This document shows, piece after piece, positions 1 through 64,000 of a DNA stretch of 64,000 nucleotides. A model generated the notes under the pieces. It was not told the DNA's origin and made no database searches. It saw only the letters and a list, made by a program, of their open reading frames with translations. The stretch is from Agrobacterium vitis. GTDB taxonomy: Bacteria; Pseudomonadota; Alphaproteobacteria; Rhizobiales; Rhizobiaceae. The DNA lies in contig NZ_CP146244.1 of the NCBI RefSeq assembly GCF_037039395.1, positions 248,001 through 312,000 of the forward strand, given 5' to 3'. Numbering within the stretch: the stretch's first letter is position 1; each line of letters opens with the position of its first letter. The position numbers and the translations under genes are program-made.

Positions 1-636
1 CCAATCCTTGACGATGTCCTCACTGCTCCGGTTTTCGCCACTCAGGTGTGTATGGAGCTTTTCCATGCCGCGCGCGCTACAGATGGCGTCGATACAGCCT
101 TTCTGACCGCAGCCGCATTGAAACCGAGGGATGGTGACGGGCGGTTCGCCGACCTCGGTCGCTGCAATTGGTCCATGACCCCATTCTCCGGCAAAGCCGC
201 CATCGCTATTGATCAGTTTGCCATCGACCACCAGTCCGCCGCCGACGCCTGTGCCAAGAATAACGCCGAACACCACACGGTGGCCGCGCCCCGCGCCCAA
301 TCCGGCTTCGGCGATCGCGAAACAATCGGCATCATTGGCAATCAGCACAGGCAGGTCCAGGGCCTCTTCCAGATCGTGTTGCAGTAAACGGCCATGGATG
401 CAGGGTATATTGGCGACGACAGCGCGGCGGCTATCCACATCTATAATGCCACAGATGGAAATTGCCACGCAGCTTGGCACCTCTCCCGCTTCGGCAATGA
501 TTGACCTGATAACGCCGACAAATGCATCGAAATCCTGCCCCGGCGTCGGCTGACGTGGAAAGGGACGGATATCCTCAGGCGAATAGGCAATCGCGCCCTT
601 GATGGCGGTTCCGCCAATATCGAAACAGACGATCAT
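1..636 (-). CDS. ROK-family sugar kinase, probably N-acetylglucosamine kinase (3' end outside window)
   Basis: The protein begins MIVCFDIGGTAIKG, the phosphate-binding start of ROK/actin-fold sugar kinases. It continues with a GTGVGGG phosphate-2 motif and the CGCGQKGC zinc-binding cysteine cluster typical of ROK kinases. About 212 codons are visible and the C-terminal third lies left of the window. ROK kinases of this type phosphorylate N-acetylglucosamine, N-acetylmannosamine or glucose in the cytoplasm. The start codon overlaps the nagA stop by 4 bases (ATGA), so the two are translationally coupled. That neighbour makes N-acetylglucosamine the likeliest substrate; specificity itself cannot be read from the sequence. 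Confidence 0.88.
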   Translation of the reverse strand, partial: MIVCFDIGGTAIKGAIAYSPEDIRPFPRQPTPGQDFDAFVGVIRSIIAEAGEVPSCVAISICGIIDVDSRRAVVANIPCIHGRLLQHDLEEALDLPVLIANDADCFAIAEAGLGAGRGHRVVFGVILGTGVGGGLVVDGKLINSDGGFAGEWGHGPIAATEVGEPPVTIPRFQCGCGQKGCIDAICSARGMEKLHTHLSGENRSSEDIVKDW

Positions 637-1835
637 GCGCGCCGGGCCTCGGAATTTGTTGCTGTGCTATGAACGCATGTTCCAGCGATCCAGGTGGAAA
701 CCAGATCGAGTTGCGGGGTGAGCAACAGGAAGTCGGCGTCCTTGCCCGGCGCAAGCTGGCCTTTCGTCTCACACCCAATCGCCTGGGCTGGATAAAGCGA
801 CGCCATGTTCAGCGCTTCCTCAAACGTTGTTGCAAGCTTTTCATGAACAAACCGAATGCAGGACAGCATATCGATATCGGCACCAGCAAGGGTTCCATCG
901 GCTAAAGTCAGTCGCCCTCCCTGCCGGTAGACCGGGCGACCATTCAGCATGAAGCCAGTTTCGTCGGTGCCGATGCTCGACATGGCGTCGGTGACCAGGA
1001 AAATCCGTCCAGACCCGCGTTTGGCGCGAAGGGCTATTCCCATCGAGACCGGATCGACATGGAAACCGTCCGCGATAATCCCGCAGGACAGCGTTTCTGA
1101 AGAAAGGGCTGCTCCGACAAGGCCGGGTTCGCGATTGCCCATCTGGCTCATAGCATTGAACAAATGAGTGACGAGTGTCGCGCCCGCCTCGACATAGGCG
1201 CCAATCTGCGCGCAATTTGCATCCGTGTGGCCAAGGCTGATGTGATAACCGGCTGCTCGCAGGGCTTTGACCTGCTGCGGGGTAACGCTTTCCGGCGCAA
1301 TGGTGATCAGTGCAGTGCCAAATGTGCCGGCAGCGGCAATAAGCTTTGCCAGATCATCATCATTCATGGGGCGGATCAGGGCGGGATCATGGGTGCCCTT
1401 GCGCGCCAGCGAAAGGTGCGGACCTTCCAGGTGAAGCCCAAGATAGCCGGGGATCTGTTCGGCCTCAGCTTGGCGGCCAAGGCTCAAGACCTGATCGCGC
1501 AAGGCAGGGCGGTCGGTAATCAATGTCGGCAGCAGTGCCGTGGTGCCAAACCTCGCATGGGCGGCGCAAATCGTCCGGATACCGTCCAGATCCGGCTGGT
1601 TGTTTAACAACACCCCGCCGCCGCCATTGACTTGAAGATCGATAAAGCCAGGCACGACCAGAGCAGAGCCTGCATCGACCCTGGCAAGGGCGGCAGGCAC
1701 GGCATTTTCGGAGACTATATCAGCGATCCGCCCCTGATCGACAATCAGAGCCTGATCGTCATGGAACCGCACGCCGTCGAAGATCCGGCCTCCTGTCACA
1801 GCGAAAGAGGAGGGAGCCGTAAGAGACGAGATCAT
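633..1835 (-). CDS. nagA: N-acetylglucosamine-6-phosphate deacetylase
   Basis: A 400-residue amidohydrolase of normal NagA length. It removes acetate from N-acetylglucosamine 6-phosphate to give glucosamine 6-phosphate in the cytoplasm. Visible motifs include VPGFIDLQVNG near residue 60, the metal-site HLEGPHLS, HLFNAMSQM with the substrate-binding histidine, DGFHVDP, and the catalytic aspartate in VTDAMSS. It overlaps the upstream SIS gene and the downstream ROK kinase gene by 4 bases each, so it is the middle of a tightly coupled amino-sugar operon. Confidence 0.95.
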   Translation of the reverse strand: MISSLTAPSSFAVTGGRIFDGVRFHDDQALIVDQGRIADIVSENAVPAALARVDAGSALVVPGFIDLQVNGGGGVLLNNQPDLDGIRTICAAHARFGTTALLPTLITDRPALRDQVLSLGRQAEAEQIPGYLGLHLEGPHLSLARKGTHDPALIRPMNDDDLAKLIAAAGTFGTALITIAPESVTPQQVKALRAAGYHISLGHTDANCAQIGAYVEAGATLVTHLFNAMSQMGNREPGLVGAALSSETLSCGIIADGFHVDPVSMGIALRAKRGSGRIFLVTDAMSSIGTDETGFMLNGRPVYRQGGRLTLADGTLAGADIDMLSCIRFVHEKLATTFEEALNMASLYPAQAIGCETKGQLAPGKDADFLLLTPQLDLVSTWIAGTCVHSTATNSEARRA

Positions 1836-2854
1836 CGGGTTTCCGTTACTTTTTTCAGGGCGGCGGGCTTGTCTGGATCAAGGCCCCGGGCGCGCGACAG
1901 TGATTCCACCATACCATAATAGGGTACAATCAATGCCAGCGCATCGGTCAACGGATGGCCGGTTTCGATGAAAGGTAGATGATTTGCCTCCTTTGCCAAG
2001 GAGGATGTCAGGAACACAGAAGCGTTCTTGGCGGCAAGTCCGTTGGCCGTGGCGGCGATCGACGCTTCCGCCTTGTCCCGGGCGGCAAAGGCGATGATCG
2101 GGAAATTCGCAGACACCAGGGAGACCGGACCATGCAACACTTCAGCCGAAGAATAGGCCTCCGCATGCAGTTCAGAGGTTTCCTTGCATTTCAGTGCCGC
2201 CTCGCAGGCAATGGCCAGTGTCGGGCCGCGCCCGAGCATGTAGAGCGAATCGGCGTCTTTCAACACCTCGACCAAGCCACTCCAATCCAGGTTCAGCGCT
2301 TTTTCCAGATGGTTGGGAAGAGCATTAACTGCGGCTGCCAAGCGGGCATTGTCGCTCCAGACGCTGATCAATGACAGGCCGGCGACGATGGAATTGACAA
2401 AGGATTTGGTGGCCGCGACGGCAATTTCCGGTCCGGCCTGAATGTCGATGGCGATGTCGGATGCTGTCGCCAGCGGTGAAGAAATGGTATTAAGCAGCGA
2501 AATTGTCGTTGCCCCACCTGCCACGGCAGACTTGGCGAGCGCCACGAGGTCCGGGCTGGCCCCGGATTGCGAGATGGCAAGTGCTGCCGCCCGGTCCAGT
2601 TTCAGCGGCGCCTGATAAATCGAGGCGAGGGACGGGCCGAGTGAGGCGACGACGATGCCGAGTTCCAGTTCGACAGCATATTTCAGGAAATGGGCGGCAT
2701 GGTCGGAAGAGCCACGCGCAATGGTGACCAGCACCGCCGGATCGCGCTTGCGCAACGCCGCGCCCGCTTGTTCCAAACTCGCACGGCTATCGTTAAGCAG
2801 CCTGCTGACCGCCTGTGGAATCTCGTTTATTTCCTGGCGCATGGTTGTCGTCAT
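1832..2854 (-). CDS. SIS-domain glucosamine-6-phosphate deaminase (NagB-II type)
   Basis: A 340-residue protein with two SIS domains, like the isomerase half of GlmS but without a glutaminase domain. The motifs ARGSSDHAA, SQSGASPD and CKETSELHAEAYSSAE...HGP are those of the GlmS-like deaminases called NagB-II, which turn glucosamine 6-phosphate into fructose 6-phosphate and ammonia. No classical NagB is present, so this enzyme probably completes the pathway after NagA. The start at 2854 has an AAGGA ribosome-binding site; a second in-frame ATG lies 12 bases downstream. AgaS-type ketose isomerases are the main alternative. Confidence 0.88.
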   Translation of the reverse strand: MTTTMRQEINEIPQAVSRLLNDSRASLEQAGAALRKRDPAVLVTIARGSSDHAAHFLKYAVELELGIVVASLGPSLASIYQAPLKLDRAAALAISQSGASPDLVALAKSAVAGGATTISLLNTISSPLATASDIAIDIQAGPEIAVAATKSFVNSIVAGLSLISVWSDNARLAAAVNALPNHLEKALNLDWSGLVEVLKDADSLYMLGRGPTLAIACEAALKCKETSELHAEAYSSAEVLHGPVSLVSANFPIIAFAARDKAEASIAATANGLAAKNASVFLTSSLAKEANHLPFIETGHPLTDALALIVPYYGMVESLSRARGLDPDKPAALKKVTETR

Positions 2855-2882
2855 CGTATTTTCCTTATCCTGCGGCTTCCGA

Positions 2883-3635
2883 TCAGGAGCCGATGGTCAA
2901 TTCCGCAACCAGGTCATAGGCGTCGCTGCGGTATAGCGCTCGCGACACTTCCATCACCCGGCCTGTATCCAGATAGGCGATCCGCTGCACCGAAAGCGCG
3001 GCAGAGCCCGGCGGCATGCCGAGCAGTTTGGCATCTTCATCCGTCAATATGACTGCCGAAATGCGCTGATTGGCGCGCACGGGTCTAATCCCGACACTGC
3101 CAAGTGCTGCATAGAGAGAGTTCTCAACGCGGGAGGGGTCCGGCAACAGATCATCCGGCAGATTGGTGCGTTCCAGCGCAATCGGCATGTCGCTGGCGGT
3201 GCGCAGCCGCACCAGCCGTGCTACTCGGGCCGTTCCAGAAAGCCCAAGCGCCATGGTTTCTTCCGGCGTCGGCAAAAACAAGCCGCGCTCCAGCCAACGT
3301 GATCCGCTGACCATGCCGCGCCGGGCCATATCCTCGGTAAAGGATGTCAACCGTGTCAGCGGTTGCTGCATGCGCTTGACGGGCTTGACGACAAAGGTTC
3401 CAGCGCCCCTGCGGCGAACCAGAAGACCTTCAACAACCAAATCGTCTATTGCCTTGCGCACCGTGACGCGGCTGATACCTGCTGCCTCGGCAATGTCGCG
3501 CTCCGCTGGCAGGGCGTCGCCATGCTTAAGCTGTCCGGCCTCGACGGCATCTTCGATCAGCGTCTTCAACTTGATATAAAGCGGGCCGCCTCGGCTGGAT
3601 TGCAGGCTCGCAAAAGCAAGCACATCCGTCTGCAT
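2883..3635 (-). CDS. GntR-family (HutC/UTRA) regulator, NagR/NagQ-like
   Basis: A 250-residue repressor with an N-terminal winged helix (about residues 15-85; motif PAERDIAEAAGISRVTVRKAIDDL) and a C-terminal UTRA ligand-binding domain. It is the first gene of the nag operon, 28 bases before the SIS gene. UTRA regulators beside nagA normally respond to glucosamine 6-phosphate or N-acetylglucosamine 6-phosphate. It probably binds the intergenic region 3636-4069, which holds repeated GGCAATA and ACCAA/TTGG boxes, and may control both its own operon and the divergent transporter operon. The effector is inferred from context. Confidence 0.88.
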   Translation of the reverse strand: MQTDVLAFASLQSSRGGPLYIKLKTLIEDAVEAGQLKHGDALPAERDIAEAAGISRVTVRKAIDDLVVEGLLVRRRGAGTFVVKPVKRMQQPLTRLTSFTEDMARRGMVSGSRWLERGLFLPTPEETMALGLSGTARVARLVRLRTASDMPIALERTNLPDDLLPDPSRVENSLYAALGSVGIRPVRANQRISAVILTDEDAKLLGMPPGSAALSVQRIAYLDTGRVMEVSRALYRSDAYDLVAELTIGS

Positions 3636-4069
3636 GTCATGCTCCCCATATCCTAGCCAGAATGCCTATGGTTATTTTTTGATTACAGTACCAAGGCAAT
3701 ACCAATTTGGCAATAATGTTTCATTGGTCTTCTCAAGGATCAGCGCGCCACTGCAAATTGCGCTGATAAAACAGATATTTCCCTCAAAAAATAGGGGAAA
3801 TTATCATTCCGTCTGGACGATTGGCATTTTTTTGGTATTATTCATTAACAAGAATAAATAAATGGAACAATCGTGCATAGCTCGTCGAACCAGTGTTCCC
3901 CGGGCTGCGAACGAAAACGATGCTGAAACTGTGAAGGGTTTGGGGCGGTCATTTCGAAATGTGAAAATAAATTTCACGACCTTGCGGAAAATTGCTTTTT
4001 CTATTGACGAAACCGCCGAAAATTCGCAGTCTCAAGAAAATAAATTACGTGAACGGGGAAAGTTCCAGC
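3636..4069. promoter_or_regulatory. Divergent intergenic control region with candidate operators
   Basis: This 434-base AT-rich gap has no convincing gene. Next to the GntR gene, ACCAATTTGG at 3701-3710 is a CCAA-N-TTGG palindrome flanked by two copies of GGCAATA (3695-3701 and 3709-3715). Nearer the plus-strand operon are the perfect palindrome CATTTCGAAATG (3950-3961) and the overlapping inverted repeat GTGAAA-N5-TTTCAC (3961-3977). I read the first group as candidate GntR sites and the second as a possible RpiR-type site. Both assignments are inference. Confidence 0.45.
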
Positions 4070-5251
4070 ATGAAAGTCGCCATTATCGGGCTTGGTTTCC
4101 GGCTTGGTTATCTCGGTCGAGTGCTCAGTGAGATCGATCCGTCTTTCGAAATTGTCGGCTATGTCGATCCTGATCCGGCAGGTCTGCCTGGATTGGTTGA
4201 GTTGGGTGTATCGCCCGGCAAGACATATGAGACGCCAGAGCAGTTGATTGCGCAAGGCGGTTTCGACCTGCTGATGATCGGCTCTCCCAATCATTTGCAC
4301 CTTCAGCATATCCGTCTAGGGCTTCAGGCCGGTTTGACGGTGTTTACTGAAAAGCCGATTGTAATTTCCATCGAGGAAAGCCTCGAACTCGCCTCGCTTC
4401 TGCATACCTATGGTCATGACCGGTTGTTGGTCGGCCTCGTTCTTCGCTATTCGCCGCTCTACCGCGATTTGCGCCAGGCGCAGGCGGATGGCCTGCTCGG
4501 CAATGTCGTCTCCATTGAAGCGTCGGAGCATATCGAGCCTTATCATGGCGCCTTCTTCATGCGCGATTGGCGCCGTTACGGGCGCTATACCGGCGGATTC
4601 ATGCTGGAAAAATGCTGCCACGATCTTGATCTTTACAACGGTGTTGTTGGCGCTCGGCCGCGGTTCGTCGCCAGCTTTGGTGGTCGCAAGAGTTTCATTC
4701 CGGAAAATGCGCCGGAGCAGGATGGCGTTAACGACATGGAAGTCTATCACCGCAAACCAAGCGGTTGGCTGGGCTCCGACAAGGTCTTTGATAGCGATGC
4801 CGACATTATCGATTACCAGACCGCGATCATCGAATATGAGAATGGCGTGGCGATGACGTTTCACACCAATCTCAATGTGCCCGATCAGTTTCGCCGTTTC
4901 TGCGTGATCGGCTCGAAGGGCATGGCTGAGGGTGATTTCGTGCGCGGCTTCCTCGATGTCCATAATGCCCGTAACAACGACAAGGTCATTGCCAAGACCT
5001 ATAGCGCGCCTTCCGAGAAGTCGCAGCATTACGGCGCCGACGAACAAATGGCAGCCGATGTGCTGGCCTTTATCGAGACCGGAGCGAAGCAACCGGTTTC
5101 CGCTCTCGATGCCATTGAGGCCGGTATTCTGGCCCTGGCGCTGGATCAGGCCCGGGCCGAGCGCAAGGTGGTGGATCTCGCGCCTGTCTGGGCGCGTTAC
5201 GATGCCTGCCTGCATGGCGAGGCGTCCGCCGCCCCTGCAAAGTCGGCATAG
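4070..5251 (+). CDS. Gfo/Idh/MocA-family NAD(P)-dependent oxidoreductase
   Basis: A 393-residue oxidoreductase. The N-terminal Rossmann fold starts MKVAIIGLGFRLGYLG, followed by the family EKPIVIS motif (the EKP lysine) near residue 95 and a C-terminal Gfo/Idh/MocA domain with GGFMLEKCCHDLDLYN, which carries the catalytic-region histidine. The ATG at 4070 was chosen because the homology begins there and a GGGGAAAG ribosome-binding site precedes it; the longer open frame upstream is not family-like. It heads the sugar ABC-transporter operon and probably oxidises or epimerises the imported sugar or its derivative. The substrate cannot be told from sequence. Confidence 0.85.
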   Translation: MKVAIIGLGFRLGYLGRVLSEIDPSFEIVGYVDPDPAGLPGLVELGVSPGKTYETPEQLIAQGGFDLLMIGSPNHLHLQHIRLGLQAGLTVFTEKPIVISIEESLELASLLHTYGHDRLLVGLVLRYSPLYRDLRQAQADGLLGNVVSIEASEHIEPYHGAFFMRDWRRYGRYTGGFMLEKCCHDLDLYNGVVGARPRFVASFGGRKSFIPENAPEQDGVNDMEVYHRKPSGWLGSDKVFDSDADIIDYQTAIIEYENGVAMTFHTNLNVPDQFRRFCVIGSKGMAEGDFVRGFLDVHNARNNDKVIAKTYSAPSEKSQHYGADEQMAADVLAFIETGAKQPVSALDAIEAGILALALDQARAERKVVDLAPVWARYDACLHGEASAAPAKSA

Positions 5252-5260
5252 GGGATGGTC

Positions 5261-6145
5261 ATGGAGGCGAAACGCAGAGCTGTTTTCTTCGCCTGGTGCC
5301 TGTTGTTGCCAGCAACCATCTATATCGCCATCATCGTTGCTTATCCGCTGGTCGATACTTTCATCCTGTCTTTCACCGATGCGTCATTGAAACGGGTGAC
5401 GAACTGGGTTGGCTGGGATAATTACAACAAGATCTTCAACGCCACCTTCGCAGACGTCATCATCCGCACCTTCGTGTGGACGTTCTTTTCCGTGCTGTTC
5501 AAGATGATTATCGGCACGTTCGGCGCGACGCTTCTAAACACTGCCGTGCCAGGGCGAACCTTGTTTCGCATCCTGACCATGCCGCCCTGGATCGTGCCGA
5601 TGGCTATCGGCATTTTCATGTGGGGCTGGATGTATAACGGCCAGTTCGGGATGATTTCCGGCATGTTGCAACGTGTTGGCCTGGTCGATGGCCCGGTTGC
5701 CTTCCTCGCTTATGGATCGACGGCGTTCTGGGCGACAATTTTCACCGATGTGTGGATCGGCGTGCCAATGGTGACGCTTTATCTGTTGGCGGCGATGCAG
5801 GCGATCCCGCAGGATCTGCATGAAGCAGCCTGGACGGATGGGGCCGGGCGGTTCTACCGGTTCCGCCGCATCACCCTGCCGCTGCTGATGCCAGCGATGA
5901 TTACCATGTCGATGATTTCGCTGATCTCCACCTTCAACTCCTTCGATATCATCTGGATTCTGACCCGTGGCGGCCCAAGCGGTGGCACGACGACGATGAT
6001 TATCGATACCTATAAGACGGCGATTGGGTCTTACAAATACGGTGAAGGGGCGGCGCGCGCCGTGCTGATCTGCATCTTCCTGTCGATCTTCAGCTATTTC
6101 TACTTCCGCGTCACCAGCCGCCTTTCGCAGGAGCATTCCCGATGA
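5261..6145 (+). CDS. Sugar ABC transporter permease (MalF/UgpA type)
   Basis: A membrane protein of about 294 residues with six predicted hydrophobic segments and the EAA loop (LHEAAWTDGAGRFYRFRRITLPLL) that docks to the ATPase. It forms half of the inner-membrane channel. ATG 5261 has AGGGG six bases upstream; the ATG at 5255 is also possible. It overlaps the next permease by four bases (ATGA at 6142-6145), as usual for paired CUT1 permeases. Confidence 0.9.
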   Translation: MEAKRRAVFFAWCLLLPATIYIAIIVAYPLVDTFILSFTDASLKRVTNWVGWDNYNKIFNATFADVIIRTFVWTFFSVLFKMIIGTFGATLLNTAVPGRTLFRILTMPPWIVPMAIGIFMWGWMYNGQFGMISGMLQRVGLVDGPVAFLAYGSTAFWATIFTDVWIGVPMVTLYLLAAMQAIPQDLHEAAWTDGAGRFYRFRRITLPLLMPAMITMSMISLISTFNSFDIIWILTRGGPSGGTTTMIIDTYKTAIGSYKYGEGAARAVLICIFLSIFSYFYFRVTSRLSQEHSR

Positions 6146-7002
6146 GCATCAACAGGCAGGCGATGATCAATCGCTACAAATGGTATGAAATCATCGGCAT
6201 CTATTGCGGTATTGCGGTGTTTCTGACCTTCGTGCTGGCGCCTTTCGTGGAAGGGTTCCTGGTGTCGTTGAAGCCGCTCAGTCAGTTGTTTTCGTCGCCT
6301 TATCGATTCTGGCCGGAAAATGGCTCATTCGAAGCCTACCGAACCATGTGGGACCATGTTCCGGGCTTTGGCCGCTATATCTTCAACTCCTTTTTCATCT
6401 CGATCACTGCAACCGTGGTTGTTCTGCTGCTCGTCGTTCCCGCAGCCTACGCCTTTGCCCGTTTCGAATTCCGGGGCAGGGGCGTGTTGCTGGGAACCTT
6501 CCTTGCCGTCAACATGTTTTCAGGCGCGGTCCTGCTCATTCCGATCTTTCGGCTGATGCGCATTTCGGGGATGCTGAACACCTATTTCGCGCTGATCGTG
6601 CCGCTGATCGCCTTCCTGATCCCGACGGCTATCTGGCTGTTGAGAACTTATATGATGCGGATTCCACGGGAGCTTGAGGAAGCGGCTTATGTGGATGGGG
6701 CCAGCTATTTCTATACGTTCCGGCGCGTGGTTCTGCCGCTTGCCATGCCGGGGATTGCGGTTGTCGGCATCACCACCTTCATTACCGCCTATGCCCAGCA
6801 TTTCATCTTCGCGCTGACCTTCAACTCGAAGACGGAATATATGCCGTTGCCGATTGGCCTGTTTGCCTATTTCGGGCGTCAGGAAGTGATCTGGAATGAG
6901 CTGATGGCCGCAAGCTTCGTCGGTATTGCGCCGGCGATGATCATGATCTTCTTCCTGCAACGCTATCTGGTCAGCGGCCTGACGGCGGGTGCAGTCAAGT
7001 AG
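6142..7002 (+). CDS. Sugar ABC transporter permease (MalG/UgpE type)
   Basis: A 286-residue inner-membrane permease with six hydrophobic segments and an EAA loop, REPELEEAAYVDGAS-like, around residues 175-195 (read here as RIPRELEEAAYVDGA). It pairs with the preceding permease, whose stop overlaps its start, to form the channel of a CUT1-family importer. The solute-binding protein gene follows after 56 bases. Confidence 0.9.
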   Translation: MSINRQAMINRYKWYEIIGIYCGIAVFLTFVLAPFVEGFLVSLKPLSQLFSSPYRFWPENGSFEAYRTMWDHVPGFGRYIFNSFFISITATVVVLLLVVPAAYAFARFEFRGRGVLLGTFLAVNMFSGAVLLIPIFRLMRISGMLNTYFALIVPLIAFLIPTAIWLLRTYMMRIPRELEEAAYVDGASYFYTFRRVVLPLAMPGIAVVGITTFITAYAQHFIFALTFNSKTEYMPLPIGLFAYFGRQEVIWNELMAASFVGIAPAMIMIFFLQRYLVSGLTAGAVK

Positions 7003-7058
7003 GCAACCGGTTTCAAGACGACCAAGAAACGTTTAACGTCAACAAAGGGGAACCATCG

Positions 7059-8282
7059 ATGAAACATACTTTGACCATCATGGCGGGCGCTCTGGCGCTG
7101 CTGGCAAGCTCGGCTCTGTCGAGTTTTGCTGCGGATAAGGAAATCAGCTGGATCTATTGCGGCGACAAGATCGATCCGGTGCATGAGAAATATATCAAGG
7201 TCTGGGAAGGCAAAAACCCCGGCTGGAAGATTGCGCCGGAAGTGGTCGGCTGGGAACAGTGCCAGGATAAGGCCACTACCTTGGCTGCCGCCGGAACGCC
7301 GGTTGCCATGGCTTATGTCGGTTCGCGCACATTGAAGGAGTTCGCCGAGAACGACCTGATCGTCAAGGTGCCGATGACGGACGCCGAAAAGAAGAGCTAT
7401 TATCCGAATATCGTCGATACCGTGACCTTCGACGATACCCAGTGGGGCGTGCCGATTGCCTTCTCCACCAAGGCGTTGTTCTGGAATAAGGACCTGTTCA
7501 AGAAAGCCGGTCTTGACCCGGAAACCCCGCCGAAGACCTGGGCCGAAGAAATTGCCTTTGCCAAGCAGATCAAGGAAAAGACCGGTATTGCCGGTTATGG
7601 CATGCCAGCCAAGACGTTCGACAACACCATGCACCAGTTCATGCATTGGGTTTATACCAATAACGGTCAGGTGATGGACAAGGACGGCAAGATCGTCATG
7701 GACAGCCCGGAAGTGCTGGCAGCGCTTCAGGCCTACAAGGACATCGCCCCCTATTCGGTTGAAGGGGCAACCGCCTACGAGCAGAACGAAATCCGCGCTA
7801 TCTTCCTCGACGGCAAGGCCGGCATGATCCAGAACAGCACGGGTGCCGCTTATCGCCTGCTGAAGACCGATATCCACTGGGGCGTGACGACTTTGCCGCT
7901 CGGTCCTTCGGCCAAGGGTCCCGGCACGCTGCTGATCACCGATAGCCTGGCAATCTTCAAGGGCTCCGGTGTCGAGGACAAGGCAACCGAATTTGCCAAA
8001 TACATTACCTCGCCAGAACCGCAGGAAGAATACGAGCTGACGACCGATTCCGGCCTGACGCCGCTTCGTCCTTCCGCCAAGGTCGATCAACTGATCAAGG
8101 ACAAGCCCTATTGGAAGCCGTTCATCGATGGCATCGCCTTCGGTGGTCCGGAGCCTTTGTTTAAGGATTACAAGGGTTTCCAAAACGTCATGATCGAAAT
8201 GGTTCAGTCTGTCGTCACGGGTAAGGCCGAACCTGCGGATGCCTTGAAAAAGGCGTCGGCTGCTATCGACCAGTACAAGTAA
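7059..8282 (+). CDS. Sugar ABC transporter periplasmic binding protein
   Basis: A 407-residue family-1 solute-binding protein with a signal peptide (MKHTLTIMAGALALLASSALSSFA, cleavage near residue 25) and the extracellular-binding-protein fold. It delivers the substrate to the two permeases encoded just upstream. A GGGGAACC ribosome-binding site precedes the ATG. Given the adjacent nagA operon and downstream GH20 gene, the ligand is probably an amino sugar, chitooligosaccharide or conjugate; this is inferred from context. A strong hairpin terminator follows the gene. Confidence 0.9.
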   Translation: MKHTLTIMAGALALLASSALSSFAADKEISWIYCGDKIDPVHEKYIKVWEGKNPGWKIAPEVVGWEQCQDKATTLAAAGTPVAMAYVGSRTLKEFAENDLIVKVPMTDAEKKSYYPNIVDTVTFDDTQWGVPIAFSTKALFWNKDLFKKAGLDPETPPKTWAEEIAFAKQIKEKTGIAGYGMPAKTFDNTMHQFMHWVYTNNGQVMDKDGKIVMDSPEVLAALQAYKDIAPYSVEGATAYEQNEIRAIFLDGKAGMIQNSTGAAYRLLKTDIHWGVTTLPLGPSAKGPGTLLITDSLAIFKGSGVEDKATEFAKYITSPEPQEEYELTTDSGLTPLRPSAKVDQLIKDKPYWKPFIDGIAFGGPEPLFKDYKGFQNVMIEMVQSVVTGKAEPADALKKASAAIDQYK

Positions 8283-8293
8283 TCATCGGGGCT

Positions 8294-8330
8294 CCGGCTG
8301 CGGATCATACGGGTTCGCAGCCGGTTTTTG
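8294..8330 (+). terminator. Rho-independent terminator or attenuator after the binding-protein gene
   Basis: A perfect 9-bp stem, CCGGCTGCG (8294-8302) with CGCAGCCGG (8316-8324), is followed directly by TTTTTG. It lies between the solute-binding protein and ATPase genes of the same operon, so it probably cuts expression of the downstream ATPase relative to the binding protein and stabilises the upstream mRNA. Confidence 0.8.
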
Positions 8331-8385
8331 TTTGGAATTTTGCCGGTCGCCGTTTGGTCGCCGGTTGGTATGGAGACGCAGCGCG

Positions 8386-9519
8386 GTGGGCCAGCTTTAT
8401 CTCAACAAAGTCGTCAAATCCTTTGGCCATTTCGATGTCATCAAGGGCGTCTCGCTCGACATCAAGGACGGCGAATTCATGGTCTTCGTCGGCCCATCCG
8501 GCTGTGGCAAGTCCACGCTGCTTCGGATGATCGCCGGACTGGACGATACCACCAGCGGCGATATCGTTATCGATGGGGCACGGGTCAATGCGCTGCCGCC
8601 GGTTGAGCGCGGCATTGCCATGGTGTTCCAGTCCTATGCGCTCTATCCGCATATGACGGTGTTTGAAAATATTGCTTTTCCGCTGCGGGTCGAGAAAATG
8701 CCCGAGGCGCAGATCCATGAAAAGATCGATGCGGTGGCCAAGGTTTTGCAGCTCGATCAGCGCTTGCAGCAGAAGCCGGGCCAGCTTTCCGGTGGGCAGC
8801 GCCAGCGTGTGGCCATTGGCCGGGCCATTGTCCGCGAGCCGAAGATTTTCCTGTTCGATGAGCCGCTTTCCAACCTCGACGCAGCCTTGCGTGCCGACAT
8901 GCGCATCGAGCTGACGCGGCTGCATCGGCAGCTGAAAGCAACGATGATCTACGTCACCCACGACCAGATCGAAGCGATGACCATGGCCGACCGGATCGTC
9001 GTGCTGCATGGCGGCAATATTGCCCAGGTGGGGGCGCCGCTGGAGCTGTACCACAAGCCGCAAAACCTGTTCGTCGCCGGGTTTATCGGCAATCCGAAGA
9101 TGAATTTCGTGCCGGTTTCCTGCAAGGGTGTCGGGCCGGATGGCGTTACCGTTGCCTATGAAGGCCGGATGCTGACCATTCCTGTCACCGGGCGTCCCGA
9201 TATGCTGGGGCAGGACCTGACGCTTGGCATTCGTCCAGAACATCTGGCGCTCGGCAAAGGCGATTTTTCCATTACCGTGATCCCCAGTGTCGTCGAGCGG
9301 CTCGGTGCCAGCACAATCGCCTATGCGTCCTTGGCGAGTGGTGAACCCTATTGCGCGGTCTTCCCAGGATCTGCGCCCGTTCAGCCAGACCAGCCCATGA
9401 CAACGGCGATCAAGGCCAGCGATTGCCATCTGTTCGATGCCGATGGTGAGGCGCTGGAACGCCATATCAATTGGCAGGCGGAAACGCTGCCGGATGCGCT
9501 GAAGGCGGTTCAGGAATAA
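8386..9519 (+). CDS. Sugar ABC transporter ATP-binding protein (MalK/UgpC type)
   Basis: An ATPase of about 377 residues with Walker A GPSGCGKST, signature LSGGQRQRVAIGRA, Walker B IFLFDEPLSNLD and switch histidine THDQ, followed by a C-terminal TOBE/MalK regulatory domain. It energises the transporter encoded at 5261-8282. I chose the GTG at 8386 because the conserved sequence begins there (GQLYLNKVVKSFG) and GGAG lies about 10 bases upstream; an open frame back to 8332 has no support. Confidence 0.93.
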   Translation: MGQLYLNKVVKSFGHFDVIKGVSLDIKDGEFMVFVGPSGCGKSTLLRMIAGLDDTTSGDIVIDGARVNALPPVERGIAMVFQSYALYPHMTVFENIAFPLRVEKMPEAQIHEKIDAVAKVLQLDQRLQQKPGQLSGGQRQRVAIGRAIVREPKIFLFDEPLSNLDAALRADMRIELTRLHRQLKATMIYVTHDQIEAMTMADRIVVLHGGNIAQVGAPLELYHKPQNLFVAGFIGNPKMNFVPVSCKGVGPDGVTVAYEGRMLTIPVTGRPDMLGQDLTLGIRPEHLALGKGDFSITVIPSVVERLGASTIAYASLASGEPYCAVFPGSAPVQPDQPMTTAIKASDCHLFDADGEALERHINWQAETLPDALKAVQE

Positions 9520-9545
9520 GGGCAGGCGAATAGGCGGAAGCGCGG

Positions 9546-10646
9546 CTACCAGACCAGGCCGCGTGCCGCCACATCTTCCACCCGCGTCACCACACCATCC
9601 CGGTGAAATGTCATGATGTCGTAAAGGTTTGACACCACGCAGGTGTGGTTGGGAATGATCCACACTTTCTCGCCGATCTCTGGCCGTCTGCCGGTAATTT
9701 TCGACAGATCGACGGTGCCGTGTTCTTCGGACAGGCCGGTAATGACGGCATCCGGGTAGTCGACAATCAAGCCATAATCGCTAAAGCCGAGCAGATCGGA
9801 TGTCAGCGCTTTGGAGCCGGCATCCAGAATGGCGCGGTCCGGTGTCGGACGTGACACGACGGTGGCTAGGATATGCATGGCGCAATCGTCAAGCGTGCCG
9901 TGCCCTGCCTTCGCCATGCTCCGGTCGCTATAGATATAGGTTCCAGCCCGATGTTCGGTTGCCGATGGCACGAGATGGGCGGAAAACAGGCTTGGCGTCC
10001 CACCATTTGAGACAATAGGACAGGCAATGCCGAGAGTGGCAAGGCTGGCGAGGATTTGGGCAAAAAAGCTTTCAACCACCAGCTCGGTGTGAGCTTTGGG
10101 ATATGTCATCACTCCACCGAACCGCAGTGTGTTGCTGGCGAAAATCGCTTGTGCCAGGCCAACCGCGTCTGATGGTGTCTGCACCCCGCAGCGTCCCGCA
10201 CCGGTGTCGCATTCCACCAGCACGGTCAAAGGTTTGCGATCTGCAAAATAGTTTGAAAGGCCTTCCACGGTCACGATGCTGTCGGCCACCACCTTCAGGC
10301 CGGAAATCCGTTCATTCAGGGCAGCAAGTCTCACGAGCTTTTCAGGCCCAAGAATATTGAAGGTAATCAATATGTCCTCGAACCCGGCATCGGCAAACAC
10401 CTCGGCCTCGGTGATTTTCTGGCAATTGATGCCGGTAGCGCCTGCCTCTTGCTGTTGGCGCGCCAGGGCCGGAATCTTGTGGGTCTTGATATGCGGGCGA
10501 AAGGCAAGGCCGTGGGCATCCATATAGGACTGAACCCGGGCGATATTGGCGGTAAGCCGATTCTCGTCAATCAGCGGCAGCGGGGTCGACAGCGAGAGAA
10601 CCGTATCGCCGGGTCTTGGACCTGGTCTGTCAATTGGGCGGTTCAT
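9546..10646 (-). CDS. D-threonine aldolase / D-serine dehydratase-like PLP enzyme
   Basis: A fold-type III PLP enzyme of about 366 residues. The alanine-racemase-like N-terminal barrel carries the PLP lysine in RPHIKTHK near residue 58. The C-terminal D-serine-dehydratase-like domain has the metal-binding H-x-C motif in IPNHTCVVSNL. Family members cleave D-threonine or beta-hydroxy-D-amino acids, or dehydrate D-serine. The start at 10646 is one base past the stop of the upstream M81 gene. Its presence in an amino-sugar locus suggests that a D-amino acid or hydroxy-amino acid is released from the imported compound; this is inference. Confidence 0.85.
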   Translation of the reverse strand: MNRPIDRPGPRPGDTVLSLSTPLPLIDENRLTANIARVQSYMDAHGLAFRPHIKTHKIPALARQQQEAGATGINCQKITEAEVFADAGFEDILITFNILGPEKLVRLAALNERISGLKVVADSIVTVEGLSNYFADRKPLTVLVECDTGAGRCGVQTPSDAVGLAQAIFASNTLRFGGVMTYPKAHTELVVESFFAQILASLATLGIACPIVSNGGTPSLFSAHLVPSATEHRAGTYIYSDRSMAKAGHGTLDDCAMHILATVVSRPTPDRAILDAGSKALTSDLLGFSDYGLIVDYPDAVITGLSEEHGTVDLSKITGRRPEIGEKVWIIPNHTCVVSNLYDIMTFHRDGVVTRVEDVAARGLVW

Positions 10647-10647
10647 C

Positions 10648-12129
10648 TCAGGCAGTCTCCGTGTCCTGGGCAAGGTTGAAAGGGTCGGCAATGATCGGCC
10701 AGATATCGCGACGAACGCGCCGATAAGGGTTGGTGGCCGGATTATTGGGATAAGGTGATCCCGCTGAACAGTAAAGGATCTCCGAGGCGATCTTCGAAAA
10801 TGCCGCATAGAAATGATTGGTGGATTTGATCGCAAGGATATGTTTGGAGGTTGGATCGATACCGAGTGCTGTGAACAGCGAAGGGTCGTAGCTTTGCACG
10901 CGAACGGAACTCAGCACGATGTCGATACCGTTCAGGTGGATATGAGCGGCGTCGCCAAACGGGGCGACACTTTCGCCAAACCGCATTTCTGCGTTGGGTA
11001 CGAGTTTTACCACCCTCACCAATCCATCGATCGGGTTGCCGGTTCCCGGCGCGGATTTCGCACCAAAGCGCAGCGGGATCTCCGCTCCTTCGCCAGCGGC
11101 CATGCAAATCTGCACGGCAATTGGGTCCCAGATCATGCCGACCGCTGTATTGGTTGCGCCCCGCGCCAGAAGTTCCTCAAGCAGGACCGTCGCATCACCC
11201 GCCGTGCCGCCGCCGGGATTGTCCCACATGTCGGCAATCACGACAGGCCCGGATGGATTTGCGAGCGCCTCTGCCACGGCCTGTTTTTCGTCGATCTGCG
11301 GCATCATGAACGTGCCGCGTTTTTCAAACAGTTCAAGGCCAAGGCTGCGGGCCAGCATCTGGCCTTTTTCGGCCTTGCCATTGGTGATGGCAATGGTTTT
11401 CGTCCCCATTTCCGGCACGTCGCCTGCCATGAACCCGTGAATGACCGAGAGCGACAGGACATCGGCATCGTCCTGTTCGATCTGCATCAGTTTGTCTACA
11501 AAACCGCGCATCGGCTGGCGCGACGTCGGGAAGACATCGATCATCCGGCAATCGAACACCGACATGACGGGGGTAATGCTGCCTTCCAGCGTATCAACGA
11601 CGATCCGCCAGAGATCGTGAGCGCGGTCAACGAAATCGGTATGGGGAAATTCCTTGAAGACAACGAACACATCCGCCGCCTCAACCCGCTTGCCCGTCAG
11701 GTGGCTATGCGGGTCCAGTTCTGCGGCAAGCAGCACATCCGGCCCGATAATGGCGCGGATGCGGCTCAGGAAATCGCCTTCCGGGTCGAGATAGCCATCC
11801 GCCACCATGGCGCCGTGCAGGCCGAGCACGACGGCATCGACGGGAAGTGCTGCCGTCAACTGATCGAGGATTTCGTCGCGCAGGCTCTCATAGGTCTGCC
11901 GATTGACGAGCCCGGCCGGATCGGCCCAGGTCGCGGTGCCTTCAATCAGCACCCAGCCTTTCTGGCCGCATACCTCCCGGCCAACGGTGATTGGCGCTGT
12001 GCACAGCGTTGGGGTTGCCGGGTGCTGCCCGGGTGGCGCGTAAAGGGAAGCCTCGAAAGCACGCCGGTCGATGCAGATCGGCGAGAACGTGTTGGTTTCC
12101 GTTGCAAGGGCGGCTGTAAAAATGCGCAC
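10648..12129 (-). CDS. M81-family (MlrC/microcystinase C-like) metallopeptidase, copy 1
   Basis: About 493 residues. The N-terminal motif RIFTAALATETNTFSP, then GLHGAM, ELDPHSHLT and DMWDNPGGGTAGD, are hallmarks of the M81 family, whose founding member MlrC hydrolyses linear peptide products of microcystin. Most family members have unknown substrates. The GTG at 12129 was chosen because GGAGG sits seven bases upstream and the family homology begins directly after it. It is co-transcribed with the SnoaL-like gene before it and the PLP enzyme after it. A second M81 gene lies at 16804 in the divergent operon. Confidence 0.87.
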   Translation of the reverse strand: MRIFTAALATETNTFSPICIDRRAFEASLYAPPGQHPATPTLCTAPITVGREVCGQKGWVLIEGTATWADPAGLVNRQTYESLRDEILDQLTAALPVDAVVLGLHGAMVADGYLDPEGDFLSRIRAIIGPDVLLAAELDPHSHLTGKRVEAADVFVVFKEFPHTDFVDRAHDLWRIVVDTLEGSITPVMSVFDCRMIDVFPTSRQPMRGFVDKLMQIEQDDADVLSLSVIHGFMAGDVPEMGTKTIAITNGKAEKGQMLARSLGLELFEKRGTFMMPQIDEKQAVAEALANPSGPVVIADMWDNPGGGTAGDATVLLEELLARGATNTAVGMIWDPIAVQICMAAGEGAEIPLRFGAKSAPGTGNPIDGLVRVVKLVPNAEMRFGESVAPFGDAAHIHLNGIDIVLSSVRVQSYDPSLFTALGIDPTSKHILAIKSTNHFYAAFSKIASEILYCSAGSPYPNNPATNPYRRVRRDIWPIIADPFNLAQDTETA

Positions 12130-12171
12130 GGAGTGGCCTCCAATCACGGTTGATGGTCAGATGGTTGGCGA

Positions 12172-12678
12172 TCAGGCGACGCTAATGGGGGTTGAGCCCA
12201 TCGGGTTGGGCAAATAGCCGGTAAAGCCTGAAATTTTCCAGCGGCCTTCGTGCAAGCGACAATAATAGAGCGTTTGCCATTGCATGGTGTCGAAACCGCC
12301 ATCGGCTTTTTTGATGCCGCCATCGAATTTTTTGCGCACTAAAGCCGTCTCGCCTTCGATTTCGATCTCTTCCAGCGTGGTGGTAAAGAAAATCGCCGTG
12401 CGCGGGTCTTCACCATGGCTCTGACCGGCAAAATCCTGGGCCTGGCGCAGCCATTCGTCGCGATAGGCCGCGAGATTGGGGAAGGTCAGGCGCCAATGGT
12501 CCGGATTGGTATCGCGATTGCCGTTGATGCCGATGAAGCCGTCCTCGACGAAATCGCCTTCCACCATCGACCAGTCTGCAGCCAGAAAAGCATCGATGTC
12601 GCGGGGCACCAGCATCTCCCAGATGGCATGGCGCGCAGTATCGGTTTCCGGGAAGGGGTTTTTGAAGGGATCGCGCAT
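12172..12678 (-). CDS. SnoaL/NTF2-like protein of unknown function
   Basis: A cytoplasmic protein of 168 residues with the look of an NTF2/SnoaL-like fold: an N-terminal helical part, then strands ending in WQTLYYCRLHEGRWKISGF. Such proteins are small-molecule isomerases, hydrolases or binding modules. ATG 12678 has AAGG eight bases upstream; an in-frame GTG at 12687 is possible. It is the first gene of the minus-strand operon with the M81 peptidase and the PLP enzyme, next to the palindrome at 12701. No specific activity can be assigned. Confidence 0.7.
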   Translation of the reverse strand: MRDPFKNPFPETDTARHAIWEMLVPRDIDAFLAADWSMVEGDFVEDGFIGINGNRDTNPDHWRLTFPNLAAYRDEWLRQAQDFAGQSHGEDPRTAIFFTTTLEEIEIEGETALVRKKFDGGIKKADGGFDTMQWQTLYYCRLHEGRWKISGFTGYLPNPMGSTPISVA

Positions 12679-12700
12679 CTCAGCCACCTTTGTCTAAATT

Positions 12701-12721
12701 ATTTTCATGTTCTATGAAAAT
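12701..12721. promoter_or_regulatory. Perfect inverted repeat between divergent operons (candidate RpiR operator)
   Basis: The arms ATTTTCAT (12701-12708) and ATGAAAAT (12714-12721) are perfect inverted repeats separated by five bases. The site lies between the SnoaL-like/M81/PLP operon on the minus strand and the RidA/RpiR/SDR/GH20 operon on the plus strand. It is a natural binding site for the RpiR-family regulator encoded at 13197. TGAAAAT also occurs in the inverted repeat at 3961-3977 upstream of the transporter operon. Assignment to RpiR is inference. Confidence 0.55.
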
Positions 12722-12790
12722 CCCTAGTCAAATTCGGTTTTCTATGGTGAATTGTCAATTGATTAAGAAAATAATTTGCATGAGGGCGAG

Positions 12791-13177
12791 ATGACGATCA
12801 AGCGATATGGTGCAGAAAAAGCAGGTGCCGGCGGGCAGAAACTGCCGTTTGCCCGGGCGGTTGAAGCGGATGGCTGGCTGCATGTCTCCGGCCAGGTGGC
12901 GATGGAAGACGGCGAGATCATTCAGGGTGGGATTGTCGAGCAGAGCCATAAGGCAATCGGCAACCTGATCGCCATTTTGCATGAGGCTGGCTATGGCGTG
13001 GAGCATGTCGTGCGCTGCGGCGTCTGGATTGATGATCCGCGGGATTTTTGGAGCTTCAACAAGATCTATCAAGGCTATTTCGGCGAACATCCGCCAGCCC
13101 GCGCCTGTGTGCAGGCCTCGATGATGGTTGATTGCAAGGTCGAGATCGACTGCATAGCCTATAAGGCGACCAAATAG
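12791..13177 (+). CDS. RidA-family (YjgF/YER057c/UK114) protein
   Basis: A 128-residue protein with the trimeric RidA fold, including GWLHVSGQVA, the arginine-bearing VVRCGVWIDDPRDF and the C-terminal PPARACVQASMMVDCKVEIDCIA. RidA proteins hydrolyse reactive enamines and imines made by PLP enzymes, giving ketoacids and ammonia. The ATG at 12791 has GAGGGCGAG upstream. It is the first gene of the plus-strand operon. It may detoxify or complete the reaction of the PLP enzyme at 9546-10646, which is an inference from proximity. Confidence 0.88.
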   Translation: MTIKRYGAEKAGAGGQKLPFARAVEADGWLHVSGQVAMEDGEIIQGGIVEQSHKAIGNLIAILHEAGYGVEHVVRCGVWIDDPRDFWSFNKIYQGYFGEHPPARACVQASMMVDCKVEIDCIAYKATK

Positions 13178-13196
13178 GGTTGGTTTGTGAGGGCTT

Positions 13197-14060
13197 ATGG
13201 ATATCTTTGCCACCATACAGGAAGATCGCGCGCAATTTTCGCCTTCCGAACAGCGGATTGCCGACATCCTCCTGAGTGAGCTGGATTTTGCCGTTGGCGC
13301 GTCGATCATCGAGCTGGCGGAAAAGGCGCAAGTGTCGCCGCCGACCGTGACCCGCTTTTGCCGCAGGCTTGGATGCCAGAGTTTTTCGGATTTCAAGGTC
13401 AATCTGGCGAAGACTGCCTATGTTGGCGTGCGTTACCTGAACCCGGAAGCGAAAAGCACCGAGCCGCAGGATGTTGCCGAGGACGTCATCACCAAGGCGC
13501 AGAATGCCCTGTTCATGATGCATCGCTCGCTGGATGCCGCCATGATCGAAAAGGTTGCGGACCGGATTTCCCGGGCCGAAATGATCTATGCATTCGGGTC
13601 GGGCGGCAATTCCTCGATGATTGCTTCGGAATTGCAGAACCGGCTTTTTCGGCTGGGGTCACGGGTTACGGCTTGCAACGATCACCATATGCAATTGATG
13701 CTGACGGCAGCGGCGCGCAGCAATGATATCATTGTCGGATCATCCTTCTCGGGGCGCAATCTGGAGCTGGCGCGCTGTTTCGAGCTGGCGCGTGACAACG
13801 GCATTACCACGATTGCCCTGACCCAGAGTGACAGCGCTGTCGCCAAGGCTGCCGAGCTGGTCGTTGGTATCGACCTACCGGAGGGCGATAATATCTTTCG
13901 CCCGACTTCGACCCGCTTTGCCTATCTGGCCATGGTCGATGTCATCGCTAGCCTGGTTGCCTATCGTAATCGCAAGCTTTCCATGGTGACGCTACGCCAT
14001 ATCAAACAACAATTGGTCGAACATCGCGATGGCGACGACCGTCAGATTCTCGGAGACTAG
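13197..14060 (+). CDS. RpiR/MurR-family transcriptional regulator with SIS domain
   Basis: A 287-residue regulator with an N-terminal RpiR helix-turn-helix (motif SIIELAEKAQVSPPTVTRFCRRLGC, about residues 36-60) and a C-terminal SIS domain (GSGGNSSMIASE, about residues 133-260) that binds phosphosugars. It is the second gene of the plus operon, 19 bases after RidA and one base before the SDR start. RpiR proteins typically control sugar-phosphate catabolism in response to the phosphorylated substrate. It is the likely regulator of both divergent operons through the palindrome at 12701-12721. Confidence 0.92.
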   Translation: MDIFATIQEDRAQFSPSEQRIADILLSELDFAVGASIIELAEKAQVSPPTVTRFCRRLGCQSFSDFKVNLAKTAYVGVRYLNPEAKSTEPQDVAEDVITKAQNALFMMHRSLDAAMIEKVADRISRAEMIYAFGSGGNSSMIASELQNRLFRLGSRVTACNDHHMQLMLTAAARSNDIIVGSSFSGRNLELARCFELARDNGITTIALTQSDSAVAKAAELVVGIDLPEGDNIFRPTSTRFAYLAMVDVIASLVAYRNRKLSMVTLRHIKQQLVEHRDGDDRQILGD

Positions 14061-14061
14061 G

Positions 14062-14838
14062 ATGGCGAAATCCGTGGCTGTGGTAACAGGTGCCGCCGGT
14101 GATATCGGGCGGGCAATTGCCAGCCGTCTTGCCGCAAGCCACGATGTGGTGGTGCTGGCCGATATTGATGGGACTGCGGTGAATACGGCTGCGGTCAGCC
14201 TCGGGTCCGGGGAGATATTCGTGCCTGTGGTCTGTGACGTCACCGACGAGGCCAGCATCGACGCTCTGACATTTGCGGTGCAGGGGTTTGGGGTGACCAG
14301 GACTCTCGTCAACAATGCTGGGGCGGCAAGGGCCGTCAGTCTGCACGACACCGATGCGACCATCTGGCGCCAGGACAACGCGCTCAATCTCGAAGCTGCA
14401 TTCCTGACCTTCAGGGCGTTGGAAAATCAGTTGAAGCAATCACAAGGCTCGGTCATCAATATTGCCTCGGTGAATGGCATGGCCGTGTTCGGCCATCCCG
14501 CCTATAGCGCGGCGAAGGCTGGGCTGATCCATCTGACCCGATTGATCGCGGTGGAATATGGCAAGTTCGGCATTCGCGCCAATGCCGTTGCGCCCGGCAC
14601 GGTGCGCACCCAGGCCTGGGAGGCGCGCGCCGCTGCCAATCCTGCCGTGTTCGAAGAGGCCAAGCGTTGGTATGCGCTGCAACGGATCGCCACCGCGCAG
14701 GATGTTGCTAATGCGGTATTTTTTCTGGCTGGCGATCAGGCTGCGGCCATTACCGGCGTCTGCCTTCCCGTCGATTGCGGGTTGACGGCAGGCCAAAGCG
14801 AACTCGCCCGGACATTTTCGCAATCCGAGCATTATTGA
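14062..14838 (+). CDS. Short-chain dehydrogenase/reductase (SDR)
   Basis: A 258-residue classical SDR. The TGAAGDIG cofactor motif lies near residue 10, NNAG near residue 90, and the catalytic YSAAK near residue 155, with a preceding serine in NIASVNG. It is probably a cytoplasmic NAD(P)-dependent oxidoreductase acting on a sugar or hydroxy acid. The start at 14062 directly follows the RpiR stop and is supported by GGAG in the end of that gene. The exact substrate is unknown. Confidence 0.88.
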   Translation: MAKSVAVVTGAAGDIGRAIASRLAASHDVVVLADIDGTAVNTAAVSLGSGEIFVPVVCDVTDEASIDALTFAVQGFGVTRTLVNNAGAARAVSLHDTDATIWRQDNALNLEAAFLTFRALENQLKQSQGSVINIASVNGMAVFGHPAYSAAKAGLIHLTRLIAVEYGKFGIRANAVAPGTVRTQAWEARAAANPAVFEEAKRWYALQRIATAQDVANAVFFLAGDQAAAITGVCLPVDCGLTAGQSELARTFSQSEHY

Positions 14839-14872
14839 TCCTCCATCCATTCAGAGTTTAAGGGGAACCGTC

Positions 14873-16792
14873 ATGGCTGAAGTCGCTTTTCGTCTGGACA
14901 ATTCTTGGTATCCTATCGAGGGCGATGACGGCGGTGGTTTCGTCTTCACCGTCTACAATTTATCGTCCGAGCCCATCAGCGGTTTCAAGCTTGCCTATAC
15001 TGCCTTGACGCGGGTGAAAGACGGTCCGGTCTGCGACAACGCGCTTTTCCTGCGGCGCAACGCCAATTTTCACCAGTTTACACCACCGGAAGGACTGGTC
15101 CTCGTGCCAGGAGCCTGCTGGCGGTTTACGGTTCAGGGTCTTTGGCGGCCCGCACGGCACCGCACGGATGGTGCAAAATCGGCTTATCTGACGCTTGCCG
15201 ATGGACGTCATGTCGCCGTCTCCGTCGACGATCTGATGCTGCAAGGCCGGGTGAGCGAACCTGCCCCCGTTCTGTTGCCGAAGGGTGAAGTCAGCAAGCC
15301 TTTTTCACTGCTGCCTTGGCCCGTCGAGGCGAACCTTGCTGCGGGCGATGGTTTTCCGGTGGCGATCTATCCCGCAAAGGACACGGATCTTCCCGGCTTG
15401 CAGGCGGTCGAGCGGGTCAATGCGCTTTACCGGCGGCTGTTTGCAGTTGGCCATGTGCCGTTTTCGCTGGCGCCGGTTGATCAGGGCAAGGCCTTGCGGC
15501 TAGACCATGATCCCGCACTCGGCGCATCCGCCTATCGGCTCGACTTTGCGCAGCAGATTACGCTGTCCTTTGGCGATGAAGCGGGACGGCAATATGGACT
15601 GACGGCATTGGCGCAAATGCTGCATGGAGCAAGACGGGACCCCGCGCAGTTTCAGTTTCCGGTCTCCGGCCAGATCAAGGATGCGCCGCGTTATGGCTGG
15701 CGCGGCTGCCATCTGGATGTGTCCCGGCAATTTTATCCGACGCAGGACGTGCTGCGGCTGATCGACATCATGGCCTGGATGAAGCTGAACATTTTCCACT
15801 GGCACCTGACCGATGATGAAGCCTGGCGGTTGGAAATCAAGGCCTACCCGCAACTGACGACTATCGGCGTGCTGCGTGGCCCGGCTGAGCCGATGTTGCC
15901 GCAGCTTGGCAATGGCGCGGAGCCGGTCGGTGGTTTTTACACCCAGGAGGATGTTGCACACATCGTCGCCCATGCCGCTTTGTTGCATGTCGAAGTCGTG
16001 CCTGAGATCGATATTCCAGGTCATAGCACCGCGATCCTGGCGGCCTTGCCTGAGCTGGTCGATGGCCAGGAAGCACCTGACAGCTATCGTTCCGTCCAGG
16101 GCTATCCGAATAACGCCCTCAACCCAGCCATTGAGCAGACCTATGCGTTTCTCGGCAAGGTCTTGGATGAAATGGCGAGGCTGTTTCCCTCCGATCTCGT
16201 GCATGTCGGCGGTGATGAGGTTGCGGCGAATACCTGGATGGCCTCGCCGCTAGCGAAAAAGCTGATGGAGCAGGAGGGCATTGACGGCACATTTGGGCTG
16301 CAAAGCCATTTCATGAAGCGCATTCAGCAGATGCTGAAAGAACGCGGCAAGAAACTGGCCGGTTGGGACGAAGTATCCCACGGCGGCGGTGTCGATCCGC
16401 AGGGAACACTGCTGATGGCCTGGCAGAAGCCGGAGGTTGGGTTGGATCTGGCGCGGCAGGGCTATGATGTGGTGATGACGCCGGGTCAGGCCTATTATCT
16501 CGATATGGTGCAGGACGAGGCGTGGCAGGAGCCGGGCGCCAGCTGGGCCGGCACCGTGCCGCCGCACCATACCTACACCTATGAGGCCGTCGCAGAGTTT
16601 CCTGAGGAATTAAAGCCGAGGATGCGGGGTGTGCAGGCCTGTATCTGGTCGGAGCATTTCCTGAACCGCGATTACTTTAACCACCTCGTCTTCCCCCGCC
16701 TGCCAGCTGTTGCCGAGGCCGCCTGGACCCCCAGGGATCAGAAGGACTGGCTGCGGTTTGCAGCGCTCGCGCCGCTGATGCCACATTTTTAA
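14873..16792 (+). CDS. Glycoside hydrolase family 20 beta-N-acetylhexosaminidase
   Basis: A 639-residue GH20 enzyme. It has an N-terminal beta domain, the GH20b domain, and a TIM barrel with RGCHLDVSRQF, NIFHWHLTDDEAWRLE, PEIDIPGHS and the catalytic pair in VHVGGDEV (Asp-Glu, near residue 447). It removes terminal beta-linked GlcNAc or GalNAc. No signal peptide is visible, so it probably acts in the cytoplasm on imported oligosaccharides. It sits in the RpiR operon and would feed NagA and the ROK kinase. Confidence 0.94.
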   Translation: MAEVAFRLDNSWYPIEGDDGGGFVFTVYNLSSEPISGFKLAYTALTRVKDGPVCDNALFLRRNANFHQFTPPEGLVLVPGACWRFTVQGLWRPARHRTDGAKSAYLTLADGRHVAVSVDDLMLQGRVSEPAPVLLPKGEVSKPFSLLPWPVEANLAAGDGFPVAIYPAKDTDLPGLQAVERVNALYRRLFAVGHVPFSLAPVDQGKALRLDHDPALGASAYRLDFAQQITLSFGDEAGRQYGLTALAQMLHGARRDPAQFQFPVSGQIKDAPRYGWRGCHLDVSRQFYPTQDVLRLIDIMAWMKLNIFHWHLTDDEAWRLEIKAYPQLTTIGVLRGPAEPMLPQLGNGAEPVGGFYTQEDVAHIVAHAALLHVEVVPEIDIPGHSTAILAALPELVDGQEAPDSYRSVQGYPNNALNPAIEQTYAFLGKVLDEMARLFPSDLVHVGGDEVAANTWMASPLAKKLMEQEGIDGTFGLQSHFMKRIQQMLKERGKKLAGWDEVSHGGGVDPQGTLLMAWQKPEVGLDLARQGYDVVMTPGQAYYLDMVQDEAWQEPGASWAGTVPPHHTYTYEAVAEFPEELKPRMRGVQACIWSEHFLNRDYFNHLVFPRLPAVAEAAWTPRDQKDWLRFAALAPLMPHF

Positions 16793-16803
16793 GGAAATCG
16801 GAC

Positions 16804-18270
16804 ATGGAACTTCGAATTGCCGTTGGTGGCATTCATACAGAATGCAGCACGTCATCGCCGGTGCTGATGCAGATCGAGGATTTTCGCGTGCTGCGCGGTG
16901 ATGATCTTCTTGCCGCCGATTATTTCAGCTTTCTTGGCACGGATGGGCTGAAACCTTTGCCCTTGCTGCATGCCCGCGCTGTTCCAGGAGGCCCGGTTTT
17001 GCGCCAGACCTATGAGAGTTTCAAGGCCGAATTCCTGGAAAGGTTGCAGGCCGCTCTGCCGGTGGACGGGCTCTATCTCGCCATGCATGGCGCCATGAAT
17101 GTCGAAGGCATTGATGATGCCGAGGGTGATTGGATCGCTTCTGCCCGCGCCGTGGTTGGATTGGATTGCCCGGTTGCTGCAAGCTATGATCTGCATGGCA
17201 ATGTCACCCAGAAAATCATCGATCAACTGGATATTTTCGCCGGTTACCGGACCGCGCCGCATATCGATGTGCGCGAAACCATGGTCCGGGCCTGGGACAT
17301 GTTGGTAAAAGCACTGCGGACCGGCGAAAAGCCTGGGATCGCCTGGGCGCCTGTGCCGGTTCTTCTTCCCGGAGAACGAACGTCTACCGAAGACGAGCCG
17401 GCCAAAAGCCTTTACTTGCAATTGCCCCAGCATGATCAGCGACCGGGCATATGGGATGCCAATCTGATGGTTGGTTATGTCTGGGCCGACGAGCCACGCG
17501 CCACGGCCTGTGCCGTGGTCACAGGCGTGGATCGAAGCGAGGCACAAAAGGTGGCTGAAGAGATTGCCCGGTCTTACTGGGAAGCGCGCCATGCCTTCCG
17601 GTTCGGCCCGGTGACGGGTTCTTTGAATGACATGCTGAATATCGTCGAAAAGACCCAGACCCGGCCGATTATTCTGGCTGATTCCGGCGACAACCCGACC
17701 GGCGGTGGCGTTGGCGACCGCGCCGATGTGTTAGCGGCATTGATTGCTCGTAATTTCGACGGGGCTGTGATTGGCGGGATTACCGACAAGCCCGCAGTCG
17801 ATGCCTGTTTTTCCGCGGGCGTCGGGGCGAAATTGGCACTGAAGGTCGGTGGCTCACTCGATCCGGCAAGCCCGTCGGTTGAGGTGAATTGCGAGGTGCT
17901 TCGGCTGGATGATCCGGGTGTGGCAACGGAGCGTCAGGCCATCGTCAAAATCGGTGGTATTACCCTTATTCTCGCCAGCAAGCGCAGGCCCTACCACAAT
18001 CTGGCCGATTTCACCCGGCATGGCATTGATCCGAAAGCGGTGCGGTTGCTGGTGGTAAAGTCGGGCTATCTTTCTCCCGAGCTTCAGCCAATTTCCAATC
18101 CGAACCTGATGGCGCTGACCGATGGGGTCATCAACCAGGATATCGAAGCCTTGCCGAGCAAGCGCCGCAAACAACCGACCTATCCCTTCGTCAAGGATTT
18201 CGACTATCAGCCGCAAGCAACGACTTCAGCGCGTTGGACGGATAGCGACAATCGTGAAGGCGCAGACTGA
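16804..18270 (+). CDS. M81-family (MlrC-like) metallopeptidase, copy 2
   Basis: A 488-residue protein with the M81 motifs GGIHTECSTSSP, AMHGAM, YDLHGNV and ADSGDNPTGGG. It is a clear but divergent paralogue of the protein at 10648-12129, and the two lie in opposite operons around one control region. It begins 11 bases after the GH20 gene. Two M81 enzymes beside a hexosaminidase suggest cleavage of amide or peptide bonds in a glycoconjugate. The real substrates of most M81 proteins are unknown. Confidence 0.87.
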   Translation: MELRIAVGGIHTECSTSSPVLMQIEDFRVLRGDDLLAADYFSFLGTDGLKPLPLLHARAVPGGPVLRQTYESFKAEFLERLQAALPVDGLYLAMHGAMNVEGIDDAEGDWIASARAVVGLDCPVAASYDLHGNVTQKIIDQLDIFAGYRTAPHIDVRETMVRAWDMLVKALRTGEKPGIAWAPVPVLLPGERTSTEDEPAKSLYLQLPQHDQRPGIWDANLMVGYVWADEPRATACAVVTGVDRSEAQKVAEEIARSYWEARHAFRFGPVTGSLNDMLNIVEKTQTRPIILADSGDNPTGGGVGDRADVLAALIARNFDGAVIGGITDKPAVDACFSAGVGAKLALKVGGSLDPASPSVEVNCEVLRLDDPGVATERQAIVKIGGITLILASKRRPYHNLADFTRHGIDPKAVRLLVVKSGYLSPELQPISNPNLMALTDGVINQDIEALPSKRRKQPTYPFVKDFDYQPQATTSARWTDSDNREGAD

Positions 18271-18302
18271 GCCCGTCAGAATTCCAGGCAAACTTTAAAC
18301 GA

Positions 18303-18317
18303 GAGATCAGCGATCTC
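18303..18317 (+). repeat. Short hairpin in the M81-MFS intergenic gap
   Basis: GAGATC (18303-18308) and GATCTC (18312-18317) form a perfect 6-bp stem with a 3-base loop. No T-run follows, so it is an mRNA hairpin or operator rather than a terminator. Confidence 0.35.
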
Positions 18318-18379
18318 ATTCCTCAAAGCTGTCTCCGGTAAAGCCAGCGGCAGCTTGTTTTCACAAAGATAGCGCGTTC

Positions 18380-19588
18380 ATGCCGCCAGTTCTCTCCATC
18401 ATTGCCGCTAATCCGGGTATCCGGATTAGCGCGATTGCGATTTTCTTCTTCGGCCTGTCCGGTGCGACCACGGCTCCCTATATGTCGATCATTGGCATAC
18501 ACGAGTTGGGGTTGAGCAATGCGCATTACTCGCTGCTGATTTTCATCGCGTCCTGCGTCAATGTCGCCGCCAGCGTTGCCGTGGGGATCTTGGCCGACAG
18601 GCTTGGACATTTCCGCATGCCGATGGTCATGGTCAGCTTGTTTGGCGTGATCGGTTATGGGGTGGTGTTTCTTGAGCCGAACCAGATCATCTTCGTTGGC
18701 TCCGCGCTGCTATTGCTGCCGGTTTACAACGCCTTGAATTCGCTGATATTTGCCAATGTGCGGGCCGCATCCAAGGATATGCCGGTGCGTGAACTGATTG
18801 CGGTCAATTCCGGCGTGCGGGCGATTATATCGGCCTCCTGGGTCCTGGTGCCCGGTCTGGTGGGCTTCTTTCTGGCCGGTCAGAAAAGCATGCTGCCCGC
18901 CTTTCTGTTTGCCAGCCTCGGCGGACTTGCCTGTTTCATGCTGTTTCTGGTCTGGTTGCCGAAGGCGGAGGCAAGGGCCGAACCCTCGGCAAGCCTGGCG
19001 TTTTTTTCATCCCTGTCTAAAATCGCTTCGCCAGGATTATTGTTGCGGCTTGGCGCCATCGCGCTGATTACGGCCATGCTGCAAATGAACGGCGTCGTGC
19101 TGCCCCTTGTCATGACCGGGCCAGCGCATGGCACGACCGGCGATGTCGGTATTATCGTCGGTATCGTCGCCTTTCTGGAAATCATCTTCATTCTGTTCTG
19201 GGGCTGGGTGGAGCGCAAAACCTCCAGTGTCGCGACGCTTGTTGCCGGTTCGCTGATCTATTGCGTTTATTTGTTGTGCCTCGGTCTCGCCTCGCGGCCA
19301 GAACATGTCTATCTGCTCTCCGGCATTGCCGGTTTCGGCGCGGCGGCGATTATCAGCGTGCCGATTACCTATCTGCAAAACCTGATTGCCGATCGCGCGG
19401 GCCTTGGTAGTTCGCTCATTGCGGTGAATATCTTCTTGAGCGGTGGATTGAACTCGCTGCTCTTTGCATTCGGAACCGGTATCAGCGATTATTCCGGCAC
19501 AGCAATGCTCGGCGCCTTGGCCGGATTCTGCGGGATTTTGCTGTTGCTGATGCTGGAAAAGCCACGGTCCTTCAGGGGTGCTCAATGA
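18380..19588 (+). CDS. MFS transporter (sugar-efflux-like)
   Basis: A 402-residue membrane protein with about 12 hydrophobic segments and the loop 2-3 motif GILADRLGHFRMP typical of the major facilitator superfamily. It resembles the SetA/sugar-efflux branch in its length and its opening segment ISAIAIFFFGLSGATTAPYMS. It sits in the plus operon between the M81 gene and cutC. It could export a by-product or import a related sugar; direction cannot be inferred. Confidence 0.83.
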   Translation: MPPVLSIIAANPGIRISAIAIFFFGLSGATTAPYMSIIGIHELGLSNAHYSLLIFIASCVNVAASVAVGILADRLGHFRMPMVMVSLFGVIGYGVVFLEPNQIIFVGSALLLLPVYNALNSLIFANVRAASKDMPVRELIAVNSGVRAIISASWVLVPGLVGFFLAGQKSMLPAFLFASLGGLACFMLFLVWLPKAEARAEPSASLAFFSSLSKIASPGLLLRLGAIALITAMLQMNGVVLPLVMTGPAHGTTGDVGIIVGIVAFLEIIFILFWGWVERKTSSVATLVAGSLIYCVYLLCLGLASRPEHVYLLSGIAGFGAAAIISVPITYLQNLIADRAGLGSSLIAVNIFLSGGLNSLLFAFGTGISDYSGTAMLGALAGFCGILLLLMLEKPRSFRGAQ

Positions 19589-19612
19589 CCGGAATACAGA
19601 GAAGAGACCATC

Positions 19613-20368
19613 ATGGCAGAACGTGAACCAGAGAAGAACGACCGCGGTTTGCTGGAAGTCTGTGTGGATTCCGTTGCGGGGCTGGAGGCGGCGATTGCCG
19701 GTGGCGCGGACCGGATCGAGCTATGCGCCGCCCTTGACTGCGGGGGGCTGACGCCGACATCAGGCCTGATGCAGCGTGCCGCTCAGGCACCCATCCCGGT
19801 TTTTGCGATGATCCGGCCACGGGCAGGTGGTTTCGTGTTCTCACCTGATGAGGTCGCCGTCATGGCGGCGGATATCCACGCCGCACGGCAGGCAGGTTTG
19901 GCGGGTGTCGTACTTGGGGCGTCTCTGCCTGATGGACGACTGGACCTTGAGGTGCTTGGTAAGCTCACAGCGGTAGCGTCTGGCCTGGCTGTGACATTGC
20001 ACCGGGCTTTCGACCTCGTGCCAGACTTTGATGAAGCGCTGGAGCAGGCGGTTGCGCTCGGGTTTGGCCGAATTCTCACGTCCGGTGGCGCGCAATCCGT
20101 CGTCGACGGTTTCGACCGTTTGACATCGCTTTCAAAAGCGGCAGGTGGCCGGATCATCATCCTGCCCGGTGGTGGGCTGCGGCCTGATCGCATCGCGCCG
20201 TTCTGGCAGGCCGGCTTGCGGGAGTTTCACGCCTCTTGCAGCGTGCCAGCGACGGTCGATCCCGTTCTGGTCGATTTTGGTTTTGCCAGGGCGGGGCAGG
20301 CGCAGACCGATAGCGATTTGGTCCGCAGACTTGTTGAGGCAATCGACAACTGCCGCACTCTGCCCTGA
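19613..20368 (+). CDS. cutC: CutC-family protein
   Basis: A 251-residue TIM-barrel protein with the CutC hallmarks LEVCVDSVAGLEAAIAGGADRIELC and, later, VTLHRAFD and ILTSGGAQS. CutC was named for copper homeostasis, but that role is uncertain and the fold is that of a sugar- or metal-handling barrel. It is the last gene of the operon with the hexosaminidase and M81 genes, where a role in amino-sugar metabolism is as likely as one in copper handling. Confidence 0.88.
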   Translation: MAEREPEKNDRGLLEVCVDSVAGLEAAIAGGADRIELCAALDCGGLTPTSGLMQRAAQAPIPVFAMIRPRAGGFVFSPDEVAVMAADIHAARQAGLAGVVLGASLPDGRLDLEVLGKLTAVASGLAVTLHRAFDLVPDFDEALEQAVALGFGRILTSGGAQSVVDGFDRLTSLSKAAGGRIIILPGGGLRPDRIAPFWQAGLREFHASCSVPATVDPVLVDFGFARAGQAQTDSDLVRRLVEAIDNCRTLP

Positions 20369-20372
20369 TGGG

Positions 20373-20765
20373 TTATACGGTTTCCGGGTCCACCTGGCGC
20401 GGCGCGCCTTTTTCGTCCAGCGCCACCATGATGAAATGGGCATCGGTGACCTTTTGGCGCTCCTGCGTAAACTGCCTGCGGACCCAGCACTCGACATAGA
20501 TGGTCATGGAGGTGCGACCGACCTGGCTGATGGATGTGTAGATGCACACGGTATCACCGACCTTGACCGGCAGCTTGAAGCTGACTTCCTTTATCGCTGC
20601 TGTGACCGTGCGACCTTTCGCGCGCTCGGAAGAGCGGATGCCAGCGGCGGCGTCCATCTGCGCCAGAACCCAGCCACCGAATATATCCCCGGCGGGATTG
20701 GTATCGGCTGGCATGGCGAGTGTGCGTAAGGTCAATTCGCCCTGGGGTTCGTCAATCTCGGTCAT
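20373..20765 (-). CDS. Acyl-CoA thioesterase (YciA-type hotdog fold)
   Basis: A 130-residue single hotdog-domain thioesterase with PADTNPAGDIFGGWVLAQMD (catalytic aspartate region) and the arginine-rich VGRTSMTIYVECW segment. It hydrolyses acyl-CoA esters in the cytoplasm. The ATG at 20765 has GGAAG just upstream; the longer frame lacks family similarity. It converges on cutC with a 4-base gap and is unrelated to that operon. Confidence 0.88.
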   Translation of the reverse strand: MTEIDEPQGELTLRTLAMPADTNPAGDIFGGWVLAQMDAAAGIRSSERAKGRTVTAAIKEVSFKLPVKVGDTVCIYTSISQVGRTSMTIYVECWVRRQFTQERQKVTDAHFIMVALDEKGAPRQVDPETV

Positions 20766-20924
20766 TGTCTTCCAACTTTCGTTTTCAGGATAGTAGAAGC
20801 TGCGTCGTTGCCGCAATCCTCAATTCAATCGAGAGAAGAGATAGGCTCTAGACACTGAAAGGTCGAGAGCGCAGGCATGCGCCGGCGACACTGCGGCTTT
20901 GCCGAAAAGCTTTACCTTGCGATT

Positions 20925-21593
20925 TTACCGCTTTTTAGAAACCTCGATGGAGGCGATCAGCCGCTCGACATAGGCGGAAAACAGGACACCCATATCGGTA
21001 CTGTCGGGCAGCCGCAGCCAGAGCATTTGCAAACCATCCATCAGGCCGATAATTTCCGTTGCTATCCCTTGGGGATCTATGTCGGATTTGATCTCATGAT
21101 TCATAATGCCTTCTGCAAAAATGTTGGCCAGTTTGCGGCGCAGTTGCAGGCTACGTTTGTGAAACCAGGCCTGGGCCGGGTGTCCGGCAAGCAGGCTTTC
21201 AGCGTTGAGGATCGAAAACGCCCGCACCACTCCTTCCGACTGCATGTTTTGGTTGGTGACCTCAACCAATAGGCCGAGGAAATCGCGCCAATGCGGCGTT
21301 TTCTTGTTTAAGTCCGGCGCTGTCTCTTTGTCTCGCCGTTCCAGGATCGCCAGGAGAAGGTCCACTTTGGTCGGAAAATAATGCAGAAGACCAGGAAGTG
21401 AGAGGCCGACATCCTCAGCAATGTCTGCAATCGCGGCATTTTGAAAGCCATCCTTGGCAAAACGGTTGAGGGCAGCCTGCAGGATTTCTTCTCGCCGCGC
21501 AGCCCCTTTCACCGAATTCCGGCGGCGGCCTGCAACCGTATCGACGGGAGCGCGGCCTGCATCGGATATGTCCTGTCTTGGCATTTCTCTCAC
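20925..21593 (-). CDS. TetR-family transcriptional regulator
   Basis: A 222-residue protein. The N-terminal TetR helix-turn-helix (REEILQAALNRFAKDGF, then IAEDVGLSLPGLLHYFPTKVDLL, about residues 33-80) is followed by an all-helical ligand-binding domain. It is divergent from the GH3 glucosidase gene and could regulate it through the 220-base gap. The ligand is unknown. Confidence 0.9.
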   Translation of the reverse strand: MREMPRQDISDAGRAPVDTVAGRRRNSVKGAARREEILQAALNRFAKDGFQNAAIADIAEDVGLSLPGLLHYFPTKVDLLLAILERRDKETAPDLNKKTPHWRDFLGLLVEVTNQNMQSEGVVRAFSILNAESLLAGHPAQAWFHKRSLQLRRKLANIFAEGIMNHEIKSDIDPQGIATEIIGLMDGLQMLWLRLPDSTDMGVLFSAYVERLIASIEVSKKR

Positions 21594-21625
21594 TTTCAGG
21601 TTGCATGGCGTACCACCCTTAGAGC

Positions 21626-21666
21626 TTGTCTTTCAGAAAAGTGGAACTCAATTTTCTGAAAGACAA
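21626..21666. repeat. Rhizobial-type palindromic repeat (perfect 15-bp arms)
   Basis: TTGTCTTTCAGAAAA (21626-21640) and its exact reverse complement (21652-21666) are separated by 11 bases. The AGAGCTTGTC...GAAAAGTGGAA layout resembles the short palindromic repeats scattered through Rhizobium and Agrobacterium genomes. It lies in the gap between the divergent TetR and GH3 genes and may act as an mRNA hairpin or a protein-binding site. Confidence 0.65.
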
Positions 21667-21813
21667 ACGAAAACGTGAAAAACGACAGGATGGCGGCTCA
21701 TTCTGAACCTGAGCGCCTTTATAGCCATATCGAAAACCGGGTGAAGGCAGACAGGTTGTCTTGCGAGAAATAATAATACCGAGTAGTTGGTAGGTAAATA
21801 GGGAGGACATGCG

Positions 21814-24285
21814 ATGATCGACCGTCTGCTTGATGAGATGACCCTTGAGGAACAGGTTTCTTTGCTATCCGGTGCGGATTTCTGGACCACGGTGCCGGTG
21901 GAGCGGCTCGGTATTGCGAAGATCAAGGTAACCGACGGGCCAAATGGGGCGCGCGGCGGCGGGTCACTGGTTGGCGGCGTGAAGGCGACCTGCTATCCCG
22001 TTGCGATTGCGCTCGGTGCCACCTGGAACCCGGCACTTATCGAAGCCATGGGTGTTTCCCTGGCGGGACAGGTGAAAAGCAAGGGCGCGAGCGTCCTTCT
22101 TGCGCCAACCGTCAATATCCATCGGTCCGGTTTGAACGGGCGCAATTTCGAATGCTATTCCGAAGACCCCATGCTGACGGCTGCTTTGGCTGTTGCTTAT
22201 ATCAAAGGCGTGCAGAGCCAGGGTGTGGCGGCGACGATCAAGCATTTCGCAGGCAATGAATCCGAGATCGAACGGCAGACCATGTCTTCGGATATCGATG
22301 AACGCGCTTTGCGGGAAATCTATCTTCTACCCTTTGAACAGGCCGTGAAAAAGGCTGGTGTCATGGCGGTTATGTCCTCCTATAACCGGCTGAACGGTAC
22401 CTATACAAGTGAACATGCCTGGCTGTTGACGGATGTTCTGCGCGAGCAATGGGGCTTTGACGGTATTGTCATGTCCGATTGGTTCGGTTCGCATTCCACA
22501 TCCGAAACCATCAATGCCGGGCTTGATCTGGAAATGCCCGGCCCAACCCGTGACCGTGGTGAAAAGCTGGTGCAGGCGGTTCGCGACGGCACCGTCAGGC
22601 CGGAAACAGTACGCGAAGCGGCGGGGCGCATTCTCACTCTGCTGGAGCGGGTCGGGGCGTTTTCATCTGCGCCTGACCTGTCCGAACATGCCGAGGATTT
22701 GCCGGCTGACCGGGCGCTAATCCGCAAAATTGGCGCCGAAGGTGCGGTTCTTCTGAAGAATGACAACATCCTGCCGTTGGAAAAGGCATCCCTGAAGCGT
22801 GTCGCGGTTATCGGGCCGAATGCCGCTGTTGCCCGGGTGATGGGTGGCGGCAGTGCCCAGATCAATGCCCATTATACGATCAGCCCGCTTGAGGGCATTC
22901 GTGCGGCTTTGCAAGGCAGTGTCGACGTTCAGCACAGCGTAGCCTGCGGCAATAGCCGCTTGGTCAAGCTGTTTTCGCAACCGGTCACTGTTGAGTATTT
23001 CAAGGGCATCAATTGTCAGGCTACACCTGTGGCGACGGAAACCGTGCAGACGGGGGAATTTTTCTGGTTCGATCTGCCATCGCCGGATCTGTCTCTGGCT
23101 GATTTCTCGGTGCGTTTCACTAGTACCTTCACCCCGCAGGAGGATGGGCCGCATCTGCTGGGCATGACCAACTCGGGTCTTGCCAAGCTCTATGTCGATG
23201 AAGAACTTGTCATTGACGGCTATACCGGGTGGAAGCGCGGTGAGAATTTCTTTGGCACGGCCAATGATGAAATTCGGCACTCGGTGGAGATGAAGGCTGG
23301 CCGTAGCTACGCAATCAAAGTTGAATACCTGTCTCCACCGCCAGAGGAATACGGCATCCATATCACCGCGATCCGTTTCGGCATCGAGAAAATTCTCGGT
23401 GAAGACGCGATGGTGGAAGCAGTAGAATGTGCAAGAGGCGCGGATGTGGCGTTGCTCTTTGTTGGGCGCGAGGGGCAATGGGATACGGAAGGTCTCGATC
23501 TGCCTGATATGCGCCTGCCGGGCCGTCAGGAAGAATTGATCGAGCGCGTCAGCGCCGTCAATCCGAATTGCGTTGTTGTGCTGCAAACCGGTGGCCCCGT
23601 TGAAATGCCTTGGTTGGAAAAGGTCAAGGCGGTGCTTCAGGTCTGGTATCCAGGCCAGGAGCTTGGCAATGCTGTGGCCGATATGCTGTTTGGCGATCAG
23701 GAACCGGGCGGGCGTCTACCGCAGACGTTTCCAAAGCAGTTGTCGGATAATTCCGCCATCACAAATGACCCGTCGATCTATCCCGGCAAGGATGGCCATG
23801 TGCGTTATGAGGAGGGGGTATTTGTCGGTTACCGTCATCACGACAGCCGTAACATCGAGCCGCTCTTTCCCTTCGGGTTCGGGCTTGGCTACACCAGCTT
23901 TCATTGGGATGAGCCTAAGGCCTCCGCATCGGAAATGACCGTATCCGGCATAAAAGTCAGCGTAAAGGTCACCAATACCGGAAAACGGGCAGGGTCCGAA
24001 GTGGTGCAGGTTTATGTCGAGGCACCTGTCTCTGGTGTCGAGCGCCCATTGAAGGAGTTGCGGGCCTTTGCCAAAATCGCCCTGGGGCCAGGTGAAAGCG
24101 GTGAAGTGACGCTTGAAATCAGCCCGCGCGACCTGAGTTATTACGATGTCGATGCCGCGTCATTCCGGGCAGCTGCGGGACATTATCGGCTGCTGATTGG
24201 CGCCCATGCCCAGGACATCCGCAGCACGATCACGATTGCCAATCCGCAGGAATGGCTTGGCGCTGTCGGTGACAAGACGATCTGA
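21814..24285 (+). CDS. Glycoside hydrolase family 3 beta-glucosidase with PA14 domain
   Basis: An 823-residue GH3 enzyme. The N-terminal barrel carries KHFAGNESEIERQ and the nucleophile aspartate in GIVMSDWFGSHS. The second alpha/beta domain starts near residue 305 and is split by an inserted PA14-type carbohydrate-binding module (about residues 390-530). A fibronectin-III-like domain is at the C-terminus (about 700-800). Such PA14-GH3 proteins hydrolyse beta-linked glucosides. No signal peptide is evident. GGGAGGACATGCG precedes the ATG. It is divergent from the TetR gene. Confidence 0.92.
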   Translation: MIDRLLDEMTLEEQVSLLSGADFWTTVPVERLGIAKIKVTDGPNGARGGGSLVGGVKATCYPVAIALGATWNPALIEAMGVSLAGQVKSKGASVLLAPTVNIHRSGLNGRNFECYSEDPMLTAALAVAYIKGVQSQGVAATIKHFAGNESEIERQTMSSDIDERALREIYLLPFEQAVKKAGVMAVMSSYNRLNGTYTSEHAWLLTDVLREQWGFDGIVMSDWFGSHSTSETINAGLDLEMPGPTRDRGEKLVQAVRDGTVRPETVREAAGRILTLLERVGAFSSAPDLSEHAEDLPADRALIRKIGAEGAVLLKNDNILPLEKASLKRVAVIGPNAAVARVMGGGSAQINAHYTISPLEGIRAALQGSVDVQHSVACGNSRLVKLFSQPVTVEYFKGINCQATPVATETVQTGEFFWFDLPSPDLSLADFSVRFTSTFTPQEDGPHLLGMTNSGLAKLYVDEELVIDGYTGWKRGENFFGTANDEIRHSVEMKAGRSYAIKVEYLSPPPEEYGIHITAIRFGIEKILGEDAMVEAVECARGADVALLFVGREGQWDTEGLDLPDMRLPGRQEELIERVSAVNPNCVVVLQTGGPVEMPWLEKVKAVLQVWYPGQELGNAVADMLFGDQEPGGRLPQTFPKQLSDNSAITNDPSIYPGKDGHVRYEEGVFVGYRHHDSRNIEPLFPFGFGLGYTSFHWDEPKASASEMTVSGIKVSVKVTNTGKRAGSEVVQVYVEAPVSGVERPLKELRAFAKIALGPGESGEVTLEISPRDLSYYDVDAASFRAAAGHYRLLIGAHAQDIRSTITIANPQEWLGAVGDKTI

Positions 24286-24293
24286 TCGATGGC

Positions 24294-25616
24294 TTAAATC
24301 ATGAGGCGGGCCTCGAATCCATCCTGTCGCCCACTAGCGGGTGACAGGATGTCGAAGCGGGCATTCATCTGCTCTGCCAAACGCTCGATAATTGACAAGC
24401 CGAGGCCCGATCCGGGCGTGGTGGCATTGGCACGTTGGAAGCGTTTTCGAATGGCCACCAACTGCTCGGGTGGCAAAACCGGGGAGCCATTGACGACGCA
24501 GATCGTGCCGTCTTCGACAAGTGTCACCTCGACAGGCACGCCCTGTGTTCCATGCCGCACAGCATTTTCGATCATGTTGCGAATGACGATGGCAAAGGCG
24601 TCTTCGCTGATGGCGCGTGGAAGGGTCGCTGTTGGCGGATGTCGATAAACAATGGCATTTCCCGTCGCGCGCTGGAAATCCTCCACGACAAGATCGAGCA
24701 CCGGTACGAGATCGACAGCCTGCCCGGTCGAGCCAATGCCCGCTTCTGCCCGAGACAATTGCAATAGTTTTTCCGCCAGGCCCGCAAGCTTTTGCAGGGA
24801 GGTTTCCACCTGACTTGCCCGGGCGCGGGCTTCCGGCTCCCGCAATTGGGCCAGCATCATTTGCGTCTGCGCCAGGGCGCCAGCAATGGGGGTGCGCAAT
24901 TCGTGGGCGCTGTTGGCGGTAAATTCGCGCTCGGCATCCAAAGCGGCCCGCAATCGGGTGAGGAGAAGATTGACCGACCGCCCTATGGGCTGCAATTCTT
25001 TGGGCAGTGGGCTAAGGTCGATTTCCGCCAGATTGCCATGATCCTTTTCGCTGATTTCCTGCCGAAACTGTTCGACGGGACGCAGGGAACGGCGGATGAT
25101 CAGCCAGGCGGCCAAAACGCTGAGCGGAACCAGCGCAATCACCGGCAGCAGCATGCCAAGGCCAGCCGCAAGGGCAGAGATATGCCGATGGGTCATCGAG
25201 TCGGCCACTTGAACGATGATCGTGTCGCTGACCGCTGTTGTCGTATAAATCCGGTATGTGTCGTTTTGCCAGAAACCGGGTGTTAGCGGTGCGGGCAGGG
25301 GGGCTGCGGCCTCGGCGTGGGAATGCATCAGGACGCGACCGCTTGCATCTCTCACCTGATAGATCAGATATCCGTCGGAATCGGGATCGACGGTCGTGAG
25401 GATTTGCACGGGGCTCTTCAGCGGATCGCGCTGCATGATGTCATCGACGACCAATGGCAAAAGCCGGTCGCCGGTCTCCTGCAGGGCGCTGTCGAAAATC
25501 TCTCCGAATTCAGCCTGCATGACGATGGCGCCGCAGCTTGCCGCCACCAGCCAAAGCACGGTAATCGCGCCGGAAAGCCACAGGAGAAGTTTGCGGGTAA
25601 TGCTCGGCATGGTCAT
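24294..25616 (-). CDS. Two-component sensor histidine kinase
   Basis: A 440-residue membrane kinase with two transmembrane helices (about residues 10-32 and 150-175) flanking a periplasmic sensor region. A HAMP-like segment follows, then the phosphoacceptor histidine in NSAHELRTPIAG (near residue 240), the N-box NMIENAVRHG and the G-box GSGLGLSI. It overlaps the response-regulator gene by four bases. The pair resembles QseBC/TctDE-type systems. The signal is unknown. Confidence 0.93.
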   Translation of the reverse strand: MTMPSITRKLLLWLSGAITVLWLVAASCGAIVMQAEFGEIFDSALQETGDRLLPLVVDDIMQRDPLKSPVQILTTVDPDSDGYLIYQVRDASGRVLMHSHAEAAAPLPAPLTPGFWQNDTYRIYTTTAVSDTIIVQVADSMTHRHISALAAGLGMLLPVIALVPLSVLAAWLIIRRSLRPVEQFRQEISEKDHGNLAEIDLSPLPKELQPIGRSVNLLLTRLRAALDAEREFTANSAHELRTPIAGALAQTQMMLAQLREPEARARASQVETSLQKLAGLAEKLLQLSRAEAGIGSTGQAVDLVPVLDLVVEDFQRATGNAIVYRHPPTATLPRAISEDAFAIVIRNMIENAVRHGTQGVPVEVTLVEDGTICVVNGSPVLPPEQLVAIRKRFQRANATTPGSGLGLSIIERLAEQMNARFDILSPASGRQDGFEARLMI

Positions 25617-26275
25617 GCCGCTCCCGCAATGCTGTAGCCAACGCCGCGGACGGTTAGCAGGCGATCCTTGCCGATCTTTTTGCGCAACCGGCTGACATAG
25701 ACTTCCACCGTATTGCTTTCGATTTCAGATCCGAACGCATACAGGGCTTCCTCGATGCGGGATTTGGAGACCACGGCACCGGGCCGTGCCAAAAGCGCAT
25801 CAAGCACCGCCCATTCCCGGCTGGAGAGGCTAATGGCGTCGGCACCGTCGGCAATACGACGCTCGGCAGGATTGATTTCCAATGTGCCGATGCGAATGAT
25901 TGGATTTGGCTTTGCGGCGTAACGGCGCGCGACCGCTAATATGCGTGCCGTCAGCTCATCGAGATTGAATGGCTTGACCAGATAATCGTCAGCACCGGAG
26001 TTGAGGCCCTCGATCCGATCCGAAATCTGGTCATGGGCGGTGAGGATAATGATCGGGGTCACGTCGCCATGGTCGCGCAACCGTTTCAGAAAGTCGATGC
26101 CGTTGCCGTCAGGCAAGCGCAGGTCAAGCAGTATCAGGCCATAGGCAACGGTCCTGGTACAGGCCTCGGCGTCCAGTAGCCCCTTCATCCAGTCCACAGC
26201 ATGACCGGCCGCCCCGACATGATCGCGAATGGCCTGACCCAGAACAGCGTCATCTTCTACCAGCAATACCCGCAT
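25613..26275 (-). CDS. OmpR-family response regulator
   Basis: A 220-residue regulator. The receiver domain has the acidic pair in VEDD, the phosphorylated aspartate 51 in LILLDLRLPDG and the conserved lysine in VKPF. A C-terminal winged helix (about residues 125-218) follows. A GGAG ribosome-binding site precedes the ATG. Only about 46 bases separate the start from the left end of an IS5-family element, so the native promoter region of this operon has probably been displaced. Confidence 0.94.
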   Translation of the reverse strand: MRVLLVEDDAVLGQAIRDHVGAAGHAVDWMKGLLDAEACTRTVAYGLILLDLRLPDGNGIDFLKRLRDHGDVTPIIILTAHDQISDRIEGLNSGADDYLVKPFNLDELTARILAVARRYAAKPNPIIRIGTLEINPAERRIADGADAISLSSREWAVLDALLARPGAVVSKSRIEEALYAFGSEIESNTVEVYVSRLRKKIGKDRLLTVRGVGYSIAGAA

Positions 26276-26321
26276 GCATATCTCCGATCAGAACGGCTGG
26301 GGCGCAAGACGCCCGAAATAC

Positions 26322-27643
26322 AAAGCTGGACACCTCTAAAAACCTCCCCATTTTCCGCGTTTCATGATTCAATCCGGCCAGTGTGATTTTCTGGGAGCGG
26401 ATGATGCGTGGGCAACCGGGCTTTTGGGATTTGGATGATCGTTACGAACGGCTGAGTGCCGTCGGCGATCCGCTGGAGAAGCTCAACAGCATCATTCCAT
26501 GGGCGATATTTGAAAAACCTTTAGCGAAGGCGCTGAAGCGGTCCGACGGATCGAAGGGTGGACGTCCACCATTTCCGTCGGTTCTGATGTTTAAAATCCT
26601 GGTGCTGCAAGCGCTTTATAATCTCTCCGACGACCAAGCGGAGTTTGTTATCCAGGACCGGCTGTCGTTTATGCGTTTCCTTGGCCTTTCCCTTTCGCAG
26701 AAGGTGCCGGATGCCAAGACGATCTGGCTGTTCCGAGAGAGTTTGGTGCGTGCAGGTGCCATTGATAATCTGTTTGCCCGTTTCGACAAGCATCTCTCAC
26801 GTTCCGGATATCTGGCCAAAGGCGGGCAGATCGTTGACGCCACGATCATCCAGGCTCCCAAGCAACATAACAGCCAGGACGAGAAAGACGCGATCAAGGC
26901 CGGCGAAATCCCTGAGGACTGGAAGGATAAACCCGCCAGGCTGGCCCAGAAGGACCGCGACGCGCGATGGACAGTGAAGTATTCCAAGGCGAAACGGCCA
27001 ACGGAGACGCCGACGTCGACGACGACTGGCCAGCACGATATTGCCATTCCAATGTTTGGTTACAAAAACCATGCAGGCATCGACCGAGCCCATGGCTTTA
27101 TCCGGGGATGGACGGTGACGAGTGCGAGCGCCCATGACGGAGCCCAGCTTCGAAACGTAGTGACCAAAGACAATACCGCGTCGACGGTCTGGGCCGATAC
27201 GGCCTATCGCTCCAAGACCAACGAGGAATGGTTGCAGGACAATGGCCTAAAGTCCGACATCCATCAGAAGAAGCCAAAGGGCAAACCCATGCCGGAGGCG
27301 ATGTCGCGCGCCAACGGCCGTCGTTCGAAGGTCCGCTCCGCCATCGAACATGTCTTTGCGCGGCAGAAGGACAAGATGAAGCTCTTCGTGCGCACCATCG
27401 GAATCAGCCGAGCGAGGGTGAAGATCGGCATGGCCAATATCACCTACAACATGCTTCGCTATGTCTGGCTGACTGGAAAACCACGGACCGCATAACGCGC
27501 AGCTGGCCGGAAGGCCGAAATGCATGCCGCAGATGCGGCAATCATCACAAAAAATGGGCGATCATCCGCGCGAGTTCATCGCGGAAATACATCCACGGCA
27601 CCATCTTGCCAACTGCGACCGGTAAATCGAGGTGTCCAGCTTT
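26322..27643 (+). mobile_element. IS5-family insertion sequence (about 1.32 kb) with 15-bp perfect terminal inverted repeats
   Basis: The ends are AAAGCTGGACACCTC (26322-26336) and its exact reverse complement (27629-27643), enclosing one DDE transposase gene. The element sits between the response-regulator start and a PepSY-type gene that points the other way. I see no clear target-site duplication: the flanks read ATAC on the left and TGAC on the right. The insertion may be old, or its duplication very short. Confidence 0.85.
26401..27495 (+). CDS. IS5-family transposase
   Basis: A transposase of about 364 residues with an N-terminal DUF772-like domain (GGRPPFPSVLMFKILVLQALYNLSDDQAEF). The DDE catalytic core shows GGQIVDATIIQAPKQ (first Asp), VWADTAYRSK (second Asp) and RSAIEHVFARQ (Glu). 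The frame is uninterrupted, so the element may still be active. The ATG at 26401 or 26404 follows GGGAG; an in-frame GTG at 26383 is less likely. Confidence 0.93.
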   Translation: MMRGQPGFWDLDDRYERLSAVGDPLEKLNSIIPWAIFEKPLAKALKRSDGSKGGRPPFPSVLMFKILVLQALYNLSDDQAEFVIQDRLSFMRFLGLSLSQKVPDAKTIWLFRESLVRAGAIDNLFARFDKHLSRSGYLAKGGQIVDATIIQAPKQHNSQDEKDAIKAGEIPEDWKDKPARLAQKDRDARWTVKYSKAKRPTETPTSTTTGQHDIAIPMFGYKNHAGIDRAHGFIRGWTVTSASAHDGAQLRNVVTKDNTASTVWADTAYRSKTNEEWLQDNGLKSDIHQKKPKGKPMPEAMSRANGRRSKVRSAIEHVFARQKDKMKLFVRTIGISRARVKIGMANITYNMLRYVWLTGKPRTA

Positions 27644-27850
27644 TGACGTTCTTTATGACACCTAGCTTAAGCGGGTCGAAATTTCAGAAAAATCTTGGAA
27701 GGCAGCACACGGCGGATCTTTCAGCTTGGTGTCAGCGCAACTGCCGATAAAGGGCAATCGCGTCGATAAACGGTGTTTTCTACGTTCGTTGGCTGGATGC
27801 GGCGACGGCTCCCAGAAGCAGTCGATGGGTTGGTAGACAGGAGGTTCGAT

Positions 27851-28111
27851 ATGAAGATTGTGCTGATTGCCTTGTCTATCACTCTGGCTCTGGCAGGCAC
27901 GACTTTGGCCGGGGGAAAATGCGCGGTGCCGCTGAAGGAATGGCAACCCCGAGAGAGTTTGCAGAGAAAGCTTGAAGGAGAGGGCTGGAATGTTCGCTCC
28001 ATCCGGAGCGGCGACGGGTGCTATGAGGCCCACGCTATCGATTCCAGCGGCAACGCAGTCGAAGCCTATTTCGATCCGAAAACGTTTAAGCCTGTTGACG
28101 AGAACGATTGA
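27851..28111 (+). CDS. Small secreted PepSY-domain protein
   Basis: An 86-residue protein with a signal peptide (MKIVLIALSITLALAGTTLAG) followed by a PepSY-like domain: REslqrKLEGEGW near residue 40, then YEAHAIDSSGNAVEAYFDPKT. AGGAGG lies six bases before the ATG. Such small periplasmic PepSY proteins are commonly encoded next to QseBC-type two-component systems. Here the probable partner system lies on the far side of the IS element. Function in the family is unsettled (modulating a sensor kinase, or inhibiting a peptidase). Confidence 0.8.
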   Translation: MKIVLIALSITLALAGTTLAGGKCAVPLKEWQPRESLQRKLEGEGWNVRSIRSGDGCYEAHAIDSSGNAVEAYFDPKTFKPVDEND

Positions 28112-28168
28112 GCGCTTTGATACGGTCACGTATCGCCCAATTTCCATGGTGGAACAATAAAATTTAGC

Positions 28169-28200
28169 AAAAAAAGCGCCGCGTTTTGAGGCGCGGCGCT
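28169..28200 (-). terminator. Rho-independent terminator for the DUF1003 gene
   Basis: AGCGCCGCG (28175-28183) and CGCGGCGCT (28192-28200) form a perfect 9-bp stem. The A-run at 28169-28175 becomes a U-run on the minus strand, giving a strong terminator downstream of the minus-strand DUF1003 gene. The stem may also stall transcripts from the PepSY gene. The rest of the gap 28112-28364 shows no gene. Confidence 0.8.
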
Positions 28201-28364
28201 AAATCAATTCCCGAAGTCGAGGGGACTTCTTCGGGCGGCTACAGGTTGGGCGAAAGGATCTCAGAGTGGCAGAGGGGATGCCGGAGGAAGATCCATTCCC
28301 TGTGAGAAATACTTTAGAAGCAGTTTCTTACCTTAATATTAAATAAAACTAATAAAATGGAGCC

Positions 28365-29087
28365 TCATATATCTTTTTTGTAAATTCGTCCCTCGAGCAG
28401 GTCGATCTGTATCTGCTGCAACTCAGCCAAGCGCGCCCATTGATGGGCCATCTGGTGGTCGATCTTTTCATGCAATTGGCGGATCTCCAGTTCGGCGCGC
28501 AGATTGATCATGTAATCGTTTTCTGCCCGCTGCCGATCCTTTTCCTCCTGGCGCTTCTGGCTCATCATGATGATCGGCGCCTGCATTGCTGCAACACAGG
28601 ACAGCAGCAGATTGAGGAGGATGTAGGGATAGGGGTCGAATGGCCGAAGAAACAGCCCGATAGAGTTGATTGCCATCCAGGTGACGAGGATGATCGAAAA
28701 GATGATGATGAATCGCCAGGAGCCGCCAAAAGAGGCGACAGCATCCGAGGCGCGATCGCCAAACCGGGTGGGCCGTTCGATCTCCACTGCTGCGGCCTGG
28801 ACGGTGGAAACATCGCGGCCAAGATCGGCGATCACGCGCCGGTCAAGGTCTGAAAGTTCGCCGCGTTCTTCCTGAAGCAGTTTTTCCACCCGCTGGCGAC
28901 GCAGTGCTGACAGATCGTCGTCGCAAATCCTGGCATCGGCGGCCAAGGGGCCGCATTGCGCCTCGATTAATCCTATCAACGAAGATCGCATGGAGTTGAC
29001 GGCATGCAAATGCCTTGGCGGAACGGTTTTATGGCAGAGGCAGCAGCGATGGGCTTGCTGGCTGGACGTGGGAGAAATGTTGGACAC
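28365..29087 (-). CDS. DUF1003 membrane protein
   Basis: A 240-residue protein. A cysteine-histidine-rich N-terminus (CCLCHKTVPPRHLH, near residue 15) is followed by a cytoplasmic stretch and two transmembrane helices (WRFIIIFSIILVTWMAINSI and YILLNLLLSCVAAMQAPIIM). A charged coiled-coil tail (SQKRQEEKDRQRAENDY... LRAELEIRQLHEKID) ends the protein. This is the DUF1003 layout; function is unknown. The GTG at 29087 has GGAG eight bases upstream and keeps the Cys-rich segment; some annotations may start at a later ATG. Confidence 0.82.
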   Translation of the reverse strand: MSNISPTSSQQAHRCCLCHKTVPPRHLHAVNSMRSSLIGLIEAQCGPLAADARICDDDLSALRRQRVEKLLQEERGELSDLDRRVIADLGRDVSTVQAAAVEIERPTRFGDRASDAVASFGGSWRFIIIFSIILVTWMAINSIGLFLRPFDPYPYILLNLLLSCVAAMQAPIIMMSQKRQEEKDRQRAENDYMINLRAELEIRQLHEKIDHQMAHQWARLAELQQIQIDLLEGRIYKKDI

Positions 29088-29230
29088 GCAGGGCTCCGAC
29101 AGAAAAGACCAGGCACGACAAAATTGCCGCCCCGGCCCTCTGATGCATAGCTTCAAAATTCACGGGACGCAAAGAACCGTTTGTGTGCCTGCAACTTTGC
29201 GAATGCCCGTCCTGTGCTATTGCGGTGTCC

Positions 29231-30523
29231 TTATACGATGCCGCCAGAGCCGCCTTTGACCGCTGGCCGTTGTGCTGCGACTTTGGCACGGTAGCCGGAG
29301 GCACGATAGGCCGCGACCGGGTCGATTGCGCCGCCAGCGTCAAGCCGGGCCTTTGCCAGGATCGGCTCCACGTCGGTGCGATAGGCGCGTTTCAACGTTT
29401 CGGTGGCCATCAGCGCATCATTATCGTTCTGATAGCCGTCCAGTGCGGCGCGATCCACCAGCAAGGCCTGGGCATAGGCCCGGCGTATTTCGTTGGCGCT
29501 GGCAATCAGGCTTTCAATCGGATCGGTCACATTATGCGACTGGTCGATCATATGGGCGGGGTGGAAGCCTTCGACGCCGCGATACTGTGCATCCACCAGC
29601 TCGTTGAACACCAGAAACAAGCGGTAGGGCTCGATCGAACCTGCATCCAGATCGTCATCGCCATATTTCGAGTCATTGAAGTGGAAGCCGCCCAGCTTGC
29701 CGAACTGGATTAGCCGCGCCACGATCATTTCAATATTGGTATTGGGCGCGTGATGGCCGAGATCGACAAGGCACTGTGCTTTCGGCCCCAGCGTCTGGGC
29801 AATCAGGTAGTTGGTCCCCCAATCCTGAACGATGGTGGAATAGAAGGCCGGTTCATACATCTTGTGTTCGGAAAACAGCCGCCAATCATCCGGCAGCTTT
29901 TTGTAGATCTCGGCCATCGAGGCGAGGTAACGCTCGAATGATTTGGTAAAATTGCTCTGGCCGGGGAAATTTGAGCCGTCACCGACCCAGACGGTCAGGG
30001 CTTTCGAACCGAGTTGATCGCCAAGTTCGATACATTCGATATTGTGCTCGATGGCCTGTTGCCGAGTTGCGGCATCGACATGGCTGAGCGACCCGTATTT
30101 GTAGGAATGGGCCTGATCGGCGGCATCCGAAAACGTGTTGGAGTTCATGGCATCGAAGCCGAGGCCAAGGGTAGCGGCCTTGGCTGTCAGCTCCTTGGGA
30201 TCTGCCTTGTCCCACGGGATATGCAGCGAGACGTTCGGTGTGGCGCGGGTCAATTGTTGGATGACACCGCAATCGTCGAGCTTGTCGAAGATGTGACGCG
30301 GCTCGCCCAATCCGGGAAAGCGGGCAAAGCGTGTGCCGCCCGTGCCGACCCCCCAGGAGGGGACGGCAACGAAAAACTCGGAAACGGATTTAGTGATGGC
30401 GTCGATGTCGATATTGCTGCGCGCCAGCTTTTCGCCAAGCGCGCTATAGTCTGATGTCAGGGCGCTTGCCCGCTTTTCATTGTCTGCGGCAACCGCGTCC
30501 GCAGTGATGTTCATATCTGTCAT
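29231..30523 (-). CDS. rhaI: L-rhamnose isomerase (RhaI type)
   Basis: A 430-residue xylose-isomerase-like TIM-barrel protein of the rhizobial RhaI type. It turns L-rhamnose into L-rhamnulose. Metal-site features include EHNIECIELGDQLG, SEHKMYEPAFYSTIVQDWGTN and LVDLGHHAPNTNIE, with the later GGFHFNDSKYGDDDLDAG. The ATG at 30523 has GGGAGG upstream. It follows rhaD on the minus strand, giving the rhaDI operon. Confidence 0.95.
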   Translation of the reverse strand: MTDMNITADAVAADNEKRASALTSDYSALGEKLARSNIDIDAITKSVSEFFVAVPSWGVGTGGTRFARFPGLGEPRHIFDKLDDCGVIQQLTRATPNVSLHIPWDKADPKELTAKAATLGLGFDAMNSNTFSDAADQAHSYKYGSLSHVDAATRQQAIEHNIECIELGDQLGSKALTVWVGDGSNFPGQSNFTKSFERYLASMAEIYKKLPDDWRLFSEHKMYEPAFYSTIVQDWGTNYLIAQTLGPKAQCLVDLGHHAPNTNIEMIVARLIQFGKLGGFHFNDSKYGDDDLDAGSIEPYRLFLVFNELVDAQYRGVEGFHPAHMIDQSHNVTDPIESLIASANEIRRAYAQALLVDRAALDGYQNDNDALMATETLKRAYRTDVEPILAKARLDAGGAIDPVAAYRASGYRAKVAAQRPAVKGGSGGIV

Positions 30524-30562
30524 GCTTTCCTCCCGGGGATGCATTGGTTTTTTGCCAGAGGT

Positions 30563-32674
30563 TTAGCGCGTAAAACTCTGGGCGTTGCCTGCATCGACAT
30601 TGATGATATTGCCGGTCGATTTTGCCGAGGCATCCGAAGCCAGGAAGTAGATGGCTTGGGCAATATCTTCGGGAAACACGTTCAGCTTCAGCATCGAACG
30701 CTTGCGGTAATGTTCCTCAAGATCGTCCACCTCGATCTTGGAGGATGCCGCACGCTGTTCTCGCCATTCGCCATTCCAGATTTTTGAGCCGCGCAGCACG
30801 GCATCTGGATTGACGGTGTTGACGCGGATACCGGCATCGGCACCTTCCAGCGCCAGGCACCGGGCAAGATGAATTTCCGCTGCCTTGGCGGTGCAATAGG
30901 CCGAGGCATTGGGGGAGGAGGCAAGACCGTTTTTCGAGGCGACAAACACGACATTGCCACCCAATGCCTGACGGCGGAATAGCCGGAAGGCTTCCCGTGA
31001 TACCAGGAAGTAGCCGGTGGCAAGAATGTCGATATTCTTGTTCCACATGGCAAGCGTGGTGTCCTCGACGGGAGCAGACGAAGCAATGCCCGCATTCGAT
31101 ACCAGAATATCGACCCCGCCGAACTCGACACTGGCCTCAGCAAAGGCGCTGATGACGGCATCTTCGCGGGTGACGTCCAGTTGAACCGAGCGCACGGCGT
31201 CAGCGCCATGGCGCTTGGTGAAATCAGCCGTCGTGTCCGAAAGTGCTGATGCGTCGATATCGGCCAGCACAACGCAAGCGCCTTCGGCAACCAGCCGCTC
31301 CGCCGTAGCCCTGCCGATGCCGCCCGCGCCGCCAGTGACGAAAGCGACCTTTCCGGCCAGGCTTTTCGGCTTGGGCATGCGTTGCAGCTTTGCTTCTTCC
31401 AGCAGCCAATATTCGATATCGAAGGCTTCCTGCTCCGGCAGGCCCTGATACTCCGACACTGTCGATGCGCCACGCATGACATTGATGGCATTGACGTAGA
31501 ACTCACCGGCGATCCGCGCCGTCGCCTTGTCCTTGGCGAAAGACAACATGCCGACGCCCGGAATGAGGAAGATCACTGGATTGGGATCACGGATTTTCGG
31601 AGAATTGTCGTGTTTGCAGCTCTCATAATAGCGCTGGTAATCAGCACGATAGGCCTCAAGGGCCGCATCGAGACCGGCAAGCACGGCATCCACATCCGGC
31701 TGACCCGGATTGAAATCCACGATCAGCGGCCGGATCTTGGTACGCAGGAAATGATCGGGGCAGGAGGTACCCAGCGCACCGAGTGGCTGGAGATGATTGG
31801 AATTGACGAATTCCAGCACGGCATCCTGATCGTCGAAATGGCCAAGCTTGCGTTCCGCCTTGCCGATCCGTCCGCGAATTTCCGGCATCAGCCTTGCGGC
31901 AATGGCGCGACGCTCGGCGGACGGCAGGCTTTGCGTCGCCGCACCGCCGAAAATCACCTTGCCTTCGGTTTCGCGCGCAAACCACTGGATGGCTTTGTTG
32001 ATGATATCAAGCGTCAGCTCGTAGCAGGTCTTGGCGTCATTGTCCCAGGTAAACAGGCCGTGGCTTTCCAGCACGACGCCCTTGGCCTGCGGATTGGCCT
32101 TGACGAAGGCTTCCAGATCGAGCCCAAGCTGAAAGCCAGGACGGCGCCAGGGCAGCCAGCCGATTTCGTCGCCAAAGATCACCTTTGTCAGCTCTTTCGA
32201 GTTCTTCGACGCGGCAATGGCGATGATCGCATCCGGATGCATGTGATCGACATGGGTGAACGGCACGAATCCATGCAGCGGCGTATCGATGGACGCCGCA
32301 CGCGGATTGAGATTGAATGTGCAATGAGGGAGAAAGCCGACCATGCGGTCTTCATCGTGAACGCCCTGGTAAATACCTTTCAGCGCCTCAAGCTTGTCTT
32401 GGTAGAGGGTCGCGAAACCGTCGAGTTTGATGGTGCCGACATCGCCGCCGGACCCCTTGACCCACAAAACCTTGACCGACTGGCCGGTGAGCGGATCGAT
32501 TTCCATGACCTTGGCCGAGGTGTTGCCGCCACCATAATTGGTAATGCGCTTGTCGGCGCCAAGCAGGTTGGACCGGTAGAGCAGCTTGCCTGCCTCATCC
32601 AGCGTTTCGGCGTAGACATCATCCCAGCGATTGTCGAGAAGGCGGGGTTGGCCCGCTGCGGTTTGGCCCGTCAT
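30563..32674 (-). CDS. rhaD: Bifunctional rhamnulose-1-phosphate aldolase / lactaldehyde dehydrogenase
   Basis: A 703-residue fusion. The N-terminal class II aldolase/adducin domain (about residues 20-400) has the metal-binding HVDHMHPDAI. The C-terminal SDR domain (about 430-700) has TGGAGGIGRATAE, NAGIA and the catalytic YCTAK. It would split L-rhamnulose 1-phosphate to dihydroxyacetone phosphate and L-lactaldehyde, then oxidise the lactaldehyde. GGGAGGAC precedes the ATG at 32674. It is divergent from rhaR. Confidence 0.95.
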   Translation of the reverse strand: MTGQTAAGQPRLLDNRWDDVYAETLDEAGKLLYRSNLLGADKRITNYGGGNTSAKVMEIDPLTGQSVKVLWVKGSGGDVGTIKLDGFATLYQDKLEALKGIYQGVHDEDRMVGFLPHCTFNLNPRAASIDTPLHGFVPFTHVDHMHPDAIIAIAASKNSKELTKVIFGDEIGWLPWRRPGFQLGLDLEAFVKANPQAKGVVLESHGLFTWDNDAKTCYELTLDIINKAIQWFARETEGKVIFGGAATQSLPSAERRAIAARLMPEIRGRIGKAERKLGHFDDQDAVLEFVNSNHLQPLGALGTSCPDHFLRTKIRPLIVDFNPGQPDVDAVLAGLDAALEAYRADYQRYYESCKHDNSPKIRDPNPVIFLIPGVGMLSFAKDKATARIAGEFYVNAINVMRGASTVSEYQGLPEQEAFDIEYWLLEEAKLQRMPKPKSLAGKVAFVTGGAGGIGRATAERLVAEGACVVLADIDASALSDTTADFTKRHGADAVRSVQLDVTREDAVISAFAEASVEFGGVDILVSNAGIASSAPVEDTTLAMWNKNIDILATGYFLVSREAFRLFRRQALGGNVVFVASKNGLASSPNASAYCTAKAAEIHLARCLALEGADAGIRVNTVNPDAVLRGSKIWNGEWREQRAASSKIEVDDLEEHYRKRSMLKLNVFPEDIAQAIYFLASDASAKSTGNIINVDAGNAQSFTR

Positions 32675-32760
32675 GGAAGTCCTCCCAAATGTGATTTCAA
32701 GGCCCGCCATGTCAGCGGGCGCTCCATCCTGTTATGGGTATCGCGCAAATTCATCGCTCG

Positions 32761-32833
32761 TGTCAATCAAAAACGATCACAAATGTTCATTGTGCGTTGC
32801 AATATAATCTATTTTGATCGTTTGTGATTGACA
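32761..32833. promoter_or_regulatory. Divergent rha promoter region with inverted DeoR-type operator repeats
   Basis: Two inverted half-sites flank the centre: TCAAAAACGATCACAAA (32767-32783) and TTTTGATCGTTTGTGATTG (32812-32830). Their outer ends each contain an outward-facing TTGACA -35 hexamer, at 32766-32761 on the minus strand (rhaD side) and at 32828-32833 on the plus strand (rhaR side). A TATAAT also lies at 32803-32808. RhaR bound to both halves could block both promoters at once. Confidence 0.65.
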
Positions 32834-32875
32834 TCATCAATCTGTTAAGCCTAAAACATGCTCAGGAGGACCCCC

Positions 32876-33688
32876 ATGCACGAACGCGAACGCCATCGCA
32901 TTATACTCAGCGCCATCCAGGAAAAGCCTGTGGTGACGGTGCAGGATATTGCTGAATTGACGGATGCGTCCGAAGCAACCATCCGGCGCGACATTGCATC
33001 GCTGCATGTCCAGGGGAAATTACGCCGGGTGCGGGGCGGGGCGGAAGCGGTACATCCACCGCAACAGGGCAATCTGGCTGCCCGACCGTTCAGGGTGTCG
33101 GAATCAGTCAATATCGATAAGAAACGCGCAATTGCGCGCGCCGCTGTTGAACTCTGCGAGGAAGGCGATTCGATCATCATCAATGGTGGAACGACCACCT
33201 TTCAGATGGTGCATTTCATGTCGGCCCGGCGCTTGCAGGTGATGACCAATTCCTTTGCGATCGCCGAGCATCTGGTCAAGCATTCGAAATGCACGATCAA
33301 CGTGCCGGGCGGGGCGATCTACCGGGACCAAAGCCTGATCCTGTCGCCTTTCGAGAATGATGCGATCCGCAATTTCTATGCCCGCCGGATGTTCATCGGT
33401 GCTCAGGGTATTTCGGCGCTGGGCGTGATGGAGCCGGATGCGCTGGTGATCCAGAGCGAGCAACGGCTGATGCGCCAGGCCGATGAGCTGATCGTCATGG
33501 TCGATTCGACGAAATTCACACGGCGTTCCAGCATGATTTTATGTGGGCTGGATGCCGTCTCAACCATCATCACCGATGACGGCGTGCCTGAAGAGGCGGC
33601 CCATATGGTGGAGGCGGCTGGAATAAAGCTTTTGACGGTCCGGGCTTCGACCTCGGCCGACAGGGAGGACGCCCCTTCGGTCGCTTGA
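32876..33688 (+). CDS. rhaR: DeoR-family rhamnose regulator
   Basis: A 270-residue DeoR-type repressor with an N-terminal helix-turn-helix (TVQDIAELTDASEATIRRDIASLHVQGKLRRVRGGAE) and the DeoR sugar-phosphate sensor domain (INGGTTTFQM, VDSTKFTRRS). AGGAGG lies six bases before the ATG at 32876. In rhizobia, the DeoR protein at this position controls the rhaDI and rhaSTPQUK transcripts. Confidence 0.93.
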   Translation: MHERERHRIILSAIQEKPVVTVQDIAELTDASEATIRRDIASLHVQGKLRRVRGGAEAVHPPQQGNLAARPFRVSESVNIDKKRAIARAAVELCEEGDSIIINGGTTTFQMVHFMSARRLQVMTNSFAIAEHLVKHSKCTINVPGGAIYRDQSLILSPFENDAIRNFYARRMFIGAQGISALGVMEPDALVIQSEQRLMRQADELIVMVDSTKFTRRSSMILCGLDAVSTIITDDGVPEEAAHMVEAAGIKLLTVRASTSADREDAPSVA

Positions 33689-33700
33689 GGAAGCGATACG

Positions 33701-33721
33701 ACCGTTTGGGGGAATAACGGT
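33701..33721 (+). repeat. Hairpin between rhaR and rhaS
   Basis: ACCGTT (33701-33706) pairs with AACGGT (33716-33721) and is followed by TTTAAC. It is a weak terminator or attenuator between the regulator and the binding-protein gene. Confidence 0.35.
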
Positions 33722-33745
33722 TTTAACATCTGGGAGGATAACAAC

Positions 33746-34741
33746 ATGAAAATTTCAAGACGATTGTTCGGTGCGGCAGCGATTGCCTTCGTGACGACGG
33801 CTGGCATGGCGCATGCCGCCGATATGAAGATTGCTATCGTGGTGAAATCGCTCGGCAACGGTTTCTTCGAGGCGGCCAACAAGGGCGCGGAAGAGGCGGC
33901 CAAGGAACTGGGTGGCGTCAAGATCATCTATACCGGTCCGACCACGACGACAGCTGAAGGCCAGATCGAAGTGATCAATTCCCTGATCGCCCAGGGCGTC
34001 GATGCCATCGCGATTTCCGCCAATGACCCGGATGCCGTGGTTCCGGCCCTGAAGAAGGCTGCACAGCGCGGCATCAAGGTGATTTCCTGGGATTCCGGCG
34101 TGGCGCCTGCTGGCCGTATCATGCATCTCAACCCGTCTTCGAACGAGTTGATCGGCAAGATGTGCCTGAAACTGGCCGCCGATCATCTGGCTGATGGCAA
34201 GGGCGATTTCGCCATCCTGTCGGCCACCACCACCTCGACCAACCAGAATATCTGGATTGCCGAGATGAAAAAGCAGTTGAAGGACTTCCCCGGCCTCAAC
34301 CTCACCACCACGGTCTATGGTGATGACCTCGCTGACAAGAGCTACCGGGAAGCCAATGGCATCCTGACCTCCCATCCAAATGTGAAGGTTATCGTTGCTC
34401 CGACCACGGTCGGTGTCTTGGCTGCCTCGCAGGCCGTGAAGGATGCTGGCAAGATTGGTCAGGTCTATGTGACCGGGCTTGGCCTGCCATCGGAAATGGC
34501 TGGCGCGATCAAATCTGGTGCCACCAAGGAATTCGCGATCTGGAACCCGATCGATCTCGGCTATTCGGCCACCCAAATCGCCTATCATCTGGTGAAAGGT
34601 GACGCGACCGGCAACCCCGGCAGCGAGGTTCCGGCTGGACGAATGGGCAAGATCAAGATCGGCGACAATGGTGAGGCAGCGATGGCCGATCCCTTTGTCT
34701 ACGATGCCAAGAATATCGATCAGTTCTCAAAAATCTTCTGA
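33746..34741 (+). CDS. rhaS: Rhamnose ABC transporter periplasmic binding protein
   Basis: A 331-residue family-2 sugar-binding protein with a signal peptide (SRRLFGAAAIAFVTTAGMAHA, cleavage near residue 24) and the peripla_BP_4 fold, starting ADMKIAIVVKSLGNGFF. It presents L-rhamnose to the RhaPQ permease. GGGAGGATAACAAC precedes the ATG. A GC-rich palindrome follows at 34782. Confidence 0.95.
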   Translation: MKISRRLFGAAAIAFVTTAGMAHAADMKIAIVVKSLGNGFFEAANKGAEEAAKELGGVKIIYTGPTTTTAEGQIEVINSLIAQGVDAIAISANDPDAVVPALKKAAQRGIKVISWDSGVAPAGRIMHLNPSSNELIGKMCLKLAADHLADGKGDFAILSATTTSTNQNIWIAEMKKQLKDFPGLNLTTTVYGDDLADKSYREANGILTSHPNVKVIVAPTTVGVLAASQAVKDAGKIGQVYVTGLGLPSEMAGAIKSGATKEFAIWNPIDLGYSATQIAYHLVKGDATGNPGSEVPAGRMGKIKIGDNGEAAMADPFVYDAKNIDQFSKIF

Positions 34742-34781
34742 TCCTGCCACTTTATACAGTGAGGTCTGAGGCAATCGAACT

Positions 34782-34799
34782 CGGCGGCAGCTGCCGCCG
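34782..34799 (+). repeat. GC-rich perfect palindrome between rhaS and rhaT
   Basis: CGGCGGCAG directly followed by CTGCCGCCG is an 18-base perfect palindrome in the rhaS-rhaT gap. It probably stabilises the rhaS mRNA or weakens read-through into rhaT. Confidence 0.6.
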
Positions 34800-34847
34800 G
34801 GAACCCTTATCCGTTCCTGGCTTCCCTGGCCTGATCTGGTGCAATCG

Positions 34848-36383
34848 ATGATGAGTGTCCAAACCAAAAAGCTTGATGCAATACCGCTCGGTGATCGCGC
34901 ACCGATACTGGAGATGCGCGGCATTTCGCAGATCTTTCCAGGTGTGAAGGCGCTGGATGGTGTGAATATCGCCCTTTATCCCGGCGAGGTCACGGCATTG
35001 ATCGGTGAAAATGGCGCTGGAAAGTCGACGCTGGTCAAGATTCTGACCGGTATTTACCGGCCCAATGAGGGTGAGATCGTCATTGATGGTTCGCCGGTGA
35101 GCTTCGCCAATGCCCAGGCCGCCATCGATGCGGGCGTCACGGCCATCCACCAGGAAACCGTGCTTTTCGATGAGTTGAGCGTTGCGGAAAACATCTTCCT
35201 CGGCCATGCGCCGAAAACCCGTTTCGGCTTCATCGACTGGAAGGGCATCAACACCAAAGCCAGGACGCTGATGGATCGGCTGGAAAGCAAGATCGATCCA
35301 ACCATTAAATTGAAGGACCTCTCGATTGCCCAGCGGCATTTGGTGGCGATTGCGCGCGCACTTTCTGTTGAAGCGCGGATCGTTATCATGGACGAGCCGA
35401 CGGCGGCCCTGTCGCGCAAGGAAATCGATGATCTGTTTCGCATTGTTGACGGGTTGAAGCGAGACGGAAAGGCGATCCTGTTCATCAGTCACAAATTCGA
35501 TGAAGTCTATGAAATCGCCGAGAATTACGCGGTATTCCGCGATGGAAAGATGGTCGGCTCCGGCCAGTTGCAACAGACGCCGCAGGATGAGATCGTTCGG
35601 CTGATGGTTGGCCGCGATGTGCATGACGCTTTTCCGAAGGTCGACGTGGCCATCGGCGCTCCGGTGCTTTCCGTCTCACAGTATTGCCACGAAACCGAGT
35701 TTCGCGACATTTCCTTTCAATTGCGCAAGGGCGAGATCATTGGCGTTTACGGGTTGATCGGTGCGGGCCGTTCCGAACTGTGCCAGTCGCTGTTTGGCAT
35801 TACCCGCCCGGCCTCAGGAACTGTGACGCTGGAGGGCAAGGTTGTCGATATCCGCTCGCCCGCGGATGCCATTGCCGCTGGCATCGTCTATGTGCCGGAA
35901 GAGCGCGGGCGTCATGGGTTGGCGCTGCAAATGCCGATTTACCAGAATATGTCCCTGCCTTCTCTGGCGCGTGTTTCGGCGCGTGGTTTTCTCAAGGCCA
36001 TCAATGAATTTTCCCTGGCGCGCCACTATGCCGAACGGCTGGACCTGCGGGCGGCGGCGCTGTCCGTGCCTGTTGGCACGCTGTCGGGGGGCAATCAGCA
36101 GAAAGTGGTGATCGGCAAATGGCTGGCCACCAAGCCGAAGGTCATCATTCTCGATGAGCCAACCAAGGGGATCGATATCGGCTCCAAGGCTGCCGTGCAT
36201 GGCTTTATCTCCGAACTCGCGGCAGAGGGCCTGTCGATCATCATGATTTCCTCCGAACTGCCGGAGATCCTTGGCATGTCCGACCGGGTGATGGTGATGC
36301 GCGAGGGATTGCAGGCTGGAATTTTTGAGCGGGAGGCGCTGACACCGGAAGTTCTGGTGCGCGCCGCAACCGGCAATGCGTGA
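34848..36383 (+). CDS. rhaT: Rhamnose ABC transporter ATP-binding protein (two ATPase domains)
   Basis: A tandem-ATPase of about 511 residues of the CUT2 family. The first half has Walker A GENGAGKST, a degenerate signature (LSIAQRHLVAIARAL) and Walker B VIMDEPTAAL. The second half has GLIGAGRSE, the signature LSGGNQQKVVIGKW and VIILDEPTKGID. It energises uptake with RhaP and RhaQ. The start is uncertain: ATG 34848 or 34851, or GTG 34839, none with a strong ribosome-binding site. Confidence 0.93.
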   Translation: MMSVQTKKLDAIPLGDRAPILEMRGISQIFPGVKALDGVNIALYPGEVTALIGENGAGKSTLVKILTGIYRPNEGEIVIDGSPVSFANAQAAIDAGVTAIHQETVLFDELSVAENIFLGHAPKTRFGFIDWKGINTKARTLMDRLESKIDPTIKLKDLSIAQRHLVAIARALSVEARIVIMDEPTAALSRKEIDDLFRIVDGLKRDGKAILFISHKFDEVYEIAENYAVFRDGKMVGSGQLQQTPQDEIVRLMVGRDVHDAFPKVDVAIGAPVLSVSQYCHETEFRDISFQLRKGEIIGVYGLIGAGRSELCQSLFGITRPASGTVTLEGKVVDIRSPADAIAAGIVYVPEERGRHGLALQMPIYQNMSLPSLARVSARGFLKAINEFSLARHYAERLDLRAAALSVPVGTLSGGNQQKVVIGKWLATKPKVIILDEPTKGIDIGSKAAVHGFISELAAEGLSIIMISSELPEILGMSDRVMVMREGLQAGIFEREALTPEVLVRAATGNA

Positions 36384-36392
36384 GGTTTGACA

Positions 36393-37394
36393 ATGAAAAG
36401 CCTGCTGAAACACCGCGAGATCGCATTGGGTGTCATCATCCTGTTGCTGATCGCCGGGTTCTCCACCCGGGCAGACGGATTTGCCTCGCCAGGCAATCTG
36501 GCGACGATCTTCAACGATACGTCTATCCTGATCATTCTGGCGCTGGCGCAGATGACAGTGATCCTTACCAAATCAATCGATCTGTCGGTTGCCGCCAATC
36601 TCGCCTTTTCCGGCATGGCGGTGGCGATGCTGGATTCGAACTTCCCCGGCCTGCCGCTGGTGCTGCTGATTGCGGCGGCGGTGCTGATCGGGGCGGCACT
36701 TGGCGCTGTTAATGGCTATCTCGTCTGGTTGTTGCAGATCCCCCCCATCGTCGTGACGTTGGGTACGCTGACGATCTATCGCGGCATGGCTTTCGTGTTG
36801 TCTGGCGGGGCCTGGGTCAACGCCCATCAGATGACGCCGGATTTCCTCAACCTGCCGCGCATTGTCATCATGGGGCTTCCTGTCCTGGCATGGATCGCAG
36901 TGATCGTGGTCATTGCCATGGCTGTGGTGCTGGGACGCACCACCTTTGGCCGCGCCACTTATGCCGCCGGTGGGAATGCGACGGCTGCGGTTTATGCCGG
37001 CATCGATATCGGACGGACACGATTTCTGGCCTTCGTGCTATCAGGCGGACTTGCTGGCCTCTGCGGTTATCTCTGGGTGTCGCGCTATGCAGTTGCCTAT
37101 GTGGATATAGCCAGCGGTTTTGAATTGGATAGCGTGGCGGCCTGCGTTATCGGCGGCATTTCGATTGCCGGTGGCATCGGCTCGGTCGCCGGCACCGTGC
37201 TGGGGGCTTTGTTTCTCGGCGTTATCAAGAATGCGTTGCCTGTCATCGGCATTTCACCCTTCGCTCAGATGGCAATATCGGGTGTGGTGATTGTTTTGGC
37301 CGTGGTGTTTAACGCCCGTGCCGAACGCAGAAAGGGCCGGATCATCCTGCGGGACAGGGCCGCGGGCAGCACGGTTCAGGAGGTTACGGCATGA
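36393..37394 (+). CDS. rhaP: Rhamnose ABC transporter permease
   Basis: A 333-residue CUT2-family (BPD_transp_2) permease with about 9-10 hydrophobic segments. Its conserved ILTKSIDLSVAANLAFSGM and GRTTFGRATYAAGGNATAA motifs are typical. Its stop overlaps the rhaQ start by four bases. The ATG at 36393 follows GAGG. Confidence 0.92.
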   Translation: MKSLLKHREIALGVIILLLIAGFSTRADGFASPGNLATIFNDTSILIILALAQMTVILTKSIDLSVAANLAFSGMAVAMLDSNFPGLPLVLLIAAAVLIGAALGAVNGYLVWLLQIPPIVVTLGTLTIYRGMAFVLSGGAWVNAHQMTPDFLNLPRIVIMGLPVLAWIAVIVVIAMAVVLGRTTFGRATYAAGGNATAAVYAGIDIGRTRFLAFVLSGGLAGLCGYLWVSRYAVAYVDIASGFELDSVAACVIGGISIAGGIGSVAGTVLGALFLGVIKNALPVIGISPFAQMAISGVVIVLAVVFNARAERRKGRIILRDRAAGSTVQEVTA

Positions 37395-38404
37395 CAATGG
37401 CACCTGTTGAACAAACCCCGGCCAAGCGCCGTATTCCCGACAAGCTCGGCACGCCGATACGCCGCCTGCTGGCCAGCTGGGAAGTGCTGTTATTGGGCGT
37501 CGCAGTGATAATTTTCATCGCCAACGCGCTGGCCTCCCCTTATTTTCTGGACGCCTGGAACCTGTCGGACGCCACCTTCAATTTCACTGAAAAAGCGATG
37601 ATCGCTTTTGCCATGGCATTGTTGGTGATTGCCGGTGAAATCGATCTTTCGGTCGCTGCGATCATTGCGCTGGCCTCGACGGCCATGGGCGCCGCAGCCC
37701 AGTTGGGTGTCGGCACGCCGGGCCTGGTGGTGATCGGTATCGGCGTTGGACTGTTATGCGGGGTGTTCAATGGCGTGCTGGTTGCCGGGCTGAAACTGCC
37801 TTCCATCGTCGTCACCATCGGCACGATGAGCCTGTTTCGCGGCATTTCCTATATTGTGCTCGGCGATCAGGCCTATGGAAAGTACCCGGAAAGCTTCGCC
37901 TATTTCGGCCAGGGCTATGTGGCCTGGGTGTTTTCCTTCGAATTCGTCCTCTTCCTTGTGCTGGCTGCCCTGTTTGCGGTGCTGCTGCATGCCACCAATT
38001 TTGGCCGTCAGGTCTATGTGATCGGCAATAATCCGCTGGCAGCCAGATTTTCAGGCATTCCGGTCGATCGGGTCAAATTCATCCTGTTTTTGCTGACCGG
38101 ATTGATGAGTGGCATTGCTGCAGTTTGCCTGACCTCCCGGCTGGGCTCGACACGGCCATCCATTGCTCAAGGCTGGGAATTGGAAGCCGTCACCATGGTG
38201 GTGCTGGGCGGCGTGTCGATTGTTGGTGGGGCTGGCACGATTGGCGGAGTGGTGATTGCAGCCTTCGTCATGGGGCTGGTGACATTTGGGCTTGGACTGT
38301 TGAACGTACCGGGCATCGTCATGTCGATCTTCATCGGCCTGTTGCTGATCATCACCATTGCCCTGCCAATTCTGGCACGCCGGATGCGGGATATGAGGAC
38401 ATGA
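37391..38404 (+). CDS. rhaQ: Rhamnose ABC transporter permease
   Basis: A 337-residue CUT2-family permease, the partner of RhaP. Motifs include [22 protein letters not shown] and the [21 protein letters not shown] loop. It overlaps rhaP by four bases and its stop overlaps the mutarotase start by four, so the operon is translationally coupled here. Confidence 0.92.
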
Positions 38405-38730
38405 GCATGGCAGAAACAGAAAAATATGCCTTCAAGATGCAGCTCCATCCAGGCATGGAGGCCGAATATAAAAAGAGGCACGATGCAATCTGGCCCGAAC
38501 TGGTTGCTCTGTTGCATGAGGCTGGCGTCAGTGATTATTCCATCCACCTCGACCGGGAAACAAACACACTCTTCGGCCTGCTGACCCGTCACAAAAGCCA
38601 CGGCATGGCCGCACTGCCTGAGCACCCGGTCATGCAGCGCTGGTGGGCGCATATGGGTGATATCATGGCGACCAATCCGGATGGGTCGCCGGTCGCTGTC
38701 GATCTCGTGCCGGTGTTTTACATGCCATGA
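38401..38730 (+). CDS. rhaU: L-rhamnose mutarotase
   Basis: A 109-residue ferredoxin-like mutarotase that interconverts alpha- and beta-L-rhamnose, feeding the isomerase. Conserved features include [39 protein letters not shown] and the paired tryptophans in [12 protein letters not shown]. It is called RhaU in rhizobia and RhaM in enteric bacteria. It is coupled by ATGA overlaps to rhaQ before it and rhaK after it. ATG 38401 is preferred; ATG 38407 is an alternative. Confidence 0.95.
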
Positions 38731-40133
38731 GCAGGATATCCGAAACCGTCGCCGTCATCGATATTGGCAAGACCAATGCCAAGGTCGTCGTCTTGCAGGC
38801 CTCGACGGGGTTGGAGCTTGGCTGTCGGCGTATGCCAAATACAGTTGTAGGGGAGGGGCCTTATCCGCATTTCGATACGGACAAGCTGTGGTCCTTTATC
38901 CTGGACGCCTTGAAAGCCTTCGCTGCCGGGCCGGGTTTCGAGGCAATTTCCATCACCACCCATGGCGCAAGTGCTGCCCTGCTTGGCGCTGACGGTGAAC
39001 TGTCAATGCCGGTGCTGGATTACGAATACCGCTATCCAGAAGCGATTATTCAAGCGTATGAGGCCCTGCGACCGGGATTTGAGGACACATTTTCACCGCG
39101 CCTGCCGGGCGGCCTCAACCTCGGCGCCCAGTTGCATTACCAGAAGACCGCCTTTCCTGAGCTTTTTGCCAGGGTTGCGACCATTGTCACCTATCCGCAA
39201 TATTGGGCTTTCAGACTGACCGGCGTGACGGCGAATGAGGCGACGTCACTTGGATGCCATACGGATTTATGGCAACCGCAGCAGGGCTGTTATTCAAGCC
39301 TGGTCGAGCGATTGGAACTTGGTCCGTATCTCGCTCCTTTGCGTTCGGCTTTCGATGCTTTGGGGGATGTCACGCAATCACTGGCCGAACAGATAGGGCT
39401 CTCACGCCCCATTTCTGTCTATTGCGGCATTCACGATAGCAATGCGTCGCTGCTGCCGCATTTGTTGCGGCGTGAAAAGCCTTTCGCTGTGGTTTCCACC
39501 GGCACCTGGATCATCGGATTTGCAGTCGGCAGCACTGTCGCGCATCTCGATCCGGTTCGCGATACCTTGGCCAATGTCGATGCGCATGGCCAGGCCGTGC
39601 CCTCGTGCCGCTATATGGGCGGACGGGAATTCGAAATACTGACCCAGGGATTGGCGGCCCCGGATGAGGTTGAGATCGAGCGGGCGGCAGAGCAGGTGAT
39701 CAGCGGTGATGTCATGCGCCTGCCAAGCGTGGTCAAGGGCTCCGGTCCTTATCCGACCCGAAACGGTGGATGGACAGTGATGCCGGAAGGCGCGGCACAG
39801 TTCTATGCAGCGGCGAGCCTTTATACGGCGATGATGACGGCATCTTCGCTGTCGTTGATTGGCGCGACAGGCCCTGTTCTCGTCGAAGGGCCGTTTGCCA
39901 AAAACCGTCTCTACCTTCGCGCTCTTGCCGCCTGTGCCGGGCGTGAGGTTGTGGTGGCTGAAGGCGGAACGCCGACCGGGACCGCGGAAGGGGCCGCGCT
40001 GTTGACAGGCATGGCAGTGCCTGTGCCGGGTGAGATCCATGTCGGCCAGGATCAGCTTGATTTGAAGACTTATTTTCAGGACTTTCAGGATCGGTGCGGC
40101 ATGCTCTTTCCTGAAGCCTCCACGCCAACGTGA
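38727..40133 (+). CDS. rhaK: Rhamnulokinase / FGGY-family sugar kinase
   Basis: A 468-residue FGGY-family kinase. The opening [11 protein letters not shown] is a phosphate-binding motif, [10 protein letters not shown] lies mid-protein, and [13 protein letters not shown] with the adenosine motif [13 protein letters not shown] is near the C-terminus. It phosphorylates L-rhamnulose to the 1-phosphate for RhaD. In Rhizobium leguminosarum RhaK is also needed for the transporter to work, which fits its place in the transport operon. Confidence 0.93.
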
Positions 40134-40136
40134 AGT

Positions 40137-40168
40137 GCGGGTGATTTTACCCGCTTGGTTTGTGTTTG
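40137..40168 (+). terminator. Terminator at the end of the rha operon
   Basis: GCGGGT (40137-40142) pairs with ACCCGC (40149-40154) around a 6-base loop, followed by the T-rich TTGGTTTGTGTTTG. It directly follows the rhaK stop and probably ends the rhaRSTPQUK transcript. Confidence 0.65.
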
Positions 40169-40256
40169 TCGGCTTGTTAGACATACGGTGATGGTGGCTT
40201 GTTCCGATGGGAACCAGTCGCATCGTGATTTCAGCATGCAGATCGGAGACATCCTC

Positions 40257-41108
40257 ATGAAATTCGTCAGTTTTACCCGACTTGGCCGGGCCGGATTCGG
40301 CGCGGTGGTCGGCGGTGGCATCGTCGATCTTACCGGTCGTCTCAGCTATGATTGCCTGACCCTGAAACAGGCGATCCTGGACGATCTCCTGGAAATCGCC
40401 GCCGACTATGCCGGTGACCGCAAACCGGAACTGGCATTTTCGGATGTTACTCTGCTGCCGGTCATTCCTGATCCGGCCAAGATCCTGTGCATCGGCGTCA
40501 ATTATGTCGCCCATCGGGAGGAAACCAAACGGCCTGAAGTTGGTCATCCAACCGTTTTCATTCGCTTTGCCGATAGCCAGATTGGCCATGGCCAACCGAT
40601 GATCAAGCCAAGCCAATCCGAGTGCCTCGATTTCGAAGCGGAGCTTGCTGTGGTGATCGGCCGCGGCGGACGCGATATCAGTGAGGAAGATGCCATGCAG
40701 CATATTGCTGGTTATTCCTGCTATCACGACGGTTCGGTGCGCGATTGGCAGCGCCATAGTTCACAATTTGCGCCGGGCAAGAATTTTCCGGCGACTGGCG
40801 CTTTCGGTCCGGCTTTGGTGACGCCGGATGAGGTGGAGGATTATACCCAGCTTTCCATCACGGGGCGCCTGAACGGCGAGATCGTTCAGCAGGCGACGCT
40901 GGCCGATCTGATTTTCCCCATTCCGGCGCTGATTGCTTATCTTTCCGCCTTCACACCCTTGTCGGCAGGCGATGTAATCGTCACTGGAACGCCTGGTGGC
41001 GTCGGTGAAAGACGCGAGCCGCCGTTGTACATGAAGGCGGGCGATGTGTTCGAGGTGGATATTCCTGGTGTTGGCCTGCTCGTCAACCCGGTGATCGGCG
41101 CGCTTTAA
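40257..41108 (+). CDS. Fumarylacetoacetate hydrolase-family protein
   Basis: A 283-residue FAH-family enzyme with a short N-terminal domain and the catalytic core. Metal- and acid-handling motifs include CIGVNYVAHREE, the acidic LDFEAELAVVIGRGG, SCYHDGSVRDWQ and GDVIVTGTPGGVG. Family members hydrolyse or decarboxylate beta-diketo acids such as 2,4-diketo-3-deoxy-sugar acids. The ATG at 40257 has GGAG upstream. It lies after the rha terminator and may be separately expressed. A role in an oxidative L-rhamnose or L-fucose branch is possible but unproven. Confidence 0.88.
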   Translation: MKFVSFTRLGRAGFGAVVGGGIVDLTGRLSYDCLTLKQAILDDLLEIAADYAGDRKPELAFSDVTLLPVIPDPAKILCIGVNYVAHREETKRPEVGHPTVFIRFADSQIGHGQPMIKPSQSECLDFEAELAVVIGRGGRDISEEDAMQHIAGYSCYHDGSVRDWQRHSSQFAPGKNFPATGAFGPALVTPDEVEDYTQLSITGRLNGEIVQQATLADLIFPIPALIAYLSAFTPLSAGDVIVTGTPGGVGERREPPLYMKAGDVFEVDIPGVGLLVNPVIGAL

Positions 41109-41120
41109 AGCGATAGCCTT

Positions 41121-41152
41121 TTCTGGGCGGGCTTTCTTGCGCCCGTCCAGAA
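41121..41152 (+). terminator. Terminator-like hairpin after the FAH gene
   Basis: TTCTGGGCGGGC (41121-41132) pairs with GCCCGTCCAGAA (41141-41152) with one mismatch. There is no strong T-run, but its position after the stop suggests termination. The rest of the gap up to 41400 shows no gene. Confidence 0.5.
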
Positions 41153-41400
41153 TGGCCCTTTGCGGGGGTGCCTTTGCCGCAAGGCCGTGCCGCGATTGAG
41201 CGCTCAGGCCATGTTTTCCGGCCCGCAAAATGGAACGGAATTTTTTTCAATTTGTAAATCATTGTTAGAACGGAGCCGGGAGCTGTGCTTTCCGGCCCGC
41301 GTTTCTGCGCTACATCATGTATTAAAGAAAGTTCGAATGTTTGTAACTGCCCCTTAATTCCTATTGGTTAAGCTAGGTCAGTGAAAGGGAATGGGGATAC

Positions 41401-43290
41401 ATGTTGATCAAGCTGCAAAACAGGATCTTGGAGAAGATCGCCAGAGGTGACCCCTTGGCAGAGACCGTTGATTTCCTCTGTCGCTCCGTTGAGACGATTA
41501 TTAATGACATTGTCTGTTCCGTTTTGACATTGGACGATATGGGGCGCCTTCATCATCTTGCCGGACCGTCCATTCCCGAACATTATTCCCAGGCGATCAA
41601 TGGGTTGGCCTGCGGCGAAGGTGTCGGTTCTTGCGGCACGGCGGCGTTTCGTGGTCGTCCGGTGCTGGTGACCGACATTGAAAACGATCCATTCTGGGCT
41701 GAGTTCAAGGGTCTCGCGTTACCACTGGGGTTTCTGGCGTGCTGGTCAACGCCGATTATTTCCGATGGCCGGGTATTGGGTACGTTTGCCTTTTATTTCC
41801 GCCAAAAGCGCGGTCCGAGCGAAATCGAGGAAAGCATTGTTTCTGCCTGTGTGCATCTTTGCGCAATCGGCTTGGAACGCGAGTTACGAATGAAGGAGCG
41901 CAGACGGCTTGCCTATACCGATGTGCTGACGGGATTGCCAAATCGCACGGGCTTCAATGAAGCCGTGATCAATGAAGATGTGGAGCGCAATCCATGGGGA
42001 TTGCTGCTGGTGGATCTCGATAATCTCAAGCAGGTGAACGATACATTCGGCCATCAGGCTGGCGATGATCTGATCCGCACGGTTGGTTTGCGCCTGAAAG
42101 CGATAACGGATTGCGACACCGCATTCCGGCTCGGTGGAGACGAATTTGCTCTGATCGTCCGCGGGGTCGATTGTGTAGATCTCGGCTACCATGCGGCTCA
42201 TGTCCTGGCCGTGCTGAAAGAGCCCTGCATTTGCGCGGGCCAGACGGTTTATCCAGCTGGAACCATAGGCGGCGCGGTGGCGCGCGATGGGCAGAGCGTT
42301 GACGATGTTCGCCAGAATGCCGATTTTGCGCTTTATGAAGCCAAGGAACGCTGTCGCGGTCAGTTTGTTGAATATTCGGTTGGTTCAGTTTCGACGATAG
42401 CCCGCCGGTTCCGCTCTTTCCAGCAGGTGAGCGAAGCATTGCGGGAACATCGGATCGAGACCTATTATCAGCCGGTGGTCGATCTAGCCTCCGGTTCCGT
42501 TGTCGGGTTTGAGGCTCTCAGCCGGCTTGCCAGCCGTAACGGCGATATCATTTCCGCCTCGCATTTTCATGAAGCAACCAGCGACGTTCATCTGGCCCGG
42601 GCACTGACGGCTTGCGTGTTGGAGAATGTGGCGCGGGATGCGCGCGATTGGCTGGACAGTGGACTTGAATTCGGCCGTATCGGTCTGAACGTATCAGCGG
42701 GCGATTTTCTGGATGGCTCGCTGACCGAGCGGATTGTTGGCGCAATGGACAAGGTTGGTGTCGCGGTAGATCGCATTGTCGTTGAATTGACAGAGTCGAT
42801 TTATCTGGGCAATCGCGAGCGCAATGTCGTGGACCAGATCAAGCAGTTGCGTCAGGCAGGCATGCTGGTGGCTCTCGACGATTTCGGCACCGGTTTTGCA
42901 TCCTTGACGCATCTTCTGACCGTTCCGCTCGATATTATCAAAATCGATCGCTCTTTCATTGCCCGGTTGCTGGAGGAAGAGCCGGCTTCAGTCATCGTCG
43001 GCGGGCTATTGTCGATTTCGGACCGTTTGAATTTCCGCGTTATCGCGGAGGGTATCGAAACACAGGAACAGCGTGATTTGCTTTTGCGGCTCGGATGCGA
43101 GGAGGGGCAGGGCTATCTCTTCTCCAAGGCGGTAGATCGCAAGGAAGCGGCAGCCATGCTGCGCCGCAAGTCTCTTGGCCAACTTCCATCGGTATTGCGC
43201 AACTCTTTAAATACGCGCTTTTTCAATGACCTGTCTGCTGATTCTCGGCAGCTTTGTCTGCCGATAAAACAGCCGGCTCGAACGCTTTAA
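41401..43290 (+). CDS. GAF-GGDEF-EAL cyclic-di-GMP signalling protein
   Basis: A 629-residue soluble protein. The N-terminal GAF domain (about residues 1-160) is followed by a diguanylate cyclase domain with an intact GGDEF motif (FRLGGDEFALIV, near residue 245). The C-terminal phosphodiesterase domain (about 345-600) has an intact EAL motif (GFEALSRL), DDFGTGFASL, IKIDRSF, AEGIE and QGYLFS. Both active sites look complete, so it may make and break c-di-GMP under GAF control. No transmembrane segment is seen. The last 68 bases overlap the end of the convergent racemase gene. Confidence 0.94.
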   Translation: MLIKLQNRILEKIARGDPLAETVDFLCRSVETIINDIVCSVLTLDDMGRLHHLAGPSIPEHYSQAINGLACGEGVGSCGTAAFRGRPVLVTDIENDPFWAEFKGLALPLGFLACWSTPIISDGRVLGTFAFYFRQKRGPSEIEESIVSACVHLCAIGLERELRMKERRRLAYTDVLTGLPNRTGFNEAVINEDVERNPWGLLLVDLDNLKQVNDTFGHQAGDDLIRTVGLRLKAITDCDTAFRLGGDEFALIVRGVDCVDLGYHAAHVLAVLKEPCICAGQTVYPAGTIGGAVARDGQSVDDVRQNADFALYEAKERCRGQFVEYSVGSVSTIARRFRSFQQVSEALREHRIETYYQPVVDLASGSVVGFEALSRLASRNGDIISASHFHEATSDVHLARALTACVLENVARDARDWLDSGLEFGRIGLNVSAGDFLDGSLTERIVGAMDKVGVAVDRIVVELTESIYLGNRERNVVDQIKQLRQAGMLVALDDFGTGFASLTHLLTVPLDIIKIDRSFIARLLEEEPASVIVGGLLSISDRLNFRVIAEGIETQEQRDLLLRLGCEEGQGYLFSKAVDRKEAAAMLRRKSLGQLPSVLRNSLNTRFFNDLSADSRQLCLPIKQPARTL

Positions 43291-43999
43291 GCAAACCGAG
43301 ATAGGGCTTGTTGACCGGTGTGGCATAGGCATTGTTTTTCGCCGTCCGCAGTCCGAGGGAAACCAGCGCCTCCGCCTGCTTGACCGCACAGGCGACGCCA
43401 TCAATGACCGGAACGCCGAACTCCCTGCTCAAGGCTTCCGTCAGATCGGCCATACCGGCACATCCTAGAATGATGGCTTCCGCATCGTCCTGCGCCAGCG
43501 CTCTGGCAATCTCCGCTCGTAGCCGTTCCCTTGCGTTCGAGGATGGATCTTCCAGCGAGAGAACCGGAATATCGGCGGCGCGCACCTTGCAACGGTCGGA
43601 TGCGCCATAACGGCGAACGAGGTGTTCGATGGGCAAGCGCGACCGTTCCATGGTCGTTACCACGCTGAATTTCTGGGCAATGAAGCTGACCGTCGCAATC
43701 GCTGCCTCACAAATGCCGATGACGGGAATACCGGCCAATGCACGGGCGGCATCAAGACCGGTATCGTCGAAACAGGCGATAATGGCGGCGTCCGCGCCCT
43801 GTTTTTCCCCGTGGGCGAGCTCTACCAGCAAGCCGGGTACAGCCAGCGCCTCGTCATAATAGCCCTCGATGGAAACCGGCCCCATCTGCGAGGTGCGGGG
43901 CAGGATTTCTGTGCCTGCATGCGCAACGCGGCGGGCCGCGTCCGCAGCCGTCGCCGTCATGCTTGCCGTTGTATTGGGATTGATAAGCAGAATGCGCAT
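43223..43999 (-). CDS. Asp/Glu/hydantoin racemase-family protein
   Basis: A 258-residue racemase. It starts MRILLINPNTTASMT and has the two catalytic cysteines, in AAIIACFDDTGLDAA (first) and IILGCAGMADL (second), typical of hydantoin/allantoin and Asp/Glu racemases. It is the last gene of the Pot-type transporter operon, 25 bases after a permease gene. The imported compound is therefore probably a hydantoin-like or amino-acid-related molecule. The ATG at 43999 is chosen on homology. Confidence 0.9.
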   Translation of the reverse strand: MRILLINPNTTASMTATAADAARRVAHAGTEILPRTSQMGPVSIEGYYDEALAVPGLLVELAHGEKQGADAAIIACFDDTGLDAARALAGIPVIGICEAAIATVSFIAQKFSVVTTMERSRLPIEHLVRRYGASDRCKVRAADIPVLSLEDPSSNARERLRAEIARALAQDDAEAIILGCAGMADLTEALSREFGVPVIDGVACAVKQAEALVSLGLRTAKNNAYATPVNKPYLGLLKAFEPAVLSADKAAENQQTGH

Positions 44000-44024
44000 G
44001 AAAATCCGATCGAGGGTTGCCCAC

Positions 44025-44843
44025 TCAGGCATGGCCACGAGGGCGGCTGACACGGCGAATGAGGAAAATCGTCATGGCAATGACCAGGAAGGAAAACACC
44101 GTGGTCACCGTACCCAGCGCATAGAGAACCGGTGTGGTGACATTGGTCGTCATGCCGTAGATTTCCAGTGGCAGAGTGTTGAAGCTGCCTGATGTCATCA
44201 GCGTTCGCGCGAATTCGTCATAGGAGAGCGAGAAGCCAAACAGGCCGACACCGATCAGGCTGGGCGCGATCATCGGCAGCAACACGTAGCGAAAGGTTTG
44301 CCAGGAGGAAGCGCCAAGGTCGCGGGCTGCCTCTTCATAGGCGGGTGAAAAGCGGTTGAAGACAGCGAACATGATCAACACACCAAAGGGCAGGGTCCAG
44401 GTCAAATGCGCCCCGAAGGCGGAACTGTACCAGTTTGGCTGGAAGCCCAATTGCTGGAAGACGACCCCGATGCCAAGTGAAATGATGATCGACGGCACGA
44501 CCAGGCTGGCAACGGCCAGATAGAACAACACCGTCGCTCCATAAAACTTGCGGCGAAATGCCAGGCCTGCCAGCAGCGACACCAGTACGGTGACCACCAT
44601 CACCATCAACCCGAGGGTGATCGAGCGTTTGATGGCGCCGCCAAAATCGCCGACGGCCTGGGTTTCGAATAGATTGGCAAACCAATGCAGTGAAACGCCA
44701 TTGAGCGGAAAGGTCAGGCCACCATTTTCTCCCTGGAACGACAGGATCAGGATCGCTGATAGGGGGCCATAGAGAAACAGTACGAAGAGGGCAAAGAATA
44801 TGGCGAGCAGATAGAATTCTCGGCTGCGTTTTTCCCTGATCAT
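44025..44843 (-). CDS. ABC transporter permease (PotC-like)
   Basis: A 272-residue inner-membrane permease with six hydrophobic segments and the EAA loop YEEAARDLGASSWQTFRYVLLPMI. It is the second permease of a spermidine/putrescine-type importer, three bases after its partner. Substrate specificity is not evident. Confidence 0.9.
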   Translation of the reverse strand: MIREKRSREFYLLAIFFALFVLFLYGPLSAILILSFQGENGGLTFPLNGVSLHWFANLFETQAVGDFGGAIKRSITLGLMVMVVTVLVSLLAGLAFRRKFYGATVLFYLAVASLVVPSIIISLGIGVVFQQLGFQPNWYSSAFGAHLTWTLPFGVLIMFAVFNRFSPAYEEAARDLGASSWQTFRYVLLPMIAPSLIGVGLFGFSLSYDEFARTLMTSGSFNTLPLEIYGMTTNVTTPVLYALGTVTTVFSFLVIAMTIFLIRRVSRPRGHA

Positions 44844-44846
44844 GGC

Positions 44847-45752
44847 TTACAGCTCCTTGCGGATATCGACGATGCGCAAGATCCCGGCGACCATCAGCAG
44901 GACGAGGATCAGCAGCACCACGGCATTGGCGGCAGCAGCGGGATATTGCAGCAGTGACATCTGGTTCTTCATGATCAGCGCCACCGAGGCGCTCTGGCCG
45001 CCGGACATCACCTGCACGGTGGAGAAATCGGCCATGGTCAAGGTGACGACGAAAATCGTGCCGATAGCCATGCCGGGCTTGGCGAGCGGCAGAATGACAT
45101 TGGTGAGGATTTGCAGGCTCGAAGCACCTGCGTCTCTTGCGGCTTCGACCAGCGCCTTGTCGATCCGCATCAGCGTATTGAAGATCGGCGTGACCATGAA
45201 CAGAGTGTAGAGATGCACCATGGCCAGCACCACGGCAAAGTCTGAGTAAAGCAGCCACTCCAGCGGCTGAGGAATGATGCCGGTGCCAACCAGCGCCTGG
45301 TTGACCAAGCCATTGCGTCCCAGAACCGGAATCCAGGAAATCATTCGGATGATGTTCGACGTCAGAAACGGTACGGTGCAGATCAGGAAAAGCACGCTTT
45401 GCATGGCAGCGCTGCGGATGTGGAAGGCCAGAAAATAAGCGACCCAGAAACCGATGAACAGCGTCAGGAGCCAGACAATAGCAGCGAATTTCAGCGTGTT
45501 GAGATAGGTTTTCCAGGTGACCCAGGAACCAAGCGTTTCCGTATAATTGAAGGTGACAAAACCGGGATACATCTGGGCGAAATCATAATCCCAAAAGCTG
45601 ACGATGACGATCATCAGGATTGGCAATAGCAGGAAGCCGCCGAGGATAAGCGCGAGGGGGGCTGCCTGGAGATAGGCCGTCAGCCAGGCAGGCACGCGAA
45701 TTTCGCGCCTTGGCTTCGGCTCGCCGACGCCTATAAACCGCACTGTTGCCAT
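44847..45752 (-). CDS. ABC transporter permease (PotB-like)
   Basis: A 301-residue permease with six hydrophobic segments and the EAA loop KALVEAARDAGASSLQILTNVILPLA. It pairs with the permease encoded just downstream. It follows a hairpin in the 78-base gap after the binding-protein gene. Confidence 0.9.
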   Translation of the reverse strand: MATVRFIGVGEPKPRREIRVPAWLTAYLQAAPLALILGGFLLLPILMIVIVSFWDYDFAQMYPGFVTFNYTETLGSWVTWKTYLNTLKFAAIVWLLTLFIGFWVAYFLAFHIRSAAMQSVLFLICTVPFLTSNIIRMISWIPVLGRNGLVNQALVGTGIIPQPLEWLLYSDFAVVLAMVHLYTLFMVTPIFNTLMRIDKALVEAARDAGASSLQILTNVILPLAKPGMAIGTIFVVTLTMADFSTVQVMSGGQSASVALIMKNQMSLLQYPAAAANAVVLLILVLLMVAGILRIVDIRKEL

Positions 45753-45787
45753 CGCTCGTCTCCCTGTCGTCTTCGGGGCTACTGTGG

Positions 45788-45811
45788 GTCTTCCCCGCGA
45801 ACGGGGAAGAC
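45788..45811 (-). repeat. Strong mRNA hairpin between binding-protein and permease genes
   Basis: GTCTTCCCCG (45788-45797) and CGGGGAAGAC (45802-45811) form a perfect 10-bp stem with a four-base loop. No U-run follows on the minus strand, so it probably stabilises the upstream binding-protein mRNA and reduces permease expression. Confidence 0.65.
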
Positions 45812-45830
45812 ATGGTTTCTATTGATATGA

Positions 45831-47120
45831 TCAGGCGGCGATGAACTCGTTCCAGCGGCGAACCATGTAGCGGTCCTCGTCCATGACGGAGTTCCAGCAG
45901 GCAACCTTGCCCATGCGCTCTTCAAAGGAGCCGCCGTCGCGTACGGCACCGGCCTTTTCCATCACCTTGCCTTCAGGAGACATGATGTCGCCCTGGGCGG
46001 GCTTGCCTTCGATCCAGTAACCCCATTCATCTGCGGACATGAAGTTCTTGGCGGTTTCCATGCAGGCGGAATAATAGCCCTGGCGGTTCAGATAGCCACC
46101 GACCCAGCCGGACGTGTACCAGTTGATATATTCATAGGCCGCATCGAGCTGCGCGCCCTTCAGATGCGCAGCAAGCCCCAATCCGCCGCCCCAGGCGCGG
46201 TAGCCTTCCTTCAGCGGTTGATATTTGCAGGCGATGCCCTTGGAGCGGACAGCGGCAACGGCTGGCGACCACATGGACTGGATGACGACTTCGCCCGAGG
46301 CCATCAGGTTGACGCTTTCATCGAAGCTCTTCCAGAAGGCACGGAACTGGCCGCTCTGCTTGGCCTTGATCAGGAAATCGATGGTCTTGTCGATCTCGGC
46401 CTTGGTCATATTGCCCTTGTCGGCATATTTGATATTGCCCATGGCTTCCATGATCATCGCGGCATCCATGATGCCGATCGATGGAATGTTGAGGATCGAG
46501 GTTTTGCCCTTGAAGGCGGGGTCCATGATATCGGCCCAGCTGGTGATGTCGCGGCCAACGAGGTCTGGGCGGATGCCGAGCGTGTCGGCATTGTAGATGG
46601 TTGGCACCATCGTCATCCACTCGGTCGGCGCCTTGGCAAAGGTTTTCGCGCCGGGCTTTTCGACAAAGCCAACGGTGTGTGGCGCTGTACCCTGGGCAAT
46701 GACGCTTTCCGGCTTCAGCTTTCCGTTGATGAACAGTGGTACGATCTTGTCGAAATATTTGAGCTTCTTGACTTCCATCGGCTGCAAGACGCCGGATGGG
46801 AAGACCTTCTTGGCAATCCAATATTCGACATCGGCAATGTCATAGGAGTGCGGCTGGGTCACGGCGCGCTGGGCGGCGGCGTCGGAATCCGTTGCGGTCA
46901 TTTCCAGGGTGATGCCGAGGTCGGCCTTGCACTTTTCAGCGATGGCATTGATGTTTGAAACACCGGTGCCGAATTGGCGAAGGGTGATCTTGGTCTGCGC
47001 CCAGATGGTCGGAAAGCCGGTAATGGCGCCGGAACCGGCGGCAAGACCCGCTGCCGCAGCCCCTGTCTTCAAAAGCGAACGGCGGGTCACGCCGGATTTT
47101 GGCTTTTTGGTATCGGTCAT
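45831..47120 (-). CDS. ABC transporter substrate-binding protein (PotD/PotF-like), Tat-exported
   Basis: A 429-residue periplasmic binding protein with a twin-arginine signal (VTRRSLLKTGAAAAGLAAGSG, residues about 11-40) and the family-1 fold with ITLRQFGTGVSNINAIAEKC. The ATG at 47120 follows GGAGAAC; the longer open frame upstream is not supported. It is encoded between the ATPase and the permeases. Ligand unknown; the racemase in the operon suggests a hydantoin or amino-acid derivative rather than a polyamine. Confidence 0.9.
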   Translation of the reverse strand: MTDTKKPKSGVTRRSLLKTGAAAAGLAAGSGAITGFPTIWAQTKITLRQFGTGVSNINAIAEKCKADLGITLEMTATDSDAAAQRAVTQPHSYDIADVEYWIAKKVFPSGVLQPMEVKKLKYFDKIVPLFINGKLKPESVIAQGTAPHTVGFVEKPGAKTFAKAPTEWMTMVPTIYNADTLGIRPDLVGRDITSWADIMDPAFKGKTSILNIPSIGIMDAAMIMEAMGNIKYADKGNMTKAEIDKTIDFLIKAKQSGQFRAFWKSFDESVNLMASGEVVIQSMWSPAVAAVRSKGIACKYQPLKEGYRAWGGGLGLAAHLKGAQLDAAYEYINWYTSGWVGGYLNRQGYYSACMETAKNFMSADEWGYWIEGKPAQGDIMSPEGKVMEKAGAVRDGGSFEERMGKVACWNSVMDEDRYMVRRWNEFIAA

Positions 47121-47148
47121 GGAAGTTCTCCTCTGGTTTATTGGTTGA

Positions 47149-48237
47149 TTATTTCTGTGCCGGTTTGCCGAGAACGATGGCGTCATCGGCCTCCCAGCAA
47201 ACGGCAATGGCCTCACCCACCTTGACCGGATGTGCGTGGAAGGCGGCATCGGTCAGGATGGCGGTAAAGTCTTCGATACCCGCACCACTCAGCATCAGCT
47301 TCACGCTGGAGCCGCGATATTCGACATTGGTGACGGAGCCGGTGAAGCCGAGGCCCGGGACCTGGCTTTGGCCGATCCGCACATGGTCGGTGCGCACCGC
47401 GATATCGGCGGGTTCGCCGATGACGGCTTTGCCGGTGGCCGCGAAATCCGCGCCGCCTGCGACTGATATCATCGCGATCTCATCGGCAACGCTGGTAACG
47501 CGGCCTGAAATGACATTGTGATCACCCATGAAGCGGGCAACGAAAGCCGAGGCCGGTCGCTCGAATACGGTGCGAGGATCGGCAGCCTGTTCGATGCGGC
47601 CATCGTTCATGATCACGATCAGATCTGCGAGCGCCATGGCCTCTTCCTGGCTATGGGTAACATGCACGAAGGTGATGCCAAGCGAAGTCTGGAGTTTCTT
47701 CAACTCGGCCCGCATGCGGATTTTCAAAAACGGGTCGAGTGCTGACAGCGGCTCGTCCAGAAGAAGGGCCTCCGGATCGGTAATCAAGGCGCGTGCCAGT
47801 GCCACACGCTGCTGCTGTCCGCCGGAAAGCTGGGCGGGGCGGCGGTCCGCATAGGCCTCCAGTTGCATCAATTGCAGCATCTCCATCGCCTTGGCGCGGC
47901 GGGTGGCTTTGTCTATGCCCTTCATTTTCAGGCTGAAGGCGACATTTTCGGTAAGGTCGAGATGCGGAAAGAGCGCATAGGACTGGAACATCATCGCCGT
48001 GCCGCGTGCGGCGGGCGCCAGATCGGTGATGTTGGTGTTGCCCAGCAGGATATCGCCTGTCGTGACGGTCTCGTGTCCGGCAATCATCCGTAACGTCGAT
48101 GTCTTGCCGCAACCGGAAGGGCCGAGCAGGCAGCAATAGGTGCCTGCCGGAATTTTCAGGCTGATGCTGTGGACGGCTGTCGTATGACCGTAAACCTTGG
48201 TAACGGCGGCAATATCGATGGCGGCGGCTTGTTTCAT
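47149..48237 (-). CDS. ABC transporter ATP-binding protein (PotA-like)
   Basis: A 362-residue ATPase with Walker A GPSGCGKTS, signature LSGGQQQRVALARAL, Walker B LLLDEPLSALD, THSQEEA and a C-terminal TOBE domain. It is the first gene of the operon ATPase-SBP-permease-permease-racemase. The ATG at 48237 was chosen because similarity starts there and AAGGGA is upstream; the open frame extends further without support. Confidence 0.92.
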   Translation of the reverse strand: MKQAAAIDIAAVTKVYGHTTAVHSISLKIPAGTYCCLLGPSGCGKTSTLRMIAGHETVTTGDILLGNTNITDLAPAARGTAMMFQSYALFPHLDLTENVAFSLKMKGIDKATRRAKAMEMLQLMQLEAYADRRPAQLSGGQQQRVALARALITDPEALLLDEPLSALDPFLKIRMRAELKKLQTSLGITFVHVTHSQEEAMALADLIVIMNDGRIEQAADPRTVFERPASAFVARFMGDHNVISGRVTSVADEIAMISVAGGADFAATGKAVIGEPADIAVRTDHVRIGQSQVPGLGFTGSVTNVEYRGSSVKLMLSGAGIEDFTAILTDAAFHAHPVKVGEAIAVCWEADDAIVLGKPAQK

Positions 48238-48408
48238 GCTGCGATCCCTTGATGACCGCTGCTTTACATGCATCTTACGTGCCAGATGCTCTTGGCTCTT
48301 GGAAAACATGGTAAATCGTAGCGCTATTCTATTGACTGCCTGCGGAATTTTTTGGAGCGTCACCACTGTTGCGCAAAAAGCGTGCGATTGTTTGCACTCA
48401 ATGGTCAA

Positions 48409-48420
48409 ATTGTACGCAAT
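48409..48420. promoter_or_regulatory. Candidate FCD-GntR operator
   Basis: ATTGTACGCAAT has symmetric ATTG/CAAT arms around TACG and lies in the 266-base gap between the transporter operon and the divergent FCD-GntR gene. It loosely resembles FadR-subfamily sites with a TTGTAC-type core. Assignment is inference. Confidence 0.3.
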
Positions 48421-48503
48421 AGATTTTCTGCCTGTCAGCAATCAGTGACTTTCCGAGTTTGGGAGTTCGATGTACAAAGGGAGTCATCAGCACGGGTGAC
48501 GCT

Positions 48504-49214
48504 ATGAAGCTTGACGAAAAAATCAGTTTTCACGATTCAAATTTGGAAGACCGTGCATTCACCATCCGGGAATCCCTGCGAAATGCCATTATAGATCGGC
48601 GTTTGACACCTGGAACCAAGCTCTCCGAGGCTGAAGTGGGTCTTCTGTTCGATGTCAGTCGCACCGTTGTGCGCAGCGCTTTGCAAATGCTTGCATTCGA
48701 GGGGTTGATAAAGACGGAACGAAACAGGGGTGCTTTTGTATCCAATCCGAGCCCCGAAGAAGCAGTGCAGGTGTTTGCCTGCCGCCGAATGATCGAACCG
48801 GGTATCGTTCTGGCAGCTGTCGAGCAACTGACGGAGGCCGATCTGGTGGCTTTTCGTGCCCAGTTGGAAGATGAACAACGCCATCTGCACCAGCGCGGGC
48901 CTGCGGCGAGGCGCGCCGAGATAAAGGCCTCGGGCGATTTTCATCTGATGCTGGCCAAAGTTGCCGGCAATGCCATTCTGCAAAAATTTATGGATGAACT
49001 GGTGGCCAGGTCATCGTTGGTTATCGCACTTTATGGTGGTTCCGGGGCCTCTAGTTGCGGTCATAACGAGCATGAACAGATACTTGAGGCTCTCGCGCAG
49101 CGGGATGCCAAGCGTGCGAGTGCGCTGATGCTGCATCACATCGATCATATCGAAGCGGATCTGGATTTGCGGGTTCGGGAAGGTCTGGCATTGAAAGATG
49201 CGTTGGGGCTTTAA
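48504..49214 (+). CDS. GntR-family (FCD/FadR subfamily) regulator
   Basis: A 236-residue regulator with an N-terminal winged helix (LSEAEVGLLFDVSRTVVRSALQMLAFEGLI, about residues 40-70) and a C-terminal FCD helical domain with metal-binding histidines (DFHLMLAKVAGN, and EHEQILEALAQRD). It is divergent from the Pot-type transporter operon and probably represses it. The ATG at 48504 begins the conserved region. Confidence 0.92.
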   Translation: MKLDEKISFHDSNLEDRAFTIRESLRNAIIDRRLTPGTKLSEAEVGLLFDVSRTVVRSALQMLAFEGLIKTERNRGAFVSNPSPEEAVQVFACRRMIEPGIVLAAVEQLTEADLVAFRAQLEDEQRHLHQRGPAARRAEIKASGDFHLMLAKVAGNAILQKFMDELVARSSLVIALYGGSGASSCGHNEHEQILEALAQRDAKRASALMLHHIDHIEADLDLRVREGLALKDALGL

Positions 49215-49392
49215 CGCCCTTTTGGCCTTTTTGTAGCCGAGTTGTCAGGATCAAGTCAGCGCTGAATGGTTCAGGTGCTAGTCAGGCAAGGATGCGAGTC
49301 GTAGTCCTTGAATTTGGCATTGGAGAGAATAGTCTGTCCTGGGCAGCGATTCCACCGCCTGACAGATCATAGTAGTGCGGCGGGTTTTGGAA

Positions 49393-50331
49393 ATGCTCTA
49401 TCCAGTGAGGTTCGTCTATCGTCGGTCCTCGGTTAAATTCGGCAGTACGACCATGCGGTCATTTCAACTGTCAAGGTTGACGAGGCCCTATCTCGGCGAC
49501 AAATACCAGTTTGAAATGGAGGCCCTGCCGAACAAGCGAATACCTGGATTGCAAATGCTCTGGGCGAGCCTTCAGCCCAAAGATGCGATTTATGTGTTTA
49601 CCAAGCGGGCGGCGCTTTCCATTGGCGCATCAGCGCTGGAAGTTTTGCATGGTCGAAGCCGGGGCATCTGTTTCGACTATGTCGATACGCCTTTGGACAA
49701 GATGGTTTTCAATCATGTCGATATGCATCTCGCCAGCTCACATACGGCGCGTGATGCAATGCGCGACAGGCTGAAAAACACGCCTGGGGCAAAAGGGCAG
49801 GTAGGACTGCTGCTGCATGGTGCCGATGAACGCATCTATGCCATGGGCACCCAGCGTCATGCCGACTATCGCGCCGGTTATTTCGGCTTTCTGAAAAATA
49901 CCGTCAGGACGCCACAAATTGAAAAATCAGTCGATTTTCATGATGCGGCTTTCAGCGATTCCATGCGCCAGATCATCGCACGTATGGGGGATTACAGTTT
50001 GCATTACTGCATTCGCGCACCCCAGACCGAGACGGTGGCGAGGTGCTATAAACCCTTCACTAAGGGTGTGATCGCGGCTGCCTGTGGTGCGAATGTGCTG
50101 GTAAATGCCGCTCAGGACGATGCTCTCGCATTTCTGGGTGAGGATTATCCCTATCTCGTCCAAGGAGATGGAGAGGACGAGATTATCGATGTTTTGCAAC
50201 GGGCGCGCAGCACCCATGGAAAAAATGATTGGCTGCGCGCCCGCCATGCCATGGATCATCTGCTCGATCAGGTCAGCCCAAAAGCAATGGCCATGCAGAT
50301 GGATGAAATATTTACGACTTTGCTGAGATAA
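49393..50331 (+). CDS. Hypothetical protein with possible GT-B glycosyltransferase-like fold
   Basis: A 312-residue protein that I do not recognise. The second half has an acceptor-like segment (HLASSHTARDAMRDRL then VGLLLHGADERI) and a C-terminal KPFTKGVIAAACGANVLVNAA...YPYLVQGDGEDEIIDVL. Their layout recalls GT-B glycosyltransferases, where a lysine-bearing donor-site helix is followed by a glycine-rich strand. No transmembrane segment or signal peptide is seen. GTG 49375 is an alternative start. It stands alone between the GntR and PilZ genes. Confidence 0.6.
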   Translation: MLYPVRFVYRRSSVKFGSTTMRSFQLSRLTRPYLGDKYQFEMEALPNKRIPGLQMLWASLQPKDAIYVFTKRAALSIGASALEVLHGRSRGICFDYVDTPLDKMVFNHVDMHLASSHTARDAMRDRLKNTPGAKGQVGLLLHGADERIYAMGTQRHADYRAGYFGFLKNTVRTPQIEKSVDFHDAAFSDSMRQIIARMGDYSLHYCIRAPQTETVARCYKPFTKGVIAAACGANVLVNAAQDDALAFLGEDYPYLVQGDGEDEIIDVLQRARSTHGKNDWLRARHAMDHLLDQVSPKAMAMQMDEIFTTLLR

Positions 50332-50425
50332 TAAAGTGTTGCCAGGCGGGTCGGATGTGATCGGCATTATATGCAATTGTAATAACTGCTGGATGGTCTG
50401 GATCTGAGATCGGCGGGGGTTGGAC

Positions 50426-50668
50426 ATGGAGAATAAGCGTAGAGATCATCGAGGACGGACTTTACAAGCGGCCCGCATCCTCTTGAAAAACGGATTTTCG
50501 ACCTTTAGTTGCACCGTCAAGAATATTTCCTCCAGCGGCGCGAAGCTGGCTGGCGATAATTTTGTCAATGTTCCCGATGAATTCGATTTGCTGCTGGATG
50601 GCGGACGCAAGGTCCACTGTATCGTCCGTTGGCGGAAAGTCACCGAAATCGGCGTGGAATTCGCCTGA
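50426..50668 (+). CDS. PilZ-domain cyclic-di-GMP-binding protein
   Basis: An 80-residue single PilZ domain. The RxxxR motif (RRDHR, residues about 5-9) and the D/NxSxxG motif (NISSSGAKL, near residue 35) together form the c-di-GMP binding site, so it can probably bind the messenger. Target is unknown. It lies about 7 kb from the GGDEF-EAL protein in the same window. Confidence 0.88.
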   Translation: MENKRRDHRGRTLQAARILLKNGFSTFSCTVKNISSSGAKLAGDNFVNVPDEFDLLLDGGRKVHCIVRWRKVTEIGVEFA

Positions 50669-50716
50669 CCGACATTCAGAATGCGTCCTACAGATGGAAA
50701 AGTTCGATAGCAGTTC

Positions 50717-51265
50717 ATGATTGAGTTCAACAGCAGTGCTGTCGATATTGCCCTCGAGCTGATCGGGGCTGAACTTTTCGTGGAGGGTGTCGGCGGCATG
50801 ATCGTCGAAACCGAGGCCTATGAACGTGACGATCCGGCATCCCATAGCTTCCGGGGGCCCACACCGCGCAATAATGCGATGTTTGGTCCAGCCGGACGTG
50901 TCTATGTCTACCGTTCCTACGGAATTCACTGGTGTTTGAATATCGTTTGCCAGCCCGGCAGTGCGGTTTTGATCCGAGCGCTCGCACCAAGCCAGGGTTT
51001 GGATGTCATGCAGATGCGGCGTGGCAACGTGGCACCGCGTTTTCTATGCGCCGGGCCCGGCCGTCTGGCCCAGGCATTGGGCATCACCGTTCAACATGAT
51101 GGCTTACCTCTAGCCTTACCGCCATTTCAGCTCGTGCCTGCCAAAATCCGTCCAGATGTGACGATCGGTCCTCGCATTGGCATTACCAAAGCTGTCGATC
51201 ACCCCTGGCGCTTCGGTTTGGCTGGGTCTAAATTTCTCAGCAAGCCTTTCCGGACTGCCCTCTAG
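50717..51265 (+). CDS. 3-methyladenine DNA glycosylase (AAG/MPG family)
   Basis: A 182-residue glycosylase of the mammalian-type AAG fold. The catalytic glutamate lies in IVETEAYERDDPASHS, followed by FGPAGRVYVYRSYGIHWCLN, VLIRAL and the C-terminal GPRIGITKA. It excises alkylated purines during base-excision repair. It has 48 bases separating it from the PilZ gene and is probably transcribed with it or alone. Confidence 0.94.
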   Translation: MIEFNSSAVDIALELIGAELFVEGVGGMIVETEAYERDDPASHSFRGPTPRNNAMFGPAGRVYVYRSYGIHWCLNIVCQPGSAVLIRALAPSQGLDVMQMRRGNVAPRFLCAGPGRLAQALGITVQHDGLPLALPPFQLVPAKIRPDVTIGPRIGITKAVDHPWRFGLAGSKFLSKPFRTAL

Positions 51266-51329
51266 CGCCATATCCGACAGACGGATTAATATCTCGCGTT
51301 GATGAGCATGCAAACGACTGGATAAGCTG

Positions 51330-51986
51330 ATGGTGCTGGTACTGGATGCAGTGAAAAAAACATACCGCACATCGGAAGGTCCTTTGGAGGTTCTCAAAGG
51401 TGTCAGCCTGACACTGGCCGCAGGGCGAACCATGGCATTGACCGGGGAATCCGGCAGCGGCAAAAGTACATTGCTTCATCTGGCGGGCGGGCTGGACAGC
51501 GCCGATGCCGGGAAGCTCTGCGTGGATGGTGAAGATATCGATACGCTTGACGATAAAGGTCGGGCCCGGTTGCGTCGTGGCACAGTTGGGTTGATTTTTC
51601 AGCAGTTCAACTTGATCCCTTCGCTGGATGTACGAGCCAATCTGGCCTTTCATGCCCGGCTGGGTGAGCGTTACGATGGCCAATGGCAGACGGAATTGAC
51701 GGAACGTTTGGGGCTTTCCGCGCTTTTGGCGCGCTATCCCGAGCAGCTCTCCGGCGGCCAGCAACAGCGTGTCGCCATCGGTCGGACACTTGCGGTTCGG
51801 CCAAAGCTGGTTCTGGCTGACGAGCCGACGGGCAATCTCGATGAAGAGACAGGCAATGCGGTTATGGCCTTGATGCTATCTCTGGTACGGGAGACGGGGG
51901 CAGCCTTGTTGATGGTGACACATTCCCCCCGGTTGGCGTCCATGCTGGATGAAAACTTGCATTTGCGTGCCGGGCGGGTGGCCTGA
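51330..51986 (+). CDS. ABC transporter ATP-binding protein (LolD/MacB-like)
   Basis: A 218-residue ATPase with Walker A GESGSGKST, signature LSGGQQQRVAIGRTL and Walker B LVLADEPTGNLD. It is of the short MacB/LolD class that works with FtsX-type permeases. Its stop overlaps the permease ATG (TGATG at 51984-51988). It is the first gene of a three-gene unit with the permease and the AttH-like lipocalin. Confidence 0.93.
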   Translation: MVLVLDAVKKTYRTSEGPLEVLKGVSLTLAAGRTMALTGESGSGKSTLLHLAGGLDSADAGKLCVDGEDIDTLDDKGRARLRRGTVGLIFQQFNLIPSLDVRANLAFHARLGERYDGQWQTELTERLGLSALLARYPEQLSGGQQQRVAIGRTLAVRPKLVLADEPTGNLDEETGNAVMALMLSLVRETGAALLMVTHSPRLASMLDENLHLRAGRVA

Positions 51987-54394
51987 TGCTGCGCACGGCT
52001 TTTCTGGCTTTGCTGTCGCATTGGCGGCGCAAGCCGCTTCAATTGGCGATGCTGCTTCTCGGTCTGTCGCTGGCGACAGCACTTTGGTCGGGGGTGCAGG
52101 CGATCAATGCCGAGGCGCGAGCCTCTTATGCGCGGGCCGCCACCATGCTGGGGCAAAACCGCCTGTCAGACATCAAGAGCAAGGATGGCAAGCCCATCTC
52201 CATCTCGACCTATGTCACGCTGCGGCGAGCGGGGCTGCTGGTTTCCCCGGTTGTTGAGGGGGAAATGCGACTTGGCACGTTTCGCCTGCGGCTGATCGGC
52301 ATAGATCCCCTGACGATCCCGTCCGTGGCCCAGCCTGTCGATTTGCGCGGTGATGGCAATATCAATCGTTTCCTTTTGCCGCCGGGGCAGATCGCGGTTT
52401 CGCAAGCCACCGCAGATGCCCTTCAGGGGCAATCGCTGCCGCCACTTAATATCGTCAAGGATCTGCCTTTCGGGACTGGCTTTACCGATATTGGCCGGGC
52501 GCAAGCCTTATTGGCACAGCGGGATGGGTTGACCCGGCTGATCGTCTCGCCTGAACAGCCGATTTCACAACCGCAACTGGCGGCATTGGCGCCTGATCTG
52601 CGCCTGAAATCCCCTGATGGCGAAGGGGATCTTGCCCGGTTGACGGACAGTTTTCATCTCAACCTGACGGCCTTCGGACTGCTGTCCTTCGTTGTCGGCC
52701 TGTTCATCGTCTATGCGGCGGTGCGGCTGGCTTTCGAGCAGAGACGGCCCACCTTTCGCACGCTTCGCTCTCTCGGTCTCTCGGCCAGCGCCTTGATGCT
52801 CCTGCTTTTCCTGGAGCTGCTGGTCTTTGCATTGGCTGCGGGCGTTGCGGGCGTGGCGCTTGGCTATGTCGTTGCCTCTGTCTTGCTGCCGGATGTGGCG
52901 CTGACCCTCAGGGGCCTTTATGGCGCCGATGTTCCCGGCACGCTGGCTTTTCGGCCCCAATGGTGGGCGACAGGGATCGGTATTGCGGTTGTCGGCACGC
53001 TAGCGTCCGCCGGGCAAAGTCTCTGGCAAGTCTGGCGCATGCCTCTGCTGGCCCCGGCCCAGCCACGCGCCTGGGCTTTAGCCTCGGAACGCGCCTGGTT
53101 TCTCCAGGCACTGGCTTCGTCAGTGCTATTTGCGGCAACGCTGATTTTGATGAAATTCGGCAATGGCCTGGTGGCTGGTTTTGCCACGTTGGGAGCGCTC
53201 TTGCTGGCCTCGGCGTTGGCCTTGCCGGTCGTTTTGGTGCCGGTGCTGCGGCTGATGCAGTTCCTGGCAAGGCGACCTGTTTGGCAATGGTTCTGGGCCG
53301 ATACCCGACAGCAATTGCCCAGCCTGTCCCTGGCTTTGATGGCGCTTCTTCTGGCGCTATCGGCTAATGTCGGGGTGGGAACCATGGTGTCCAGCTTTCG
53401 CCTGACCTTTGTCGGCTGGCTGGATCAAAGATTGGCCGCTGAGCTATACGTGACGGCGCGCAACGATGGCGAGGCCGAGCGTTTGCAGACCTGGCTTGCC
53501 CCTCGGGTGAAGGCTGTGCTGCCGATCTGGAATGCGCAAGGAGAGGTCGGCGGCAAAACCGTGGTTATTCATGGCGTGGTCGATGATGCGACCTACCGTG
53601 ATCATTGGCCGATGATTGCCGCCACGCCGGATGTGTGGGACAGGCTGGCGCGGGGTGAGGGGGCGTTGATCAATGAACAGATGATGCGCCACGAGGCCTT
53701 GGCGGTGGGTGACAAGATCACGCTGCCCGGTGGCTGGAAGACCCGTATTCTCGGCGTCTATTCCGATTACGGCAATCCCAATGAGGATGTGATTGTCGCC
53801 CAATCGGAATTGGTCAGCCGCTTTTCCGATCTCTCGCGCCTCCGGTTTGGACTGCGGATACGGCCTGAGCAGACCGGCGCTCTGCGTGAGGCTTTGATGA
53901 CCGAATTCGGCTTGCCGCCCGATAACGTCGTGGATCAGGCGGTGATCAAGGCGCGATCACTGGCGATTTTCGAAAAGACCTTCGCCGTTACAGCCGCTCT
54001 GAATGTATTGACGCTGGGGGTGGCTGGGCTTGCGATGTTTGCTAGCCTTATGACGCTGTCAGGCATGCGGTTGCCGCAGATCGCTCCCGTCTGGGCAATG
54101 GGTTTGACCCGTCGCGCGATAACCGGGCTGGAGCTTGCCCGCACTCTTATCCTTGCGGGTTTTACACTCGTTGCCGCGCTGCCTGTAGGGCTTGGGCTGG
54201 CCTGGGTTCTGTTAGCGGTGGTCAATGTCGAGGCTTTTGGTTGGCGCTTGCCAATGCATGTCTTTCCTGTCCAGTGGCTGTGGTTGGGAGGGTTTGCACT
54301 GTTGGCTTCGTTGCTCTCGGCCCTGGTACCACTTGCTGGTATTGCCCGATTGAAGCCATCGGATTTATTGAAAGTCTTTGCCAATGAGCGTTAA
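51986..54394 (+). CDS. FtsX-like ABC permease (large, AttG type)
   Basis: An 802-residue membrane protein with an N-terminal helix, a large periplasmic MacB-PCD-like region, and two FtsX domains with clustered hydrophobic segments (about residues 225-420 and 690-795). It forms an extruding or mechanotransmitting complex with the upstream ATPase. Its end overlaps the start of the lipocalin gene by 11 bases. In related loci the set ATPase/permease/AttH is linked to handling of lipids or envelope molecules. Confidence 0.9.
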   Translation: MLRTAFLALLSHWRRKPLQLAMLLLGLSLATALWSGVQAINAEARASYARAATMLGQNRLSDIKSKDGKPISISTYVTLRRAGLLVSPVVEGEMRLGTFRLRLIGIDPLTIPSVAQPVDLRGDGNINRFLLPPGQIAVSQATADALQGQSLPPLNIVKDLPFGTGFTDIGRAQALLAQRDGLTRLIVSPEQPISQPQLAALAPDLRLKSPDGEGDLARLTDSFHLNLTAFGLLSFVVGLFIVYAAVRLAFEQRRPTFRTLRSLGLSASALMLLLFLELLVFALAAGVAGVALGYVVASVLLPDVALTLRGLYGADVPGTLAFRPQWWATGIGIAVVGTLASAGQSLWQVWRMPLLAPAQPRAWALASERAWFLQALASSVLFAATLILMKFGNGLVAGFATLGALLLASALALPVVLVPVLRLMQFLARRPVWQWFWADTRQQLPSLSLALMALLLALSANVGVGTMVSSFRLTFVGWLDQRLAAELYVTARNDGEAERLQTWLAPRVKAVLPIWNAQGEVGGKTVVIHGVVDDATYRDHWPMIAATPDVWDRLARGEGALINEQMMRHEALAVGDKITLPGGWKTRILGVYSDYGNPNEDVIVAQSELVSRFSDLSRLRFGLRIRPEQTGALREALMTEFGLPPDNVVDQAVIKARSLAIFEKTFAVTAALNVLTLGVAGLAMFASLMTLSGMRLPQIAPVWAMGLTRRAITGLELARTLILAGFTLVAALPVGLGLAWVLLAVVNVEAFGWRLPMHVFPVQWLWLGGFALLASLLSALVPLAGIARLKPSDLLKVFANER

Positions 54395-55463
54395 CATCCG
54401 TCGGTTCATGGTTTTCGCTCTTGTGCTGCTGCTTGGCGGTAATCCGGTTTTTGCCCAGGGCTTTGCCGGTCTTGGTGCCAAGGCTGGCGACGGCTTCGCG
54501 TTGCCGCAGCCAGGCCAGCCGCTTGCCTTTCCAATGGATCATGGTCCGCACCCCAATTACCGGATCGAGTGGTGGTATGTGACGGCCAATCTGACCGGGC
54601 CGGACGGGCGCGATTACGGGATCCAATGGACGCTGTTTCGTTCGGCATTGAAACCGGGCGAGGCCGAGGGCTGGAACAGCCCACAAATCTGGATGGGCCA
54701 TGCGGCTTTGACCACGGCGGACCATCATTATGCTGCGGAAAAGTTTGCGCGTGGAGGAATAGGCCAGGCGGGCGTGGCGCTTGCGCCGTTTTCCGCCTGG
54801 ATCGACGATTGGTCGCTCACGGCAGGGCCTCAGGCCGAAAACACTGGCGATGCCTTGTCCTCCTTGACCATGAAGGCCAAAGGCGTCGATTTTTCCTACG
54901 ATCTATCGCTACATGCCACCGGTCCGCTGGTGGCACAGGGCGATCATGGTTACTCGGTGAAATCTTCGGAAGGGCAGGCGAGCTATTATTATTCCCAACC
55001 CTTCTATGCGGTGAATGGTGTCTTGAACCTGCCGAATGGCCCTGTCCCGGTAACCGGTAAGGCCTGGCTGGACCGGGAATGGTCTTCTCAACCGCTCTCC
55101 GCCGACCAAAAAGGCTGGGATTGGTTCTCTCTTCACTTTGAGAATGGCGCAAAACTGATGGGTTATCATCTGCGTGGCAAGGGTGACGATTATACCGTCT
55201 CTACCTGGATAACGCCGGAAGGTGTGCCGGAGCCGATGCGGCCCGGCGCACTCAAGCTGACGGTGTTAAAGCAAATGCAGGTTGCGGGTCGCACTATGCC
55301 AGTGGAGTGGCAATTGGAATTGCCTGAAAAAGCCATGTCGATCCGTACAACGCCCGTGAATGCGCAAAGCTGGATGCCGCTGGCCTTTCCCTATTGGGAG
55401 GGTCCGATCCGCTTTTCGGGTAGTCATGCTGGTGCGGGCTATCTTGAAATGACCGGGTATTGA
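54384..55463 (+). CDS. AttH/CrtC-like lipocalin family protein
   Basis: A 359-residue secreted protein with a signal peptide (FMVFALVLLLGGNPVFA, cleavage near residue 25) and the tandem-lipocalin fold of AttH and carotenoid hydratase (CrtC). Motifs include HPNYRIEWWYVTANL, GRDYGIQWTLFRS and GKAWLDREWSSQPL. It is probably periplasmic or surface-exposed and served by the upstream ABC/FtsX pair. The ATG at 54384 overlaps the permease end. Attachment or virulence roles claimed for the Agrobacterium att genes do not follow from sequence. Confidence 0.88.
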   Translation: MSVNIRRFMVFALVLLLGGNPVFAQGFAGLGAKAGDGFALPQPGQPLAFPMDHGPHPNYRIEWWYVTANLTGPDGRDYGIQWTLFRSALKPGEAEGWNSPQIWMGHAALTTADHHYAAEKFARGGIGQAGVALAPFSAWIDDWSLTAGPQAENTGDALSSLTMKAKGVDFSYDLSLHATGPLVAQGDHGYSVKSSEGQASYYYSQPFYAVNGVLNLPNGPVPVTGKAWLDREWSSQPLSADQKGWDWFSLHFENGAKLMGYHLRGKGDDYTVSTWITPEGVPEPMRPGALKLTVLKQMQVAGRTMPVEWQLELPEKAMSIRTTPVNAQSWMPLAFPYWEGPIRFSGSHAGAGYLEMTGY

Positions 55464-55613
55464 ACCCAGACAGCCGTTTGTTCATATGGCATGCGCTTTG
55501 CTTTACTGCATTTACAGTAGGTCGAGCATCCGGCCCATGGTAATCATGGGGTCGGAATGGCATGGACAGGCATATCGGGCATTTTCCCGCTTCGTCTGGC
55601 AAGGAGAACGGTG

Positions 55614-57011
55614 ATGGCATCTTATTCGATCATCCTTGGGCGGCAACGCCATGTATTCGACGATCTGAAAAGCCTGATGGCCTGCGCTTCGCCGCCAAAG
55701 TCCGGGGATCAATTGGCAGGGATTGCCGCAAGCAGCAATGAACGCCGGGTCGCGGCCCGCTATGTGCTTGCCGATCTTCCCTTGAAGACCTTTCTTCAGG
55801 ACATGCTGATTCCCTATGAGACCGACGAGGTTACCCGGCTGATCGTCGATAGCCATGACGTTGCGGCGTTTGCGCTGGTCTCTCATATGACTGTTGGTCA
55901 ATTTCGTGACTGGCTGCTGTCTTATGAGGCAACAAGCGAGGTTTTGGCGGCGCTTGCCCCCGGATTGACACCGGAAATGGTGGCGGCTGTTTCCAAGTTG
56001 ATGCGTAATCACGACCTGATCACGGTTGCGGCGAAATGCAGCGTTATCACCGCGTTTCGCTCGACAATTGGGCTTTCGGGCCGGCTTTCCAGCCGGTTGC
56101 AGCCAAATCATCCGACCGACGATCCGGAGGGGGTGGCTGGCTCGACCTTGGACGGCCTGCTTTATGGCGTAGGGGATGCGGTGATCGGCATCAATCCGGC
56201 CAGTGATAATCTCGAAGCCTGCATAAGGTTGATGCATCTGTTCGACAAACTCAGGGACCGTTTCGAAATACCGACACAGTCCTGTGTCCTGACCCATGTG
56301 ACAACCTCGATCCAGGCGATCGAGGCAGGCGCGCCGCTTGATCTCGTCTTTCAATCGGTGGCGGGGACACAGGCTGCCAATCACGGGTTTGGCGTCGATC
56401 TCGCGGTTTTACGCGAGGGGCGCGAGGCGGCGCTATCATTGAAACGCGGCACCGTTGGCGACAATGTCATGTATCTTGAGACCGGGCAGGGCAGCGCGTT
56501 GTCGGCTGATGCCCATCATGGCGTCGATGAACAGACGCTTGAGGTGCGGGCCTATGCCGTGGCGCGGGAGGTCAAACCGCTGCTGGTCAATACGGTGGTC
56601 GGCTTCATCGGGCCGGAATATCTTTACGATGCCAAGCAGATTATCCGCGCCGGACTGGAAGATCATTTCTGTGGCAAATTGCTGGGCGTGCCGATGGGCG
56701 TCGATGTCTGTTATACCAACCATGCCGAAGCCGATCAGGATGACATGGACAACCTGATGGTGCTCCTGACCGTCGCAGGCGTGAATTTCCTGATTGCCGT
56801 GCCGGGTGCAGACGACGTCATGCTCAATTATCAAAGCCTATCCTATCATGATATTGTCGGTCTTCGTCACCAGTTCAACCGTCCACCCGCACCGGAGTTC
56901 GAAGCGTGGCTGAAGCGGATGGGGATGATCGATCGGTCCGGTCGATTGGCGCCATTGCCCCATTCCAACGCCTTTTCCCGCAACCTTCTGTCTTACAAGG
57001 CATCGGCATGA
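55614..57011 (+). CDS. eutB: Ethanolamine ammonia-lyase large subunit
   Basis: A 465-residue EutB with family motifs such as GVAGSTLDGLLYGVGDAVIGINPA, GTQAANHGFGVD, MYLETGQGSALSADAHHGVDEQT and GVDVCYTNHAEADQDDM. It is the catalytic subunit of the adenosylcobalamin-dependent lyase that turns ethanolamine into acetaldehyde and ammonia. AAGGAG lies seven bases before the ATG. No cobalamin riboswitch is seen in the 150-base gap upstream. Its stop overlaps eutC by four bases. Confidence 0.95.
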   Translation: MASYSIILGRQRHVFDDLKSLMACASPPKSGDQLAGIAASSNERRVAARYVLADLPLKTFLQDMLIPYETDEVTRLIVDSHDVAAFALVSHMTVGQFRDWLLSYEATSEVLAALAPGLTPEMVAAVSKLMRNHDLITVAAKCSVITAFRSTIGLSGRLSSRLQPNHPTDDPEGVAGSTLDGLLYGVGDAVIGINPASDNLEACIRLMHLFDKLRDRFEIPTQSCVLTHVTTSIQAIEAGAPLDLVFQSVAGTQAANHGFGVDLAVLREGREAALSLKRGTVGDNVMYLETGQGSALSADAHHGVDEQTLEVRAYAVAREVKPLLVNTVVGFIGPEYLYDAKQIIRAGLEDHFCGKLLGVPMGVDVCYTNHAEADQDDMDNLMVLLTVAGVNFLIAVPGADDVMLNYQSLSYHDIVGLRHQFNRPPAPEFEAWLKRMGMIDRSGRLAPLPHSNAFSRNLLSYKASA

Positions 57012-57763
57012 GCAATTCCGTCGATTTTGACCCCTTTGCAAGGTTCAGAAGCGCCACTCGGGCGCGCATCGGACTTGGCCGGGCAGGCGATGCGATGCCG
57101 ACACAGGCCGTACTGGAATTTCAACTGGCCCATGCCAGGGCGCGTGATGCCGTCCACGGGGAAGTGGATTTCGAAAAACTCGCCACGGCGCTTGCCCCCA
57201 TTGAAACTGTGCTGGTCCACTCACTGGCAAAAGATCGAGCGACCTACCTGACCCGCCCCGACCTTGGGCGCATGCCGGATAGCCATGACCTTCCGGCACC
57301 GGGCAAGACCTACGAAATCGCCTTCATCATTGCCGATGGCCTTTCGGCAGCGGCGGTGGAGCGCCATGCCGTTCCGGTCTACCAGGCCACGGTGCGCCGG
57401 CTCGGCGGTTTCTCAGTTGCCCCGGTCATCCTTGGAAAACAAGCGCGTGTCGCTTTTGGCGATGAAGCCGCGGCGGCTTTCGGAGCGCAAGTGGCTATTG
57501 TCCTGATTGGAGAGCGGCCCGGCCTTAGCGTTCCCGATAGTCTTGGCGCCTATATCACCTTTGCACCGCGTAAAGGACGGCGCGATAGTGAGCGCAACTG
57601 CATTTCCAATATTCATGACGACGGATTGTCTTACGAATCGGCGGCGGAAAAGATTTCCTGGCTGGTGAAGGAAGCCTTACGGTTGAAACTCTCAGGTGTC
57701 GACCTGAAGGAAAATGCGGCGGATGGGCTCTCGCTCTCACACAACATGAAATCGTCGACCTAA
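57008..57763 (+). CDS. eutC: Ethanolamine ammonia-lyase small subunit
   Basis: A 251-residue EutC with SATRARIGLGRAGDAMPTQAVLEFQLAHARARDAVH and the C-terminal GLSYESAAEKISWLVKEALRLKLSGVDLK. It helps bind adenosylcobalamin in the EutBC complex. It is coupled to eutB by an ATGA overlap. No reactivase (EutA), transporter or microcompartment shell gene is found in the window. Confidence 0.95.
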   Translation: MSNSVDFDPFARFRSATRARIGLGRAGDAMPTQAVLEFQLAHARARDAVHGEVDFEKLATALAPIETVLVHSLAKDRATYLTRPDLGRMPDSHDLPAPGKTYEIAFIIADGLSAAAVERHAVPVYQATVRRLGGFSVAPVILGKQARVAFGDEAAAAFGAQVAIVLIGERPGLSVPDSLGAYITFAPRKGRRDSERNCISNIHDDGLSYESAAEKISWLVKEALRLKLSGVDLKENAADGLSLSHNMKSST

Positions 57764-58055
57764 GTAACTGTTAAAAAATAACTTTAATCTCTGAACGATT
57801 TGGTCGGCTAAGCATTTCTTCAGCTTCCGGCACCGACTTGACGCGACTCGCTGTATGCGGCACATTTACGATGAAACGTTCGATATGTCTGCTATTGCCG
57901 TAACAAGCTGTGTATGCTGTTAGTTTTCCGCTGGTGCGTATATCATTCCAGAAGAGAATCAGTCAGTTTGCGCGGTAACGAAAGTTTAGGCGTATGCAAG
58001 TGTGGAATGGTCAAACCGTTCGAAGCTAAGGCAGGCGCTTTATCGGGAGATGATC

Positions 58056-59313
58056 ATGGCGGTTGCGTCCAGCACGGCGACTGAACAACAGGAGACGAAT
58101 TTGCGCCCCGCCGATGAGACCATTGCCGAAGACGCGCGTGCCCTTTCAGCCCAGACTGAAGGCCATGCGGGAGCGGCTGTTTGCGCCAGCGTCGCGCAAA
58201 ACCCTGCGGACTTTCACGTCCGGCGAAGCTGCGCGTCTGGTGGGCGTCTCGGACGGCTATTTGCGGCAATTGTCGCTTGCCGGTGAAGGCCCTGCGCCCG
58301 TCGTTGGGGCAGGTGGGCGCCGCTACTATTCGCTCTCTGATATTGACGCGCTGCGCCATTACCTGGCCGAGCAGGCGATGATAAAAGGCAATGTTTCCAA
58401 GGCCCGTTCCTATGTGAAATGGCGTGACGCCGAACGTGGCGAGCATTTGCAGATCATTTCCGTGACAAATTTCAAGGGCGGTTCCGGTAAAACCACCTCG
58501 GCCGTTCATCTTGCGCAATATCTGGCCATGACCGGACACCGGGTTCTGGCAGTCGATCTCGATCCGCAGGCGTCGCTGTCTGCATTGTTTGGTTATCAGC
58601 CGGAACTCGATCTGGTCGGCAATGACACGATTTATGGCGCCATCCGCTATGACGATGAAGTCAGGCCGCTGCGGGAGATCATTCGCAAGACCTATTTTCA
58701 CAATCTCGACCTGTTGCCCGGAAACCTGGAATTGCAGGAATTTGAGCATGTGACGCCGCGTGCCTTGGCGGAACGAAAGACGGGCGATGCCAAGAGCCTG
58801 TTTTTCGCCCGAGTGCAGAATGCCTTGCACAGCGTGGCGGATGATTATGATGTCGTCGTCATCGACTGCCCGCCGCAGCTTGGATATCTGACATTGTCGG
58901 CGCTTTGCGCATCGACATCGGTGATTGTCACTGTGCATCCGCAGATGCTGGATGTGGCGTCCATGAGCCAGTTTCTGTTCATGACATCGGATCTACTCGG
59001 TGTCGTGCGCGAAGCAGGTGGCACACTGAATTTCGACTTTCTACGCTATCTCGTCACCCGGTTTGAGCCGAATGATGGTCCTCAGGCGCAAATTGTCGGT
59101 TTTCTGCGGTCGTTGTTCGGGGAACGGGTGTTGACCTCGCCGATGGTCAAATCGACGGCAATTTCCGATGCCGGATTGACCAAACAGACGCTTTACGAAG
59201 TTGGCCGCGAAAATTTCAGCCGTGGCACGTACGACCGGGCGATTGAAGCGCTGGAATCGGTAAATGCCGAAATCGAACAGTTGATCCACACGGCGTGGGG
59301 ACGCAAAGAATGA
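58056..59313 (+). CDS. repA: Plasmid partition protein RepA (ParA-type) with apparent N-terminal frameshift
   Basis: The body is a typical RepA: N-terminal helix-turn-helix (TSGEAARLVGVSDGYLRQLSLAGEGP), ParA-type Walker A KGGSGKTTSAVHLAQYL, VIDCPPQLG, and C-terminal ASMSQFLFMTSD. It segregates the replicon with RepB and represses the operon. The expected N-terminus, MAVASSTATEQQE...DARALSAQ, reads in frame from 58056 (GGGAG seven bases upstream) up to about 58154. Then one extra base near 58155 shifts it into the frame of LKAMRERLFAPASRK. Without correction, translation would have to begin near 58165 or from an unrelated upstream frame. The HTH and ATPase remain intact. Confidence 0.85.
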
Positions 59314-60392
59314 TTGGAAAAAACCGAAAAAGCGAGTTGCGCGCGCTGTTTTCCGATCCAGGATCGGGGGCACGTCCAGATACTGCGGAACCCTCTGTTC
59401 CGCAACCAACGGTGACCGGCGAACCGCGTAGCGCAGACACTATTGAAGAACAGAGCCCCGCAGCGCCAGTGGCGCGCGCAGCCTCAGGGGCGATAAAGGC
59501 AATGGGATTGACCTTGTCCTCTATCACCAGAGAGGCGGAAGAAGCGCGTGCTTTGCGCCAGGCGATTGACGAGGGCGAAAGGGTCATTTCCCTTGCTACG
59601 GATAAGATCGATGCGTCCTTCGTTTCAGATCGCTTGAGTGATGAGGAAAGAGACGATCCAGATTTCGTCGCGCTGGTTGCCAGCATGCGCGAGAGTGGCC
59701 AGCAGGTTCCGATCCTCGTGCGTCGGCATCCCGTTGACGCCGACCGCTATCAGGTTGCCTATGGTCACCGGCGTTTAAGTGCTGCCAAGCGCCTCGGCAT
59801 TGCCGTCAAGGCGCTTATCCGGCCCTTGAGCGACGACGAGCTTGTGCTGGCTCAAGGCAAGGAAAATGCCGAGCGACGCAATCTCACCTTCATCGAGCGT
59901 GCCTTGTTTGCCAAGGCATTGGCCGATCGTGGTTTTGATCGAAAGGTCATCGGCGAGGCGCTTTCGGTGCAAAAAAGCGAGCTGTCGCGGCTTATCCAGG
60001 TGGCAGAGAGTGTCCCTGAGCGCTTTGCTCGCGCCGTTGGCCCAGCTCCGAAGGCAGGCCGCGAGAGGTGGATGGCACTTGGCCAATTGCTCTCGAGCGA
60101 GCAGGGGCAGGTGAAAGCGGCTGGATTGGTGTCTACAGACGGATTTCGGATCGCAGCCACCGATGAACGGTTTCAAAAACTATTCGATACGCTGTCCGGC
60201 AAGGCGCCTGTGGAGCGTCCGGAACCAGAGGACATCAGGGGCCCAGATGGCCGTGTCTTCGCCCGTATCGGACGGCAGGGGCGGCGGCTGAAGATTGAAT
60301 TTCTGGCGGAAGCCAATCCGGGGTTTGTCGATCAGTTCGAAACGCGTCTGGCGGCTGCTTATGCGGCCTATTTGGACGGCGAACACGACTGA
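59310..60392 (+). CDS. repB: Plasmid partition protein RepB (ParB-type)
   Basis: A 360-residue RepB with a ParB/Srx-like domain (QVPILVRRHPVDADRYQVAYGHRRLSAAKRLG), a KorB/ParB helix-turn-helix (KVIGEALSVQKSELSRLIQVAESVP) and the C-terminal RepB region. It binds parS and works with RepA in segregation. ATG 59310 overlaps the repA stop (ATGA at 59310-59313). The reading frame is complete, unlike the neighbouring repA and repC. Confidence 0.95.
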   Translation: MIGKNRKSELRALFSDPGSGARPDTAEPSVPQPTVTGEPRSADTIEEQSPAAPVARAASGAIKAMGLTLSSITREAEEARALRQAIDEGERVISLATDKIDASFVSDRLSDEERDDPDFVALVASMRESGQQVPILVRRHPVDADRYQVAYGHRRLSAAKRLGIAVKALIRPLSDDELVLAQGKENAERRNLTFIERALFAKALADRGFDRKVIGEALSVQKSELSRLIQVAESVPERFARAVGPAPKAGRERWMALGQLLSSEQGQVKAAGLVSTDGFRIAATDERFQKLFDTLSGKAPVERPEPEDIRGPDGRVFARIGRQGRRLKIEFLAEANPGFVDQFETRLAAAYAAYLDGEHD

Positions 60393-60872
60393 AATCGGTT
60401 TGCATCCGGCTTTTGCTGGGTGCTGTAGACCTGCATTTTGCAGGATTATTGCATGCCACTTAAATCCCAAGGGATTTTAAGAGGACACTACGCAGAGGTT
60501 ACAACGGGTTATGGCGCGTTGTGTTTTATCGAACGCAAGCGCTGTAAAGTGCAACGAGAAGGAAGCAATACGAGACAAGAAAAAAGGCCCCAAAACGTCA
60601 CCATTTCGGAAGCCCTCTTCTATGTAGCAATGCAAGAGAATCACTTCTGGCCATAAAAGTCAAGACATGACCGCATATTCGTGGGTCATGATGTATCTTT
60701 TTGCGTCTTGATTTTGCGGCGCTGGCAGCAGCGCCAAGCCATAATGGTGCTTAGACAAAATGATGGAATGGTATCGACCACAATGCGGGCGATGCTTGCG
60801 GCTTTGTGCATTTTATCAAATGCATATTACAGCGCCGTGCGTTTTAGAAAACGCACAAAGGAGGCTGTAACA

Positions 60873-60933
60873 CTTTAATCTGCGGCATAATTTTCTCCTT
60901 CAATCGATTCCGATTGAAGGAATTATGCAGTAG
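60873..60933. repeat. Palindromic repeat unit, copy A
   Basis: The unit opens CTTTAATCTGC and ends AATTATGCAGTAG. Its core is the perfect 10-bp stem CCTTCAATCG (60897-60906) with CGATTGAAGG (60911-60920) around ATTC, flanked by outer arms CTGC..ATAATT and AATTATGCAG. It is 71 bases upstream of the start of copy B. Confidence 0.65.
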
Positions 60934-60943
60934 GTGCCGTAAG

Positions 60944-61005
60944 CTTTAGATCTGCCGCATAGTTTGCTCCTTACGTCGGGTCCGATTTAGGGAGTTATGC
61001 AATAG
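60944..61005. repeat. Palindromic repeat unit, copy B
   Basis: This copy follows copy A in the same orientation (CTTTAGATCTGC...TTATGCAATAG). The loop-side stem is degenerate (CTCCTTACGTCGG against CCGATTTAGGGAG), but the outer elements and the spacing are kept. Base changes concentrate in the stem, so the shared feature may be the symmetric layout rather than the exact sequence. Confidence 0.6.
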
Positions 61006-61417
61006 ATCGACCGTTGCGTAATATGCTGAATTCCTCGGATTTCAGATAGCAAACCTGTGGATTCTATAAGAGATAAGATTGGCCTTACATGGCGCCTTAT
61101 CGCGCATGAAACGGTCAATTTTGCTTTACGCCTCGTTCGTTGTCGATACTTTGCTGAGTTCACTGGTCTTGGATCATTCAGATACCAAGCAATGAATTCA
61201 TGCGCCGACGGTATCCTTGCGATTTTATCAATCGGATGCCGTATCACGTCAACCTGCTGCGAAATAGTCTCCTTGCTTGTGTTTCAAGTTAGGAATTGCG
61301 TAGTCGATTGATGGATTGCCGAAGAAGGGAATGGACTTAAAACTATTCTATTCCGGAAATCGTTAACCCGCCCTGTCGGGTTGATTGAGTGTCAGTGGTT
61401 GTCATTTGGGCCTGCTT

Positions 61418-61436
61418 GTCTCCTTGTAAAGGGGAC
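61418..61436 (+). promoter_or_regulatory. Hairpin masking the repC ribosome-binding site (ctRNA control region)
   Basis: GTCTCCTT (61418-61425) pairs with AAGGGGAC (61429-61436) with one G-U pair and a 3-base loop. The AAGGGG half is the repC ribosome-binding site, so folding hides it. In repABC replicons this is the region controlled by a small antisense RNA. I infer that an antisense RNA is transcribed leftward across 61365-61440, but I cannot place its promoter. Confidence 0.6.
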
Positions 61437-61444
61437 GCGACATT

Positions 61445-62663
61445 ATGGAACGAGCTGCAACAACGCCCTTTGGCGGCGGACGGATGTCCGGTCGCGTCCT
61501 GGCGCGACAAGCACGCATTGGCGAACGCCAAGCGGAACTGCGGCAAACCGAAGGCACAAACTCTTCTGGTCGCGCTGACAAATGGCAATTGCTTCGCGCC
61601 TTAACGGAGGCGCGTGCTGTCTATGGTCTGGGTGACAGGACGATTTGCCTGCTTGAAGCGCTTGTCAGCTTCACCACCGAGCGCGAACTGGATGGCCGGG
61701 AACCCGTTATCGTCTTTCCATCCAACCGGGAATTGGCTTTTCGAGCAAGAGGAATGGCGCCAGCGACCATACGCAGGCACTTGGCCTACCTTGTCGAGGC
61801 AGGCATGATCTTTCGGCGTGATAGCGCCAATGGCAAGCGCTATTGCCGCAGAGACGAAACTGGAGAAATCGAGGATGCATTCGGCTTCGATCTAGCACCG
61901 TTTGTGCTGAAAGCAGAAGAAATCTACAGCGCAGCCGAAAGCGCCCGTGCTGAAGCCAAGCAGTTCCGTGCCTTGCGAGGAGAAGTCACTGTTTTATCCC
62001 GCGACATTTCCAAGATAATCACTCTCGCGCTTGAAGAGGGGCGAGCAGGGGACTGGGAAAGCTATTTGCTTCGCTATCAGACTTTTTGCAAAACACGCAC
62101 AAGAATGAAATTCAGCAGCGATATGCAAACATTGGCGCAAGAAGCTGCGTGAACTGCTGGCACAGGTGGAAAACGATTATCTTTCAAGCCTTTCTGAAGA
62201 GGAAATGAGCGGCAATGAGCATCAAAATGAGCGGCATCAACAGAATTCAAAATCAGAACTACAATTTGATAAAAACGGCAATGATCATAAAACAGAGGAG
62301 CCGGCATCACCTGCCCTCGATCAGCGCAGATTGGCTGTAAGCCTGAAAAGGTTGAAAACGCTTTGCCCGCAAATCAACGACTACGCTAAAGATGGGATTT
62401 CCGAATGGAATGACTTGATCAGGTCAGCTGACACTGTGCGGACGATGCTGGGCATCTCCCCTGATGCATGGTTGAAGGCGAAACAAGCGATGGGTGAACA
62501 GGCCGCTGCAATTACCGTCGCTGTTATGCTTGAGCGAGCCGAAGCAATTCGTTCCGCAGGTGGTTATCTTCGGACATTGACCGAAAAGGCTGAGCAAGGG
62601 CAGTTCAGCGTTTACCCCATGCTTCAAGCGCTCGAGAAAAACCTGCCACGGAGCAAATCGTAA
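61445..62663 (+). pseudogene. repC: Replication initiator RepC with apparent frameshift near codon 233
   Basis: The N-terminal part (61445-62152) is clear RepC: TTPFGGGRM, KWQLLRALTEARAVYGL, IVFPSNRELAFRARGMAPATIRRHLAYLVEAGMI and NGKRYCRRDETGEIEDAFGFDLAPF. It ends at TGA 62150-62152. The missing C-terminal part continues in the +1 frame (62142 onward as KLRELLAQVEND, then 62166-62663 with GISPDAWLKAKQAMG and AGGYLRTLTEKAEQG), so one base appears lost or gained near 62141. RepC also carries the replication origin in its AT-rich middle, seen here around 62200-62300. Alternatives are a sequencing error or two collaborating half-proteins. Confidence 0.85.
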
Positions 62664-62943
62664 AGCTTGATGGCGTTGAAGAAATCTGAGTTGGCTGATG
62701 CGATAGGAACTTTGTTTACGTCGCATCCTTTGAAGATCAGGTTTCTTCCGCTTCTCCACTGACCCTGGAATTTTGCCAGATCGAGGCGGAACAAATATCA
62801 CTGCAATGCGTTTGTCTATGACGCGAAACCTTATGGTCCTGAAGCGTGAGTAGACAACTCTGACCGTGAAAACGGCCGTAACGATGCAGCAGGCAATTGG
62901 AGCGTAATTCGGGTACGCGATCATCCGGCTGGGATAAAGAAAT
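62664..62943. other. Intergenic gap after repC
   Basis: I see no gene, terminator or clear repeat in these 280 bases. A TAA at 62935-62937 closes the downstream reading frame, so the phospholipase gene cannot start earlier than 62944. Confidence 0.6.
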
Positions 62944-64000
62944 ATGCAGGGTTTCGAGAAGGCCAGCAGCCATCACCGCAATGGATCGGATCAGGTGATC
63001 AGAGTAGGTCATAATGCCTGGAAGACGGGTGTTGCATCTAAAGCGGGATTTCTGATCGATGGTGCGCAATATTTTCGTGCGCTTGCGGATGCTCTGTCCC
63101 GTGCTCAGGAACAGATATTCATCATCGGTTGGGACTTTAACCCTGACATCCAGCTTATACCGGAAGATCAAGCTTCACCCACATTAGGTGAGTTCCTCAT
63201 TTCGCTTGTCGACAACAATAGCCGTCTTTCCATTCACATTCTTGTCTGGGCGATGGGCCCTATCTATTCTGGAAAATCCCTGCGCATGCTCGGGAAAACC
63301 GAACTTAAAGCGCATCCGAGGATAGATTTGCGGCTCGATACGCGGCATGCCGTTCGAGGTTCTCATCATCAGAAAATGGTGGTTATCGATGATGCGCTGG
63401 CGTTTATTGGCGGCATCGATCTTACGGCCAAGCGGTGGGATACGCCCGAGCACCGGGCCGATCAACCTTTACGTCGCACGCCTAAAGGCGAACGGTATGA
63501 GCCGGTTCACGATGTTCAGATGGCTGTTGACGGCGAAGCAGCCGAAGTCGCGGCTGAAATCGCCAGGCGCCGGTGGTGGCAGGCGACGGGTGAAGATCTG
63601 GTGCGTCCACGCTGCTATTTTCATTCTTTTCCGCCGGCTGCACGTTATGTCTTGAGAAATTGTGACATCGCTTTTGCGCGGACCGAACCGGCAATTCGTA
63701 GAAGCACATCCGTTCGGGAGACGCTCCAACTCACCCTTGATTGCCTGTCACGGGCAGAGAGGCTTATCTATATAGAAAGCCAATATTTTGCCTCGAAAGA
63801 TGTCGCCGATCTTTTGGCGGCTCGATTGAGTGAGCCGGATGGCCCTGAGGTTGTGTTGATTTCGACGCTAAATTCGCATGGATTTCTTGAAAGAAAAGTA
63901 CTGGGCGAAAATCGTGATAGAATGATCCGCAAGCTTAGACAGGCCGATCGGTTTGGTCGGTTTCGTGCTTTCTATCCAGTTGTCCCGGATGAGAGCCGCG
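62944..64000 (+). CDS. Phospholipase D-family protein (3' end outside window)
   Basis: The frame is open from ATG 62944 to the end of the window without a stop, about 352 codons, so it is partial. It starts MQGFEKASSHHRNGSDQV and has the first HKD motif HHQKMVVIDDALAFIGGIDL near residue 140, the core of PLD-superfamily phospholipases, cardiolipin synthases and related nucleases. A second HKD motif is expected beyond the right edge. The visible domain order (N-terminal PLDc, then a charged linker) resembles bacterial PLDs acting on phospholipids. The ribosome-binding site is weak. Confidence 0.85.
   Translation, partial: MQGFEKASSHHRNGSDQVIRVGHNAWKTGVASKAGFLIDGAQYFRALADALSRAQEQIFIIGWDFNPDIQLIPEDQASPTLGEFLISLVDNNSRLSIHILVWAMGPIYSGKSLRMLGKTELKAHPRIDLRLDTRHAVRGSHHQKMVVIDDALAFIGGIDLTAKRWDTPEHRADQPLRRTPKGERYEPVHDVQMAVDGEAAEVAAEIARRRWWQATGEDLVRPRCYFHSFPPAARYVLRNCDIAFARTEPAIRRSTSVRETLQLTLDCLSRAERLIYIESQYFASKDVADLLAARLSEPDGPEVVLISTLNSHGFLERKVLGENRDRMIRKLRQADRFGRFRAFYPVVPDESR

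What the first reader, a model, noticed from the sequence alone, without database searches (positions are those of the whole stretch)
61445..62663. repC appears frameshifted between its two halves
The repC N-terminal frame stops at 62152. The C-terminal RepC sequence continues in the +1 frame from 62142 with no break in homology (KLRELLAQVEND). RepC is normally essential for replicon replication. Either the cassette is dying, the replicon uses another origin, the two halves work as separate proteins, or there is a sequencing error.
Basis: partly seen in the sequence, partly recalled or inferred. Interest (0 to 1): 0.72.

Follow-up and report, generated by a model that had tools for sequence, protein, structure and literature searches.

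The report
Chromid replication gene split, probably misread
The gene that starts replication of a grapevine bacterium's second chromosome looks cut in two, but the cut is most probably a single-letter error of this genome assembly rather than a dying or newly organised replicon.

Summary
The frame break is in the sequence. RepC homology runs in one frame from 61445 to about 62143 and goes on in the next frame to 62660. The seven closest relatives found (95-99% identical) have one open frame. The window lies on a 1.23-Mb chromid of the Allorhizobium (Agrobacterium) vitis group, whose only RepC is this one.

The best reading is sequence error. On this contig 16 of 691 conserved genes show strict frame breaks (14 clearly inside genes); the relative shows 4 of 689 in the reverse test, none clear on inspection. 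In a 200-kb sample of the main chromosome there is no such excess, but the one gene hit there is the genome's only ysxC/engB, held to be essential. repA beyond its break has no amino-acid change in 381 codons. Published repC frameshift mutants do not replicate.

Against it: both breaks fall in one cassette, and more distant RepC genes of the genus are sometimes broken too. A second initiator (RPA) sits on the same contig, so a real loss rescued by another origin is unlikely but not excluded.

The parts
58050..58154 (+). repA, first 35 codons, in one frame
   Evidence: tblastn of a relative's RepA: residues 1-35 at 100%
58153..59313 (+). repA, remainder, in another frame (ParA-type ATPase)
   Evidence: residues 35-420 at 99.7%; TIGR03453 partition_RepA on ORF 58063-59313
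59310..60392 (+). repB, intact
   Evidence: PF07506 and ParB_N; no gap columns against two relatives
60393..61444 (+). repB-repC intergenic region (1,052 bp)
   Evidence: ORF limits; 97.0% identical to G060, 82.1% to G056; no Rfam match at gathering threshold
61445..62152 (+). repC, N-terminal piece (PF03428)
62166..62663 (+). repC, C-terminal piece (PF11800) in the next frame; homology begins about 62142
62225..62284 (+). most A+T-rich 60-bp block of repC (67% A+T), candidate oriV by analogy with p42d
   Evidence: A+T profile in steps of 60; p42d oriV from PMC3155836, passages read

Best explanation
The split is most likely a residual one-base error of the assembly. In the living strain repC would then be an ordinary intact RepC initiator of the A. 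vitis-group chromid, working in cis on an A+T-rich origin inside its own gene, with repA and repB as partition genes. Shown: the break, its absence in the seven nearest relatives, the excess of such breaks on this contig, the split of a single-copy gene held to be essential, and the conserved protein sequence beyond the breaks. Inferred: that the strain's DNA lacks the break.
For: Seven of seven close homologues (95-99% identity) have one open frame. Strict frame breaks on this contig: 16 of 691 conserved genes; the reverse test lists 4 of 689 in the relative G056, of which 3 are mirror images of breaks in this genome by coordinates and 1 is an out-of-frame extension upstream of the relative's gene, by my reading. 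Of the 16, 14 lie inside genes and 2 in probable leaders (from the proteins, by eye). With the one case on the main chromosome the 17 breaks are 10 one-base insertions, 3 one-base deletions and 4 of other sizes; the one-base insertions all lie in runs of one or two bases. Premature stops show no excess (3 of 691 against 5 of 689). The main-chromosome case is ysxC/engB (TIGR03598), found in the genome only as two pieces; it is reported essential in S. aureus and indispensable in B. subtilis (PMC2811118, passages read). Between two 99.2% identical 36-kb segments of this genome, 1 of 30 genes is frame-broken although both halves are 100% identical. repA beyond its break: dN 0 in 381 codons, dS 0.14 and 0.21. 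RepC frameshift mutants do not replicate and RepC acts in cis (PMC3155836, passages read). repABC of chromosome 2 is essential in three A. tumefaciens natural isolates, two of them with fused chromosomes (PMC12153318, passages read).
Against: Both breaks that split conserved genes in the window lie in one 4.6-kb cassette; given the repC break, the chance that one of the other 15 hits repA or repB is about 4% (my arithmetic). In the main-chromosome sample there is no excess: 1 of 135 here against 2 of 136 in the relative, of which one is a clear interior break and one a probable leader. Broken or truncated RepC genes of other types (44-53% identity) occur in the genus: G006:C14 and G040:C2 have the two domains in different frames, and the two G015 copies show no C-terminal domain match on their contigs. 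The 2-20-base breaks may be real mutations, so the strain may have true pseudogenes. No reads, coverage or sequencing method were available.
Confidence: 0.78

Rival explanations
1. The breaks in repA and repC are real and recent. The chromid is kept by another origin: the RPA-type initiator on the 36-kb segment of the same contig, or fusion with the main chromosome through the near-identical segment there.
For: RPA (PF10134) at C4:18133-18822, open frame 388 aa, and an equal-scoring copy on C2; the segment C4:1-36464 matches C2 at 99.16%; two breaks in one cassette; broken RepC genes of other types occur in the genus. In V. cholerae, fusion is reported when an origin or centromere is mutated (stated in PMC12153318, passage read).
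Against: Homology to C2 runs across the end-start junction of C4, as expected of a separate closed circle. G061 carries an RPA gene on the same contig as its chromid-type RepC, which is intact, and G056 carries RPA on other contigs with RepC intact. RepA protein sequence is still fully conserved beyond the break. KOPS polarity turns next to repABC, not near the RPA gene. Fused A. tumefaciens still needs repABC (PMC12153318).
Confidence: 0.1
2. The break is a real mutation in the sequenced stock or in part of its cells, very recent, with no long-term meaning.
For: Low dN beyond the breaks fits a very recent event; four of 17 breaks are of sizes unlike a simple one-base error.
Against: It would need two hits in repABC and one in the only ysxC at once.
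Confidence: 0.08
3. The two halves are made as separate proteins that work together, or ribosomes change frame at the join.
For: Each half keeps nearly a whole Pfam domain; a possible start at 62205 follows a purine-rich stretch (by eye). G006:C14 and G040:C2 hold RepC domains in different frames, though the latter has a stop inside.
Against: The seven closest relatives lack the split; p42d repC frameshifts at nt 277 and 948 abolish replication (PMC3155836); no known frameshift signal seen by eye; repA would need the same trick.
Confidence: 0.03

Closest known systems
RepABC replicons of Rhizobiales, in particular chromosome 2 of the Allorhizobium vitis group
   Same: repA-repB-repC order and strand, PF03428 and PF11800 domains, 95-99% identity of the N-terminal piece to seven relatives
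   Different: repA and repC are each interrupted by a one-base length difference here and not in the relatives compared
Engineered repC frameshift mutants of R. etli p42d (PMC3155836, passages read)
   Same: reading frame of repC broken inside the gene
   Different: those do not replicate; here a 1.23-Mb replicon is present in the assembly, which argues that the break is not in the cell
Gene-fragmenting errors of long-read assemblies (PMC12007338, abstract and section list read)
   Same: scattered frame breaks that split genes intact in relatives
   Different: the sequencing method of this assembly is unknown, and the breaks are mostly one-base insertions outside long homopolymers

Membership tests
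RepABC cassette / RepC initiator | RepC N-terminal domain PF03428 | tested here: met
   E 1e-56, residues 29-194 of the first piece
RepABC cassette / RepC initiator | RepC C-terminal domain PF11800 | tested here: met
   E 3e-37 on the second piece
RepABC cassette / RepC initiator | one continuous repC frame of about 400 codons | tested here: not met
   two frames in this assembly; one open frame in seven of seven close relatives
RepABC cassette / RepC initiator | repA and repB upstream on the same strand | tested here: met
   58050-59313 and 59310-60392; the repA frame is itself broken
RepABC cassette / RepC initiator | A+T-rich origin inside repC | tested here: inconclusive
   60-bp block at 67% A+T; origin function not tested
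RepABC cassette / RepC initiator | antisense RNA between repB and repC | tested here: inconclusive
   0 Rfam matches at gathering threshold in 50000-64000
Assembly error | excess of frame breaks over a relative on the same contig, outside this cassette | tested here: met
   14 further strict breaks on C4 (16 of 691 with repA and repC) against 4 of 689 listed in G056, none clear on inspection
Assembly error | the same excess on the main chromosome | tested here: not met
   1 of 135 against 2 of 136 in the relative; the one here is the single-copy ysxC
Assembly error | break absent from the raw reads | not testable with these tools
   no reads held
Replicon kept by another initiator | second initiator gene on the same replicon | tested here: met
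   RPA at C4:18133-18822; no Rep_3 match in the genome, DnaA on C2 only, no second RepC on C4
Replicon kept by another initiator | replication starts at that second site | tested here: inconclusive
   KOPS polarity turns near repABC; GC skew shows no two-arm pattern; such marks record the long-term, not the present, origin

The most novel reading that the evidence does not exclude
repA and repC of this chromid are really broken and the 1.23-Mb chromid now starts replication from the RPA initiator of the mobile-element-like segment inserted in it: a natural case of integrative suppression, in which an integrated element's origin replaces the host replicon's own.
Probability: 0.05. Interest if true: 0.75.

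Novelty: not a real feature. Interest (0 to 1): 0.15.

Why it matters
If real, a chromid without its own initiator would show that such replicons can swap origins. As it most likely stands, the case is a warning: an isolated frame break in a 'complete' genome should be weighed against the rate of such breaks in the same assembly before a replicon is called dying. The gene-by-gene comparison used here is cheap and can be run on any assembly that has a close relative.

Tried and rejected
Considered and rejected: a second RepC or a Rep_3 initiator on C4 (none found); C4 as an open contig (57 bases near its end and its first 280 bases are consecutive in homology to one place on C2); a split shared by close relatives (none of the seven nearest). 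Raw indel counts from whole-contig DNA alignment were not used, being full of alignment artefacts. A first, loose gene-level count (28 frameshifts of 694 in this genome, 23 of 698 in the relative) was replaced by the strict one, which drops pairs whose halves are under 88% identity or under 25 residues. The plasmid-collection search found no record that covers 80% of the cassette (best row 26% covered at 78.5%; records very near this genome may be left out there).

Full report
WHERE IT IS. The window is contig C4, 248001-312000, of a 6.04-Mb, five-contig genome. Named relatives of the RepC piece are Agrobacterium (Allorhizobium) vitis CG118 at 99%, NCPPB 3554 at 97% and CG78 'chromosome 2' at 96%. 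C4 is therefore taken to be the second chromosome (chromid) of this grapevine-associated group; the literature describes a circular second chromosome, classed as a chromid, in All. vitis S4 (PMC9219206, passages read). C4 is 1,229,846 bp. A stretch of 57 bases that ends six bases before its end, and its first 280 bases, are consecutive in homology (82% and 80%) to one place on C2, as expected if C4 closes as a circle.

THE OBSERVATION. repC starts at 61445 and its frame stops at 62152. PF03428 lies on the first piece, PF11800 on the second. A relative's single RepC matches residues 1-234 in one frame and the rest in the next. The seven closest homologues (95-99% identity) are listed with open frames of 410 codons. 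The break is a one-base length difference. Which base is not stated here. repA is broken likewise after codon 35, near 58155; repB is intact. The rest of repA reads on in another frame that is open upstream to 58063.

BROKEN REPC ELSEWHERE. Among more distant RepC genes of the genus, one search lists some with short open frames: G006:C14 (259), G015:C14 and C15 (252 each), G049:C222 (322), G040:C2 (174), G047:C11 and C18 (165, 156), G037:C376 (130). A search of these six genomes for the C-terminal domain finds it in other frames next to the first piece in G006:C14 and G040:C2 (the latter with a stop inside), and nowhere on G015:C14 or C15. G049:C222 and G047:C11 lie at contig ends. Five of the six genomes have at least one RepC open over 400 codons; G040, a draft of 86% completeness, has none. 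Broken RepC genes thus exist, mostly beside intact ones. I did not read their sequences.

IS ANOTHER INITIATOR THERE? RepC occurs four times in this genome, on C1, C3, C5 (open frames of 406, 415, 441) and on C4. DnaA is on C2 only and Rep_3 gives no match. RPA, PF10134, occurs three times, once on C4 at 18133-18822. That copy lies in a 36,464-bp segment that is 99.16% identical to a stretch of C2 and reads like an integrated mobile element (inference: ParB-like and DUF932-like genes and a serine recombinase nearby in the ORF lists, named from recall). Two of seven relatives carry RPA, G061 on the contig of its chromid-type RepC; both have that RepC intact.

IS THE ASSEMBLY PRONE TO SUCH BREAKS? 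I took genes intact in G056 and asked whether both halves occur in this genome in two frames at 88% identity or more and 25 residues or more. On C4 (compared with bases 1-1,025,000 of the 1,134,217-bp G056 contig) 16 of 691 genes are broken; in 200 kb round dnaA on C2, 1 of 135. The reverse test lists 4 of 689 and 2 of 136 in G056. Of the four, three are mirror images of breaks in this genome and one is an out-of-frame extension upstream of the relative's gene; of the two, one is a clear interior break in a methyltransferase-like gene and one a probable leader (by my reading). Held to the same standard, two of the 16 on C4 (near 647630 and 903322) lie before probable signal peptides, in leaders (by eye). 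That leaves 14 against 0 on the chromid (p about 1e-4 as a coin toss, my arithmetic) and 1 against 1 on the chromosome sample. Of the 17 breaks in this genome 10 are one-base insertions, 3 one-base deletions, 4 other sizes; every one-base insertion at a break lies in a run of one or two bases. Premature stops do not show an excess (3 of 691 against 5 of 689). Between the two copies of the 36-kb segment, 1 of 30 genes is broken in the C2 copy and 0 of 30 in the C4 copy; the broken gene is 100% identical on both sides.

THE TELLING CASE. The one broken gene in the dnaA region is ysxC/engB (TIGR03598). A search of the whole genome finds it only as two pieces in two frames at C2:1228401-1228980; the five other matches are weak (at most 49.5 bits, cut-off 124.45) and taken to be other GTPases. 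The gene is reported indispensable in B. subtilis and essential in S. [quoted passage not shown] A cell with that gene split is not expected to live, so at least this break is probably in the assembly, not in the cell. The break in repC is of the same class.

SELECTION. Beyond its break repA has no amino-acid difference from two relatives in 381 codons, with dS 0.14 and 0.21. repC beyond its break has dN 0.022 and dS 0.073 against G060, and dN 0.040 and dS 0.152 against G056, much as G060 against G056 (0.037, 0.130). The cassette was under selection until recently; a long-dead cassette is excluded, a very recent loss is not.

WHAT REPC NEEDS. In p42d, frameshifts at nt 277 and 948 and small end deletions abolish replication, RepC acts in cis, and the origin lies in or near an A+T-rich region of repC (PMC3155836, passages read). 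In A. tumefaciens isolates with fused chromosomes both origins fire and repABC stays essential (PMC12153318, passages read). A separate chromid with a split repC would thus be hard to explain.

REPLICATION MARKS. The raw cumulative G-C sum falls slightly over the first 72 kb of C4 (to -996), the stretch that holds the 36-kb segment and the RPA gene, and then climbs to the end (17,037). Third-position skew with gene strand taken out is positive in 14 of 14 bins that hold tested genes; the 2 bins without tested genes include the RPA region. There is no two-arm pattern. KOPS (GGGNAGGG) are 113 on the + strand and 35 on the - strand; 13 of the 35 lie in 316.6-340.3 kb, so polarity turns between 304 and 317 kb and between 340 and 343 kb. 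repABC lies at 306.0-310.7 kb. This fits one-way replication from repABC. Marker-frequency data show unidirectional replication of chromosome 2 in the related A. ampelinum S4 (PMC13342612, passages read). The marks give no sign of an origin at the RPA gene but cannot show where replication starts today.

VERDICT. The frame break is in the sequence and absent from the seven nearest relatives. Sequence error is the best reading (0.78). What stands against it is the double hit in one cassette, about a 4% coincidence given 16 breaks, the lack of excess on the chromosome sample, and the existence of other broken RepC genes in the genus. Reads decide.

Noticed in passing
window 58050-59313: repA carries its own one-base frame break after codon 35, not mentioned in the finding.
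   Followed up: yes
G000 contig C4 (whole), especially 304-343 kb (window 56 kb to beyond its end): From about 72 kb on the GC skew is positive all the way, and KOPS point mostly one way except for a cluster at 316.6-340.3 kb; this fits unidirectional replication, as published for A. ampelinum S4 chromosome 2 (PMC13342612).
   Followed up: partly
C4:342158 and 342191 (L069, outside the window); G056:C2:243111 and 243144: Two identical 16-bp palindromes 33 bp apart, present also in G056, lie at the point where KOPS diverge, about 32 kb from repABC; they resemble repABC parS sites (motif from recall) and may be a displaced centromere.
   Followed up: partly
C4:1-36464 and C2:1356127-1392589: A 36-kb segment with an RPA replication initiator stands on both chromosomes at 99.16% identity, a possible substrate for chromosome fusion.
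   Followed up: partly
C2:1228401-1228980 (L205, L206): The only ysxC/engB of the genome is split in two frames, a useful marker of assembly quality.
   Followed up: yes
G006:C14:2232-3462, G040:C2:3582-4219, G015:C14 and C15: RepC genes of other types that look split or without a C-terminal domain.
   Followed up: partly
G061:C3: A relative's contig holds two RepC genes and an RPA gene, which suggests that its chromid is fused with a plasmid of the type seen as C3 here.
   Followed up: no
window 60393-61444: The repB-repC gap is 1,052 bp, longer than I recall for most repABC cassettes, and has no Rfam match.
   Followed up: no
window 62944-64000: A phospholipase D-type gene follows repC on the same strand (PF00614).
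   Followed up: no
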